Source of the DNA: Tricholomella constricta
Lineage: Eukaryota; Basidiomycota; Agaricomycetes; Agaricales; Lyophyllaceae
NCBI GenBank assembly: GCA_013368375.1
Contig: JAACJP010000044.1
Coordinates: 186,001 to 250,000 of the forward strand
Direction of reading: 5' to 3'
DNA: 64,000 nt
Under the pieces are notes generated by a model. That model saw nothing but the letters and a program-made list of their open reading frames with translations. It made no database searches and was not told the DNA's origin. Below are positions 1 through 64,000 of the stretch, in pieces. The position numbers and the translations under genes were made by a program. Numbering within the stretch: the stretch's first letter is position 1; every line of letters starts with the position of its first letter.

Positions 1-1991
1 CCTTTCGAATGCGACGACAAAGCAATATTCGGCGCTTGGGGAGGTAAGTTCATCAGGGCGTCATATCCATGCTGATCTGAGTGTTGAATTGCTAGTCTGG
101 CATGTTGACGATACATCGTGCCTCGGAACTTGGGGCGATTTGAAGGTATTACAATCACGAGTTCCCTGTCTCCATATCTCATAATGCTAAACACATCCCA
201 GGATAATGGATGTGCTGATGAGCCTGGTAAACGTGAATGGTGCGTTCCTTATAAGAGCCTCAGCCTAACATTTGTCTCTGACCACCCATTCGCTACAGGA
301 GCTCGAAACTGCTCAATGTACACTTCCAAACACAGCTTTCGGTTATATGCAGCTCATCATAGAATGTTACAGATTGTTGGAAGCTGGGAGGGTGCCTGCA
401 ATTCACGCGACAACATTGTCGGGGATGAATACTTCGCAACTCCGTCGTACGTATTCCTACACATTTTCGGTCAAGGTCAAGCGTCTGAGTTGAGCCCACT
501 TTCAGAGTGTGTGAGAAGCACATCACTGGAATTTGTGAGTTTTACCGTTGTTCAGATTACATCATGTTCTGACAGCATGCAGGGGGCGTATTTAAGACTA
601 TGGATACACTCTGTGGTGTCCCTCCGTGCCCCGACAGTTTGTCTTTGTACTGTGCACAGCGCGATATTTTTCTCATCATTTTTTTAGACAGAGTCTGGGA
701 CTACGACACGGGCTCGTGCATGGACTGTAGTGGTGCCGGTCGTCTCATCGCCCCGCGTCGGATACATGAGCGTGCTTCAACCAATGGCTCCACTATTAAC
801 CACAGCAGAGGCTTGGAACCGAATTCCAAAGATGAGCGCCGACGCAGCTTGCATGGCAATTCCACGCATATACACCACAAGCGGATCAAAGAGTGTCTCG
901 TATTCCATCTGCCTCGTCCTCCTCCGATAGATCTGCCTAATAACCCACTCGCATGGACGACCGGCAACGGTACAGTAGGAGCTCAAGCAGAAGGCCCATC
1001 TGTAGAAGACATAGCAAGTGATCCGCGATCCCTAGCGGCTTTCCAGGTATGCAGTGCCTGCCTGAGCCTTACTGTGATCGACTCGAAGTCTTGCTTAGAG
1101 TTTCTGGAATGTATAGGAAGCTTGGAATGACTCGTTCCCGACCGGAAATACGGCTCGAGAAGCTGTACGTCTTTCAAGGCTCTGTGAAGAATATTGTTTA
1201 TCACTGAACATTCCAATAGGGCGGGTAAGCATCCCGGAATCAAGATTGTACCTTTTGACCTGTATTTACACTAAATCTTCACAGTTGGATCTACGCTAAT
1301 TCTACGGGTACGCTGGTAATCTCTCTCGATTTGAACTTTTGCTGACTGAGATTAGACCCTAGCCGTATCATGATACGTCGAGCACAACTGAACAGGGCGA
1401 ATACAATGATCCGCACGCGCCCTCCCAATGTCGCCGCCGGAATCAATCTCAACGATCCTGAGTCTAACCCGGGAACCCCAGCCCCTGCTGGGTATGTTCT
1501 CGTTGCTAACTTCCACACTCACCCAGTCAGTAGTCATTCTACCATAGTTCCACTCTCTCCCTGATGTCTCATGTTCACAGATGGGAAACATATATGGGTT
1601 AATTTCTTGCATTGACAGCCTTGACATATGACTTAACCCCTTTTACAGTGGGAACCCGTCTATCCCTTCAACTGCAGACAACTTCAACGCTTGGTATAGA
1701 GGTGTCCCGGGTATCATCATCCAGTGCGTGGCAAGCTAAGCTTGCTATCAGGATAACAATGCTGACCTACATCTAATCCTCGCAGCCCTAATGGATTGAC
1801 TGCATATGTGCGTGTCAGGTTTGCCGTTAATCTCTCTTTCCGCGTTGACTTTGCTTCTCCAGGGCCCAACGAGACGTGCTATGATGAATTCTCCCCGCGG
1901 GTACCCGAACACCAACGAACCATACAATGGGCAGGGAGGCACCGGTACCAGAGTGGGTTCCTGGTCACCCGATCGAGCACCCAATCAGTAG
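1..1991 (+). CDS. Killer-toxin-like chitinase with C-terminal JAMM-like domain, copy 1 (3' part only)
   Basis: The window opens inside an exon of the second Cys/Trp-rich repeat (FECDDKAIFGAWG) and the gene runs to a TAG at 1989-1991. The remaining exons match the complete copy at 8189-14036 closely: the rest of repeat 2, a Cys-rich piece, a basic linker with RRR and HHKR, and the terminal JAMM-like domain. In that domain the glutamate of the EAGGWIY motif (codon 1159-1161), HTHP (about 1512-1523) and STAD are all kept. The 5-nt exon at 1220-1224 is also present. I saw no frameshift in the visible part. Whether the 5' two thirds (LysM, chitin-binding, GH18) exist lies outside the window. A decayed copy of the small secreted-protein gene follows 300 bp downstream, as in copy 2, so this is a tandem duplicate of the same two-gene unit. 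Confidence 0.75.
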
Positions 1992-2289
1992 ATATATCCA
2001 CCATTCCAGTGACTGTACATGTCGCATCGTAGCGATTTAAGTGCATGTGGCTTTCCGTCGGCCGGGACTCTTCTTCGGCAGCACAACGAGTCGGTAGTCT
2101 TATATATTTCTATCGTCACGAACTGGCTACTGCTGATAGTGGTTCGGCACTATTGAAAAGGTATTCGGATCACGTCATTGACGCGACGCTCATGAAAGGT
2201 TTGTATCATGATCGACCAAAGCTTCATTCAACAGTTTTCAGCTTCACGCAACGAATACACGCCTCCAATCAAATAAACACTCCGCCAGC

Positions 2290-2757
2290 ATGCAGATCGC
2301 CATTCTCTCCACTTTTCTTTTGGTCTTGCCCGCCATCGTCGCCGCGTGTGAGGGCGAATGCATCATCGGAATCACAAACGCTTTCATATCCAACTATACA
2401 AGTCCTGTCAATATTCTCTTTGAACAACTAGTAAGGCGATATACTCGAGCTCCTTATGTATACCCAAAATTGACCCAGTGCTCTGAAATTCTTGAGGTAG
2501 TTGCAAAAGCCCTTGCGATACGCGCCCCCGCATACATCGCTTTTGGAACCCCTCCTCTCCGCCTACTACAAATATACATATGCATCTCTTGAAAGCGCCG
2601 TCTTCCCTTCTTACTTCCACGGCAAATGCCAGCGGCACGATCCCGAAAACCTCGTGGGCCGTTTGTAAATCCTCTCGGCTGCCCCAACCCAAATTGTCCC
2701 GTCGTCTGCGGAACGCCGGGGTCTATGGTTCATTTTTACCCTAAACTACGATATATC
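2290..2757 (+). pseudogene. Decayed copy of the small secreted protein gene
   Basis: Exon 1 (2290-2430) encodes the same signal peptide and N-terminus (MQIAILSTFLLVLPAIVAA) as the intact gene at 14351. At about 2494 a 10-bp deletion relative to the intact copy removes the 3' splice site and the first codons of exon 2. Further small indels follow, and homology stops near 2757, after the equivalent of the GTPGSMVHFYPKLRYI segment. The C-terminal third is missing. The product would be truncated soon after the signal peptide, so this is a broken relic and not a working second copy. Confidence 0.75.
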
Positions 2758-2976
2758 GGTCGTTAATAAGGGCCTGGGTAGGGCCCATAGCGTTCGTTAT
2801 AAGGGTCTTCATACCTTCCGCACAAATACTCTGACAGGTCTTTAACAAAGGAACAACCATGATATTGACCAGTGAGCCTCTTTACACCTCGTTTACAACT
2901 GTCACAACTAAGCTTCACAATCTCAGCGTAAGTCTATCTTACACGTATTGAATGTTCTTTAAAACTCCTCCAACCA

Positions 2977-4165
<1,189 letters not shown>

Positions 4166-4295
4166 GCATGTCTGGCTGCTGAAAGTTTAAGAACTGCATC
4201 AAGGCAATTCCGGCTCCTGTTTTGGATGGCTTCGACTATCAGTGATTAATCAATGACACCCCTGATGTATTACAGACTGATAAGTATTTTCACTT

Positions 4296-4304
4296 CGGCG
4301 AGAC
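4296..4304. repeat. Target-site duplication, left copy
   Basis: CGGCGAGAC lies immediately outside the left inverted terminal repeat and is repeated exactly at 5033-5041. Confidence 0.85.
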
Positions 4305-5032
4305 GGATAATTCTATATGTGAACCCCCCATAATTTTTGAACCCCCTCATGAACCCCCCCGTATATCTCGGATATGGCACTTGGATAACCCGCGTGACAA
4401 AAATTATTTCAATTCTTGCTAACTGGATTGTAACGCTTTCAGTGCCGCTGAGTTCATTTTAGTCCTTGCCCTGTGCGCCTAGCTCCTTCGTGCCTCTTCA
4501 GCCATTTCGCCTCCAATAAACTCTTGGTCCAGAAATGACACAATGAGTAGCCGTACTCAATTTACGGTAAATTTCTCGGTATGATGGAACACATACCGCA
4601 AAAGGCGCTGGCAGAGATTTCTGAGTTACAAAGCGGCAGGGGCAAAGAACAGAATACGAAGAAATTCAGGTCAGAGAATAACAAATGGTTTGAAGGTGTG
4701 TCTGTCGGTGGTATCGAAACCATGAATATGGGCCATGGCTACTGACTACGCCTAATGAGTGCTCATAAAATCAGGGAAGGGGTATATATGAATGTTTTGA
4801 GTCCGTGTTTATCATTCGTGCGGTCATGGCCAGCTCACAACAGTCACCGCAATGTCGACTTTAAGCCCTGCCTGGAGCTACATCCTCCAGCATTCCGCTA
4901 GCATCTAAATTCCTGATGTGACTGCTAACCTCGGGATGTGTGACCGCGGCCATCTCCGTGGATTTGTCAGCTAAGGAAGAGGGGTTCATGGGGGGGTTCA
5001 TACATTTTGGGGGTTCACAAATAGAATTATCC
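4305..5032. mobile_element. 728-bp non-autonomous TIR transposon (MITE-like, Mutator-type 9-bp duplication)
   Basis: The ends are inverted repeats starting GGATAATTCTAT(A/T)TGTG followed by several TGAACCCCC-type tandem motifs. The left end is at 4305-4360 and the right end, read on the minus strand, is at 5032-4975. Outside them the 9-bp sequence CGGCGAGAC stands as a perfect direct repeat at 4296-4304 and 5033-5041, which is a target-site duplication. The interior has no credible coding sequence. A 9-bp duplication is characteristic of Mutator-like elements, while hAT elements give 8 bp. The superfamily assignment is therefore an inference. I saw no second copy in this window. Confidence 0.85.
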
Positions 5033-5041
5033 CGGCGAGAC
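5033..5041. repeat. Target-site duplication, right copy
   Basis: CGGCGAGAC lies immediately outside the right inverted terminal repeat and is identical to 4296-4304. Confidence 0.85.
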
Positions 5042-5164
5042 AGGCACACCGTACCTACTACCTGTTTCCAACCTGTGTCCCTTATTTTGAGCACACTGGC
5101 TACTTCGGCAGACAAGTTGCGGCTTGACGCGTATTAACCTTTTGCTAGTCAAGTACGAAAGGAC

Positions 5165-6860
5165 TACAAATGTTGCCCGTTATACTTGCACCACTGAAAC
5201 CGCTTTATTTGGTTGCATATGGTACTACTACACACAAGTGCAACATGTCCATTGTCCATCACGTCCTTCTTTCTCTCAATAAAGATACGTGATAATATGA
5301 TCCCGGCACCCGCAGCATCCGCCGGTGACGTCGGATGAGCAGATGCGATCTTTGACGCATGGAAGACACTCTTCTTGACGAATCCAATATAGTGCCCAGC
5401 ATCCGCTGCGCCGCCCTTGTGCGTGATAATCGCTGTTATTGGCACGGTTTTATTCCAGGACTCCACTTGAACTCAAAAGCATGAAAATACGCACCAACAA
5501 GGTCATACAGTCCGCTGACACTCGCACCCGTATCATGCTTCACATCTTCACTGATGAGCGCCTCTAGCTCCTCTCTCTCCTTTGTCCGATATACGCTCTC
5601 GTCCTCGAGCTCGGCCCCAGCGATCTGCTTCCCCTTCTCCAGGGTCGCCTCGCCCGTGGGCGCGTCAACCGTCGCAATCGCCGTGGCGTCGCCCATCTCG
5701 ACATCGGTCGAGGCCACGGTCGCCGATGCCGCAGCAGATGTGGCGCCGGGCGGAGCGTTCTTCGTCCTCTTCCGCACTTTACGTCGCTCCGCCCGCTCCT
5801 TCTCGAGCTCTTTCAGTTTCCGACTAGCGGGTAAGAGCTTAGCCTTAAGATCGTCCGTCGCGAGGTCGAGCGCGTCGAACTCGAGCGGGAACTTGACTTT
5901 GCGTTATAAGGAGTGGAGTGTTCATGTGAGAAAAGTGGCAACGGGGCGTGGAGGCGGCGACGTACCATGATTTTAGCTTTCTTCTGGATGTCTTGTCGCC
6001 ACGCGAAACGGACCATATGCACGACTAGATACCCTGGTAGACGCGTGAGGCGCGATTTTTGGGTGTACACGGCCTCACGGCCAAGGGTGGGTGATCGCCT
6101 TTCGACTTTTTGATCAAGCGAATGGGAATTTGGGTGTGAGTGCATATTATGAGGTCACGCTGAAGATATAGACGCACATTCATGATCCCCGTTAGCATGA
6201 AGTTTGTTGAGACGTTGATATTGCATTCAATTTTGAGGATATTCTCGTGCGTGACGGATGCCTCTTCGGTTGGAGCTTCGTCGCAGGTCAATCTGATATG
6301 GCGAAGGTCAGCGGCTTTTCTAGGTTATCCATTTTGGCAACTCACTCCCGGCGCATCTCACCCATGAGGTATTGTTCGACAAACTTCTTAGGGTTTGTCG
6401 AAGCCTGTTCTGATGGCGAGAGGGAGGAGGAGCCGGCTGAAAGACCGGGGACATTCCTCAACGTATTGATAATTTGTCCGAAGCACTCCTCAGCGTCTGC
6501 GATCCATGACTGTTGATGGGTCGTCGATAAGAATAATTAGAACGTACCCTGCTGTGCGTACCCTCCGGCCATGCCAGGAACTTTCGAGCCGCGATCCATT
6601 TCTGCGAATTGGGGATTGACCTGTTTATCACAGTGTCAAGAGATCGTGCAAATACGCGATAAAAGAGATTCCATACTTGGCGAAGAGTGGACAAAAAGCT
6701 CATGGGTGTAATGCTATCAGTTGTTCGGGACATGATCGTGGCATAGAGATCGCAAAGGGCTCCGGGAAGAGGGGTTGCCGACTGAAGGGAGAGTGAAGAG
6801 CTTGAACAGAGGCACTCATGTAGCAAGTATTTCCAAGACTGAAAATCAAGGATCAACTTG
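5165..6860 (-). pseudogene. UBP6: Truncated UBP6/USP14-type ubiquitin hydrolase
   Basis: The proteasome-associated deubiquitinase is recognisable in order on the minus strand. LGNTCYMSASVQAL (catalytic Cys box, about 6795-6840) is followed by ITPMSFLSTLRQV, GYAQQDAEECFGQIINTL across an intron at about 6545, CDEAPTEE and STNFMLTGI. Then come YTQKSRLTRLPGYLVVHMVRF (6000-6070), an Ala/Glu-rich insert, and the His box THKGGAADAGHYIGFVKK (about 5370-5430). The Cys box and the LPGALCDLYATIM segment just after it are in different frames, which implies a frameshift near 6790. The N-terminal ubiquitin-like domain is absent upstream, and the end of the hydrolase domain after GHYIGFVKK is not recognisable. 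It looks like a degraded duplicate fragment, as with the neighbouring KRR1 relic. Confidence 0.75.
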
Positions 6861-7449
6861 AAGAATACTTGCGAAGACCGACGGGTTTAGCAAGCTTTAT
6901 GTAAACAAAGTTAGGACGATGTGGCCACAAGAGAAGAAAGGACAACCGTGATATTATTATTGGTCTGACTACGGGAGACTGATCAATTAATCACGTCCGG
7001 CTCAGTCTGCCATAAAACAAAGGCAACTAAACATTTTCACCCCTGCAGGTCCATCCACTTGGCGTCCACTAGCCTGCTACATCGACGAACGCACTTTTAA
7101 CCAGCACGCACTTTAGCTAAAGCTTGTGGCAATCATCCCCTTTTTCGACTAAGCGGCTGGTCGTGCAAGGCGTCCCAGTAGCTACTTAATGAGCCACGAT
7201 ACCCTTCGCTACACGAGGCAATTTACGATAAGTAAATCACAGCCAGTATTCGACCCTCCAACGTAGCCCATGCTCAGCCCAGACCTCGATAAGTGAATTC
7301 CAGTAACCCTCGCACAAGATACCTCTAAATCCTCTGCTCTTTATTCCAGGAAAACAAAACTACCAAAATTCCATCTAAAATATCCGTTTGGAAATGGTTT
7401 CGAGGCTCCACTATTTCGAGGTTCCACTACATCATTACTGTCTGGTACT
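6861..7449. other. Non-coding stretch
   Basis: I see no gene, repeat or splice-consistent reading here. Homology with the inverted toxin block begins at about 7450. Confidence 0.4.
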
Positions 7450-8188
7450 CCTGTTGATGGCGCTTGTCGCGCGCGGAAAGTTTCGCTTCTGACTCGGTTG
7501 CAATATGCTGGCGCAGACTCGGACGCAGACATTGTTCACTGCAATATTTTCCGCACCGGAGGCTTGTACTGCAAGTCTGGGTGGTTTCTCTGGCACAGGG
7601 TACAACACGTATCACAACCGGCTTCGAAGGCTTGCATCTAACGCAGATGTATCCGATTTTCTGCACTGTAATTCCCGTCCCAATCCTACCCTGCTTCACT
7701 TCTGCACGCTGCGACGCGTGGTCAATGTTAATCATGCGCTCGTACACTGCCTCCATTCTCAAATGATGCTTACTATAACCTGGCTTGCGTGAAGCATTTC
7801 AGCGCAAAATGCCTGTATTCTGAATTCAGGGCTCTCAGTCTGTGACTCTGTCATCACGTTTCAGACCTACCAAGTGATCTTTAAAACTCGTAGATCAGGC
7901 TTCATTATTGGCAGCAAATACTTGCGAACGTCTTCACGTGTATTGTCCGATAATGTGCCTTACGCAACGCCGCTTGTCGAATTAGGGCGAGAACGGTGCC
8001 TTCCTTAGCGCTCGTGGCGACGACTCGGAGATTGATGGCGCTTGTAAAATCTTAATCTATGATATCCATGCGATGCCGTGAGTAAATGACTGTCCTGGAT
8101 TTCTATTTAACAGTCGTTTTTCTAGATCTTGGGACTCGCATCTCTTCACCAACGTTCTACCCTCGTATCGCTCCAACAGACATTTGTC
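7450..8188 (+). other. Upstream block shared with the inverted toxin copy; possible small gene of uncertain frame
   Basis: This stretch is homologous, with indels, to 47007-47810 read in reverse. Both strands are open over about 300 bp. Comparing the two copies, base changes fall mostly on codon position 3 in the reading that runs in the toxin-gene direction (RRLASNADV, FLHCNSRPNPTLL, NHALVHC). That favours a remnant of coding sequence on the same strand as the toxin gene. A one-base difference between the copies shifts this frame near 7612, and no start or complete exon chain could be settled. The 3' part, about 7800-8188, also holds the promoter of the chitinase. Confidence 0.35.
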
Positions 8189-11100
8189 ATGTTGGCCTTC
8201 AGGGCAACAACAACTGTCGTTTTTCTCTTTCTTTTCACCAAGGCTTTCGCGGCTGACTGTGAAACCGCGACTGTTGGCTCTCCTTATTCAACCTGGTCGG
8301 TCCTTTTTCATTTACTGTTACAAGCCATAATTCTCATACTTTATGCACCTTTTTGTAGCTGGGACATCGCTGTCGCAGCAGGAATCAATACCGACCAGCT
8401 AAACCAGTTTAATCCTGGCCTCGATTGTGCCACGATTCAGCCCGGTCAGAAACGTGAGCACCAGTCGTAACCCTATCGAGCAACAGGCAGCTTGTTTAAC
8501 CTTCCTAATACTCAGTGTGCATAACGGTTGGAGATCTTCCAAGCACTGCTCCATCGCCCAATCCTGATGGATCATGCGCCCAATATACGGTATTTGTGCT
8601 AAGGTTCCCACTCTTTGAACTGACTGATAATTTGTGGTTCTGTAGACTGTGGAAGGCGACTACTGTGCACTGATCGGAACAAGATTTGGAATAACGGCAG
8701 CTCAAATTGAGCAGTTCAATATCAATGTGCGTTTTTCCACTCTCAACCGCTATCACACTGACAGATTTTTGTATACAACTTCAGACATACAAGGTCAGTT
8801 CCTCCGTCTCAATGAAATAAGAAGATTCCTGATAGAATTTCAAGTGGCGAGGATGCGCCAACCTTCAGCTCGGTGAGTCATGTTCCCCTTCGAGATCTAC
8901 GCAGTATCTACCACGAGACTGATATGATGTTCAAGGTTTCTCCCTCTGTGTTCGTACACATGAATATTTAACACGCGTAGAGAACGATATACTGACTTGA
9001 ATAACAGGTTTCAACTGGTACACCCCCACCTATCCCCGTCAACCCTGCTCTTCAATGTGGACCCGAATCTCCTGGAGCGGCTGAGTGCCCCCTGAAGGCC
9101 TGCTGTTCCCCGTAAGGTTACATGTCTTCTTCTATTCACTTATTAATCAATCGTGCAGCTTCGGCTACTGCGGAATAACGAGCGAGTTCTGTACGTCGAA
9201 GGTCGTTACATGCGAACTGAGACTTCAATTAACGATCTTTCTTAGGCGAGGCCTCCCCAAGCGGTGAACCGTGCATCTCTAATTGTGGTTATGCCACTGT
9301 ACCCAGTTGCAGTGGGTCTCAGCTCACACGTCACGTTGGTTATTATGCGGGCTGGGCTGCAACTCGCGATTGCAACACAGTCACAGTCAGCCAGCTCGAC
9401 CTCACAGGATTAACACACGTCATGTAGGGCATGACTACCCCTGCATTTAAAACCCATAACTGACACGCCACCCTGAAAGCTACGCTTTTGCCTCTATCGG
9501 AGAAGATATGAAGATCAAATTTGATGATCCAACCGATGGCGATCGTCTTAGGGAGCTCGTCACCAAAGCGGGGTCTAATATCAAGGTCTTGATTGCCGTA
9601 GGAGGTTGGACTTTCTCTCAGGGAGCGACGAAGGACATGTTCTCTACCATGATCGGCGACGCCGCGAATCGTGCCACGTTCATCAACTCTGCGAACGCTT
9701 TCATTTCAAGTTATGGGATCGCTGGTATTGGTACGGCTGTCGAGGAGATGCTCGTGGAGCTATCACTGATGCATTTTCACTTTTTAGATATAGACTTCGA
9801 ATACCCATCCTCTATTGAACGAAACGGGCCTCCCTCTGATACCCCCAACCTCACACTCTTCTTCAGAGAATTAAGAGCAAACCTGGGCACCTCCACTCTT
9901 ATTACTATCGCAACTCCTGGTGAGTGTCAATAGCTCTTCAGCTGCCAGTTGTACTAAGTGCGATAATTATTAGCGGGATATTGGTTCCTCAAAGGTGCGC
10001 ACGGAGACTCCTCTTCGCTTCGAATTTCGTATCTGACTTCAACGATTCGATCTAGGTTTCGAACTAGACAAGATATCCCCCGAAGTATCTTTCTGTATGT
10101 TCTGTTTATCGCTCTTCCAAGTAGTTCAGCTAAACGTGCCGGCTGTTATTCAGTTAACATGATGTCGTATGACTACCGTAAGTGACTCTCTGCTCGAAGG
10201 AGAGCTCTCACACTGACGCAATACACTGTCGATAGATGGACCGTAAGTGACAACCCGTGATCGTTTTTTGAGGTCCCCTAAAAGGCACGGTTTTTGGTAT
10301 CAAGATGGGACGCCACGATTCCTGGCGCTGACTCCACTGCTCAGGTATCACTGCGCCCATTAGTATATGGCTATACCTGACACGATGTTTTCTTATTGTC
10401 GTTTTTAGCCTCAAAGCTCCCTACTGGATATCAAGGACAGCGTCAAGCTCTACGTCAAAGCTGGTGTCGACATGAATAAAGTCAACCTGGGGCTGGCCTG
10501 GTACGGCCGCACGTATGAGCTTGAGGACACCGGCTGTGCAGGCTACAACTGCGACATGAAAGGGGGCGGCGTCAAGGGGGTTTGTTCGGGTGAAAGTCAG
10601 TATAGCTATTACAGCTTCTTGGCCGCTGGAAGGAAATTGACCCCATTTCACAGGCGGTATTATGGCAAATTTCGAGATCAATCAGGTTGGTCCAAGAATA
10701 CGTCAATGATCTGAGAAATCTGACCGATGATCAGTTAATCATGGACGCCGACGTTCGACCCCGCTTGGATCCGGTGAGCGTTCTTCGCTCCAGATTATAA
10801 GCGTTACTCACAACCCTCAGGCATCCCAAACACTATGGTTCAGTAAGTCGTCGTGTTGCGGTGAATTTCATACATTCTGAAGACCCCCACTCATGAAGAA
10901 CATGGCAATGATATCATCACTTATGATGACGATGGTACACTCGCTGCGAAAGCTGATTTTGCCGTAAGTACTTTCAGTAATTGATCACAACACTTGGTGA
11001 CGCTCTTTAGAAATCTTCCTGTTTTGGAGGCGTAAGTGTTCCCTTCAATCTATCGAGGTCTCCGGCAGAAACACTTATTTTTTTTTAGACAATGATCTGG

Positions 11101-14036
11101 TCTATTGACCAAAACATGCCTGCGGGTATGTTCCGAACAATATTCCACGACATTGAGTACTTTACTGAACCCTGTAAATAGACGCGGCGAACCCTGGAAG
11201 CGGCGGAGCCTTTCCTGTCCTGAGCCCACAGGAGGTGGGTAACCCCTTCGGAGCGCAATGGGAAAGACCAACGGCAGGGTCCTGTACATCCTACGGGACT
11301 AGGATGTATGTATCTCGTCTCTGGTTCAGTAGGTTCCGATTCTTCTCGAGCATTACTTCGGATTCTCATTTGAACTCAGTTCCTAGTGGTGTCGATTGGC
11401 TCCAGGCTTGCCAGGCATCGCCAATTGTCATCAACGGGATTCAGTCAGTCTCACTCGTTAACTGTGAGATTTATCGTTACTGAAACGCGAACTTTCCAGT
11501 TATCCTGTCCCCGATGTATGCGAAAACCAGTAAGTGGCACATTTACGTATTTGTACATAATCGTTTCTTAATTTCTATTCAGAGGGATGTGGTCCGGCGC
11601 CGTCGGAAAGTGGTTTGTTTCATCAGAAGACCCTCAGTGGTAGGTTTATCATGCTGCCTTTGCACCGTATTGGTCCTAATCCTCGCAGTATGGCGCACTG
11701 GGGCGGCATGACGGATGACGGATGTGTCGACAATGGTAAGTGAAGTGAAGTGTTCATCATCATCTCTTACAAAACTCCACCAGGTGTTCGACGTTATTAT
11801 AGGCAAGTGATATCGTAATCCTATGTCCTTCTTGTAATCATCTCCGCCATACCTTGCAGTCGACTGTGGGGCATTGGTTCAGGAGTGGATTGGATGGTGA
11901 ATGTCACCTCTCGTTGTTGGGATTGCACTGAACTCATCCAACTCACAGATGATGTGCAAGTCGACTCCTGCGACAGTAAGTCAACTCTCAATATAAAACA
12001 TATCGTATTGACGCGACATCAGGTGGGCGGTGTTTACTTTGATTCACCCTTCCAATGCGACGACAAAGCAATATTCGGCGCTTGGGGAGGTAAGTTATTC
12101 AGGGCGTCATAATCATGCAGATCTGACTCTTTGGATTGCTAGTCTGGCGTGTTGACGATACATCGTGCCTTGGAACTTGGGGCGATTTGAAGGTATTACA
12201 CTGACGAGTTCCCTGTCTCCACATGATGCTAAACACATCCCAGGATAACGGATGTGCTGATGAGCCTGGTAAACGTGAATGGTGCGTTCCTTATTAGAGC
12301 CTCAGCCTAACATTTGTCTCTGACCACCCATTCAATGCAGGAGCTCGAAACTACTCAATGTACACTTCCAAACACAGCTTTCGGTTATATACAGCTCATC
12401 ATAGAATGTTACAGATTGTTGGAAGCTGGGAGGGTGCCTGCAATTCACGCGACAACATTGTCGGGGATGAATACTTCGCAACTCCATCGTACGTATTTCC
12501 ACACATTTCCGGTCAAGGTCAAGCGTCTGAGTTTAAGCCACTTTCAGAGTGTGTGAGAAGCACATCACTGGAATTTGTGAGTCTTACCGTTGTTCAGATT
12601 ACATCATGTTCTGACAGCATGCAGGGGGCGTATTTAAGACTATGGATACACTCTGTGGTGTCCCTCCATGCCCCGACAGTTTGTCTTTGTACTGTGCACA
12701 ACGCGATATATTTCTCATCATTTCTCTAGACAGAGTCTGGGACTACGACACGGGCTCGTGCATGGACTGTAGTGGTGCCGGTCGTCTCATCGCCCCGCGT
12801 CGGATACATGAGCGTGCTTCAGCCAATGGCTCCACTATTAACCACAGCAGAGGCTTGGAACCGAATTCCAAACATAAGCGCCGACGCAGCTGGCATGGAA
12901 AGTCCACCCATATCCACCACAAGCGGATCAAAGAGTGTCTCGTATTCCATCTGCCTCGTCCTCCTCCGATAGATCTGCCTAATAACCCATTCGCATGGCC
13001 GGCCGTCAACGGCACAGTAGGAGCTCAAGCAGAGGGCCCAACTGTAGAAGAAATAGCAAGTGATCCGCGAGCCCTAGCGAGTTTCCAGGTATGCAGCGCC
13101 CTCCTGGGCCTTACTGTGATCGACTCGGAGTCTTGCTTAGAGTTTCTGGAATGTATAGGAAGCTTGGAATGACTCGTTCCCGACCGGAAATACGGCTCGA
13201 GAAGCTGTACGTCTTTCAAGGCTCTGTGAAGAATATTGTTTATCACTGAACATCCCAATAGGGCGGGTAAGCATCCCGGAATCAAGATTGTACCTTTTGA
13301 CCTGTATTTACACTAAAAATCTCACAGCTGGATCTACGCTGATCCTATGAGTACGCTCGTAATCTCCCTCGATTTGAATCTGTGCTGACTGAGATTAGAC
13401 CCTAGCCGTATCATGATACGTCGAGCACAACTGAACAGGGCGAATACAATGATCCGCACGCGCCCTCCCAATGTCGCCGCCGGAATCGATCTCAACGATC
13501 CTGAGTCTAACCCAGGAACCCCAGCCCCTGCTGGGTGGGTTCTCGTTGCTAACTTCCACACTCACCCAGTCAGTAGTCATCCTACCATAGTTCCACTCTC
13601 TCCCTGATGTCTCATGTTCACAGATGGGAGACATATATGGGTTAATTTCTTGCATTGACAGCCTTGACATATCACTTAACCCCTTTTTTACAGTGGGAAC
13701 CCGTCTATCCCTTCAACTGCAGACAACACCAACGCTTGGATCAGAGGTGTCCCGGGTATCATTATCCAGTGCGTGGTTAGCTAAGCTTGCCATCAGGATG
13801 ACAATGCTGACCTACACCTACTCCTCGCAGCCCAGGTGGATTGACTGCATATGTGCGTGTCAGGTTTGCTGTGAATCTTCTTTTCCGTGTTAACTTTGCT
13901 TCTCCAGGGTCCAGCAAGACGTGCTATGCTAAGTGCTCCACGCGGATACCCAAATACAAACGATCCATACGGTGGGCAGGGAGCTGCGGGTCACAGAGTA
14001 GGTTCCTGGTCACCCGCTCCAGCACCCAATCAGTAG
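8189..14036 (+). CDS. Secreted killer-toxin-like chitinase: LysM x2, CBM18, GH18, repeats, C-terminal JAMM-like domain (copy 2, complete)
   Basis: The start at 8189 gives a signal peptide (MLAFRATTTVVFLFLFTKAF). Then follow LysM 1 (about 8255-8460), LysM 2 (about 8520-8870), and a hevein-type chitin-binding domain (CCSPFGYCG, about 9050-9190). GH18 follows (about 9300-11110), with YYAGWAATRDC, AVGGWTF, the active-site strand GIDIDFEYP rebuilt across an intron, and GGTMIWSIDQ. Two Cys/Trp-rich repeats of about 75 residues come next (about 11385-12300). After a linker with KHKRRR and HHKR, a terminal domain (about 13020-14036) carries EAGGWIY, FHTHP (13554-13568), STAD (13713-13724) and VPGIII. 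These are the Glu and HxHP...SxxD positions of JAB/JAMM metal sites. LysM-CBM18-GH18 is the layout of fungal subgroup C chitinases, related to the carrier subunit of yeast zymocin. The first Asp of the GH18 DxxDxDxE motif is Ala. More than 20 short introns are needed, one GC-AG (11803-11859). Length is about 1,000-1,100 residues. No frameshift was seen. Confidence 0.8.
11803..11859 (+). other. GC-AG intron in toxin gene copy 2
   Basis: The donor is AG|GCAAGT and the acceptor TTGCAG (57 nt). Splicing here joins YYS-RLWGIG in frame between the two Cys/Trp-rich repeats. The inverted copy has the same GC donor at the same position (complement 43331-43387), so it is a conserved feature and not a base error. 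Confidence 0.7.
13262..13266 (+). other. Five-nucleotide micro-exon GGCGG in toxin gene copy 2
   Basis: A GTACGT...AATAG intron (13207-13261, 55 nt) and a GTAAGC...CACAG intron (13267-13327, 61 nt) enclose GGCGG. Including it joins the exons in frame and builds the motif EAGGWIY, in which Glu is a metal-site residue of JAB/JAMM folds. Skipping it gives an immediate stop. The same 5 nt and both splice sites recur at 1220-1224 and complement 41912-41916. In the inverted copy the first intron carries an even better branch site (TGACTAAAC). Confidence 0.65.
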
Positions 14037-14350
14037 ATATATCCACCATTCCAGTGACTGTCGCATCGTAGCGTTTTAAGTGCATGTGGCTTTCCGTCGG
14101 CCGGGACTCTTCTTCGACAGTCCAGAGTCAAGAAGTCGGTAGTCTTATTATATATATTCTATCGTCCCGATAGTGGTTCGGCGCTGTTGAAAAGGTGGCG
14201 CAAGACTCGAATCACGTGGTTAACGCGAGTGAACATCTCGCGTGAAAGGTTTGTATCATGGTCGACATTCAACACTTTTCAGCTTGCAGCGCAGGCATCT
14301 GATATCACTCAACGAATACACGCCTCCAATCAAATAAACATCACGCCAGC

Positions 14351-15137
14351 ATGCAGATCGCCATTCTCTCCACTTTTCTTTTGGTCTTGCCCGCCATCGT
14401 CGCCGCGTGTGAGGGCGAATGCATTATCGGAATCACAAACGCTTTCATATCCAACTATACAGTTCCTGTCAATATTCTCTTTGAACAACTAGTAAGGCGA
14501 TATACTCGAGCTCCTTATATATGAACAAAATTGAACCAGTGCTCTGAAATTCTTTCAGGCCAACGAGGTGGTTGCGAAAGTCCTTACCAACCGGCGATAC
14601 GCGTCCCCGCCTATATCGCTTATGGAACCCCTCCTCTCCGCCTACCGCAAAGCTGCATATGCATCTCTTGAAAACGCCATCTTCCCTTCATACTTCCACG
14701 GCAAATGCCAGCGGCGGGATCCCGAAAACCCCGATGGGCCGTTTGTAAATCCTCCCGGCTGCCCCAACCCAAATTGTCCCGTCGTATGTGGAACGCCCGG
14801 GTCTATGGTTCACTTCTACCCTAAATTACGGTATATCGCGTTCAATGCGACCAGGCACCAGCTCGTTGACTTCGCGAGTCCCGAAAACGAGGTCTATCAG
14901 GCAGTTGAGAGAGGCATCGTGAGCGAGATCAAGTCCGGTGGCGGTCGCAGAAATACGGTAAGGGCGGCGGGAACGAGGATGCCGAAACAGTGGAGACGAG
15001 AGCAGGTGAAAAGGCAAATGAGAGAGATTATGGGACAGGTTTCCTCTCGACTGGAGAAGATTTGTGGTGGTATGCACGGGTTGCCGAAGTGCAGTTGGGA
15101 GAAGGAGATGAAGGAATTCATCCTGAGCTATCCGTGA
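14351..15137 (+). CDS. Small secreted protein of unknown function, partner gene of the toxin
   Basis: Two exons (14351-14491 and 14559-15137, GTAAGG...TTTCAG intron) encode 239 residues. A clear signal peptide (MQIAILSTFLLVLPAIVAA) is followed by a Cys pair (CEGEC), an NYT glycosylation site, a Cys-rich stretch (CPNPNCPVVCG, about residues 120-130) and a basic C-terminal half (KSGGGRRNT, KQWRREQVKRQMREI). I do not recognise the family. It begins about 310 bp after the toxin stop on the same strand. The same pair existed after copy 1, where this gene has decayed, and no copy follows the inverted toxin gene. The constant pairing suggests a functional link, such as a second toxin subunit or an extracellular accessory factor. 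A secreted immunity protein is possible but not shown by the sequence. Confidence 0.75.
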
Positions 15138-16299
15138 GCCGTTCCAGAGTGAAAGTCATATCATATCATTATTGTTCATTTGTACTTGCTATCGCGCACA
15201 TGTTCAGACTAGATGCCACATTCTTTGATTATTTGGTGTTGTTCGAATGGAACAGCGACATGGTCTACTTTTTAGAAATATTGATGCAGCTTGTTCTCAA
15301 TGGTGAAGAAATCAGTACCTTTGTTTATTCCCGAGATAGAGCCCTCTGTAATTCGATAACATGGTCGGGTCCAAGCGAAGCTTTGAGAATGATTGACCCA
15401 GGCGCGATCCTCGTGTAATTTGAAGGACTTCCATCGGTGCTGATGTGAAAACTAATCCTCGAATAAAGTTTAAAGTTTCCTCGTTGGGGCACGCGAATGC
15501 AATTCTCCAAGGTACGTGCTAGACACAAACATGGAGGGGAGGCTTCTTTATTTCGAAGCTCCCCATGGGTGTCCATAACAAGTACCGTGACGGATGCGAC
15601 ATAAGCTGCCTAGTAAACACAAGGTTTATTTTGCCGCCAGAAAAGTTTCACCGTCGCAGTGACAGTCTTAGAAAGGTCAGATACTGTCTAGTTATGTTTG
15701 GCGCTGTCGATGACAGAGATAACAAAACCGGCACGAACCGCCAAAGAGCAGTTGCATGAAGCGCCGAGATTTTGATTTCCAATGAGAGGTAGAAGTTGAA
15801 GGCCCAGTGGCTTCAAGATTAACGTTTAAAAAAAGAGCCTGTAGCAAAGAGACCCTGGAAAGCCGACTGAGAACACATTGATTTCAATTCAGAGGCCAAG
15901 TGCGCCACTTTAGTCAGGGTGGCGATAACAGAATCATTTGGAGTATTTTGAAATGCCGTAAGTCCTTTGCGACGATATAGTGGACGTCGCGGGGGCCCAG
16001 CTGTGTATGTCAATCAAATCCTTGACCAATGACTTGGGCTTCGGAGACGCACGGGCCCCTCGAGCGGAGTGTGTGAAGTTTGAGTCGGCGTCTAAAATGG
16101 TCATGAGCGAGAGGAGAGCGTGTTGGCAAGTTGATCGCGAACACCACAGAGCAGAGTTGAGCTCGTAGTTGCAGCCAACGTCCAAAGCCTCGTGTCGTGA
16201 TCCCAAGAGGTCTGTGCTTCACTATGCTCGACCTCTCTCAGACAGGCTCTGATCAGCCGTCTTCTTCTCTCTCTCTGCACCTCAGCTTTCTTCTTAAAC
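15138..16299. other. Intergenic stretch with a possible short minus-strand gene
   Basis: Nothing is recognisable from 15138 to about 15800. On the minus strand at 15819-16013 an open stretch (SVIATLTKVAHLASELKSM, ending FATGSFFKR) has protein-like composition and could be the last exon of a short gene divergent from ARS2. The upstream exons are not clear, and I assign no family. Confidence 0.25.
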
Positions 16300-19200
16300 A
16301 TGTCCTGGACATATCCTCCCCGTTCTCGTTCTCGTTCTCCCCGTTCTAGACCTTCGTATCCAGACCCTGCGCAAGATCCTTACCGTGGCGACTATGATGC
16401 TTATGACAGGGACCGTGGATGGGGTTATGAAAGGGACAGGGCTGCTTATGACTACGGTCGTCGCGGCCGGAGTCGGAGTCCTCCTCCAGATGAAGGTGAG
16501 TGTGTTTATCCTCATCATCGAACACAATACTAACACTCGTATAGCTGGTCGAAAGCGACGTCGCTCTATGTCGCCATATGACCGGGACAGATATGATCCT
16601 CGTCCCCGGTACAGTGACGACTATGGTTTGCTTCCTTCTTCTCTTTGTATTTGTTCGGGCTAAAGTCAATCGTTCTAGACGCCCATTCTCGGGGTGGTTA
16701 CGGCTACTCTCCCCCGAGGCGTGGACATCCAGCTGCTTTTGCTCCGTCGCGACGTGCTCCTGCAGACCCACATACCTTCGATTATCCTGCATCCTTGAAA
16801 CAATATGCGGAATGGTTTCGGTGGTTCTATCCCCAGCAGGCCATCGAGGAGGACAACGCTGACAAGGCCGCTGAGCAAGACGCGGGCGACGGTTCAAAGC
16901 CACGTAACGGCATCAAAAGCAAGTGGGAAAAATATAAGAAGGACTTTGCTGCGACACAGGTTAGCTTAGATGCTACACGATTTCCGTTCCGTCCTGATGA
17001 GTGTTGTAGCTACAAATTATGTTTGACCATCATAGGCGATCGCCCTGGTTTGCTGAAAAATATGACCCAGCACCAGAGTTACAGAATTTACGCATGCGGG
17101 TGAGGAAGGAGGGCTGGAAGGGTAGACTCGACGCCTTCCTCGTTGATCTCGACTCAGGAAAATATGACCCGGATTTGCATGAATCTGAGTTGGAATCTCC
17201 CTCACCTATCAAGGAACATGCTGTTAACGGCGAGAGTGCCACTACCGAGGCTAACGGTGCTACTGGGGAGGAAGCGAAGTCTGGAGGAGCTGATGACGAC
17301 ATGCAGTTCAACGTTGATGCAGATGATGAGCCTGGCGACAACGAACCGAGCAGAGCTGATACAAATGGAAGGGGCGCTTTCGACAAGCGTAGTAATCGTG
17401 GAGAAGAGGTGTCTGTTGCCCCTGAAGGCAACCAAGTCATGATACGCACAATTCCTCCTGATATCGGTCGCGCGAAGTTAGAAGAGGTGCGCCATTGTGA
17501 ATTATTCTTTATGCATTGCCTCTGAAATTTTCCCCTAGGCTTGTGGAAAGATCCCTGGGTTCATTTATCTTGCACTGGGTGACCCGTTACAGAAACGCAA
17601 CTATTACCGTGCTGGGTGGTTGAGATTTCGTGACGATGCTGACATGCCGGCTGTTTTGAGTGAGCTGTCGGACAAGAAAGTGAGTCGCGCTTCGTTTCGC
17701 ATCCTTATTCTTGCATTGAACTGTCCCAGATCGAAGGCTTTAAACTCCACGTTACGCACAACCAACGTCCTTTTGTTAACAGAATTCGTTATGCTCCCGA
17801 AGTCGCCAGCAAACCCGACAGGATACAGAAAGATCTTTTAACCATCAGAACACTCGCCACTGTGCTTGAAGAGCAGGCCGCCAAGCTGCGCCAGTACAAA
17901 CCCACCCCCGTACCACCCATAGGCCGCGATCAAACTGTTTCAGCGGATGGTCCAGAGGACACCACAATGGCGCCCCCTCCAGTCGACGAGATGGAAGAGG
18001 AGCCAGAGCCCAAAGAGAACGGGAGTGAAGCTGTTGAGAGGAGGATTGAGAAGGTCATGTCTGACATGCGTAATCTTGGGCTGGTAGACGTGAATGACGA
18101 GAAGGCGTATGAGGAGAAGAAGGTCAAAGCACGACATTTCTGCCTTTCTCTTGATTGGTCCGCTGACGCCCCTTTTTGGTTCTTGTGTGTACAGACGGTC
18201 GTCTCGTTGGATCTGTACATTGCCTACCTGCGGGCTGCGTTTAACACTTGCTATTATTGCTCAGTTGTAACCGATCACCTTGAGGAATTGCAGCGTAAGT
18301 GTTTGAAGCATGCGAGGAAGCCGCTGTCGAAGGCGATGCTTGAGGAGGTGAAGGCTGCGGAAGCTGAGAAGGAGAAGAAAGAAGAGAAGGGCATGGACGA
18401 GACGGACGGTACGAATGAGATTGAGAAAGAAAAAGAAAAGGATGTGAAGAAAGACAGACAAGGGGACCGCAACTGGAAACAAAATGGTACGTCCCTTTCG
18501 GCGGCAGCTGCGGAGCTTCTAACCCAACTTTGTTTAGATGATCGCTGGCTGGATTGGCTTGACTCGAAGCTCGCTTTGTTGATAAATAGGGACGGCGTCG
18601 ATCCACGCGCATACTCTGGTAAAGGTTATGACGAGTGAGTTGTACCTTATTTATTTCTACTTCATCATCAACTCACGCGCGAACCCCCAAGGGAATTGAC
18701 AAAGGCGGTTGAAGCATTCATTAAACAGGAAGATGAAGGAAAGTTCAGATGCAAGACCTGTCAGAAGCTTTTCAAAGCAACCTCCTTTGTTGAGAAACAC
18801 ATTGCCAATAAACACCCAGAGCACGTCAAGCATCTCGAAGACGTAAGACACTTTGAATGTCCTGATCAACTCGGTACTCACGTTATGTCTTAACAGATTC
18901 CATACTTTAATAATTTTGCCCTTGATCCGCATCACATACAACCCTTTACTCACCCACCACCCATCGTCGGCAACACCAGTCAAGCACCACCACCTCAAGC
19001 CTATGGCATTCAGATGCCGCCAGCCTACCATGGCGGAGATTATAGTCGGCCAGGACCGTTTTATAGCGGCGGTGGGGGCTACCCACCTAGCTTTCCACCG
19101 CCCTACCAGAACAGCTATTGGGATCATCATCCGCTGAATGGCCCTCCAGCTCCCTACGGGCCGCCTGGCGGTTACCCACCCCCTTTTCTCTCTCGACGAG

Positions 19201-19586
19201 ACGACCCGATCTCTGCTCGACGACTTAGTGACCGCATCAGTGGGTACGCACCTGGCACGGAGAGCTCGACGATCCCTGCAGGCGCGGGGCTGCCGCCGAA
19301 ACCCACTGCGGCGGCGTTGGATTCTGCGTTGGTCAGCGGAAACGGCGGGGGTGAAAGAGGCGGAGGTGGGAGACGCGGAAGGAATAGTGGTGTGCAGGGC
19401 GGGGGCCCACCTCCACCGCCTCCCCCTGATGCGAAGGAGGATCCTAGGGCCGCTGCTGGGAAAAGAATCAGTTATCATGATATGGATTTGGTTGCTGAGG
19501 TATGTGGCCTACCTTTTTGCTAGGGTCGGTGCCAAGTGCTGATGATCTTGTGTGCTGCGCAGGGCGACGTTGAACTGAATTATTAG
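16300..19586 (+). CDS. ARS2: ARS2/SERRATE RNA-processing effector
   Basis: ARS2 bridges the nuclear cap-binding complex to RNA processing and decay machinery. The start at 16300 gives an Arg/Ser/Tyr-rich N-terminus (SRSRSPRSRPSYP). The conserved DUF3546-type segment follows (TFDYPASLKQYAEWFRWFYP, about 16780-16845, and KWEKYKKDF). Next come HHRRSPWFAEKYDP, an RRM-like region (MIRTIPPDIGRAKLEE, then GFIYLALGDP and RAGWLRFRDD), and a C2H2 finger FRCKTCQKLFKATSFVEKHI (about 18745-18805) followed by NKHPEH. The C-terminus is Pro/Gly-rich and ends GDVELNY, reached through a last intron at about 19501-19562 with stop at 19584-19586. At least ten introns are needed, and the first donor is at 16496. 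Domain order and length agree with fungal and animal ARS2 proteins. Confidence 0.9.
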
Positions 19587-20034
19587 GTCTAGAAAAGCTC
19601 GTATGTAAGAGTGGGTGAGCCCATACTCCTGAGGCCCGACGGTCGCTCGCGTCGTAGTTTATTAACATATCTTTGTTATTCTGTCTCCTTCAATGTATAA
19701 ATTTGGTGAACAGTGATAAACGTATTTAAAATAATAAAAGCCCCAACTGAGATAGGCTGCGGACGCCAAGTGCAGTTTCGTCGATCTGGAGGAGTTTGAC
19801 GCTGTTTGAAACCCCTCGTCTCGGCAAAACCGAGATTGGTGACCTCAACTACTTGGAGCTTAGCCTTTACCAAGGCCATTATTGCCTTGATTCTCGAGTC
19901 TTTGTTCTCGACTATTGTTCACCTCCTTTTTCTTGACGAGGACACCGGTATGTGCATTGTTGCAATATTGCTGATATGGAATTGTCTCATGCGTAGCTAG
20001 CTCGGTAATTTCAGTGGTGGCCAGTCCAGTGGTC

Positions 20035-23000
20035 ATGACTACGCCCAAGCTCCCTGCTGTTCGTCTTCCTGTTGTCAATGGCGGGGAGTGTGTAACACCG
20101 GATGGCGTCGTCTTGGAGCTGCCTCCGTCCAAATTCAGTGTCTCATGGCCTTCAGAAACTCGGACAACCGCATCAACACCTGCGTCAGAGCGGGTGAACC
20201 TGAGCTTTACGGAGGGGGATTCAGAAATGTCGGATGGAGATTCTGGAAACGAGCAAAAGGATTTAGCTGAGCAAGGTGACGAATCGACGGGAGCGAATAC
20301 TCCTGTTCAGGCTCGAACGTCCACGGCTGCACGATCTCCTGGCCCGCCACACCTTTCTCGAGCGCTATCCATGCCCCTGCCCTCGCAATTAGGGTATCTC
20401 AAGCATCCCCATAGATCAGACATCGCGTCATCACCAGAAGAATCCCTCTCATACCCTCCCACGCCAGATTCGTCCAGGTTAAAGGAGCTCTCGGTCGAGC
20501 TTGCGGACTCGGTGCAGATGATCATCCAAACAATGCTGCAGATATCTCCACCACAGCTTTTGGACCCTGCGAAGGAGCAATTCTCGGCATGCTCGCTTTC
20601 GGTGCCGACGTCCTCCATGTCCGCTATGCTGACTTCTATGAAGAATCTCAATTACATCTCTGCCAACATGTCTTGCCTGTGCTCAGAGGTAGAAGACGTC
20701 GAGTGTATGGATATATCTCGGGTGGACACACCAACCCTCCAGACGGACTTCGATATCGGGGAGATGCTGCAGAGTGTAGGCGATTCGCTGAGTGGAGCAG
20801 CGGCTCAGGCTGGCGTGGATCTGGTGCTGTATCATGGCGATGACATCGGTTTGCGGCATGTATGTGTTAAGGGTGACGAATGTGGAATATCGTATGCTTT
20901 GTCGCACGTACGTTGCCGCTGGGCTCCTCTAATCCATCAATCTCACGTTTTCTTATAGGTGGTGCGTCAAGTACTGGCGACGGCTCAGCCGGGTGACACT
21001 ATCGAGCTGGGGCTTCTCGTCGGGTCAATAGATCCGAGGACTGGTACTCAAATGCCTACAGACGAGGACGCTTCGCCTACTGAACCAGACGATCCACTTT
21101 CATGTACCATCCGAATATCTCATAAGTACGGGACGGCTCCTGCTCCTTTCACCGACGGAGAACCTCCTGCGCACGCTCGGCCACGGCCCGCTTTGTCCAC
21201 CCTTCTACTACGGCGGATCCTTCGTCAAATAGGAGCGACGCTTACCCCTGATCTACCACCACCCAAGCTCTTCCTGGATGGGAGAACCTGTGATTTTACC
21301 CTGTCACTTGACCGCGGGTCCTTGCCCGTTCTCAACTCACAAATCTACAATCAATCGACAGACGATGACCCTACTGCGGGAGAGCCATCCGTTGAACAGC
21401 TTACCTTGTTTGCAGAAGGATTGAAAGGGAAGCGAGTGACACTTTACGCAAATGCTAAAGGCTCCTTTGCTCAGCATCTTTCAAGTTATTTGACTGCTTG
21501 GGGTATGGACCTCACCCATGTCTCGCCCAATGGCGAGGTCGATGGTTTACCTCATACTCCGCCATCACCGACATCACTTATGCCACCCCCGCCTGGACTT
21601 CCTCCTACGTACGATGCAAAAGCGGACAGCCCGCCCAGAGCTTCATTCAAGGACCACCCTTCATTTATCTTCATTGATGACGATATTGAAGTTCTAAAGG
21701 AGCGTTTGCATGCTCTGCGTGCTGACAAGCCCTATCAGCTGACCCTCAACCTTCGAAAACGACCATCACTTGTAGCCAATCACAGACCACGTTCGTCTCC
21801 TCAGGTCGCTCGTACCATGGGCTTGTCTCAGGTGTCCACGGCGCCCACTCCAGTCGTCATCGTCCATTTTACCAGCCTTACTAACTATAAGATGATAAAG
21901 GACGTAATTCAGTCCGTCATGGCATCCCATGCAGGCTCGGCCGCCCCTTTACCAGAAATAATGATCATTCCGAAACCAGCTGGACCCCGTCGTTTTCTAA
22001 CAGCTTTACACACGGCCATGACCAAACCAGTTGTTGATCCATTTTTCAGCCCCATCGCCACCTCTCCAGGTAGCCCCAGCATCCACCCGGTCGGCTCGTT
22101 TTTCCACAGCTACCATAATCCCGAGGCCAACAGCCCTAGATCTTCTGCAAAGACGAACCGGCCTTCTGGTTCTAGAAGTAATTCAGATCGTTCGACCAAA
22201 TCTGCAAAAGACCTCATGGACCTCTCCGCTCATTGTGCCCCGCCCTCCCCTCTCACCATCCCCGATAACGTAGAGTACTTCTCAGAAGCGGCCGCGAAAC
22301 TCGGCGCATCGCCGTCTTCTGGCCTGGTGATACAAAGCCCAGATGGCCAACCAGCGGGCATCTTTTTCCATCCTCGAGGAAAGTCACCTCGCAATCCCTC
22401 AGCGCAATCCATGGAAAGAGACAAAGGTCATCTCCAACCCCCTGAGCCGAAACGACGATTGTCACGCCTCTCTGTGAATACTGAGCCCACCAACCCAATA
22501 TCGTTTTCCTCGCTACACGCTGTTGTGGCCTCCACCTCCTCTAATCCCGTAATCGAGGCCTGGACTGCGGCTTCGCCAAGTGCCAGGGCTGCTGCACGGA
22601 AATCGTCGCCTTCTAATGAAGATAGCCTTTCTCCCTCCGCCTCGTCTTCCACTCTGCCCCGTCGGTCACTCGCTGTCGAAACACCACGCAAGTCAACACC
22701 TCCTGGGTCCCCGCCAATCGAGAACGGTCCTCCGCCGCGGAGAGGAACGCCGCGAAGGATGACGCAAGAAGTCACTGCGCCTTCGCCATCGGCAGCCTTC
22801 GCTGCCGCTTCCAAAAAAGTGAAGGCCGCGGCGGACGGGAACATCGTTCCGCCGATCAGTGTTTTGATCGTTGACGGTATGTTTCTTCATTTCGTATTTT
22901 TTGGGCTGGCGTGGCTGACTTTTGCTCAAGACAATCCTATCAATCAGACTATTCTTTCTACTTTTATGAAGAAGAAGAAGATCAAGTATGATTTGGCGAA

Positions 23001-24056
23001 CAATGGGCAGGAGGCTGTCCAGAAGTGGCGGACAGGCGGTTTCCATCTCATCCTTGTGAGTGTCTCGTAGATCTTTCAATGTTCAAGTGAGATCCTGACG
23101 ATGTTCTTAGATGGATATTCAGATGCCAGTCATGGATGGAATTCAGGCTACGAAGGAGATTAGACGTCTAGAACAGCTGAATGCCGTGGCTGGGTATCCT
23201 CCAGGGACGCCATCGTTTGAAGAACACAGGTCACCCTTGCGCACACCGTCGGATACGTCATCAGATCCAAAATCTGCATCCTCGCCGTACCGCTCGTCCG
23301 TTATTATTGTCGCGTTGACGGCTTCATCCCTGCAAAGTGATCGTGTGGCAGCTCTAGCAGCCGGCTGCAATGACTTCTTGACGAAGCCTGTCTCGCTTTT
23401 ATGGCTGAACAGCAAAATCATTGAATGGGGCTCCATCAAAGCTTTGCAAATGTGGGCCGACCTCAGACCTGATGCGATCAATATGGCGACGGAGCAGGCT
23501 GTTCAAGCCCGCAGTGTAGCGGATCGCCTGCATGTACCGCAGGGGCGCACGACACCCTCGCCAAGCCGGAAGGTCACGTCACTCAATGTTCGTACACCCC
23601 AGCCCGTTAGCGGCGCTTCTGGATTAGTACTGTCTGGCTTGCCTTCCAGTGCGCCCAGTAGTGTTGGGGGTGGGGTGTCGACCTCATATTGGGGGCATTA
23701 TGGTTCGTTGTGTCTGTTCATTATCATCAATGGATTTATATTGAGAATCATCCAGGTGCATCTGCGTCTGCCGCTCCCGCGAAGACTCCGAGTGAATCTG
23801 CAAAGGGTACGTAACTTTGCTAAGAGTTTCAACGGATTCAAGGCTAAGTATCTATCTATCACCAGATCTCGCACGAGGTGGACGCCGCGTAACTATTCCA
23901 ATCCCATCGTCTCTAGCCAGCGTCGCAGCCTCTATACATGCTTCTGATGTATCGTCATCACCTCCAAAGCCTGTGGCTTCTGGTGCAGACGACAACCAAG
24001 AGGAGCGGACCGGATCCTCTACTCGCTCCAACAGTGTCAATGAGCCTGTCTCATGA
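20035..24056 (+). CDS. SSK1: SSK1-type response regulator of the HOG stress pathway
   Basis: A long Ser/Pro-rich N-terminal region leads to a receiver domain at about 22840-23430. IVDDNPINQTIL is rebuilt over an intron at 22877 and carries the acidic pair. MDIQMPVMDG (23111-23140) has the phospho-acceptor Asp, VALTASS the Thr/Ser, and FLTKPVS (about 23376) the conserved Lys. The central exon 20959-22876 is unusually long for this locus. The last exon ends at a TGA at 24054-24056. In fungi SSK1 receives phosphate from the YPD1 relay and, when unphosphorylated, activates the SSK2/SSK22 MAPKKKs. The start is uncertain: 20035 is the first in-frame ATG after a 3' splice site at about 19997, but an open upstream exon (about 19806-19947) joins in frame and lacks an ATG, so the true start may lie further upstream. 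Confidence 0.85.
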
Positions 24057-24654
24057 CGATCATGGGCGGCCTATGTTCTTACAGTGGGATGGCTCGCCGT
24101 GTCCTGGGTGATCTATTCTTTCGCTCTACAGGTCGCCACAATGTTGTCGTAAATTCTCGTAAATTTTTGTTTTGGTAGCATTCTATTATATGGGGCCTTG
24201 TAGATCGCTTTTATTCTTTCGGTTTCATTATCATATTCACCCATCACACTCACTGTCTCCATCTCTCATCACTGTGTCTTCAGTCCCTGTCATTGTTGTC
24301 ATTGTATGTGCTGCTGTATCTCTACTTCTTGATCTTCACTTGTACTGCGTTTCTGGCATATAATTCACCGATCATAACAGTAGGACTTTTTTTTTCGGGT
24401 GTGGCGTTCAAGCTCCAATTTTCCACGGCTTACGCCACCGTTTATAGACACACGTCCTGTTCATGCTTTCATGAAAATTACACCTGGTGATGTCCTGGTA
24501 TCTCTCGCTCTCTCTGACCACCTCTTAGATAGTGTTGTTTTGACACCATAATCGGATTTTTTCCCTTTGACCCCGCCTCAAGAACTCCTCAATTAATTAT
24601 GTAATCATTTTGCACCTCTGGATGCGCGCCGGTCTTCCCTTTCTTCCCTCCGTC
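24057..24654. other. Intergenic region
   Basis: This holds the 3' flank of SSK1 and the 5' flank of the NTPase copy. It is pyrimidine-rich with T-runs, and I recognise no gene. Confidence 0.4.
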
Positions 24655-27534
24655 ATGGAGCCAGAAGGTCGGACTGAAGAGAAACTCACTGGGCCGCCGA
24701 GCAAGAGGATGCCTGATCCTTTGGCAATTTCTAGTTCCCCATTAACAGTCGACCACCACGCCCTTGACCAGGAGGTCTTAGCCAACATCCGCGACGTCCC
24801 TTCCATATTATATGATAGCGGGGACCCCGATGCTGCCTACAAGTTTCTTTGGCGACAAACCATCAACTTAACCCCCGGCCTCAAGCACGAGTTTGCACTT
24901 CCATCCCATCCTTTCTACGAGGAAAATAAAGATCAGCTGGCCAACCTTATCGCGGAGGCATGGCGTGCAAAATCTTTTCAGCGCATTCGTGAATTGGGTT
25001 CGTTCATTCGATTATGAAATCCAATATGAAGCTAAAGACTTGCCTCGCCTGCAGCCATTTTGCAGAAGGATTTCCCCCGGCAGATGCTCGAAGAATTATC
25101 CCCATCTGATCGGCTCCAGTGTGCGTAGATCTATTCGTTCTATGACATGTCATTGAAGTGCCTTTTTGTCACCAGTGGAGGGTAATTGTTCTTTTCAGAT
25201 ATTCAATATGCTATATGTTCACTGGGGTCCTCTCTAGCGGCCCATGCGGGGTTTCAAGCCAAGTTCGAAGGAAACAACCACCGACTTCTTTGTGAATTAA
25301 TGGACTCTCTCGTCACTGCGCCCTCCAATACTCAGGAGCCATATGTTAATGCGTTGTCGATTGGCATACAATCATCTGGGATGGGCAAAACACGCGTCGT
25401 AGACGCTGTCGCCACTCTGAAAGTTGCGTTTCCTTTCAATCTTCGCGAAATTCTTCCAGGGGGGCAGGCTGGTGCGCATTTCTATCATTATATCTGTTTA
25501 TGCCTCACTTTTTTTTCCGAAGCTTATCCGCCTTCTGATCACAATGTCCGAGACTCCTTCCATCCACGATACATGGAGACGGAAAGCGCGTTAGAAATCC
25601 GCTATATTTATTTTTTCATTGCCTTGTTCTCAATCGGAGCTCGCAAAATTCAAGACCTCCCAAACGATAATTCGAGTCGGTCGCGATGCGTTGGCGGCAG
25701 TATTTGTCCGAGGGGTCCACAATGTCAGAGGTCGGTCCAGCAAGAGAAAAGTTTTACTCTGAAGTAATCCAAGGAGCAAACAAAGCAATTGAAGTGAGTA
25801 CGCCGCAGCTCTGACATCATGACCTTGCTGAGATGCTTGCCAGTTTCAGTATCGTGACGAAGCGTGTGGTATGAAATACTTCTTTATTAAGAGCCTTGTA
25901 CTGGATTTTTGTTTCCCTTCTAGACTTGCCAACAGCGTTACGGCAAAGCTGTGACGACTTGGTGAAGATCCTCAAGACCGCAATCGAGAAGTTTGAATCA
26001 CAATTAGAAGGAAAAGATCTTAATGACCGCGACATTGACTCGAGGGCCATTTTCTTCATCTATTTCGACGACGCACACGACCTCATCATACCACTTGAAA
26101 CGGCTATCGAGGATGCAGGTTTGGCTCGTAGCCCGTTCCATGTTCTAGGCCGGGTTCTATCGAGATTGAATGCGTTCAAGCAGTTCACTGTGTTCCTGTC
26201 GACAAATTCGCAGCTCAGGGCCTTTGCGCCACCGTCGGCCAGCCTTCACCCTTCTATACGAGACGGGGCGCCAACAATGCGATGCCCGCCCTACACTGAG
26301 CTTCCGTTCGATACGTTCGCACGCAACGCTTTTAAAGACCTGAAAGAACAAAGGGGGGGGATCGGTCAAAATTCATGAGGTCTGCGCTTTGGATTTTGTC
26401 GTCAAATTCGGGCGACCTTTGTACGTATCTTGGATCAGAACTAGGTGAATGCTATTGACGGCTTCCATCAGGTGGGCAGCGCAATGGAACCACTCACCCG
26501 CGGATCTCCGGGATTCCATTATCTCCTTCGCCATGCACAAGTTAGATGAGCCCAACGACAGCCACGCACAACTCGCAGCGCTTGCCATTAGGATCAACCT
26601 GGACTTTGACACCGAACGGCAAATTGCACAAGAAACCGATGGAAAACTGGTAGAATCACATTTGCGAGTCGTATTTGCCGTGCCTGCGCATGGGAAATTC
26701 ATACGAACGGGATCGCCTTCTGAACCTCTACTCGTCGAGGCCGCACGCCAGCATCTTGATGTCAAGCAGTCAAACGAGATACAATTCACTGCGCCGACAT
26801 TACTCTCCGACGCCTTCTCCAAGGGCTATCTGGCGCGTGGCGACCGTGGCGAAACGCTCCTTCGCACTTTGTTCATCCTTGCTCGGGACGCGGTCGTCTG
26901 CAAGATGGAGAATCCACCCATAAATGCCCCGATTCGCGTCCTCGACTGGCTTCGTGCATTGTTCAATCCTAAATGGCACGAATTCATTTTGAACGCACGA
27001 CCCGTCGGAGACGTGGATGGCCTGACGTTGGCTGAAGCCTTCGATGACGCCTGGATTAACTTCACCCATTTCATACGCGCCGGAGACAGCGCGGTCGTCG
27101 ACATGAAGTATCTCAGCGCTTGCATTGTCCGTGGAATGGTGTTCCAGTGCGCGCCTACGTTTCCGGTTGATGTCGTTGCAGGAATCCATCACGGCTACGG
27201 CAACCCCCTCGAGGAAAGGAACACCAGCCCTCTGCTAGCTCGGGCGAAAAATCGGCTTATCCCGTTGCCCGAGTTGATGGATCCAACAATAGCAGGCATC
27301 ACAGACCTCCCCGTTTTATCTATTTTGCACGAATTTGGAGCCCACCATGGACCTAATGTCAACATCCCCGAAATGCCTTCGATCGTCGTTCGAAGTGGAA
27401 ATCAGGGTATTCACAGGAACCATTACCAGATCGTCGCCCACGGCACTCAAAACGCCATATATGCAGTCATACCACCGAAGACCGAGCACATGTATAAGAC
27501 CATCCTAGCTGCCGATGGACTTGCTGAGAATTGA
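24655..27534 (+). pseudogene. P-loop NTPase of a fungal expanded family, copy A (two frameshifts)
   Basis: This is colinear with the intact inverted copy at 31507-34379. It has the same N-terminus (PLAISSSPL, DHHALDQEVLA), the Walker A region SSGMGKTR (about 25374-25397), FPFNLREILPGG and YPPSDHNVRD. The Walker B-like FFIYFDDAHDL is at about 26054-26086, and there is a long C-terminal domain ending at 27534. Relative to copy B one base is missing at about 25675 (TTCGAGTCGG against TTCCGAGTCGG). One base is extra near the G-run at 26353-26360, and each change alters the frame and brings in a stop. Walker A and Walker B are well formed, so decay looks recent. The FPxNLRE...YPPxD context recalls NTPases linked to Crinkler-type effectors in fungi, which is inferred from recall. 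Confidence 0.7.
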
Positions 27535-28593
27535 AGATTGAAGGGCCGTATTGGGAAGAGTTGGTGCGTCAGAAGCGAAGCAATTCCATGTTGTTGGGAT
27601 GGGATGAACGATGGCATTATTCATTGGCACGCCATGTTTTCTTATCTCCTCTTTCAAAGTCCAGCATGGTCTTGAACTCCTGCACCTCTCTCTTCATTCA
27701 TCTTGTGTACTATTAGTCCGTGCTTCTCTTTTGGTCAGACCGATGTTCAGTAAAAGTTACTCCCTTCTCCGAGTTATTTTAGTTGTTTGTCAGACATCAA
27801 TCTCGTCTTTCTTTGATGTTGGAAACTGGACCGAGACGGGCGTATGAGGTCCGTGGGCACGGGTACCCGAGTTGACTTTTTTACACATTGGACATGGCTG
27901 CGCACTAGGTTTGGAATTGGTTCAATTGGGAACTGCAGCGCACTCTTGTGGGCTGCCGCCTGTTCGGCCCTCCGCCCCGCACCCCACCGCGAGGTGCCGG
28001 GATGGATATGTGTATTCTTGACCTTTCGATTCCTACAATAATATTTGACCTCAGCCCGTTCTTAATATGAATTGTGCAAAAAAGGTGTCCGCCAATGTCT
28101 GGAGTCAGTATTATAATATATTCAAAACTTGACTTCCGCGCCTCTTACTGGGCCTCGGACGCTGTTTGACGTGATCAGTTGTCGGTTGATTTTCTTTAAT
28201 ACAGTGCGTACTACCGACAAAATGAATCTATCGAATAGCAAAAGGGAAGCCGCAAAGAATCCAAGAAACTCCACAACCAACTTCATCCATCCCTCCCGAG
28301 GATTGACGTGCATGGAAAAATCGTATGGAAAGAAGAAATCGAACAAAACGAAAGAGATGGAAACCCACGAAAAAAATTAGCAGGCAGTGGCAATCGCGGT
28401 GGGTGGTGGGTGTCGCGCGCAGCCCTTTGGAAACGTGCGGTATACAGAATTAGCAGCCCCAGCTTGCGGGGAAAGTGTCCATGGCGTAGTAGGAATCATC
28501 GTCTCCACCACGGGGTTATGTAAGTAAACATTCATCATCAAGTCCGAGCGAGTCCATCTACGTGTATGTATGTGAGAATGCGATAGCCGAACC
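27535..28593. other. Intergenic region
   Basis: Similarity to the inverted copy continues for about 60 bp past the stop at 27534, then ends. No other gene is recognised up to the stop of the ferritin-like gene at 28594. Confidence 0.4.
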
Positions 28594-29908
28594 TTAGGCG
28601 CCCTTCCAGCCGTTGACGGTGATCTTGCCGTCGGGGGACTTGCCCGTGAACAGGTTGGGGCCTGAAGAGGAGGCGCCCGACGACGCGGCATCTCCGGAAG
28701 TGGACGACGCGGATGTCGCGGTGGGTGCAGCTGCACTCGAGTCGGTGCCGGTGGCAGCGCCGGCGCTCACGATGATGGAGGAAGCCTCGGCAGGCGAGAT
28801 GGTGCGGGTGGAGGTGGAGGCCTGGTTGCTGGAACCGGAGCCTGCGCCGGTGGCGGAGCCGCGGGCGAGTTGGCCGAGCATCTGGGGCTTGGTGTCGATG
28901 AAGGCAAGGGCGGGGCCGGCGATGATCTTGTTCTGGGCACGGTCGCGGACGTTGTTCAGCAGGGGCTGGCCGTCGGAGGTGACGAAGAGGGCGACGGGGC
29001 CGTTGATGCCTTCAGGAACTATACATTGGCTCATAGGAAGAGGGATGGTCATGGGGGCACCACCGACGAGCATTTGGCAGAAAAGGGACTATTGATGACG
29101 CTTAGTGATATTTGAACAGGATTAAGGGTTGAAGCTTACCTCCTCAGGAACAGTTCCGTTAATGGATGTTGCCTGGAACGTGAGCTTTGTTCCAGGAGCG
29201 ACAGTGCCGGCGTTGGTCAATGCGAGGGGTGTGTTCGCTGGGATAGGGATCTCGCATCCACCAGTGATGAACGGAGCAGCGAGCGCAAGGACTTCACTGG
29301 GCGTGAATGCAAAGTCGAATGCCGAGGGGATCGCAGTACCAGTGCTGGAGAGAACATTAAGGATGGTCTGGTGGCGAGCTTCGATGGTCAAGATGGAGCC
29401 GGCAGCAGTGAGGAGGACGGGATCAGTCAGGAGGGCGGCTCCGCCAAGGTAAGCGGCCACGCCGACATTCTCAACGACTCGGGCTGTGGCAGCCATGGTC
29501 GCAACGTCTGTCAATGCTGAATCGAAGTTGAATTGGCAACCAGTGATGGGGGTCTCTCCAAACGATTTGAGCGCAGCCTGTAACGCAACGGAGTGCGCAG
29601 TTTCATCAGCCAGAATGCTCTGGAACTGCTCGATGGGAATCAGGCTCGATGGGAAACCAGCAGCTGTGAAATCGGCATCCTTGAATTTAGCGATTGCCTG
29701 CTCGTAAAAAGAGGTTTCCAGCTGTTCCAGAACATCGGCAAACTCTGGCGTAATGATAAGGCCGTTAGTAATTAAGTAGTCCACGAGAATTTCCTGACTC
29801 ACTGAAGACCAAAATATCCGTTTCTGCACGCTTTCCATAAAAACGAGCGGGAGCGGCCGAAGCCAAAAGAGGGGCTGCAAGAGCAAAGATAGCTGAAGAA
29901 TAACGCAT
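28594..29908 (-). CDS. Secreted ferritin-like domain protein (Rds1-type)
   Basis: The start at 29908 gives a signal peptide (MRYSSAIFALAAPLLASAAP) followed by a KR dibasic site (FYGKRAETD). After an intron at about 29760-29816 comes the helical ferritin-like domain: FADVLEQLETSFYEQAIAKF, DETAHSVALQ and IEARHQTIL carry the Glu and ExxH positions of such four-helix bundles. A second intron (about 29083-29141) precedes a C-terminal part (GGAPMTIPLPMSQC, IPEGINGPVALFVTSDGQPL) and a Ser/Ala/Thr-rich tail. The layout matches the fungal family named after fission yeast rds1, a stress- and nutrient-responsive protein of unknown chemistry. It sits alone between the two inverted NTPase copies and is transcribed towards copy A. 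Confidence 0.85.
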
Positions 29909-31506
29909 TTTGAAGGGTGCTGCCGGAGTGATAAAGCCTGCTTAAAAAGAACGTGGAAGTTTGGAACGAAGTTCGAAGGAAACAGGGGATGCAGCCGGGC
30001 AAGCCCAAAAAGAACGACTATGAAATGGTCAGCACACACTAAACCTCCGAGTGAAGAGGGAAACTTACTAGGGCACGGGAAGGGAAGAGAGAGGAGGAGA
30101 AAGGGGACAAGTGATGGTGATGGCACTTGGGTATTTGTATGGAAACGCAACAGGACCCAATTCCATGTCCCTGGTTCATCGTTCTTTGATTGACTTCGGT
30201 CAGCCCGGACGCATCGACTGCTGCCAGATCTTATCTCTATGGTGATGCTTTTATCTGGGCTCAGTATGTTTTCCTGCCTCCTGTCGTGGCGATCACTGGT
30301 TCTTTATCCGATTGATCGGTTACCGTTGCCAAGTATTTCCAGTCCTCGAAGGCCTCGCAGAAGTTGCCTCTGTGACCTGAATGCCTTCGGCTATAGTGAC
30401 TCAGAAGTAAGTACTCTCAAGCTATGTCTTCTCTGCGCGAGTTTTCAGTGTAAATTGAAACCGACCCTCGATCAACCAAGTTGTTGGTTGTGAACTAGGT
30501 CCCGATGTGGCCGACATCTACTTGCCTACCCGACGCTATGTTTTCTTACCTACTAGACGAGGAAGCGGTTGCGCAATGTTGGATCTTGGTCATGCCATCT
30601 TGTCGTGGTGTCTTTTCGATTTGCCTTCGCCGCTGCGGAGCGCAGAGGGATCAGTATGCCTGAGTCTACTAGAATCGTCGACGTGTGGGAGTTGTTGAGC
30701 CTGAAGTATGCGTAGCAGCGTATGAGGTTTTTTTTTTCCGGCGGTTCAAAGAAAATCAGCTGGTGACAAGTAAAGCAGTGGCCCGTTGATATCATGAGGC
30801 TCGGCGTTGATGGTCACCCGCTATTGGCTGGGCATCACGCCGGATGGATGGAAGGACTTGATCAGTTTGAAACCCCAGAATCATCAGTGATCCACTAACC
30901 ACAGGTCCACAAGCTGTCCAAAGTATCCAAATGTTAATTTCACCATGGCCTGATGGGCATTCCACCAGAGCATCAATCAAATCCATGATACGTAGACAAT
31001 TGACGATCATGGATTGTAAAAAAAGTTCTTTGGTGAGCGAAAAAGATGCGGATAAAATGAGGCACCTAACTATATGAATGTCTGGCCTTGCATATAACCA
31101 GCAGATGCGAAGGCTGAATACGAATCCGTCTGGCTTCGCATCCTTAATCCGTGGAAGGGCCCGCGCACGACTGAAAGACCGCTGTTCTTCTCGCTTGGTT
31201 CAATTTTCATTAAAGAAAAGACAACATCTGCTTGACAGATCTAGAGACCACGACGTCGCTTGATGTGAGAAACTCAGATGAACATTTGATAAGAAAGTAA
31301 ACATGGACTAGCAGTACACAGGATGAACGAAGGTGAGTACAGGAGTAAATATACACACCATGCTGAATATGATCGACAGAGAAAATACAAAAGCATAACG
31401 TGCCGATGATTAACGTTTAACGCTTACCCTACCAAGGAAAATCATCGTCCATTCTTCCAATAACACGAGTTTGCTTCAAATCCTGGCTTCTGACGCATAC
31501 GGCCCT
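29909..31506. other. Intergenic region, no gene recognised
   Basis: This holds the promoter of the ferritin-like gene and the 3' flank of NTPase copy B. The open stretches are short and lack splice-consistent continuation. There is a T-run at 30727-30735. Confidence 0.4.
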
Positions 31507-34379
31507 TTAATCTTCAACAAGTCCATCGGCAGCTAGGATGTCCTTATACATGTGCTCGGTCTTTGGTGGTATAACTGCATATATGGCGTTTTGAGCGCCG
31601 TGGGCGACGATCTGATAATGGTTTTTCTGAATACCCTGATTTCCACTTCGAACGACGACAGAAGGCATTTCAGGGATGATGACATGAGGTCCACTGTGGG
31701 CGCCAAATTCGTGCAAAATAGATAAAACGGGGAGTTCTGTGGTGCCTGCTACTGTTGGATCAATCAACTCGGGCAACGTAACAAGTCGATTCTTCGCCCG
31801 AGCTAGCAGAGGGCTGGTGTGGATTTCTTGGAGGGGATTGTCGTAGCCGTGATGGATTCCTGCAACGACATCAACCGGAAACGTAGGCATGCACTGGAAC
31901 ACCATTCCACGGACAATGCAAGCGCTCAGATACTTCAGGCCGACGACCGCGCTGTCTCCGGCGCGTACGAAATGGGTAAAGTTGACCCAGGCGTCGTCGA
32001 AGGCTTCGGCCAACGTCAGGCCTTTCAAGTCTCCGACGGGTCGTGCTTTCAAAATGAGATCGTGCCATTTGGGATGGAACAACGCACGAAGCCAGTCGAG
32101 TACGCGAATCGGGGCATTTATGGGTGGATTCTGCATCTTGCAGACGACCGCGTCCCGAGCAAGGATGAACAAAGTGCGAAGGAGCGTTTCGCCACGGTCG
32201 CCACGCGCCAGATAGCCTTTGGAGAAGGCGTCGGAGAGTAATGTCGGCGCAGTGAATTGTATCTCGTTTGACTGCTTGAAATCAAGATGCTGGCGCGCGG
32301 CCTCGACGAGTAGAGGTTCAGAGGGCGATCCCGTTCGCATGAATCTCCCATGCGCAGGCACGGCAAATACGACTCGCAAATGCGATTCTACCAGTTTTTC
32401 ATCGATTTCTCGCGCAATTTGCCGTTCGGTGTCAAAGTCCAGGTTGATCCTAATGGCAAGCGCCGCCAATTTTGTGTAGCTGCTGTCGAGCTCACCTAAC
32501 TTGCGTATGGCGAAGGGAATGATGGAATCCCGGAGACCCGCGGGTGAGTGGTTCCATTGCGCTGCCCACCTAGTTCCGGAAGCCATCAATAACATGCACC
32601 TAGGTCTGATCCAAGATACGTACAAAGATCGCCCGAATTTGACGACAAAATCCAAAGCGCAAACCTCATAAATTTTGACCGACCCCCCCTTCTGTTCTTT
32701 CAGGTTTTCAAAAGCGTTGCGTGCGAACGTATCGAACGGAAGCTCAGTGTAGGGCGGGCATCGCATTGTTGGCTCCCGGCCTCGTAGATCAGGGTAAAGG
32801 CTGGCCGACGGTGGCGTAAAGGCCCCGAGCCGCGAATTTGTCGACAGAAACACAGTGAACTGCTTGAACGCATTCAATCTCGATAGAACTCGGCCCAGGA
32901 CATAGAACGGGCTACGAGCTCTTTCCTGGGTAGCCGTTTCCAGTGGTATGATGAGGTCGTGTGCATCATCGAAATACATGAAGAAAATGGTCCTCGAGTT
33001 GTCGCGGCCATTCATATCTTTTCCTTTCGATTGTGATTCAAACTTCTCGATTGCGGTCTTGAAGACCTTCATCAAGCCGTCACAGCTTTGCCGTAACGCT
33101 GTTGGCAAGTCTAGGAGGAAAACAAAAATCCAGTACAAGGCTCTTAATAAAGAAGTATTTCATACCACACGCTTCGTCACGATACTGATACTGACAAGCA
33201 TCTCAGCAAGGTCATGATGTCAGAGCTGCGGCGTACTCACTTTAATTGCTTTGTTTGCTTCTTGAATCACATCAGAGTAAAACTTTTCTCTTGCTGGACC
33301 GACCTCTGACATTGTGGACCCCTCGGACAAATATTGCCGCCAACGCATCGCGACCGACTCGGAATTATTGTTTGGGAGGTCTTGAATTCTGCGAGCTCCG
33401 ATTGAGAACAAGGCAATGAAAAAATAAATATAGCGGATTTCTAACGCCTGTTCTGTTTCCATGTATCGTGGATGGAAGAAGTCTCGGACATTGTGATCAG
33501 AAGGCGGATAAGCTTCAGAACAAAAGTGAGGCATGAACAGATATAATGATAGAAATGCGCACCAGCCTGCCCCCCTGGAAGAATTTCGCGAAGATTGAAA
33601 GGAAACGCAACTTTCAGAGTGGCGACAGCGTCTACGACGCGTGATTTGCCCATCCCAGATGATTGTATGATCGACAACGCATTAACATATGGCCCTTGAA
33701 TATTGGAGGGCGCAGTGACGAGAGAGTCCATTAATTCATAAAGAAGTTGGTGGTTGTTTCCTTCGAACTTGGCTTGAAACCCCGCATGGGCCGCTAGAGA
33801 GGACCCCAGTGAATATATAGCATATTGAATATCTGAAAAGGACAATTACCCTCCACTGATGACAAAAAGGCACTTCAATGACATGTTATAGAACGAATAG
33901 ATCTACGCACACTGGAGCCGATCAGATGGGGATAATTCTTCGAGCATCTGCCTGGGGAAATCCTCCCGCAAAATGGCTGCAGGCGAGGCAAGTCTTTAGC
34001 TTCATATTAGATTTCATAATCGAATGAACGAACCCAATTCACGAATGCGCTGAAAAGATTTTGCACGCCATGCCTCTGTGATAAGGTTGGCCAGCTGATC
34101 CTCATGTTCACGATAAAAAGGATGGGTTAGAAGTGCAAACTCGTGTTTCAGGCCGGGGGAAAAGTCGACGACGTATTGCCAAAGAAACTCGCAGGCAGCT
34201 TTGCGCTCCCCGCTATCATATAATATGGAAGGGACGTCGTCGACTTTGGCTAACACCTCCTGGTCAAGGGCGTGGTGGTCGACAGGCAATGGGGAACTAG
34301 AAATTGCCAAAGGATCAAACTTTCTCTTGCTCGGCGGCCCACTGGTGATATCTTCTTCAGCATGACGTTTCAGGTCCAT
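31507..34379 (-). CDS. P-loop NTPase of a fungal expanded family, copy B (apparently intact)
   Basis: The start at 34379 gives a polar N-terminus (ITSGPPSKRKFDP). The exons continue through DQLANLITEAWRAKSFQRI and a helical segment (DIQYAIYSLGSSLAAHAGF). Next are Walker A SSGMGKSR (about 33637-33660), FPFNLREILPGG, and YPPSDHNVRDFF after an intron. The last exon (to 31507) is long and carries a Walker B-like FFMYFDDAHDL (about 32952-32984) followed by a large C-terminal domain of unknown fold. The frame is uninterrupted at both places where copy A is shifted. Similarity between copies starts a few bases before the ATG and ends about 60 bp after the stop, so the inverted arms are almost exactly gene-sized. 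The exact function is unknown. Families with this Walker A / FPxNLRE / YPPxD / DDAH layout are numerous in Agaricomycetes and may be effector-related or mobile, which I infer from recall. Confidence 0.65.
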
Positions 34380-35126
34380 GACGGAGGGAGAGAGGAACTA
34401 CAGGCAAGAGGTCTGAGACCGCTGGGTTCTCCCATAGGGGATCAGTTTCGCACAGCCGATTCAACAGCCAAAGGTTGCTTTTGAAACAATTACAAAACAC
34501 GTGTTTCCTGGATAGAACTTAGGGACCTAGCTACCTACCTATACGATTGGCCAAGTTGCGTCGCAAGTAAGCCCAAAGCTATCGAAAGCATTTCAGGCAC
34601 TGGGTGAGGTAAATACGGCCAATAGTAAGCGACACTGATATCCCTGGTGAGCTCGAGAAATGACGGAGTTTACAGATCTCTCTCAAGCCTCAAGGAAACT
34701 ATTACAGCCTCCGTTCAAACTTCACGATGGATCATAAAATGATTCTTACTACAATACAACATCGTTGTCGCACAGTGTCAATGATGGGTATGGTCAAAAA
34801 GAAGATAATCCGCGATTCCAGCTTTGATTCATGAAGAGTTTGAAGCACGTGTGTGGCTACCATCCGAGACGGTTCGCGAGACTCGTCGAGTTTGGTCGGA
34901 GTGAAAATTAACGAAGGTAATGGCAGAGAGAGCGCCGGGTGCTCGCAGGGTATAAAGTGGGCTTGTTAGATGACTGTCAGGACCGCTTGAGGGGGAATCT
35001 GGGAATATAGGCCCAACGAGAAGCCTTTGAGCAGCAAGCTGAACAAGAATCAGCTTCGCACCGACAATCACATCTAGAAGCTACGCACGACAAGAGGATA
35101 TATATTCTTCTCTCCCCAAATGCAGT
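34380..35126. other. Intergenic region
   Basis: 5' flank of NTPase copy B and 3' flank of the EAF gene. No gene is recognised. Confidence 0.4.
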
Positions 35127-36714
35127 TCAATCATCATCACTCTCATCACTCGACGAGTATTCCTCGTCACTGGCATTCGCATACGATGCGCCCCCCGCAC
35201 CCGCCAGCTCCTTCAGCGACATCGGCGCCCCCCGCGGCGCCGGCGCCGGCACCTCCTCCACGACAGCAGCCAAAAAGTCATCATCCTCCTCATCCGACTC
35301 CATCTGCAGATTAATCTCGCGCTCGAGCTCATTCACATCTATATCCTCGCCCTCGCCCTCGTCCTCGTCGCCTCCACCCAGCGCATCCCCGAAGATATCA
35401 AAGTCGTCCTCCGTGTCCGGCCCGGTCTTGTTGGGCGGAGCCACCTCGTACCAGTCCGACTCTTCCGACTCTGAGCCGGGCTCGGGCTCGGGCTCGGGTG
35501 GTGCTGGTGGGGGCGGGGGTGGCGTGTAGACGGAAGTGGAGGCACCTGGGAGGGCGAGAGCGAGGGCAGGCTCGGGAGCAAGGGCGGGAGCGGTGGCGGG
35601 CGGTGAAGGACGAGCGCGCTTCGCGGGTTTCCCGAATTGGAGGACCTCTTCGTCGGCATCGGAGAGGTGGTTATGCGAAGGAGGAGGCGGGTCAGGTTCG
35701 CGCTTGTTTTTCTTGCCACGAGGGAGGGGGACCTTTGGCCGCACAGCTGGTGCGGGTGCGGGCGCAGCAGGTGCAGGTATAGGTGCGGGTATGGGTGTCG
35801 GGCGTTGTTTAGCGGCGGCGACTGGAGCGGATGGCGGTGTGGGCACAGGTATAGGTTGAGGTGCAGGTTTGGTAACACGCGCGAGTTTCGGCTTGGTTTT
35901 GGGCGGTGGTGCCGAGGGTATAAATATTTCCTCCTCTTCCTCCTCCTCCTCTTCCTTGGGGAATATATCCCCAAAGTCGTCATCGCCATCCGCATCGAGG
36001 TCCGCCGCTGCTTCGAGCTCGCGCTCCAGCTCCTCCTCATATGTCAGCGCATACTTCTTCGGCGGTTCTGGCTGTGCTGGTGGAGTGGGAACTGCGGCTA
36101 TAGATAGCGTTTATGTGAGTAGTGGATAGGGAGGGAAGTGACAGATACGCACGTTCAATGGGAACAGGCTTGTGTTGGTGGGTAAGCACCATGTGCGAGT
36201 CGAGCTTCTCCAGCGTGTATGTCTGGCGGAAATGAACAATGAGCTGTGGAAACGCCTGACATAGAAACAGCATGGCAGTACCTCAGTCGCCTCGTCGTAT
36301 ATCAAAACGCATTCCCACTCTTTCGCTGGGATTTCTGAGCCAAGCCATTGGTGCGCTTCTCCGGGCTGATGAAGTCGTTAGCATTATCAGAGAACATTGG
36401 TGATGCCTAGCCGTAATCGGACCTGGGTGCTAGGGCGCTCGACAGTGACGCTCGTCGCGTCCTTGCCCTTCTTGACGACTATTTTGCCCCTTTCCCCAGG
36501 ATCTACCGATGGCGGCTTAAAGTTGTCTGCCATATGGTCAGATTGGTCTTCCATTGACAGAACAGATGTACGAACATCGAAAGGAGTAGAAATCCCGGGT
36601 AAATTTCGTCGCTGGTGCTGCACCCTTCGATTTTCGGGCGTTCAGGGCGCGGGTCAACGATGCACCAGTTGTGAGAGTGTGTCGGCCTTTCGAGGGCATC
36701 CATGAGTTGCTCAT
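35127..36714 (-). CDS. EAF: EAF-family transcription elongation factor (ELL-associated)
   Basis: From an ATG at 36714 the first exon reads SNSWMPSKGRHTLTTGASLT, then ALNARK and TRDFYSFR. A 48-nt intron (GTTCGT...GGCAG, about 36534-36581) joins this in frame to YNFKPPSVDPGERGKIVVKK. The pattern W-P-x-G-x-H....L, a basic stretch, then FYSFRYNFKP is diagnostic of the EAF N-terminal domain. Further exons give WECVLIYDEATETYTLEKLD, the end of that domain. An acidic and Pro/Ala-rich C-terminal half follows (YALTYEEELERELEAAADLD, then DESDDD at the stop, 35127). The C-terminal half is low complexity and probably disordered, as usual for the trans-activation part. A start at the downstream ATG 36533 would lose half of the conserved domain and is rejected. 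Confidence 0.85.
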
Positions 36715-36952
36715 GGCTGTCGGGAAACAAGAACAGATTGGCCCACTTGGCCCCCAGTAAACGCCTAATTGAGCACGTGATGTGATCTTATTGTCGCCAG
36801 ACGGCCCGGTCTCCGTCTGACAAGGGACGCAACAGCGACTTTAGATCTCCTCGAGAACAATGGGCTCGCCAGGCTCTGACCACTGTGCTAAACTCACTCA
36901 GATATTGTAGTACAGATACAACCAAACTTTATGCAACTGATCATGATAGCCT

Positions 36953-38338
36953 TTATTCCTCTTTATTCTTCTTGCCAGCCGCCTTTCCACCTCCGCTCCC
37001 AGCGGAATAAGTGATCGTGCCAACAAGTACCATCGCTGCCCCGGCCCACATCATGCGTTTATCTACCTCCCCTTCGCTCCCTGTGCCGTTTCCGTGCCCC
37101 ATCATCCCCACCCCCACTACGCTGAGCACCAGGCTCACTGCCTTCCGCACCACGAGCACAAGCGTGACGCTCAGAGCACTCACTCGTGTCGTGAGGCGGT
37201 TAACACCCGCGATGCATAGGAGCTGTGTGAATGTGTTCAGGAGCAGCGAGAGGTACGCCACGGGAAGCGCCAGCCCAGCTGTTGTTGACGTGCCTGCCTT
37301 CGAGAGGGAGAAAAAGGAGGAATTATGTGGGAGGTATGGGGCAATGGAGGGGGACGGGTTTCGGATGGGGATGGAGAAAAGTATGCGGGGGCCGGCGTTG
37401 ACGGCAGTGATTTGTGCCAGGATATCGTAGCGGACGGAGAAGAACAAGGGGAGGGCGAGGAAATGGAGGTAAAACATGGATTCTTGCCATGCGGGCGATT
37501 CCTGTGCCTTCTGTTTATCATCCGGTTTCGATGTGTTTAGATTGCTTTTCGTGGATGTACTAGGAGTTGTGGGCCGTCCGTATGTTGAATATGTCCAATC
37601 CTGGACAAGGCCAAGGAAACCAGAGAATAGCAGCGCAAGGGTGAGTATCGCAATTCCTGTTGCATAGGTATATCGATTGGTGGAAGTATCGGGCGACTTT
37701 GATGACTTGGCAGGTTCGGACGCGGAGAGTGTAGTAAGGACGACACCAAATGTCACAAGCAGGACGGAGAGGATTTGGGTCATTGTGTATCTGGAGGACG
37801 AGGTTTTTGCATCGGCTTCACTTCATATTGTTTCAGGAATGTAGAACGGAAAAAGAGCAGAAGATAGAAAGGAATGACATGAAATAATGCATTGATATAT
37901 ACCTTTTGCCGACGACGAGCCAACCCAGCAGCATGCTGATTATAAGGCCTCCGCTTCGAAATATGATGTGCACCGCCATGGGTATATGATATGCAAATGC
38001 TATATTGTTAAGCATAGAGATCAAGTAAAATAGGGCAACCTGGATGAGATAAGGTGTTAGAGGTATCCTCCGTGGCTTTAAGCGTGGGCCATAGCGTGTC
38101 CATGTTGTGTGCTGAGGGAGCCCGTATATAGATACAATCAAGAACTGGAAGAATGTGATCAGGGATCCTAATTGTGGGTCTTCAGATGTGAGTCGTTCCA
38201 TAGTAATAGCATTGCTGATGGTATGAGAATGAAAGTTAGTTGAGATTGCAGCGCCAGAGGGGCTTAATCTCACCTGCAGCAGCCCCCAAAAACGAGAGAA
38301 AGAGTAGTAAACCAGTCCGATAGTAGGGATACAGACAT
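36953..38338 (-). CDS. UAA-family nucleotide-sugar transporter (YEA4-like)
   Basis: This is a multi-pass membrane protein related to the yeast ER UDP-GlcNAc transporter YEA4. A short first exon (38338-38274, MSVSLLSDWFTTLSLVFGGC) is joined to SNAITMERLTSEDPQLGSLI. The family stretch AFAYHIPMAVHIIFRSGG is followed by MLLGWLVVGKR, and the last long exon (to 36953) has at least four hydrophobic segments. The C-terminus is Gly/Lys-rich (KAAGKKNKEE), with a KKxKEE ending like an ER-retrieval signal. In YEA4-type proteins this transport supports chitin synthesis or glycan building. Substrate assignment is by family only. The gene shares a promoter region of about 260 bp with the divergent tRNA synthetase at 38602. 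Confidence 0.85.
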
Positions 38339-38601
38339 AGCGCAAACAGTGTACACGCCAGACCCTGCTGGTTTTTAAGGAGACACGAGCATCACTCGAG
38401 GCTCGGCAAATCACCGCAACAGCAACAGTGCAACGCCACATGCTTTGCCGAGCAATTCCCGAAGGCCACGTGGCGCTGTTTGGCTTACGGGCGCAGTCAA
38501 ACAATCGGACCGACGTCCCAAAAAGTTTCCAATCGAGTCGTAACGGTACAGTCCGTCCAGCGCCGTAAATCTTTTGGAATCGCTGGTCTCTGATTATTCT
38601 C
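38339..38601. promoter_or_regulatory. Divergent promoter between transporter and asparaginyl-tRNA synthetase
   Basis: Only 263 bp separate the two opposing ATGs (38338 minus, 38602 plus), so control elements for both genes must lie here. No TATA box is obvious. Confidence 0.6.
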
Positions 38602-40548
38602 ATGATACTGCGGAGGCTCGCTTCAAGCCTCAGTGCCCAGACTGGGTCCTTCAAGCTTCCTCCGACGATCCGGCAGCTACTTGCCTCTCCAACATCACCC
38701 GACGCGCCAGCCATCACGGTCTCGGGATGGATCAAGTCAATTCGCAGGCAAAAGAACGTGTCATTTGCTGTACTCACGGATGGTAGCTCGTCTCAAGGCT
38801 TACAGGCAGTGTTTGTCGGAAATGGAGAGAGCCTCAAGGCGTAGGTCTTGGTGTCACGTCGCGTGTAAAATGCTAAATCGTTCGTGCTTAGAATCACGAA
38901 TGGAGCGGCAGTTCAGCTTACGGGTAGGCTGGTACCATCTCCCGGTACTGGACAGGACAAGGAGTTCCTCGTTGAACTGGGGAAGGCAGATGAGTCGAGT
39001 GAGGGTGGAAGCGCCAAGGGGGAAGTGCGAATCTTGGGGAGTTGTGATCCAAAGGTAATTTCAGCTCTACTATCATTTGCGACATACCCTTGGATTGAGA
39101 TGGTACTGTTGGCTGAAACATGGAATGTTTCGGTAACTCTGCGCGTCTCGCCTGTCGAGTCCTGCGTAATGTCACAAATGCATTTCAACTGAAGCGACTA
39201 TCTTCCAGTTCACATCATATTCACGGGTTGACACTGGCCTGTATTTCTAACTCTCCAGATGTCTGCTCGGTCCAATCATGCCACATTCTATGCGTTATCC
39301 AATCTCTGAATGAAAGGCCTGCCGTTAAATTTACATTCACCCCCCTAGGTATACCCCATCCAAAAAAAGGCACTCTCAACAGAATACCTACGAGATCACT
39401 CGCATCTGCGGGCGCGGACAGACGCAATAGCCGCCATGGTTCGCCTCCGAGACAGGCTCCAGAAAAACATCAGCACATTCTTCGACGTACGTATACCCCC
39501 GCCCCGACTCAATTTCTGTTTTTCAAACCTGTCCTCGCTACAGGAACAAGGATTCGTCTACACACACACGCCCATCCTCACAGGGAACGACGCGGAAGGC
39601 GCCGGCGAAGCCTTCCGGATCGCAGAAATAGCGAGCGCGCACCCCCACTCTGCCTCGCCCTCTCCGCACACCGCCACTTCGTCTCCCGCACACGAAAAAG
39701 AATTTTTCTCCCGCCCCGCACACCTAACAGTCTCTCACCAACTGCACCTCGAGGCCCTCGCGACATCACTTGCGCGCGTCTACACGCTCTCCCCGTGCTT
39801 CCGCGCCGAGCGCTCCCTCACAGGGCGCCACCTCGCCGAGTTCTGGATGCTCGAGGCCGAGTGGGCGTTCACCACCGGCGGAGTCGGCGCGACGTGTGAC
39901 CTTGTCGAGGCGTGCCTTCGCAGCGTCGTGGGCGCCGGAAGCACGGACATCGACGTGCTGTGGAAAGGCAAAGACAAAGACGACGATGAGAAGCGGCGCG
40001 CTCTGGACGATGCCATCTCGTCGGCGGGTGCGCCCTGGGCGCGGATGACCTACACGGACGCAGTGCGTGCGCTGGAGGACCACGCGCGTATGGTGCCGGA
40101 TGCGTTTCAGTACGCGCCGGCGTGGGGCCGCGCTCTGCAGAGCGAACACGAGCGATGGCTGGCGGAGACGCTCGTCCGGGGCCCGGTCTTTGTGACGGAT
40201 TATCCGGCAGCGCAGAAGCCGTTTTATATGCGCCGGAATGGCGATGGCGACGGGGAGCGGGAGACGGTGGCGTGTTTTGACTTGATCGTGCCGCATGTGG
40301 GGGAGCTTGTTGGGGGCAGCGTGAGGGAGGATCGGGCGGGGGTGCTGGAGGAGCAGATGCGGAAGGATTTTGGGCCCGATTTAGGTTCGGGCGAGTATCA
40401 ATGGTACTTGGATTTGAGGAGGTTCGGTGGCGCGCCGCACATGGGCTTTGGGATGGGCTTTGAGAGGCTGGTTGGGTGGGTTGGAGGGATCGAGAACGTT
40501 CGGGAGAGTATACCTTTCCCTAGATGGGCGGGAAGGATGTTGCTGTAG
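38602..40548 (+). CDS. Asparaginyl-tRNA synthetase, probably mitochondrial
   Basis: The N-terminus MILRRLASSLSAQTGSFKLP is basic with no acidic residue in the first 20 or so, as in a mitochondrial targeting peptide. An OB-fold anticodon-binding domain follows (ITVSGWIKSIRRQKNVSFAV, GLQAVFVGNG). Class II motif 1 is at STEYLRDHSHLRAR. In the catalytic core HLTVSHQLHLEALA is followed by VYTLSPCFRAERSLTGRHLA (motif 2) and EFWMLEAEWAF. Motif 3 is GAPHMGFGMGFERLVGWVGG near the stop at 40546-40548. In this family the motif-2 loop and the HLAEFWMLE stretch distinguish AsnRS from LysRS. The enzyme charges tRNA-Asn with asparagine. At least four introns occur in the first half, while the last 1 kb is one exon. 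Confidence 0.88.
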
Positions 40549-41143
40549 ATTTTCTGGTCGGAGAGTAGCAATGTATCATACTTAATATTATCATGACAAT
40601 GATTGGACGACTCAAGGCGCGACAAGCTATTCATTTTCAATCATCTATCTATGTACTTTCGACACTTATAGATGTCCTCTTTCGTGCCTCTGTTTCAACT
40701 GACCATGAGCTCTGCGATGAGGACGAAATCTTATGAAAACATATCGTAAGTACCCCGCGCGTGGGCTTTCATACAATCCCAATGGCTTTCTGTGCCAATC
40801 AAGATCTAGTCGAGGCCAAACCTTGGTTCTATAAAGTAGTGTAGTTTGCTGAGATATAAACTTTATAGTCCAAGATGGGTTTCTTATTGCATGGTACTCA
40901 TCTGGGGTTCATGTCGAGAAGATTCTTACCTAGATGTGAGAATGGTAATATAATTGTCGATTGTGCTGGAGATAAATTTGGCCCCTGAGGCCGGTAACCA
41001 CTGTGAGCAGTAGCCAGTTCGTGACGATAGAATATATATAAGACTACCGACTCGTTGTACTGCCGAAGAAGAGTCCCGGCCGATGGAAATCCACATGTAA
41101 ATTGAACGCTACGATGGGACGGTTACCGGAATGGCGGGTGTAC
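40549..41143. other. Intergenic region with the left border of the inverted toxin block
   Basis: Homology to the region downstream of toxin copies 1 and 2 extends from 41143 left to about 40995 and then stops. The small secreted-protein gene found there in the direct copies is absent. The remaining 450 bp is the 3' flank of the tRNA synthetase and holds no recognised gene. Confidence 0.6.
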
Positions 41144-44100
41144 CTATTGATTGGGCGCTGGATCGGGTGACCAGGAACCCACTCTGGTACCAGCGCTTCC
41201 CTGCCCATTGTATGGATCGTTGGTGTTCGGGTACCCGCGGGGAGCATTCAGCATAGCACGTCTCGTTGGGCCCTGGAGAAGCAAAGTCAACACGGAAAAA
41301 GAGATTCACGGCAAACTTGACACGCACATATGCAGTCAATCCATTAGGGCTGCGAGGATTAGCTGTAGGTCAGCATTGATATCCTGATGGCAAGCTTAGC
41401 TTTCCACGCACTGAATGATGATACCTGGGACACCTCTAAACCAAGCGTTGGAGTTGTCGGCAGTTGAAGGAACAGACGGGTTCCCACTGTAAAGTGGGTT
41501 AATCAATATGTCAAGGCCGTCAATGCAAAAATTGACCCATATGCGTCTCCCATCTGTGAACATGAGACATCAGGAAGAGAGTGGAGTGACTATGGTCGGA
41601 TGACTACTGACTGGGTGAGTGTGGAAGTTGGCAACGAGAACCCATCCAGCAGGGGCTGGGGTTCCTGGGTTAGACTCAGGACTGTTGAGATTGATTCCGG
41701 CGGCGACATTGGGAGGGTGCAGGCGGTTCATTGAATTCGCCCTGTTCAGTTGTGCTCGACGTATCATGATACGGCTAGGGTCTAATCTCATTCAGCACAA
41801 ATTCAAATGGAGAAAGATTACCAGCGTACTCGCAGGATCAGCGTAGATCCAACTGTGCAATTTAGTGTAAATACAGGTCAAAAGGTACAACCTTGATTCC
41901 AGGATGCTTACCCGCCCTATATATTGGGATGTTTAGTCATGGAAATCATTCTTCACAAAGCCTTGAAAGACGTACAGCTTCTCGAGCCGTATTTCGGGTC
42001 GGGAACGAGTCATTCCAAGCTTCCTATACATTCAAGAAACTCTGAGCAAGACTCCGAGTCGATCGTAGTAAGGCCCAGGAAGGCATTGCATACCTGAAAC
42101 CTCGCTAGGGCCTGCGGACTACCTACGATTTCTTGTACAGATGGACCTTCTGCTTGACTTCCTACTGCACCGTTGATGTCCGGCCATGCCAATGCGTTAT
42201 TAAGCAGATCTACCGGTGAAGGACGAGGAAGATGGAATGGGAGACACTCTTTGATCCGCTTGTGGTGGATATGGGTGGAATTTCCATGCAAGCTGCGTCG
42301 GCGCTCATCTTTGAAATTCGGTTCCAAGCCTCTGCTGTGGTTAATAATGGAGCCATTGGCTGAAACACGGTCATGTATCCGACGCGGGGCGATGAGACGA
42401 CCGGCACCACTACAGTCCATGCACGAGCCCGTGTCATAGTCCCAGACTCTGTCTAGAAAAATGATGAGAAATATATCGCGCTTTGCACAGTACAAAGACA
42501 AAGACAAACTGTTGGGGCACGGAGGGACACCACAGAGTGTATCCATAGTCTTGAATACGCCCCCTGCTTGCTGTCAGAACATGATGTAATCTGAACAACG
42601 GTAAGACTCACAAATTCCAGTGATGTGCTTCTCACACACTCTGAAAGTGGGTTTAGTCGGACGCTTGACCTTGACTGAAGATGTCTAGAAATACGTACGA
42701 AGGAGTTGCGAAGTATTCATCCTCGACGGTATTGTCACGTGTATTGCAGGCATCCTCCCAGCTTCCAACAATCTGTAACGTACTATAATGAGCTGTATAC
42801 AAACGAAAACTGTGTTTGAAAGTGTACATCGAGTAGTTTGGAGCTCCTGCATTGAACGGGTGGTCAGAGACAAGTGTTAGGATATGGCTCTTATAAGGAA
42901 CACACCATTCACGTTTACCAGGCTCATCAGCGCATCCGTTATCCTGGGATCGTGTTTAGGATCGTGACATTTAGAGACAGGGAGCTTGTCAGTGTAATAC
43001 CTTCAAATTGCCCCAAGTTCCGAGGCACGTCGTATCGTCAACGTGCCAAACTAGCAATTAAACAGTCAGATCAGCATGAATATGACGCCTGATCAACTTA
43101 CCTCCCCAAGCGCCGAATATTGCTTTGTCGTCGCATTCGAAAGGTGAATCAAAGTTAACACCGCCCACCTGATGTCGCATTGATATGATATGGTTTATAC
43201 TGAGGGTTTACTTACTGTCGCAGGAGTCGACTTGCACATTATCTGTGAGTTGGATGAGTTCAGTGCAATCCCAACAAAAGAGGTGACATTCACCATCCAA
43301 TCCACTCCTGAAGCAATGCCCCAAAGTCGACTGCAAGGTAGGGCGAAAATAATTACAAGAAGGACATAGGTTTACGTTAGCACTTGCCTATAATATTTTC
43401 GAACACCTGGTGGAGTTTCGTAAGAGATGATGATGAACACTTTACTTCACTTACCATTGTCGACACATCCGTCATCCGTCATGCTGCCCCAATGTGCCAT
43501 ACTGCGAGGATTAGGGCCAATACGGTGCAAAGGCAGTATGAAAAACTTACCAGTGGGGGTCGGTTGAGGAAACAAACCACGTTCCGACGGCGCCGGTCCA
43601 AATCCCTCTGAATTGGATTTTCTATTTAAAAAATGCGCAAATGCGTGATATGTGCCACTTACTGGTCTTCGCATTTATCGGGGACAGCATAACTGGAGAG
43701 TTTGCGTTTCAGTAACGAGAGATCTCACAGTTAACAAGTGAGACTGACTGCACCCCGTTTATGACAACTGGCGAGGACTCGCAAGCCGTCATCCAATCGA
43801 TACCACTAGGAACTGGGCTCAAATGAGAATCCAAAAGTAATGCCCGAGAAAAATTGGAACCTACTGTACCAGAGACGAGCTGTATACATCCTGGTACCGT
43901 AGGATGTACAGGACCCTGCCGTGGGTACTTCCCATTGCGCTCCGTAGGGGTTACTCACTACCGCTTTGCTGATAACAGGAAAGGCTATGCCGGTTCCAGG
44001 GTTCGCCGTGTCTATTTACAGGGTTCAGAGAGTTACTCAATGTGGTGGAATATTGTTCGGAACATACCTGCAGGAATGTTTTGGTCAATAGACCAGATCA

Positions 44101-47006
44101 TTGTCTAAAAGTTATAAGTGTTTCCGCCGGGGACCTCGATAGATTGAAGGGAACGCTTACGCCTCCAAAACAAGAAGATTTCTATAGAGCGTCACCAAGT
44201 GTTCTGATTCATTACTGAAAGTACTCACAGCAAAATCAGATTTCGCAGCAAGTGTACTGTTGTCATCATAAGTGATAATATCATTGCCATGTTCTTCATG
44301 AGTGGGGTTCATCAGAATATATGAAACGCACTGCAACACGACGACTTACTGAACCATAGTGTTTGGGATGCCTAGGAATTGTGAGTAACGCTTATGTCCT
44401 GAAGCGGAGAATGCTCACCGTATCCAAGCGGGGTCGGACGTCGGCGTCCATGATTACCTGATCATCTATCAGGTTTCTCAGACCATTGACATACTCTTGG
44501 ACCAACCTGATTGATCTCGAAATTTGCCAAAACACCGCCTGTGAAACGGGGTCAGTTTCCTTCCAGCGGCCAAGAAGCTGTAAAAGCTATGCTGACTTTC
44601 ATTCGAACAAAGCCCCTTGACGCCGCCCCCTTTCATGTCGCAGTTGTAGCCTGCACAGCTGGTGTCATTAAGCTCATAAGTGCGGCCGTACCAGGGCAGC
44701 CCCAGATTGACTTTATTCATGTCGACACCAGCTTTGACGTAGAGCCTGACGCTGTCCTGTATATCCAGTAGGGAGCTTTGAGGCTAAAAACGATAAAAAA
44801 GAATCGTGTCAGGCATAGCCATATACTAAAGGGCGCAGTGAATACCTGAACAGTGGAGTTGGCGCCAGGAACAGTGGTGTCCCATCTTGATACAAAAACC
44901 GTGCCTTTTAGGGGACTTCAAAAACGATCACGGGTTGTCACTTACGGTCCATCTATCGACAGTGTACTGCGTCAGTGTGAGAGCTCTCTTTCGAGCAGAG
45001 AGCCACTTACGGTAGTCATACGACATCATGTTAACTGAATAGCAGCCGGAACGTTTAGCTGAACTACTTGGAAGAGCGATAAACAGGACATACAGAAAGA
45101 CACTTCAGGGGATATCTTGTCTAATTCGAAACCTAGATCGAATAGTTGAAGTAAGATATTTTGAAGCGACGAGGAGTCTCCATGCGTACCTTTGAGGAAC
45201 CAATATCCCGCTAATAATTATCGCACTTAGTGAAATGGGCAGTTGAAGAGCTGTTAACCTTACCAGGAGTTGCGATAGAGATAAGAGCGGAGGTGCCCAG
45301 GTTTGTTCTCAATTCAGTGAAGAAGAGTGTGAGGTTGGGGGTATCAGAGGGAGGCCCGTTTCGTTCGATAGAGGCTGGGTATTCAAAGTCAATATCTGAA
45401 AAGGCGAAAATGCATCAGTGATAGCTCCACGAGCATCTCCCCGACAGCCGTACCAATGCCAGCGATCTCATAACTTGAAATGAAAGCGTTCACGGAGGTG
45501 ATGAAAGTGGCACGATTCGCGGCGTCGCCGATCATGGTAGAGAACCTGTCCTTCGTCGCTCCTTGAGAGAAGGTCCAACCTCCTACGGCAACCATGACCT
45601 TGGTATTAGACCCCGCTTTGGTGACGAGCTCCCTAAGACGATCGCCGTCGGTTAGATCTTCAAAACTGATAGTCATATCTTCTCCGATAGATGCAAAAGC
45701 GTAGCTTTCAGGGTAGCGCGTCAGTAATTCCTGGATTCTAGATGTAGGGATGGTAATGCCCTACATGACGTGTGTTAATCCTGTGAGGTCGAGCTGGCTG
45801 ACTGTGACCGGGTTGCAATCGCGAGTTGCAGACCAGCCCGCATAATAACCAACGTGACGCGTGAGCTGAGATCCATCACAACTGGGTATAGTGGCATAAC
45901 CGCAATTAGAGATGCACGGTTCACCGCTTGGGGAGGCCTCGCCTAAGAAAGATCGTTAATTGAAGTCTCGTTTCGCGTGTACGACCTTCGACGTACAGAA
46001 CTCGCTCGTTATACCGCAGTAGCCGAAGCTGCATGATTGATTAATAAGTGAAGAGATAGGGACATGTAACCTTACGGGGAACAGCAGGCCTTCAGGGGAC
46101 ATTCAGCAGCTCCAGGAGATTCAGGTCCACATTGAAGAGCAGGGTTGACGGGGATAGGTGGCGGTGTACCAGTTGAAACCTGTTATTCAAGTCAGTATAT
46201 CGTTCTCTACGCGTGTAAACGATTCAAGTGTACGAACACACAGGGTGAAACCTTGAACATCATGTCAGTCTCGTGGTGGATGCTGCGTAGACCTTGAAGG
46301 GAAATATCACTCACCGACTTGAAGGTTAGCGCATCCTCGCCACTTGAAATATTATCAGGAATTTTTTGAATCAATGAGGCGGAGGAACTAACCTTGTATG
46401 TCTGAAGTCGTATACAAAGATTTGTCAATATGATAGCGGTCGAGAGTGGAAAAACGCACATTGATATTAAACTGTTCAATTTGAGCTGCCGTTATTCCAA
46501 ATGTTGTTCCGATAAGTGCACAGTAGTCGCCTGCTACAGTCTACAGAACCGCATATTATCAGTCAGTTCAAAGAGTGGGAACCTTAAGCTTAGCACAAAT
46601 ACCGTATATTGAGCGCATGACCCATCAGGATTGGGCGATGGAGCAGTGCTCGGAAGATCTCCAACTGTTATGCACACTGGATATTAGGAAGGTTAAACAA
46701 GCTGCCTGTTGCTGGATAGGGCTACGACTAGTGCTCACGTTTCTGACCGGGCTGAATCGCGGCACAATCGAGGCCAGGATTATACTGGTTTAGTTGGTCG
46801 ATATTGATTCCTGCTGCGACAGCGATGTCCCAGCTACGCAAGGGCGCATAAATTATGAGAATCATAGCTTGTAACGGTAAATGAAAAAGAACCGACCAGG
46901 TTGAATAAGGAGAGCCAACCGTCGCGGTTTGACAGTCGGCCGCGAAAACCTTGGAGAAACAAAAGAGAAAAACAAGAGTTGTTGTCGTTGCCCTAAAGGA
47001 CAACAT
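41144..47006 (-). CDS. Killer-toxin-like chitinase with C-terminal JAMM-like domain, copy 3 (inverted, complete)
   Basis: The start at 47006 gives a signal peptide (MLSFRATTTTLVFLFCFSKV). The domains follow the order of copy 2. LysM 1 has AGINIDQLNQYNPGLDC, LysM 2 has the EQFNIN equivalent, and a hevein-type domain lies at about 46000-46100. In GH18, VAVGGWTFSQGATKD is followed by the AGIDIDFEYP strand across an intron at about 45410-45470. Two Cys/Trp-rich repeats and the linker with RRR and HHKR follow. The JAMM-like domain has the same Glu, FHTHP (about 41640) and STAD residues. The Ala in place of the first GH18 Asp, the GC-AG intron and the 5-nt exon are shared with copy 2, so all predate the duplication. 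I saw no frameshift. Differences are spread as single substitutions, and many change residues in the linker and LysM regions. Neighbours differ: the partner secreted-protein gene is missing downstream. Confidence 0.78.
41912..41916 (-). other. Five-nucleotide micro-exon GGCGG in toxin gene copy 3
   Basis: It is enclosed by GTACGT...ATATAG and GTAAGC...GCACAG introns on the minus strand, exactly as in the other two copies. It completes the EAGGWIY motif in frame. Confidence 0.65.
43331..43387 (-). other. GC-AG intron in toxin gene copy 3
   Basis: On the minus strand AG|GCAAGT...TTGCAG spans 57 nt, at the same place and of the same length as in copy 2. Confidence 0.7.
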
Positions 47007-47810
47007 GACAAATGCCAGTGTCTGTCAGAGCGATATGAGGATAGAACGCTGGTGAAGCGATGTGAGTCCCAAGGTCTAGACGACTGTTAAATACAAGTCC
47101 AGGACAGTCGGTTACTCACGGAATTGCATGGATATCATGAATCAAGATTTTTCATTCACCATCAATCTCTAAGTCGTCGCTACGAGCGCTAGGGAAGGCC
47201 CGAATTCGAGAAGCGCCGTTACGTAGGGCACATTTCCGGACAATACACGTGAAGACGTTCGCAAGTACTACTCTCTGCCAATGATGAAGCCTGATTTACA
47301 ACGAGCTCCATGCTGGACCGAGTTTTCCAGATCATTGTTAGGTCCGAAACCAGAGCCCCAGTGTTGCAGAACCGCCAGCCCTGAGATCGAAGATACAGGC
47401 ATTTTGCAGTGTGATCAGCTGAATTGCTTCACGAAAGCCAGCTTACGGTTAAGATCATTTGAGCTTTAAATAGAGGCAGTGTACGAGCGCATGATTACTA
47501 TTGACCATGCGTCGCAGCATGCAGAAATAGAGCAGGGTAGGGTTGGGACGGGAATTACAATGGAGAAATTCGGATACATCTGCGTTGGATGCAAGCCTTC
47601 GAAGCCGGTTGGATACGTGTTGTACCCTGTGCCAGAGAAACCACCCAGATTTGCAGTACAAGCCTCCGGCGGAAACTGTTGCAGTGAACAATGCCTGCGT
47701 CCGAGTCTGCGCCAGCATATCCCAACCAAGAGATCGGAGACATTGATGATTTTACATCCCAAGCCTTCGATGAAACGCTTTCAAAAGCGAAACTTTCCGC
47801 GCTCGACAAG
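47007..47810 (-). other. Upstream block shared with toxin copy 2; possible small gene of uncertain frame
   Basis: Homologous to 7450-8188. On the minus strand the reading RRLASNADVSEFLHCNSRPN...NHALVHC is open and differs from copy 2 mainly by third-base or conservative changes. The plus-strand reading (MYERMITIDHASQ, CSEQC...RQH) is also open and superficially resembles a zinc finger, but substitutions fall on its first codon positions. The block also includes the promoter of toxin copy 3. Confidence 0.35.
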
Positions 47811-48173
47811 TGTCATCAGGGAAACGGAGATCCAGAATCTTTGTATCCGATGTCGAAAAGTTTTGTCCAGGGACTCGAGGTTGGGGTTCCATATCGTGCG
47901 AACTATATATCGTATATAGTGACGGCGTTTTCATCCGTTCTTTGCGGCCTGCAGGTTCGACTCTCTGCAAGCCTTAAGCTTAGATATCCACTCTGTACGA
48001 CCAGTGATCATGATAGAGAGGCATTCAAATATAAGGTCAGTAATCACAGTATTTTCGTGCATATGCAGAGAAAGACTTACATTCACAGTCTCGCAACCGT
48101 TCCGCATACGAACTGAGGTCGCCATGCATTCCATGGTCACGGTGGGTCTATCGGCATTGGTGAGATCAGGGAC

Positions 48174-48896
48174 ATGCCCACATTTACAGAGATTCAATGC
48201 TTACTGTATTCTCACCCGTCGGAAGACAAGTGGGGCCGATCCGTCGAGATCGGAGGCTGGCGTGTTGGACGTTTGGAGCTTCTCTGCAAGCGCATTGCCC
48301 CGTCCATCTCCTTCGTTACCACCATCGTCGAGCCCATCTCCTCCGTTACCTCCTTCATCACCACATCATTGAGCCCCTCAGCATTCGGCGGTAATCCAGA
48401 CTGCGCACCTGCTGTCGGGAGTTCGTCCAAGTGTACGAATGAATCCAGGTGTTCCACACCCCCGGTATGGGTTTCCTCCTCCTCTTCCTCCTCGAAGACT
48501 TCGTTAGCCCCCGCAAATCGCGTCCCTACCGACGCGGCCTCTCATCGTAGCTTTGAGAGACATCTCCCTCTCCCCGCTGCCGGTGTGTTTCGACCATCTC
48601 TCCCTCCGCACCTCGCGACCACACCTGACATGATGTCCGTCACGCATAGAACGATCGGCTACTACTACGATGATAACACCAGTCACCTCGCCGAAATCCC
48701 CGACTCCGAGGGCTGTGCGGCCTTGTTTCGCACCGACATACTAGTGGGATCCGTGCAGCCTAAGGACGGTGTGCACATTGCTCATCAATTGATGAGCCAT
48801 GGTCACTTCTGTAGGCGGCAGAGTACACGCTATTCGTATTTGTGCTGGGAGAGACAGAAACGGTCAGCAGAATCTATTTCCTTCGAACACAAATGA
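48174..48896 (+). CDS. Hypothetical protein, 240 residues, uncertain
   Basis: A single open frame of 240 codons ends 24 bp before the stop of the opposing gene at 48921. It has a Ser-rich middle (VSSSSSSSSK) and a more structured C-terminal half (TIGYYYDDNTSHLAEIPDSE, DGVHIAHQLMSHGHFC). No family is recognised. The opposite strand at 48212-48550 is also open and acidic (VFEEEEEEETHTGG), so strand assignment is open. Extra exons upstream are possible. Confidence 0.3.
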   Translation: MPTFTEIQCLLYSHPSEDKWGRSVEIGGWRVGRLELLCKRIAPSISFVTTIVEPISSVTSFITTSLSPSAFGGNPDCAPAVGSSSKCTNESRCSTPPVWVSSSSSSSKTSLAPANRVPTDAASHRSFERHLPLPAAGVFRPSLPPHLATTPDMMSVTHRTIGYYYDDNTSHLAEIPDSEGCAALFRTDILVGSVQPKDGVHIAHQLMSHGHFCRRQSTRYSYLCWERQKRSAESISFEHK

Positions 48897-48920
48897 CGGT
48901 CTGGAAGCCATGCATCGACC

Positions 48921-49972
48921 TTAGTATTCTTGAGCATCTTGGGACATGAAAGTCGCGAGAGCAAGAGACATGTACCCGGGGCCGTCCCCACTGCACTGAG
49001 CGAACACTTCATTTTGGCACCTCCCCCCCACCTTGCGCTGGCTCTTAAGTTAATTTACAGAAGGAAACGTACCCGCGTCTTGGGACCTATCACGAATTCC
49101 ATCGAGTGCTTCCCATGCTGTGGTATGTCTTCAAGCGATTAGCGCAAGCTGACGATAGGCCGATTGAAAAAAAAAGTACCTCATATTTGTCTTCAGATAT
49201 GAGGGAAATAATTGAATTGACGAGAGTGGGCAAGATCTCGCGACCTAAAGCAGTCCAAGATTTTTAAGAATGGAGAAGGGCAGGAGTACATACTGGTGCG
49301 TGGACCAGGGCCTTCCAAAGTTGGATGGAGTTTTGGCAAACGACCACTACTCTATCTTGACGATCGAAATATGATGCAAGGATATAATTACATCGTTGTA
49401 GGCCAAGAACGTAGGAGCCCAACGAGAGGTCTCAGCAGTGGTAGCTTCAACGACGACCTCCTCTTCATTCAGGTTAAAAGTTGTCCGATATCCTAGATAC
49501 CTTGGACAGCAGCTCGTCCACCAGAGTGACAGAAAATTGTTAGTAAAGTGTCAAAGCTTTTGCTAAAAACATGAAATACAGGTATCACTTACCCGAATGC
49601 GCCAACCAGAATTAAACATGCCCTGTTCCTGCTCAGGCAAAAGCAGGTCAATGGCCTTCATCAAGTGTTGTAATGGGGGGATGGGTATTCAGTCATGGCA
49701 CGTGTCAATATCTTATATCCATAAAGACTACATATTGACACAAGGTATCGCGCAAGAAACAATAGACAATCAGGTAATGACAGCCAAGGTATTTGTAGGT
49801 CAATATAATATTCTACCATTTGGGTCAGGCTTTCCACGACGATTGCATACAACACACTGATCAGTGGCCCCGACTGACGACACAGAATTCCATTCCCCTC
49901 CGGACATAATCGATAATCAGCGAGGTCAGGATCATCCCTAAGGTTGCATTCATTCACATCATTATTGTCCAT
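48921..49972 (-). CDS. Uncharacterised multi-exon gene
   Basis: A start at 49972 (MDNNDVNECNLRDDPDLADY) leads through exons joined at good splice sites. They are LMKAIDLLLPEQEQGMFNSG (about 49600-49662), RYLGYRTTFNLNEEEVVVEA then TSRWAPTFLAYND (about 49400-49510), REILPTLVNSIISLISEDKY (about 49185-49250), HGKHSMEFVIGPKTR, and a last exon GDGPGYMSLALATFMSQDAQ, then EY and stop (48921-48923). Several junctions keep frame with canonical GT-AG introns. One junction near 49360 needs a very short intron and is less sure. The protein would be about 220-240 residues, without signal peptide or membrane segment. I do not recognise its family. Confidence 0.5.
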
Positions 49973-50365
49973 TCTCTGCTTATTATTTGTACACTACAGC
50001 TAAGTTACGTAAAAACCACTCCCAGCAGCGGCAAGAAGACGGTAGGGGATAGGGAACGGGATCAAGTTGGGAAAACTTGTTTGAATTTGTGGGGCCAGGT
50101 TATAAGGAGCGGGTTAGTTTAAGGCAGGCTTGACCCGGTTATAGTTTGGCCGCCGAGTATGTAGGCAACTGCACCAGCTGGACACAACACACACAGGACA
50201 CTTTCGTCGGACTCAGAATGCCATCTTTTGACTGAAATGACATTGACAAGCGTTTCCTCAATCGTCACGTGATCGTGAGCGGCTCGCCTGGATCTTGTCG
50301 TTCTTGGCTCGCGAAAAACCTTCCTCTCCACCCAGGCTGAGGCTCTATACTTGCCGTCTCTCTCA

Positions 50366-51319
50366 ATGCCAAAGGCACCCTTAGAAGAACCAGAAGCAGG
50401 ACCTTCCCGACTGGGGAGATCTCAAGCGTCCGATCACGAGGACGAAAACAGCGCTGAGGAAGAATCTTTCTCTGCAGCAAATGACTTGGTCGACGCAATG
50501 GACCCCGAAGGCTTCTCGGGCCCCTCAGAGAAGATCGTAAAGCCCCTAACTCGTGAAGCTCTCGAGGAGTTCAAGAAGATTCAAGACCGGGCGGGTGTTA
50601 TCTACATTTCACGGATACCACCTGGGATGCGACCCACGAAAGTGCGACACTTGATGAGCATGCACGGAGAGATCGGACGCGTATACTTGCAGCAGGAAGG
50701 TGTGTGATGTGCCTTACTCTGATAATTCATAGGCCTGAAGGAGCGTAACTTGTCCAGATGCTAAACGGGCTTATTTGCGGAAAAAATACACATCGACGAA
50801 GAAAGCCCATTTTACCGAGGGATGGGTTGAATTTAAGGACAAAAAGGTCGCCCGTAATGTTGCCGAGATGATGAATGCGCAACCCATTGGTGGCAAGAAA
50901 GGCACGCGATGGCGCGACGATATCTGGACGATGAAATACCTTCCCAAATTCAAATGGAATATGCTGACAGAACAAGTTGGTGAGTGTCCGCTTCATTTGC
51001 TATCAATTTACAGTCAAGCTGAGCGCCACGTTTTCTTGTAGCACACGAGGCAGCCATCCATGCTGCGAAACTTCGTGTTGAATTGTCTCATTCGAGAACA
51101 GAGCAGCAAGAGTACCTGAAGAATGTGGAGCTTGCGCGTGTGCTGGAAAAGCGGGCGGAGAAAAAGCGGGAAAAAGGAGAGGAGTTGGAGATGAAGCCAC
51201 GGAAGGAAAGGCCAAGTTATAAAAGAGTCATCGAGGATAGCGAGGAAGGCTTGCAGAGTCGCAAGAAGATAAAGGAATCCGAGGGACAGCTAGATTCTGT
51301 ACTTTCAAGCATTTTCTAG
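50366..51319 (+). CDS. ESF2: ESF2/ABT1 pre-rRNA processing factor
   Basis: Three exons (50366-50699, from about 50759, and from about 51041) encode an acidic N-terminus, [20 protein letters not shown] and [20 protein letters not shown] (RRM strand 1 and helix), VYLQQE, and [20 protein letters not shown]. The RRM end then reads [20 protein letters not shown], followed by [16 protein letters not shown]. These are hallmark stretches of ESF2/ABT1, a nucleolar factor that helps the DEAH helicase DHR1 in 18S rRNA maturation. The C-terminus is a charged coiled stretch ending VLSSIF. The divergent upstream region is short (about 390 bp). Confidence 0.9.
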
Positions 51320-51581
51320 ACGAGGATATCTCCTATGCTTGATCTGAGCAAAAATAACAATCGTCAAGCGAACCCAAGATCCATTTATCTACAGAGCTGT
51401 CTCGTCTGGTGAGTTTATCCCAAGATGGCAGATGCGCAAAAAATCACCCCCTTCCGCGGTGTGCTCATATCAACTCCTTCTTTTTTTGCTATCTCTTATT
51501 CACTTGCCCTTTTATCATTAGCAGACAACTAAACATGAGGTATATATTACCTTCAGCCCGTAGCGCCCATCAGAACCAGAT

Positions 51582-52615
51582 TTATTTCAACCCCAAAGCC
51601 TTCTGCGCCTCCAATTGGTCCCACGGCGGGAGCCTATAAGTCCGGGGTAACTTCTCCCACACCAGGACCCTCGCCTCCCGATGTGCCTTCCTCGACTGCT
51701 CCAAACACGCCGGACACACCTCACTAGCGAAGCGCTTCCAGTCACGCTCGTCCCAAATCTCAAGCGGGATCGACGGGCGCCACGTATCCACCACATCGAA
51801 CCACATCAGCCTCCTCGGGTAGCACTTCAGGGGGTCTGCGCAGCCCTCCGCCGTCGGCTGGACGAGGAACCGCATCACCCGCAAGGAGGCGGCGAACTGC
51901 TCTGCGTACCCGAGTAGGCACAGGTTCTTCTCGAGCAGCAGGTCGCCCGCCTCGATCCACACGGCGCTGTCGAGGATCTCCTGCATCGGGTACGCGCCGC
52001 AGCTGTAGAAGAGCGCGGGAAGCGCCCAGGTGGCGCCGAGCTTGTGCGCGGCGCGCAGGAGCTGGAACTCGTCGTCGAAGCTCTTGACTCCGGGGAAGGT
52101 GCGCGTTTCCCGGCGGCTGTCCCATCCGCGCAGCGTTGTGGGGTAGGCGCTTGTGAGATGCTGCATGGCGCATTGGGAAAGGTGGGAGACTTGATACTTG
52201 TGCCCAAGCCGGAGAACGGCAAGCAGTACCTTGAAGTCGGTATGGGCTGGAGGGGGCTTGAAGTACCTTTTAATTGATAGTGATGAATCTCCAGGTGAGA
52301 ATCCGGGTGAGCTAAATAAAGAACGACTGCGTCTACTTACGATGGATCCATGATGGCTTTGAAAAAGTAGGTGACGTCAGACGCAGAATCGGGCATCCGA
52401 ATGAGGGGGCAGCCGGCCATTTTCTCGGGAGGATCAGGCTGAGGGAAGGACAGCATGGCCTCAAATACTGATGAGATCGAGGCCAGCGCATTTCCGGGCA
52501 CACGGAAGACTTTCGTTTCTGCCTGGAACACCATGTCGGCCTCCTCGAACCAGAGGTCACGAACTTGCTCAAGCTTCACGACGCCAACGCTGGGGACCGG
52601 TATTTTGTTCGTCAT
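51582..52615 (-). CDS. BTB/POZ domain protein of the basidiomycete type
   Basis: The start at 52615 leads to RDLWFEEADMVFQAETKVFR, VPGNALASISSVFEAMLSFP and GCPLIRMPDSASDVTYFFKA, the BTB fold with its typical D(L)WF.DG/AD-like opening. An intron (about 52262-52350) joins this to YFKPPPAHTDFKVLLAVLRL, then GHKYQVSHLSQCAMQHL. The second half is an all-helical region seen in the hundreds of BTB proteins of mushroom-forming fungi, ending at 51582. The partner is probably a cullin 3-type ligase or another BTB protein, but the family is so expanded that no specific role can be given. Confidence 0.85.
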
Positions 52616-52895
52616 GGCTTGAGCTGCTGGATCAATGCGTAAGTGGTGAGGTATACCTGTCAATTAATCGCAGTCGCGATGGCTTCAAGTACTCGATTTT
52701 CTGCGAAGAAGGTCTCATACAAACCGCAAATGTTCTCCGAATATGGGGTGCCTTCTGAAGGACAATCCCCCGGCTTGCTGCTGAGATTGAAGTATATGAA
52801 ATCAGGACATGCCTCAAGGCCTCATGCGTGCACATGTGATACGAAAGTCGTGTGCAGGGATAGTGTGCATGACAGGCCTCGGTCCGGGTTCATTA

Positions 52896-54982
52896 TCACA
52901 ACTCTTCCTCATTCAACCATCTCCGCACCATAGCCAACGATTCTGCCGGCTTGTCATGTGGGACGTGGAAGGAGAGCAAGAGTTAGACTCAGCCGGTTCG
53001 CGAAAACAGATGAAGGAAGCAAGATACTCATCATATGGCCCGCCCCGCGAATAGTTGCGAACGTCAACAGACTCGTCGTCTTGACCTGCCCAACATTCTT
53101 ACCCGCGACCATCCATTCTCGCCATGATTGCGTCTGATACTCCACGCTTTCGCTCCATTCCAGCTTATCAACCCACAGCTTATTGGCTACCCAGTTACAC
53201 TGCCAGTCGTACGTGCCGGCGTATATTAGGATACGCACGCCTCGGTCCAACAGGCCAGAGACGTAGTATTGCGTTGGGACGGCCCACTTGTCCATGTGGG
53301 CAGCAAAGTTCTGGCCGACTACGGACGAGCAGGATGAGAAGTTTGACGGGTATTCAACACCGAGTAGAGCGCGTGTCTGTGGGAGATCGAGATATCGCTT
53401 GATGAAGTCGGTCTCCGCGTAACATAGTTCACCTTCACACTTCTGAAGGGGGACTTAAAGCGTCTGCCCGCACATTACATCACGCCAGGTGTCGCACCTT
53501 TGAAATGTCATAGACATTTTTGCCTTTCCACGGAAGTGAGCGCCGATTGGGGGGACTAATATCATGGAACGTACCGCTCGCCCACATCGCCGAAGAAAGC
53601 TCATTGTCACAGAAATTTACGGCTGCACGGCAATTTATCGTATCGAACTGATCAATACAACCTTTCTGCATTGCCTTCTGGCAACGAGGAAGCTGCGAGA
53701 AAGCATCGATGACTTGAGTTGTTCGAAGGATGAATCGGAGAATCGACGCACAGCCGTCTTCATCCTAACGCAAGCACTGATAGATTGGAATGGTACATCC
53801 AAGGATGCAGTTCCACATTCCACCTCGTATCTGCCAGCATACAGTCTGCGCCAGTACGTAGTATGTTTATATCGGGCTGCGAACTGAGGAATATCAAGAG
53901 CTCACGTTGAAATATCAGTAATCCCGTTTCCTATTAACACGCTTTTCAAGTTCAATGGCTGCCGTCCTTCGCGAATCGCAACCTGATTCTGATCATATAT
54001 CTCACTGGCAAAGACGGGGATATAGCGCCCCTGACAGGATCTCCATTAGCATACATTTGGACTTGCGACCGATGGCATACCCCGTACGATTCACCCGACA
54101 AATGTAAAGCGCGCCCCGAAAATTGTTGAAACGTCTCAAAGAAGATGGTGAGGAAAGCGTGGACGTTTTTGGCGGCATCTTCTGTGGTCTCTACAGTCTC
54201 GCCAAAGTCTGCGTATGAAAACCCGACGCCGACGCTGTGGATTGCTGAGCATCATCCCTGCGGAGCGGACGAGAAGACTCCGTACGGTTGATCAAGGAAG
54301 AAGATGTTGGCTTCCTCGTTCCATGAATAGGGATTCCAGAGGGTCCCGTTCGCGGAGGTGTTCTTCATGTCTATACTGCAAGGTCCTAGACTCGAATGGT
54401 TCATGGCACAGAAGTGAACCACAACGCAATGTATGCACCTAATTCCATTAGCAAGCCCATCGCAGAGGAGCATCCTGGCCCTGAGAGTCTCTGAATAATA
54501 TGTTCGAATGAAGGAGTAGAATGGGAGACCTCCATTGATCCACATCATGACGTCGTCTACCACTTCAACATTAGAAAAAACAGTTCATACATAGGAACTA
54601 TGAAGACATGCCTTTGTCTGGGTTGCGCCTACTTTCAAAGAAATAAAAGAACAAATGCTTGGCACCGGCATCAACGTCTAGGTAACCCGTGTAGACACTT
54701 TCTGAATGTGAGAAAGCAGGTCTCCTACATGGTTTGAAGCACTCACTTGACCGTCGGATCGCAGAAGTGGGTCTTCTTGACACGAACCTGATGATTGGGA
54801 AACCGTGGATTCGATAATGCGGTGAAGTCGTCTGATGCTATGGATGACAAGTGCATAACCTCAGATAGGTTACCATTAGCTATGCTATAGCCGGAGCCCA
54901 TTTGCGCTTTGAGAACATTTTGAACGCCTGCGAGAACGGGAGAGGCGACGAGTAGAGCAATGAAATTCTTGGTAAACAACAT
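52896..54982 (-). CDS. Secretory serine carboxypeptidase (peptidase family S10)
   Basis: The start at 54982 gives a signal peptide (MLFTKNFIALLVASPVLAGV). After SVYTGYLDVDAGAKHLFFYF come the oxyanion region WINGGPGCSS across an intron, FLDQPVGVGFSYADFGE across another (about 54245-54294), and the nucleophile LSGESYGGRYIPVFASEIYD. The catalytic Asp lies in YAGTYDWQCNWV (about 53200-53235), and the His in GAGHMVPHDKP at 52950-53045. All three catalytic residues and the Cys-rich region are present, so the enzyme should act as an acid carboxypeptidase in vacuole or outside the cell. An ATG at 55027 is also in frame but would put a basic stretch before the signal peptide. The last intron has AT-AC ends (52965-53031). 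The gene shares a 162-bp divergent promoter with the FGGY kinase. Confidence 0.88.
52965..53031 (-). other. AT-AC intron in the carboxypeptidase gene
   Basis: On the minus strand the coding sequence ...GGCCATATG is followed by ATGAGTATCT, and 67 nt later ...TCTTGCTCTCCTTCCAC precedes GTCCCACATGAC. Removing exactly this AT...AC segment rebuilds the invariant catalytic-His motif GHMVPHDKP. No GT-AG pair nearby does so. A CTAAC branch-like site lies about 17 nt before the 3' end. The 5' end ATGAGT looks like a GTGAGT donor with G1 changed to A, unlike the U12-type ATATCC. Confidence 0.7.
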
Positions 54983-55144
54983 TCTCGTGGTGACAGTAGT
55001 GGCAGAAGCCAACCAACGCCGGGTCATCCGCCCCGTCGACGCGACTAGTGCGTGGAACGTGACCGTGCTATTTTGGGCGACACCGGCGGCCCGAGGGGTC
55101 CGGAGGCGATTCTGTATCCCATTACCCCTTCATTCTCAACGGCC

Positions 55145-57453
55145 ATGTCTACAGCGCCACATTACATTGGCATTGATGTAGGAACAGGCTCCGTACGCGC
55201 TTCGCTAGTCAAGAAAGATGGGACCGTCGTTGCCTCGTCCACCTACGAGACGAACACCTACCGCGATCCGAATGATCACCGAATCTTTGAGCAGTCAACT
55301 TCCAACATATGGTCAAGTATATCGGCAGCTATACGAGACTGCTTGGAGGGCTCCAAGGTGCCTCCATCAGCCGTGAAGGGTTTAGGCTTTGATGCAACAT
55401 GCTCTCTCGCTGTGTCCGACTTCCAAGGCGAACCAATTATCGTGACCAGGGGTGATCAGCTTGGACAGTACGGCGATCGCAACGTCATTCTGTGGGCGGA
55501 CCATAGAGCCGAGAAGGAGGCAGATCTGATTAATAGCACCAAGTCCGTTGTGCTCGACTATGTCGGTGGAACTATGAGCGTGCGTTCTCGGGCCACTGGT
55601 CATACAAGCAGCATTGCTCATAACCCTCTCGCAGCTGGAGATGGAGATACCCAAGATCCTCTGGTTGAAGAACAACATGGATCCGTCACTCTTCTCCCGG
55701 TGCCAGTTCTTCGACCTCCCAGACTTCCTAACATACCGCGCCACTTCCAATGTGACACGATCCAGCTGCTCTCTCACCTGCAAATGCTCCTATGTCCCCA
55801 GCAGCGGGTGGAACACCGAGTTTTTCGAATCCATTGGGCTAGAGGACATCGTGAAAGGCAATTACCGTCAAATTGGCGCCGAAGCAGGCAACTTGCTGAC
55901 TGCGGGTCGCCCTGTTGGCAAGGGCCTCTCCAAGAGAGCTGCGGCAGAGCTGGGGCTGCAGGAAGGGACGCCTGTGGGAAGTGGCCTGATTGACGCGTCC
56001 GTGTGTTTCTGGATCCTCCCTGGGCGTGAATCTGAACGATACACAGGTACGCAGGGTGGTTAGGCACCATCGCTGCAAGATACAAAGAGGACAGCAAGCT
56101 GTCCGACCTTGTACCATCCCTTGAGGAATCTCAGCATCGTCTCGCTGCCGTCGCTGGTACCAGTACTTGCCATCTTGTCCAGGTGCGTCCGCAAGCTGTA
56201 CGCCAGTTTTTTTGCGTTAATCCGGAGACCTCAGAGCCCTAAAGGAGTCTTTGTTAATGGCGTATGGGGTCCCTACAGGGTAATTAAAATATAATGACTC
56301 CGGAGAAGACTACTCATCTTATTTCAGGACGCTGTGTTCCAAGGATGGTGGATGAACGAGGGCGGACAATCATCGACTGGCCAAGTATGCTGTGCTTCCA
56401 TCTCCCGGCGTTTTTCTTTCACTTAATCAAATGCACCCACTTCAGCTAATAGACTTCATTTTAACGACTCACCCGGCCTTCTCCATGCTCGTAGACTTGG
56501 GGAAGGAACAGGGAAAGACCATCCACGTTGGTTCGTTCTCTTCTCCTAAACTCCTCTTCCGTCAGGACCAATCCTCGATACGCCCCAGTCCTTCAGGAGA
56601 CCCTCGAGAACCTCAGAGTCGAGAATGAAGTAGAGACGCTGACGGAACTCACCAAGGACCTGCACATGTATCCCGATTTCCACGGTACGGTCCACACCCC
56701 TCACCCTCCGTCGCCGTGACCGTAGCCCCACGAGCTGATCCCTCTATCCAGGGAACAGATCACCCATCGCCGATCCGCGCATGCGGGGCTCTTTCGTCGG
56801 GCTAGAACTAGTCAGTGCACACCTCAATCTCTCCTGACCCATCCACGCTACACACACGCACGCAGGACAGCGGCCTGAACGACCTGGCGCGGAAATACAA
56901 CGTGACGCTGGAGGCGATCGCGCTGCAGACGCGGCATATCGTCGACCAGATGAACGCCAAGGGGCACCGCATCACGTCCATCTACATGAGCGGCGGCCAG
57001 GCGAAGAACCTCGCGCTGATGCGGCTGTTCGCGAACACGTGTGGCATGCCGGTGGTCCTCCCGTTCGAGCATTCGGGCGCGGTCGTCCTGGGCGCGGCTA
57101 TGCTTGGGCGGTTTGCGGCGGAGGTCAGCGAAAGCAGTGCCAGGGAGGAGGCCGAGGCCGAGGCCGAGGGGGTGGGGGCTGAGACGTATATTGCGCCGTG
57201 TAAGTTGAGTGGAGAGGAGCAGGGAAACCTGTTGTGGAAAATTATGGTGAGTGGCCGATTGCTGACTTTCCCTTTCGGTGGTGTACGTGTGCTGAGAATC
57301 ACATAGGTGGAGATGACGCCTGTTGGGACACTCATCGCGCCTTCAGCCACTGCGAAGGAGAAACGATTACTGGAGGCGAAGTACAAGATATTCCGTGAAA
57401 GCATTGAGACTCAGAAGAGGTGGAGGAAGGAAATGGAAGACGCCTCCAAGTAA
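55145..57453 (+). CDS. FGGY-family carbohydrate kinase (ribulokinase-like)
   Basis: The start at 55145 gives the N-terminal ATPase strand YIGIDVGTGSVRASLVKKDG. Then come GLGFDATCSLAV, NVILWADHRAEKEADLIN (catalytic Asp region), and EMEIPKILWLKNNM after an intron. Next are FDLPDFLTYRATSN, GSGLIDAYAGWLGTIAAR rebuilt over an intron at about 55997-56046, AAVAGTSTCHLV, GNRSPIADPRMRG, and the C-terminal FGGY signature region ITSIYMSGGQAKNLALMRLF. The stop is at 57451-57453. This set is typical of the eukaryotic FGGY group that includes yeast YDR109C and human FGGY. Its substrate is a pentulose or related ketose or polyol. About ten introns are needed in the second half. Confidence 0.88.
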
Positions 57454-57556
57454 TTTGTGCTTTGTACATGACAAGGCGCGGTACAAGGAATGACGAGCAT
57501 TATAAGAGGAACTAAAGTAGGATATAACGTCAGATAGAGTCCCAGAAAGATCAGTA

Positions 57557-59014
57557 CTACATGCGCTCTGACGCCGTCTCGAAGTTCATCGTGACTTGTT
57601 CAGCATCTCTGAAAGATTTGTACAAGGCCTCGATTTTTCCCAGAAGGAGCTCGCCTTCCGCTTTTTGCAATTCCCAGTCCTTGACCTCTGTGAGGCCAAC
57701 GCGCTCGGTGCCCCACCGACTAGTCTCCGCGCCAAACTTGACCGGCCGGGTGATGTTCTCGTCCTTTTTCGCCTGCGATTCAAACAAAGTGATGAACGAA
57801 AGCGACGCGAGCGATAGGTGCACAGCGCCGATGGCGGCCTTGTAGGGATCGATCGAGTGGTGGGGGGAGCCAAAGAACCGGGCCTGCACAATATTGCATC
57901 ACTATAAGTGCAAGTTTAGAGTGAATAAGAACTGAACGTACAAGGTAGAACAAGATAACTTTGCAAAAGTCAAGCACGGGGCCAATCAGGGCGTTGGCGA
58001 CGTTCGTCGAGCATACCCCAGGCTGGATGACGAAGTGCCGTATCCGGCGGGGCCCGACGTCCTGCATGGCGAGATGGTCGAGGTGCGTCCCGATCAGGTC
58101 AATTTGGTACTTGGTGCTCTCGTACGAGTGTTCTGTCTTCTTAAGCTGCCAGTCCTCCGAATCGTAAAAGGTGGGGGAGGCTTCGAGAGAGGACATCCAC
58201 ACAACGCGGGAGCCGAGAGAGGGAGGTGATGCCAGGAGGAGGTGGTGGATCGAGCGGAACTGCGTGTCGTCAGTTGTGGTTGGGTATCAATAGTTTATGA
58301 GGACGTACAAGGACGTAGTGACCAAACAGGTTGCATTGCCAGACCCATCCCAGTCCGTCGACGCTAAGTTCACCCTGGTGTTGGAGATAAAATCCGGGAG
58401 CCGTCACCGCGTTCATCGGTTCCTTAAGCAGCTGTTTGAAGCAGGCGGGCCAGTCTATCGTGCTGAAGCTAGCGACTCCAGCATTGCAAATCAGGCGGGA
58501 GATGTATGGGTATCTTCGTAGGGGAAATTAGGAAATCAAGTACAGGCTGAGGAACAACAATTCGAGCGCACCTGGAGGTGACTTCGTCCGCAAACTTGAA
58601 AACTGTACTGATCATTGCCAGGTCGACTGAAACAATGTCAATTATGAGATTCTTCCTGAATGCATGTGCATGCCCGTCGTAGTTCGGTTTCCTTTTCAGT
58701 CGCGAAATGTACGCATCGAGGAGAGCCAGGAGTTTAGTACGGGCGGCTTCGGCGCGCTTTACACTTCTACAGGCCATTATAAGAGTTAAGCCATCGCACT
58801 CGACCGGCAGGTCGGATGTGTCACTGTCAACCGCGAAGCTCTGGGGCAATGCATCGGTAGGATTGGGGTTGCAGAACTGGAATAGAAGTCGTTGGCAGAT
58901 GCCAAAACCTACACCACTGCAATGAAATTATAAACCAGCTTGTACACTGTGCATATCCACAACTTACCCGTTCGCACCAGTTACCACTATAATCTGTCGT
59001 GCAAGCTTGTCCAT
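57557..59014 (-). CDS. ERG27: 3-keto-steroid reductase ERG27 (short-chain dehydrogenase)
   Basis: The start at 59014 gives MDKLARQIIVVTGANG, and an intron splits the Rossmann TGANxGxG loop, which continues VGFGICQRLL. LTLIMACRSVKRAEAARTKL follows, then ISRLICNAGVASF with the NAG motif. Next are NLFGHYVLV, VVWMSSLEAS (catalytic Ser region), and YESTKYQIDLIG with the YxxxK active site (about 58100). The C-terminal part PGVCSTNVANALIGPVLDFC ends ETASERM at 57557. ERG27 is the keto-reductase of the sterol C-4 demethylation complex at the ER and lipid droplets. The extended C-terminus and the YESTKYQ motif favour ERG27 over other dehydrogenases. It converges with the FGGY kinase, with about 100 bp between stops. 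Confidence 0.87.
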
Positions 59015-59243
59015 TGTGGTCGACGCGGTTGACTTGTAAATGTTGTCAACGACATCGTACGACCAGGTCGACGCGAACCGTGACCCTGGCACGTGCGACA
59101 ATCTCGTGCCTAATAACGCGACTGAAGCACTTTTTCGTCAACCTCTGGTTAGAGATTTGTACAATCCTCGCAACGAATGATGGTACCGTATGATGAGTAA
59201 AATATATGGACAGATTTAACAAGAAGATGCAGAACAAGTCGGC

Positions 59244-61411
59244 CTATGCCTCAGACTTTTTCTTTTTCTTTTTTGGTGAATCGCTGTCTGCCTGGGCAGC
59301 GGCTTTCTCCTTCTCAGCCTTACGCGCCTTCTTCCGTGCCTTCCGCTCCTCCTCAGTTTCCTCCTGCACATTCAGCAAACGATAAGTCGACAGAAAAGCT
59401 GAGAAACAGATTAGACGAACCTTGGGCTTTGACTCTTCCTCTGCAGCCCCGTTGACCTCACTCTCTCTCCGTTTCCTCTTCTTCTCTTTCTTTTCCTTCT
59501 TCACCTCCCCGTCCACTTCCATAGCATCTGACGCGACATCAGCCGCCTCAGCCCTCTCCTTTTCCGCTTTCTTCTTCGCCCGCCTCTCCTCCTTCGCCCT
59601 CCTCTTCTCCTCTTTCACATCCTCCACAACACGTACGGCAATCTCCATCGGGTCTTCACGCTGCGTCGACACAAGGTCGACCGCGTCCGCTTGCGTGTTG
59701 TACGTCTTCGTCTCTCCCTTCATTTCGAACCGCTCCTGTTTTTTGCCACCGTCAGCGAAGCGGTTGGCGCCGTGAAGGTCGCCGGTATGCTCGAGCGCGC
59801 GTAGCCGTGACTCGAGCTTGGCGCGGTTTTCGATGCCTATTGAAGGCGCGGTGGATTCGGATTTGCCGTCAGAATCTGTGAGCGCATCCACACGAATCGA
59901 GAGGGCAGCTTTTGTGGCGACCATGCGAGCCATCTAGCGAGATCATTACTTCACAGCTGAGCCAACGACGGAGAATTGCAAGACTAACTTTGCCTTTGAG
60001 TTTGGGTGGCGCCTGGCCAATAAGAGAAGCCTGTCGGAAAATGAGTCTTGGGAGAAAACAAATGATGTATTGATTCACGCACATGGTATATAAGACCATA
60101 TTTTGGTGTATCGTGTTTCGTCTTGAGTGCACGGAACAGAGCCTTTTCAGCACCGAGGATCTGCACGGTACTGGCAGGGTGTTTTGCCAAGCTGAGCAAA
60201 CTGCCGGCATGGCTGATGAGGCGTGCACCGACAAGGTCTCCGACAAGAGCAGTGAGATTGGGGGCAATGGCATTCATCCGGTTTCGGAGGTATTCCGCTA
60301 GCTGTGTGCGGTAGGCGCTGATGGAGATGACTTGATCGCAGAGAGAGTGAATATGGGCAATATCGGAGTCAGAAATTTCTGTGCCCATGGAAATCTCGGC
60401 GGCGGCTTTTAGAACGGCTTCAAGGTCTTCAGGGAGGATGGCGGCAAATGATGTCGATGCAGCGTTGGTGCGGAAACCTGTGGAGAGTATATAGACAATG
60501 ATGGACAGGCGCTGGAAGACGTGACTTACCCATCAAGCGGATAACTTTGGCGTAGGCAACATTGTCCGAAACAATTTTGGCCATTTCAGGGAAATGCCAA
60601 CCGTACCATTCCTGATAAAAGCTCAACAACAGAACTATAGATCAACCACAGAACGTACCTTCGTTCGCATCGCGTATGTGTTGATTTCCTTGTCCAGGTC
60701 GTCCAACAGTGAGATTGCTTGCACCACCATCGTATCAACTTTGTCCGGGGAGAACTTGATCTTGAACCTGGATGCAAAACGATGAGCTTTGTGATCGCTA
60801 AGTGGTTTCAGGAAAGCTCACCGCGAAAGCGAATGACTTAGACCCAGGCTCATCGTCGCGAGGTCTTTTGGGTCCAAGCCTTGAAGGAGGGCCGTCATCT
60901 GACTTCGAATACCTCGCCAAAGCTCGCCCTGCTCGTCGGAAGTTGCGCTGACAGTGATGCTGAGCTTTTTTGATATTGAGTGGGCTGGAAAATGAGGTTT
61001 GGTGGTCAATTTTTCTGCACCTTCATGAGATGGCTTATACGAACACAGATGATGGTCAACGACAAGCAGCGATTCCTTTCCCTTCCCCTTTCCAACCACC
61101 TCGTCCGTCAGGAATTTCTTCAATCCTTTCCCCAACTTTCCAGCCTGAAGTGCAGTGACATCTTCCACCGCCGTCGCAGTCGATGTAAACCGATGAAGAG
61201 CCTTCAGCTTCAACCTAAAGAGGCAAGAAAAAAATGGATGGTCAGCCTTCCCATGACCCGATCCAAGAAAAACCGCTCTAATCGAGACGCACAGTTTGCT
61301 AGCTTGTTCTGGGGTCTCGAATTCCTTCCAGAGGTCTCCACTCTCGATTTTTGCCTCATCCGACACCTTGAAAAGGCAGTAGCCCATCGCCGTCTCGTAT
61401 AGCACGAGCAT
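59244..61411 (-). CDS. NOP58: NOP58, box C/D snoRNP core protein
   Basis: The start at 61411 reads [20 protein letters not shown]. Further exons give [40 protein letters not shown], the coiled-coil region ([35 protein letters not shown]), and the NOP domain. In that domain [20 protein letters not shown] and [20 protein letters not shown] bind the K-turn RNA with the 15.5K protein. [20 protein letters not shown] follows. The C-terminus is a long Lys/Glu-rich tail with KKE/D repeats ending [11 protein letters not shown] (stop at 59244), typical of NOP58 and unlike NOP56. It acts in nucleolar 2'-O-methylation with fibrillarin. Six or more short introns are needed. Confidence 0.92.
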
Positions 61412-61809
61412 TCTTGCAGCGAGAGATGAGAAAGAAGGGAGAAAAAGTTGTGATAACTGGCGGCGACGGCGACGGGTTCCCAAACTTTTCGTGCGGTGAA
61501 ATTTATTTCGAGTTCCCACGGAACTGTGAGAAGCTTTGCCCATTTCCAGTAAGCACAACTCGTGACCGCGTCGAACCTACTTAAGTTAAAGTGGCCCAAT
61601 TGAAGCCGCGCCGCGCGCCGCCGACCTTGAACCGTCCTTCTATCGGCATTGCAGGCTCAGAGATACACAGTAGAACCGGGTAAGATCCTGGATGTCCTAA
61701 CGATGTCCAATAACAAACTCACGGATTCAATCATAGCACCTCAAAGAGCAATTTTATACAGCGAGGAATACAAACTAGATCGTGAGATTAAGTTAACAAC
61801 TGAAGCTGA

Positions 61810-62150
61810 TTTAGTCCGGCTCGCGAACGATGACGTGACGCCGCTTCGATTCCTCCCCCTCCCCAAGAACAACGTCGTTCAAGCAAAACAAAAGCGAAGA
61901 TAACATGACAGAAAGGTGCTTTAGTTCGACTCGCGAAAGTGTCAATCTGACGTCTCGCGAGTCTTAAGCCCGGGGCCCACGTCAAGGGAGCACCAGGAGG
62001 GACAGAGCCCTCCTTCCCCGGGAACAAGTATGCTTTCGTCCGACTCGTTCCTTGCCACACGCGGCAAGTCGCGAGTCGGACGTCCGGGGCCCACAGAACG
62101 GGAGCATCAGGAGGTCGCAAAACACCCCCTCCCCGGTAGAAAATCGAAGT
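61810..62150. repeat. Degenerate repeat units next to the minisatellite
   Basis: Three loosely similar stretches start near 61815, 61920 and 62040. They share (T)CGACTCGCGA or TCGCGAGT, CGGGGCCCAC, GGGAGCACCAGGAGG and CCCTCCTTCCCCGG-like pieces. The latter pieces recur in the minisatellite to the right, so these look like older, diverged relatives. Confidence 0.55.
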
Positions 62151-62209
62151 AAAAAAGCAGGAACAACGCAAGATTGGTGAAGGTGAAAAAGAGGCAAGAT
62201 GACGGCATA

Positions 62210-62668
62210 CATTCAGAGTCGACAGGATGCGCCAGGAGGACAGAGACCCCTCCTTCCTTTAGGAACAAGCGGCGCAAACAGCGAAGAGGAACATGTCGGT
62301 CGCATACATACAGAATCGACAGGATGCGCCAGGAGGACAGACACCCCTCCTTCCCGCTGGAACAAGTGGCGCGAACAACGGAGAGGAACATGGCGGTCGC
62401 ATACATACAGAATTGACAGGATGCGCCAGGAGGACAGACACCCCTCCTTCCCACTGGAACAAGTGGCGCGAACAACGGAGAGGAACATGTCAGTGGCATA
62501 CATACAGGATGCGCCAGGAGGACAGACACTCCTCCTTCCCGCTGGAACAAGTGGCGCGAACAACGGAGGGGAAGATCAGCATACATTCAGAGCCAACGGG
62601 GCACGCCAGGAGGACAGGCACCCCTCCTTCCCGTAGTAGCAAGTGGCGTGAACAAAGGGGAGAGATGT
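62210..62668. repeat. Minisatellite, five units of about 97 bp
   Basis: Units start near 62210, 62306, 62403, 62500 and 62584. Each holds GATGCGCCAGGAGGACAGAC (or close), CCCCTCCTTCCC, GGAACAAGTGGCGCGAACAA and GAGGAACATG. Units 2 and 3 are nearly identical, while units 4 and 5 are shortened to about 84 bp. Because 97 is not a multiple of three, every frame stays open for a while. The long open frames across it are a by-product of the repeat. Confidence 0.85.
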
Positions 62669-64000
62669 GGGAGGAGGAGAAAGGATGGAAGCCGAAAGGA
62701 AAGACCCTCGTCGATTATAAACAGCCAGCACAAAGCGTCGCCACACAAGGAGGCGGTGTAGTTTGAGTAAGTGACTCGACAGTCGACTGCAATTCACACT
62801 CCGAGAAACTTTAGAGCGGCATCGTGTCCGACCGCATCAACACCCGCCTGAGTGGCAGGCCTCAATAGACAAGTGTGGGCGGGGATAGAATTTTGATATG
62901 AAATGGAACGAATGAATTTGGGAAGGGCGGTTCCCGGGCGTTCAAAACAAGAAAGAAATCAAGCGGCGACAGCTGCGCGCATGCCTCGTGTTGTCTTCAT
63001 GTACCTCGTCCGCACCTCCGAAGCGAGCATTAGATGTACTGATGGTCGTGTCATAAACAATACACGTGCTTACCAGGCCGACACTGTGCGCTAGAGGAGA
63101 ATAAGTGACACCGAGCAACATATGTGGCGCAAGCGCTGTTGAACAACCGGCATTACACCACGAGGCCCAGAAATTGAAGATCAGAATAATGGTATGGCAG
63201 GGCGGGGCTATGTATGTCAGACGGGATTTCAATTTTCGAGCAGAGGGCTCGCTGTGTAACAATCGCAGTTGTTGCTTGTCATGGACCCACAACTGATGAT
63301 CGATATGATCACTCACAAGGTGCACGGGACTTTGCGAAACAATGGCTCATGACTCAAAAACTTGGGACTCTGGAACAGAAGTATGTACATTGGAAAGGAG
63401 CCACGTATCTTCGAAGTGCTCGGAGGTTGGAATTTGCCAGAAGAACCCGAAGAAGGTTTGAACAAAAACGTCGTGGGCACTATTTGCTGTCAAGAAAACG
63501 TGTATTTCCGAATCAGACAAACCTATAGTTTTTACATCAAATGAGAAGAATAACGGACGAAACTTACATAAGGGGTTGAAGATAACTTCAAGTTTCGTGG
63601 AACATCGAGCTGCAGTTGTCACAAACGAAACAATAAGCCTAGGCCCGAGAAACTAATTAACCATTCGATGCTCATAAAGCGAGTCAAAGGCTTGTCCCCA
63701 GTACTCCATTCACACCTTCTAAGGCACGTCGAAGCCCATGTTGGGGACAAATGGCTGGAAACGGTAAAGTGACCATTGGCGCCCAACAGTGATCGGGGTC
63801 TACAACACTGTAACACAGCGATAACAGCCTGCAACAAGGCGAGGCGACCCTGACCAATGCCTTAGAATGATGAACCAAAATGAAGTGCTTTTTTGCGCGA
63901 GAGCATGGGTTTTAATGTGCAGTGGTGTACATGAGCATATCGATTGATCATAGAGGCGAATATCTAATCCGACTGGGCGGTTGCTCGTGCTGAAGGAAAG
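62669..64000. other. Region without recognised gene
   Basis: Open stretches here are below 130 codons, lie on both strands, and show no splice-consistent continuation or family motif. A purine-rich stretch follows the minisatellite (62640-62700). The window ends without a visible gene boundary. Confidence 0.4.

What the first reader, a model, noticed from the sequence alone, without database searches (positions are those of the whole stretch)
13020..14036. JAMM-like metal-site domain fused to the C-terminus of a killer-toxin-like chitinase
The spliced C-terminal exons carry an EAGGWIY strand, FHTHP, a downstream STAD and a VPGIII strand, in the order of the Glu, HxHP and SxxD metal-site residues of JAB/JAMM domains. 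The spacing between HTHP and STAD (12 residues) is longer than the classical 7, as in divergent toxin-associated JAB-like families (DUF4329 would be my first comparison). The rest of the protein is a chitin-targeting carrier like the zymocin alpha subunit. A fungal polymorphic toxin with a deubiquitinase- or protease-like payload would be a system I do not know to be described.
Basis: partly seen in the sequence, partly recalled or inferred. Interest (0 to 1): 0.93.

Follow-up and report, generated by a model that had tools for sequence, protein, structure and literature searches.

The report
Mushroom chitinase carrying JAB metallo-hydrolase payload
A soil mushroom makes a secreted chitin-attacking protein whose tail is a metal-site enzyme domain related to ones that strip ubiquitin and to tails of bacterial toxins, which looks like a fungal killer toxin with an unreported kind of warhead.

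Summary
The gene (8189-14036, +; my 48-exon model) encodes a signal peptide, LysM, CBM18, GH18 chitinase, a Cys-rich region and a tail with E929, H993-x-H995, S1009 and D1012 in one frame. Two paralogues about 90% identical (copies A, C) keep the modelled splice sites and reading frame. The tail belongs to a true JAMM/JAB family: of 74 chosen relatives 46 hit Prok-JAB and 27 DUF4329. The AF2 model of a relative is confident over the domain and its listed PDB matches are JAMM/MPN proteins. Relatives end bacterial PAAR, Rhs and eCIS-core proteins. A Kex2-type dibasic site with a Cys at +4 precedes the domain in 11 of 11 proteins examined; copies A, B and C each have 37 carrier Cys and one in the tail. 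I read this as a processed, disulfide-tethered toxin payload. Not shown: cleavage, delivery, catalysis, target. Payload swapping was not found: all 7 proteins found with the Cys-rich carrier region carry JAB. The window is a Tricholomella constricta contig with three clustered copies.

The parts
8189..8251 (+). Start of gene copy B; signal peptide (residues 1-21, by eye)
   Evidence: Most hydrophobic stretch of the protein; gene model
8291..8526 (+). LysM domain (residues 35-71, spliced)
   Evidence: Pfam PF01476, 50.0 bits, cut-off 20.9
9053..9286 (+). CBM18 chitin-binding domain (residues 152-195, spliced)
   Evidence: Pfam PF00187, 37.4 bits, cut-off 27.8
9332..11112 (+). GH18 chitinase domain (residues 211-542, spliced), DIDFE motif at residue 325
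   Evidence: Pfam PF00704, 224.5 bits, cut-off 29.6; GH18 rows for the relative P0003; motif
11122..12791 (+). Cys-rich carrier region (residues about 546-815, spliced); the 4-base exon 11803-11806 is probably mis-modelled
   Evidence: (query residues 540-870): 7 proteins at E<=1e-5 among 1016 candidates, all 7 also JAB hits
12792..12926 (+). Basic linker ending in the dibasic Kex2-type site K859-R860 (12921-12926)
   Evidence: Dibasic site with Cys at +4 in 11 of 11 proteins examined (10 KR, 1 RR); 3 of the 11 are window copies and 3 are fragments
12936..12938 (+). C864, the only cysteine of the 216-residue tail
13032..14033 (+). JAMM/JAB domain (from about residue 896 to 1076; part of exon 12730-13088, then 13159-13206, 13262-13266, 13328-13350, 13399-13568, 13624-13640, 13694-13768, 13831-13852, 13908-14036)
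   Evidence: relatives
13201..13203 (+). Metal-site Glu E929
   Evidence: E in 69 of 74 aligned relatives
13557..13568 (+). HTHP, metal-site His H993 and H995
   Evidence: HTHP in 74 of 74 aligned relatives
13713..13724 (+). STAD, metal-site S1009 and D1012
   Evidence: S in 68 of 74 and D in 73 of 74 aligned relatives
1..1988 (+). 3' part of paralogue copy A (the rest lies upstream on the contig, L076; open frame throughout in my model)
41147..47006 (-). Paralogue copy C (P0001, Tricholomella constricta D9615_008102)
14351..15137 (+). Small secreted-type protein gene (2 exons, 239 aa), candidate partner or antidote; no known family
   Evidence: 3 places found in the genome, each directly 3' of a JAB tail; dN/dS 0.17 between two copies

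Best explanation
This is a secreted killer-toxin-like protein of the mushroom Tricholomella constricta. A LysM/CBM18/GH18 carrier binds and opens chitin walls. A Kex2-type protease cuts after R860 during secretion, and the 216-residue tail stays attached to the carrier through its single cysteine (C864). After entry into a chitin-walled cell and reduction of that bond, the tail acts as a JAMM zinc hydrolase, most likely an isopeptidase or peptidase on ubiquitin-like conjugates. Shown here: the gene model, the domains, the predicted JAMM fold of relatives, the conserved ligands, the conserved dibasic site with its lone Cys, and dN/dS below 1 between copies. Inferred: cleavage, disulfide, entry, activity, substrate and target organism.
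For: Domain and fold. Ligands: all five in 68 of 74 relatives. Carrier. Processing and tether: dibasic site with Cys at +4 in 11 of 11 proteins examined, of which 8 are chitinases (3 of them the window copies) and 3 are deposited fragments; one tail Cys in 9 of those 11; 37 carrier Cys plus 1 in the tail in copies A, B and C. Toxin context of bacterial relatives: PAAR (L001), Rhs core (L029, L032, P0119), eCIS core (L023). Selection: dN/dS 0.41 for B-C and for B-A, tail 0.46 and 0.67 (point estimates, no test). Zymocin precedent for a chitinase carrier with a separate cytotoxic subunit: PMC11119588 passages.
Against: No experiment and no RNA data. The window tail alone reaches only 16.2 bits with Prok-JAB (cut-off 25) and does not match DUF4329. 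Foldseek gave no row at E<=0.001, and the best Z (9.1) is only modestly above the level the tool calls common. In the deposited models of other carriers the Cys count varies with the model (19 to 40 after residue 22), so the parity argument rests on the three window copies; P0052 and P0053 have 4 and 2 tail Cys. The Rhs-borne relative P0119 has Asn for the Ser ligand in my alignment. There is no hydrophobic segment like zymocin beta. Zhang et al. argue that toxin JABs do not conserve the ubiquitin-tail tunnel and may be nucleases (passages). The tail changes faster than the GH18 domain. Payload swapping was not found.
Confidence: 0.57

Rival explanations
1. Same delivery, different chemistry: the tail is a nuclease toxin using the JAMM metal site, as proposed for RadC and for toxin JABs.
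For: Zhang et al. 2012 propose this for Tox-JAB-1 and Tox-JAB-2 (passages). PMC7216683 and PMC10469887 label DUF4329 an RNase domain, the former on an earlier report (passages). Most bacterial targets of PAAR and Rhs toxins have no ubiquitin (recalled).
Against: The listed structural matches are JAMM/MPN proteins, many of them peptidases of ubiquitin-like proteins. PMC7216683 itself notes proteasome-lid similarity for one tail with a DUF4329 motif. A fungal target cytosol has ubiquitin-like substrates (recalled).
Confidence: 0.17
2. Extracellular enzyme, not a toxin: the chitinase and a cut-off JAMM peptidase work together outside the cell for nutrition or own-wall remodelling.
For: Fungi use chitinases for nutrition and wall recycling (PMC4392113 passages). 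Conifers and other eukaryotes have stand-alone versions with signal-like starts.
Against: Some bacterial relatives sit on toxin-delivery proteins. The dibasic site and tail Cys are conserved. The gene has been duplicated with a faster-changing tail.
Confidence: 0.16
3. The tail is a catalytically dead binding or decoy domain.
For: 5 of 74 relatives, among them conifer proteins, have lost the Glu and Ser ligands, so probably inactive members exist.
Against: E, H, H, S and D are all present in the window protein and in the motifs of the translated copies A and C.
Confidence: 0.06

Closest known systems
Zymocin of Kluyveromyces lactis (alpha/beta/gamma killer toxin)
   Same: Chitin-binding plus chitinase carrier, secreted, cytotoxic subunit separate from the carrier, disulfide bonds in the trimer (PMC11119588 passages; PMC4392113 passages).
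   Different: Here the payload is encoded in the same chain and is a JAMM domain, not the gamma tRNase; the gene lies on a 379-kb contig with 47 modelled introns, not on a linear plasmid; no hydrophobic beta-like segment was seen.
Tox-JAB-2 / DUF4329 toxin domains of bacterial polymorphic toxins
   Same: JAMM ligands E, HxH, S, D; 27 of 74 relatives of this domain match DUF4329, and some relatives sit on Rhs, PAAR and eCIS-core proteins. Zhang et al. list fungi (ascomycota) among the holders.
   Different: The window protein does not match DUF4329 itself; the carrier is a fungal chitinase; the host is a basidiomycete.
LysM chitinases with Hce2 effector tails (class III Hce2)
   Same: Fungal C-II LysM chitinases grouped with Hce2 effector proteins (PMC8042737, one passage; that the Hce2 domain is a tail is recalled).
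   Different: Different payload. That survey's text has no occurrence of 'JAB'.
JAMM/MPN+ enzymes (P. furiosus JAMM1, BRCC36, AMSH, Rpn11; bacterial Cap3)
   Same: Best structural matches and same ligand order (recalled for those enzymes).
   Different: Those are intracellular (recalled); here the domain is in a secreted-type protein, with a longer gap between HxHP and SxxD (12 residues).
Beta/gamma-crystallin-JAB proteins P0008-P0011 (organism unknown)
   Same: Same domain, 41-43% identical, at the C-terminus of a repeat carrier.
   Different: Crystallin carrier in place of chitinase.

Membership tests
JAB/JAMM (MPN+) superfamily | JAMM fold | tested here: met
   AF2 model of relative P0012, ten-residue block means 78-97 over residues 91-270; the 50 rows listed are, by title or by my knowledge of the complexes, JAMM/MPN proteins; in the chitinase relative P0003 the domain is also confident. 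The window's own spliced tail was not folded.
JAB/JAMM (MPN+) superfamily | Glu, HxH, S, D metal and catalytic ligands | tested here: met
   E929, H993, H995, S1009, D1012; all five in 68 of 74 relatives
JAB/JAMM (MPN+) superfamily | Zinc binding and hydrolase activity | not testable with these tools
   Needs protein
DUF4329 / Tox-JAB-2 | Match to the Pfam model | tested here: not met
   No DUF4329 match for the window tail at E<=10; only Prok-JAB, 16.2 bits, below its cut-off of 25. 27 of 74 relatives match at E<=0.01, so related but not filed as a member
DUF4329 / Tox-JAB-2 | C-terminal payload of a toxin carrier | tested here: inconclusive
   Relatives on PAAR, Rhs, eCIS core; here the carrier is a chitinase whose toxin role is inferred
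Zymocin-type killer toxin | LysM/CBM18/GH18 carrier | tested here: met
   (one LysM above cut-off)
Zymocin-type killer toxin | Kex2-type processing into subunits (feature recalled) | tested here: inconclusive
   Conserved dibasic site; cleavage itself not observed
Zymocin-type killer toxin | Disulfide-linked cytotoxic subunit | tested here: inconclusive
   37 + 1 Cys in the three window copies; one tail Cys in 9 of 11 proteins
Zymocin-type killer toxin | Hydrophobic beta subunit | tested here: not met
   No stretch outside the signal peptide above a mean hydropathy of 1.07 over 19 residues
Polymorphic toxin system | Same carrier with exchanged C-terminal payloads | tested here: not met
   7 of 7 proteins found with this Cys-rich carrier region have the JAB tail (word-limited search). 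Another LysM/CBM18/GH18 gene in this genome (L078) has a different tail, but no match to this carrier region
Polymorphic toxin system | Adjacent immunity gene | tested here: inconclusive
   Gene 14351-15137 or a relative of it lies next to 3 of the 4 JAB loci found in the genome; function unknown
Subgroup C (killer-toxin-like) chitinase | LysM + CBM18 + GH18 | tested here: met
   PMC8042737 abstract says the C clade is not resolved from A; no GH18 tree was built here

The most novel reading that the evidence does not exclude
A two-gene fungal killer system: a chitinase-borne, Kex2-released, disulfide-tethered deubiquitinase whose self-protection is the small secreted-type protein encoded just downstream (14351-15137). 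The payload would be shared with bacterial PAAR, Rhs and eCIS toxins and with crystallin-type carriers of another lineage.
Probability: 0.2. Interest if true: 0.88.

Novelty: new variant of a known kind. Interest (0 to 1): 0.7.

Why it matters
If true, mushrooms hold a killer-toxin class whose warhead acts on ubiquitin-like conjugates, a target I know of no killer toxin for (recalled). It would join the yeast zymocin design to the bacterial toxin-JAB family, whose chemistry (peptidase or nuclease) is unsettled in the papers I saw. A fungal version with all five ligands, a conserved cleavage-type site and three open copies in one genome is a practical protein for settling that question.

Tried and rejected
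Chance motif: rejected on homology, although the motif alone is weak. Artefact of splicing: rejected on copies A and C, with the reservation that the same check also passed a 4-base exon that is probably wrong. Zymocin-like hydrophobic subunit: not seen. Payload swapping: not found (that search sees only proteins of 0.55 to 1.75 times the length that share 5-residue words). Prokaryotic relatives by the eukaryote-type alignment: 0 of 27 pattern matches confirmed; with an alignment of bacterial-type proteins 65 of 105. Of the 65 loci, a script listed the 26 with both motifs in one open frame and I scanned 8 by Pfam; 2 of those 8 (L009, L029) had no Pfam match at E<=0.01, though L029 has an Rhs core by NCBIfam; L001 matched PAAR but no JAB model, its JAB part resting on tblastn. 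NCBIfam gave nothing for the window tail. Prok-JAB over the own genome gave nothing, as expected for a sub-threshold domain split over small exons. RadC does not appear in the listed fold rows; that excludes nothing. The whole-protein model of P0003 is poor in the carrier (mean pLDDT 54.8), so tether geometry could not be judged, and its listed fold rows are GH18-type proteins, leaving its JAB part untested there. Papers: search listings; passages only, of PMC3482391, PMC11119588, PMC3218866, PMC8042737, PMC10469887, PMC7216683, PMC4392113. None of what I saw reports a chitinase-JAB fusion; subscription papers and preprints were not searched.

Rows dropped: the tree used 57 chosen rows, out of 131 proteins and the window copies; alignment A2 holds 74 chosen proteins of the 120 listed; a further 126 at E<=0.01 were never listed. 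The first Cys count stopped with an error after 8 of 11 proteins and was redone. The report check added and changed statements on the gene model, the Cys counts and P0119; confidence in the best explanation went from 0.58 to 0.57.

Full report
What is in the window. The protein search returned two Tricholomella constricta proteins, both with a longest contig of 378931 bases; the own-genome tool places the window at C44:186001-250000 of a 44.1 Mb, 118-contig assembly, and C44 is 378931 bases long. Copy C in the window gives P0001 letter for letter on both sides of one junction, beside an N-terminal extension of the deposited model. So the window is from that mushroom (Lyophyllaceae). The finding's gene lies at 8189-14036 on the + strand. 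My model has 48 exons and 1076 residues, all introns GT-AG, 47 to 70 bases long; three introns were changed by eye. One 4-base exon is probably a GC-AG case and the protein 1081 residues; numbers here follow the 1076-residue model. The deposited model of copy A (P0002) splices two places differently and lacks EAGGWIY; the DNA of copy A allows it.

Domains. Pfam gives LysM, Chitin_bind_1 and Glyco_hydro_18, all above cut-off. The tail gave one family in all of Pfam at E<=10: Prok-JAB, E 0.0098, below cut-off. The tail-region search found 11 proteins at E<=0.01 among 824 candidates: seven GH18 proteins (Tricholomella and Agrocybe two each, Marasmius, Lyophyllum and one without a name) and four crystallin-type proteins of unknown organism. 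A profile of ten tails (the window's and nine of these proteins) found 246 proteins at E<=0.01 among 5376 candidates, 120 listed. The listed ones include stand-alone mushroom proteins, a chytrid, conifers, a clubmoss and many short proteins of bacterial type.

Anatomy of the junction. A dibasic site with a cysteine at +4 precedes the domain in 11 of 11 proteins examined, ten KR and one RR. Eight are chitinases, three of them the window's copies; three (P0028, P0052, P0053) are deposited fragments. Nine of the eleven have just one Cys in the tail; P0052 has 4 and P0053 2. Copies A, B and C have 37 cysteines in the carrier and one in the tail. Deposited models of the carriers vary (19 to 40 after residue 22). 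An odd carrier plus one tail Cys fits a single inter-chain bond, but parity is not proof.

Function of the family. Among bacterial relatives the domain ends a PAAR protein (L001), Rhs-core proteins (L029, L032, P0119) and an eCIS-core protein (L023); many others are stand-alone proteins of about 138 residues. So the payload is at home in toxin delivery, though not only there. In the tree of 57 chosen tails the nine chitinase tails form one clade (97/99), apart from a clade of eleven stand-alone rows, ten of them named mushroom proteins; the root is by midpoint only, two chitinase rows are long branches that may attract each other, and the bacterial side has 87/77.

Selection and copies. Copies A, B and C have open frames. 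B-C dN/dS is 0.41 overall, 0.46 in the tail and 0.39 in GH18; B-A is 0.41, 0.67 and 0.26. These are point estimates without a test. The tail is constrained but changes faster than the GH18 domain. A fourth, 5'-truncated JAB copy lies on C17. The Cys-rich carrier region matched only the three C44 copies in this genome (best candidates only).

The neighbour. The two-exon gene at 14351-15137 encodes a 239-residue protein with a signal-like start. It matches three places in the genome, each directly downstream of a JAB tail: open after B, interrupted after A, open on C17; copy C lacks it. B versus C17 gives dN/dS 0.17. The DNA around these copies is itself alike, so they probably spread by segmental duplication, and linkage alone does not show that it is an antidote.

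Comparison with print. Zhang et al. 2012 describe Tox-JAB-2 (partly DUF4329) in bacterial toxins, list ascomycete fungi, and suggest nuclease activity (passages). Later papers label DUF4329 an RNase (passages). LysM chitinases related to Hce2 effectors are known (passage). Zymocin gives the precedent for a chitinase carrier with a separate cytotoxic subunit (passage). I saw no report of a chitinase-JAB protein in the searches named under Tried and rejected.

Verdict. A chitinase carrier of known type with a real and, as far as my searches go, unreported JAMM tail, built as if to be cut, tethered and delivered. The fold is close to certain; the killer reading is likely; the deubiquitinase activity is a reasoned guess.

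Noticed in passing
window 14351-15137 (+); L077 8085-8872: Small secreted-type protein gene, no known family, found in the genome only next to JAB tails and constrained (dN/dS 0.17).
   Followed up: partly
window 7496-14170 and 47727-41019; 1-2758 and 12047-14838: Segmental duplications (88.6% and 90.6% identical) made three chitinase-JAB copies in one cluster.
   Followed up: yes
L077 about 4800-7777: On C17 the JAB copy is cut off at its 5' end and preceded by sequence that looks to me like a retrotransposon gag region (by eye only).
   Followed up: no
window 24638-27536 and 34395-31505: Inverted duplication, 91.8% identical, with open frames of which three scanned match no Pfam family at E<=0.05; a Ferritin_2 frame lies between (29122-30303, -).
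   Followed up: partly
window 62205-62662: Cluster of short imperfect repeats, 79-86% identical.
   Followed up: no
P0025, P0034, P0051, P0049, P0031: These relatives (P0025, P0034 and P0051 named as conifer proteins) have lost the Glu and Ser ligands, suggesting inactive versions. P0031, labelled Listeria, looks like the conifer ones and may be contamination.
   Followed up: no
P0008-P0011: Beta/gamma-crystallin proteins with the same JAB tail, organism unknown; P0010 and P0011 list the same longest contig length, 611445.
   Followed up: partly
L078 about 2676-5300 and beyond: Another LysM/CBM18/GH18 gene of this genome with a different, repeat-rich C-terminal region, judged by eye.
   Followed up: partly
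L023, Silvibacterium MAG: eCIS-core protein with a peptidoglycan-binding domain and a sub-threshold Prok-JAB match near its end.
   Followed up: no
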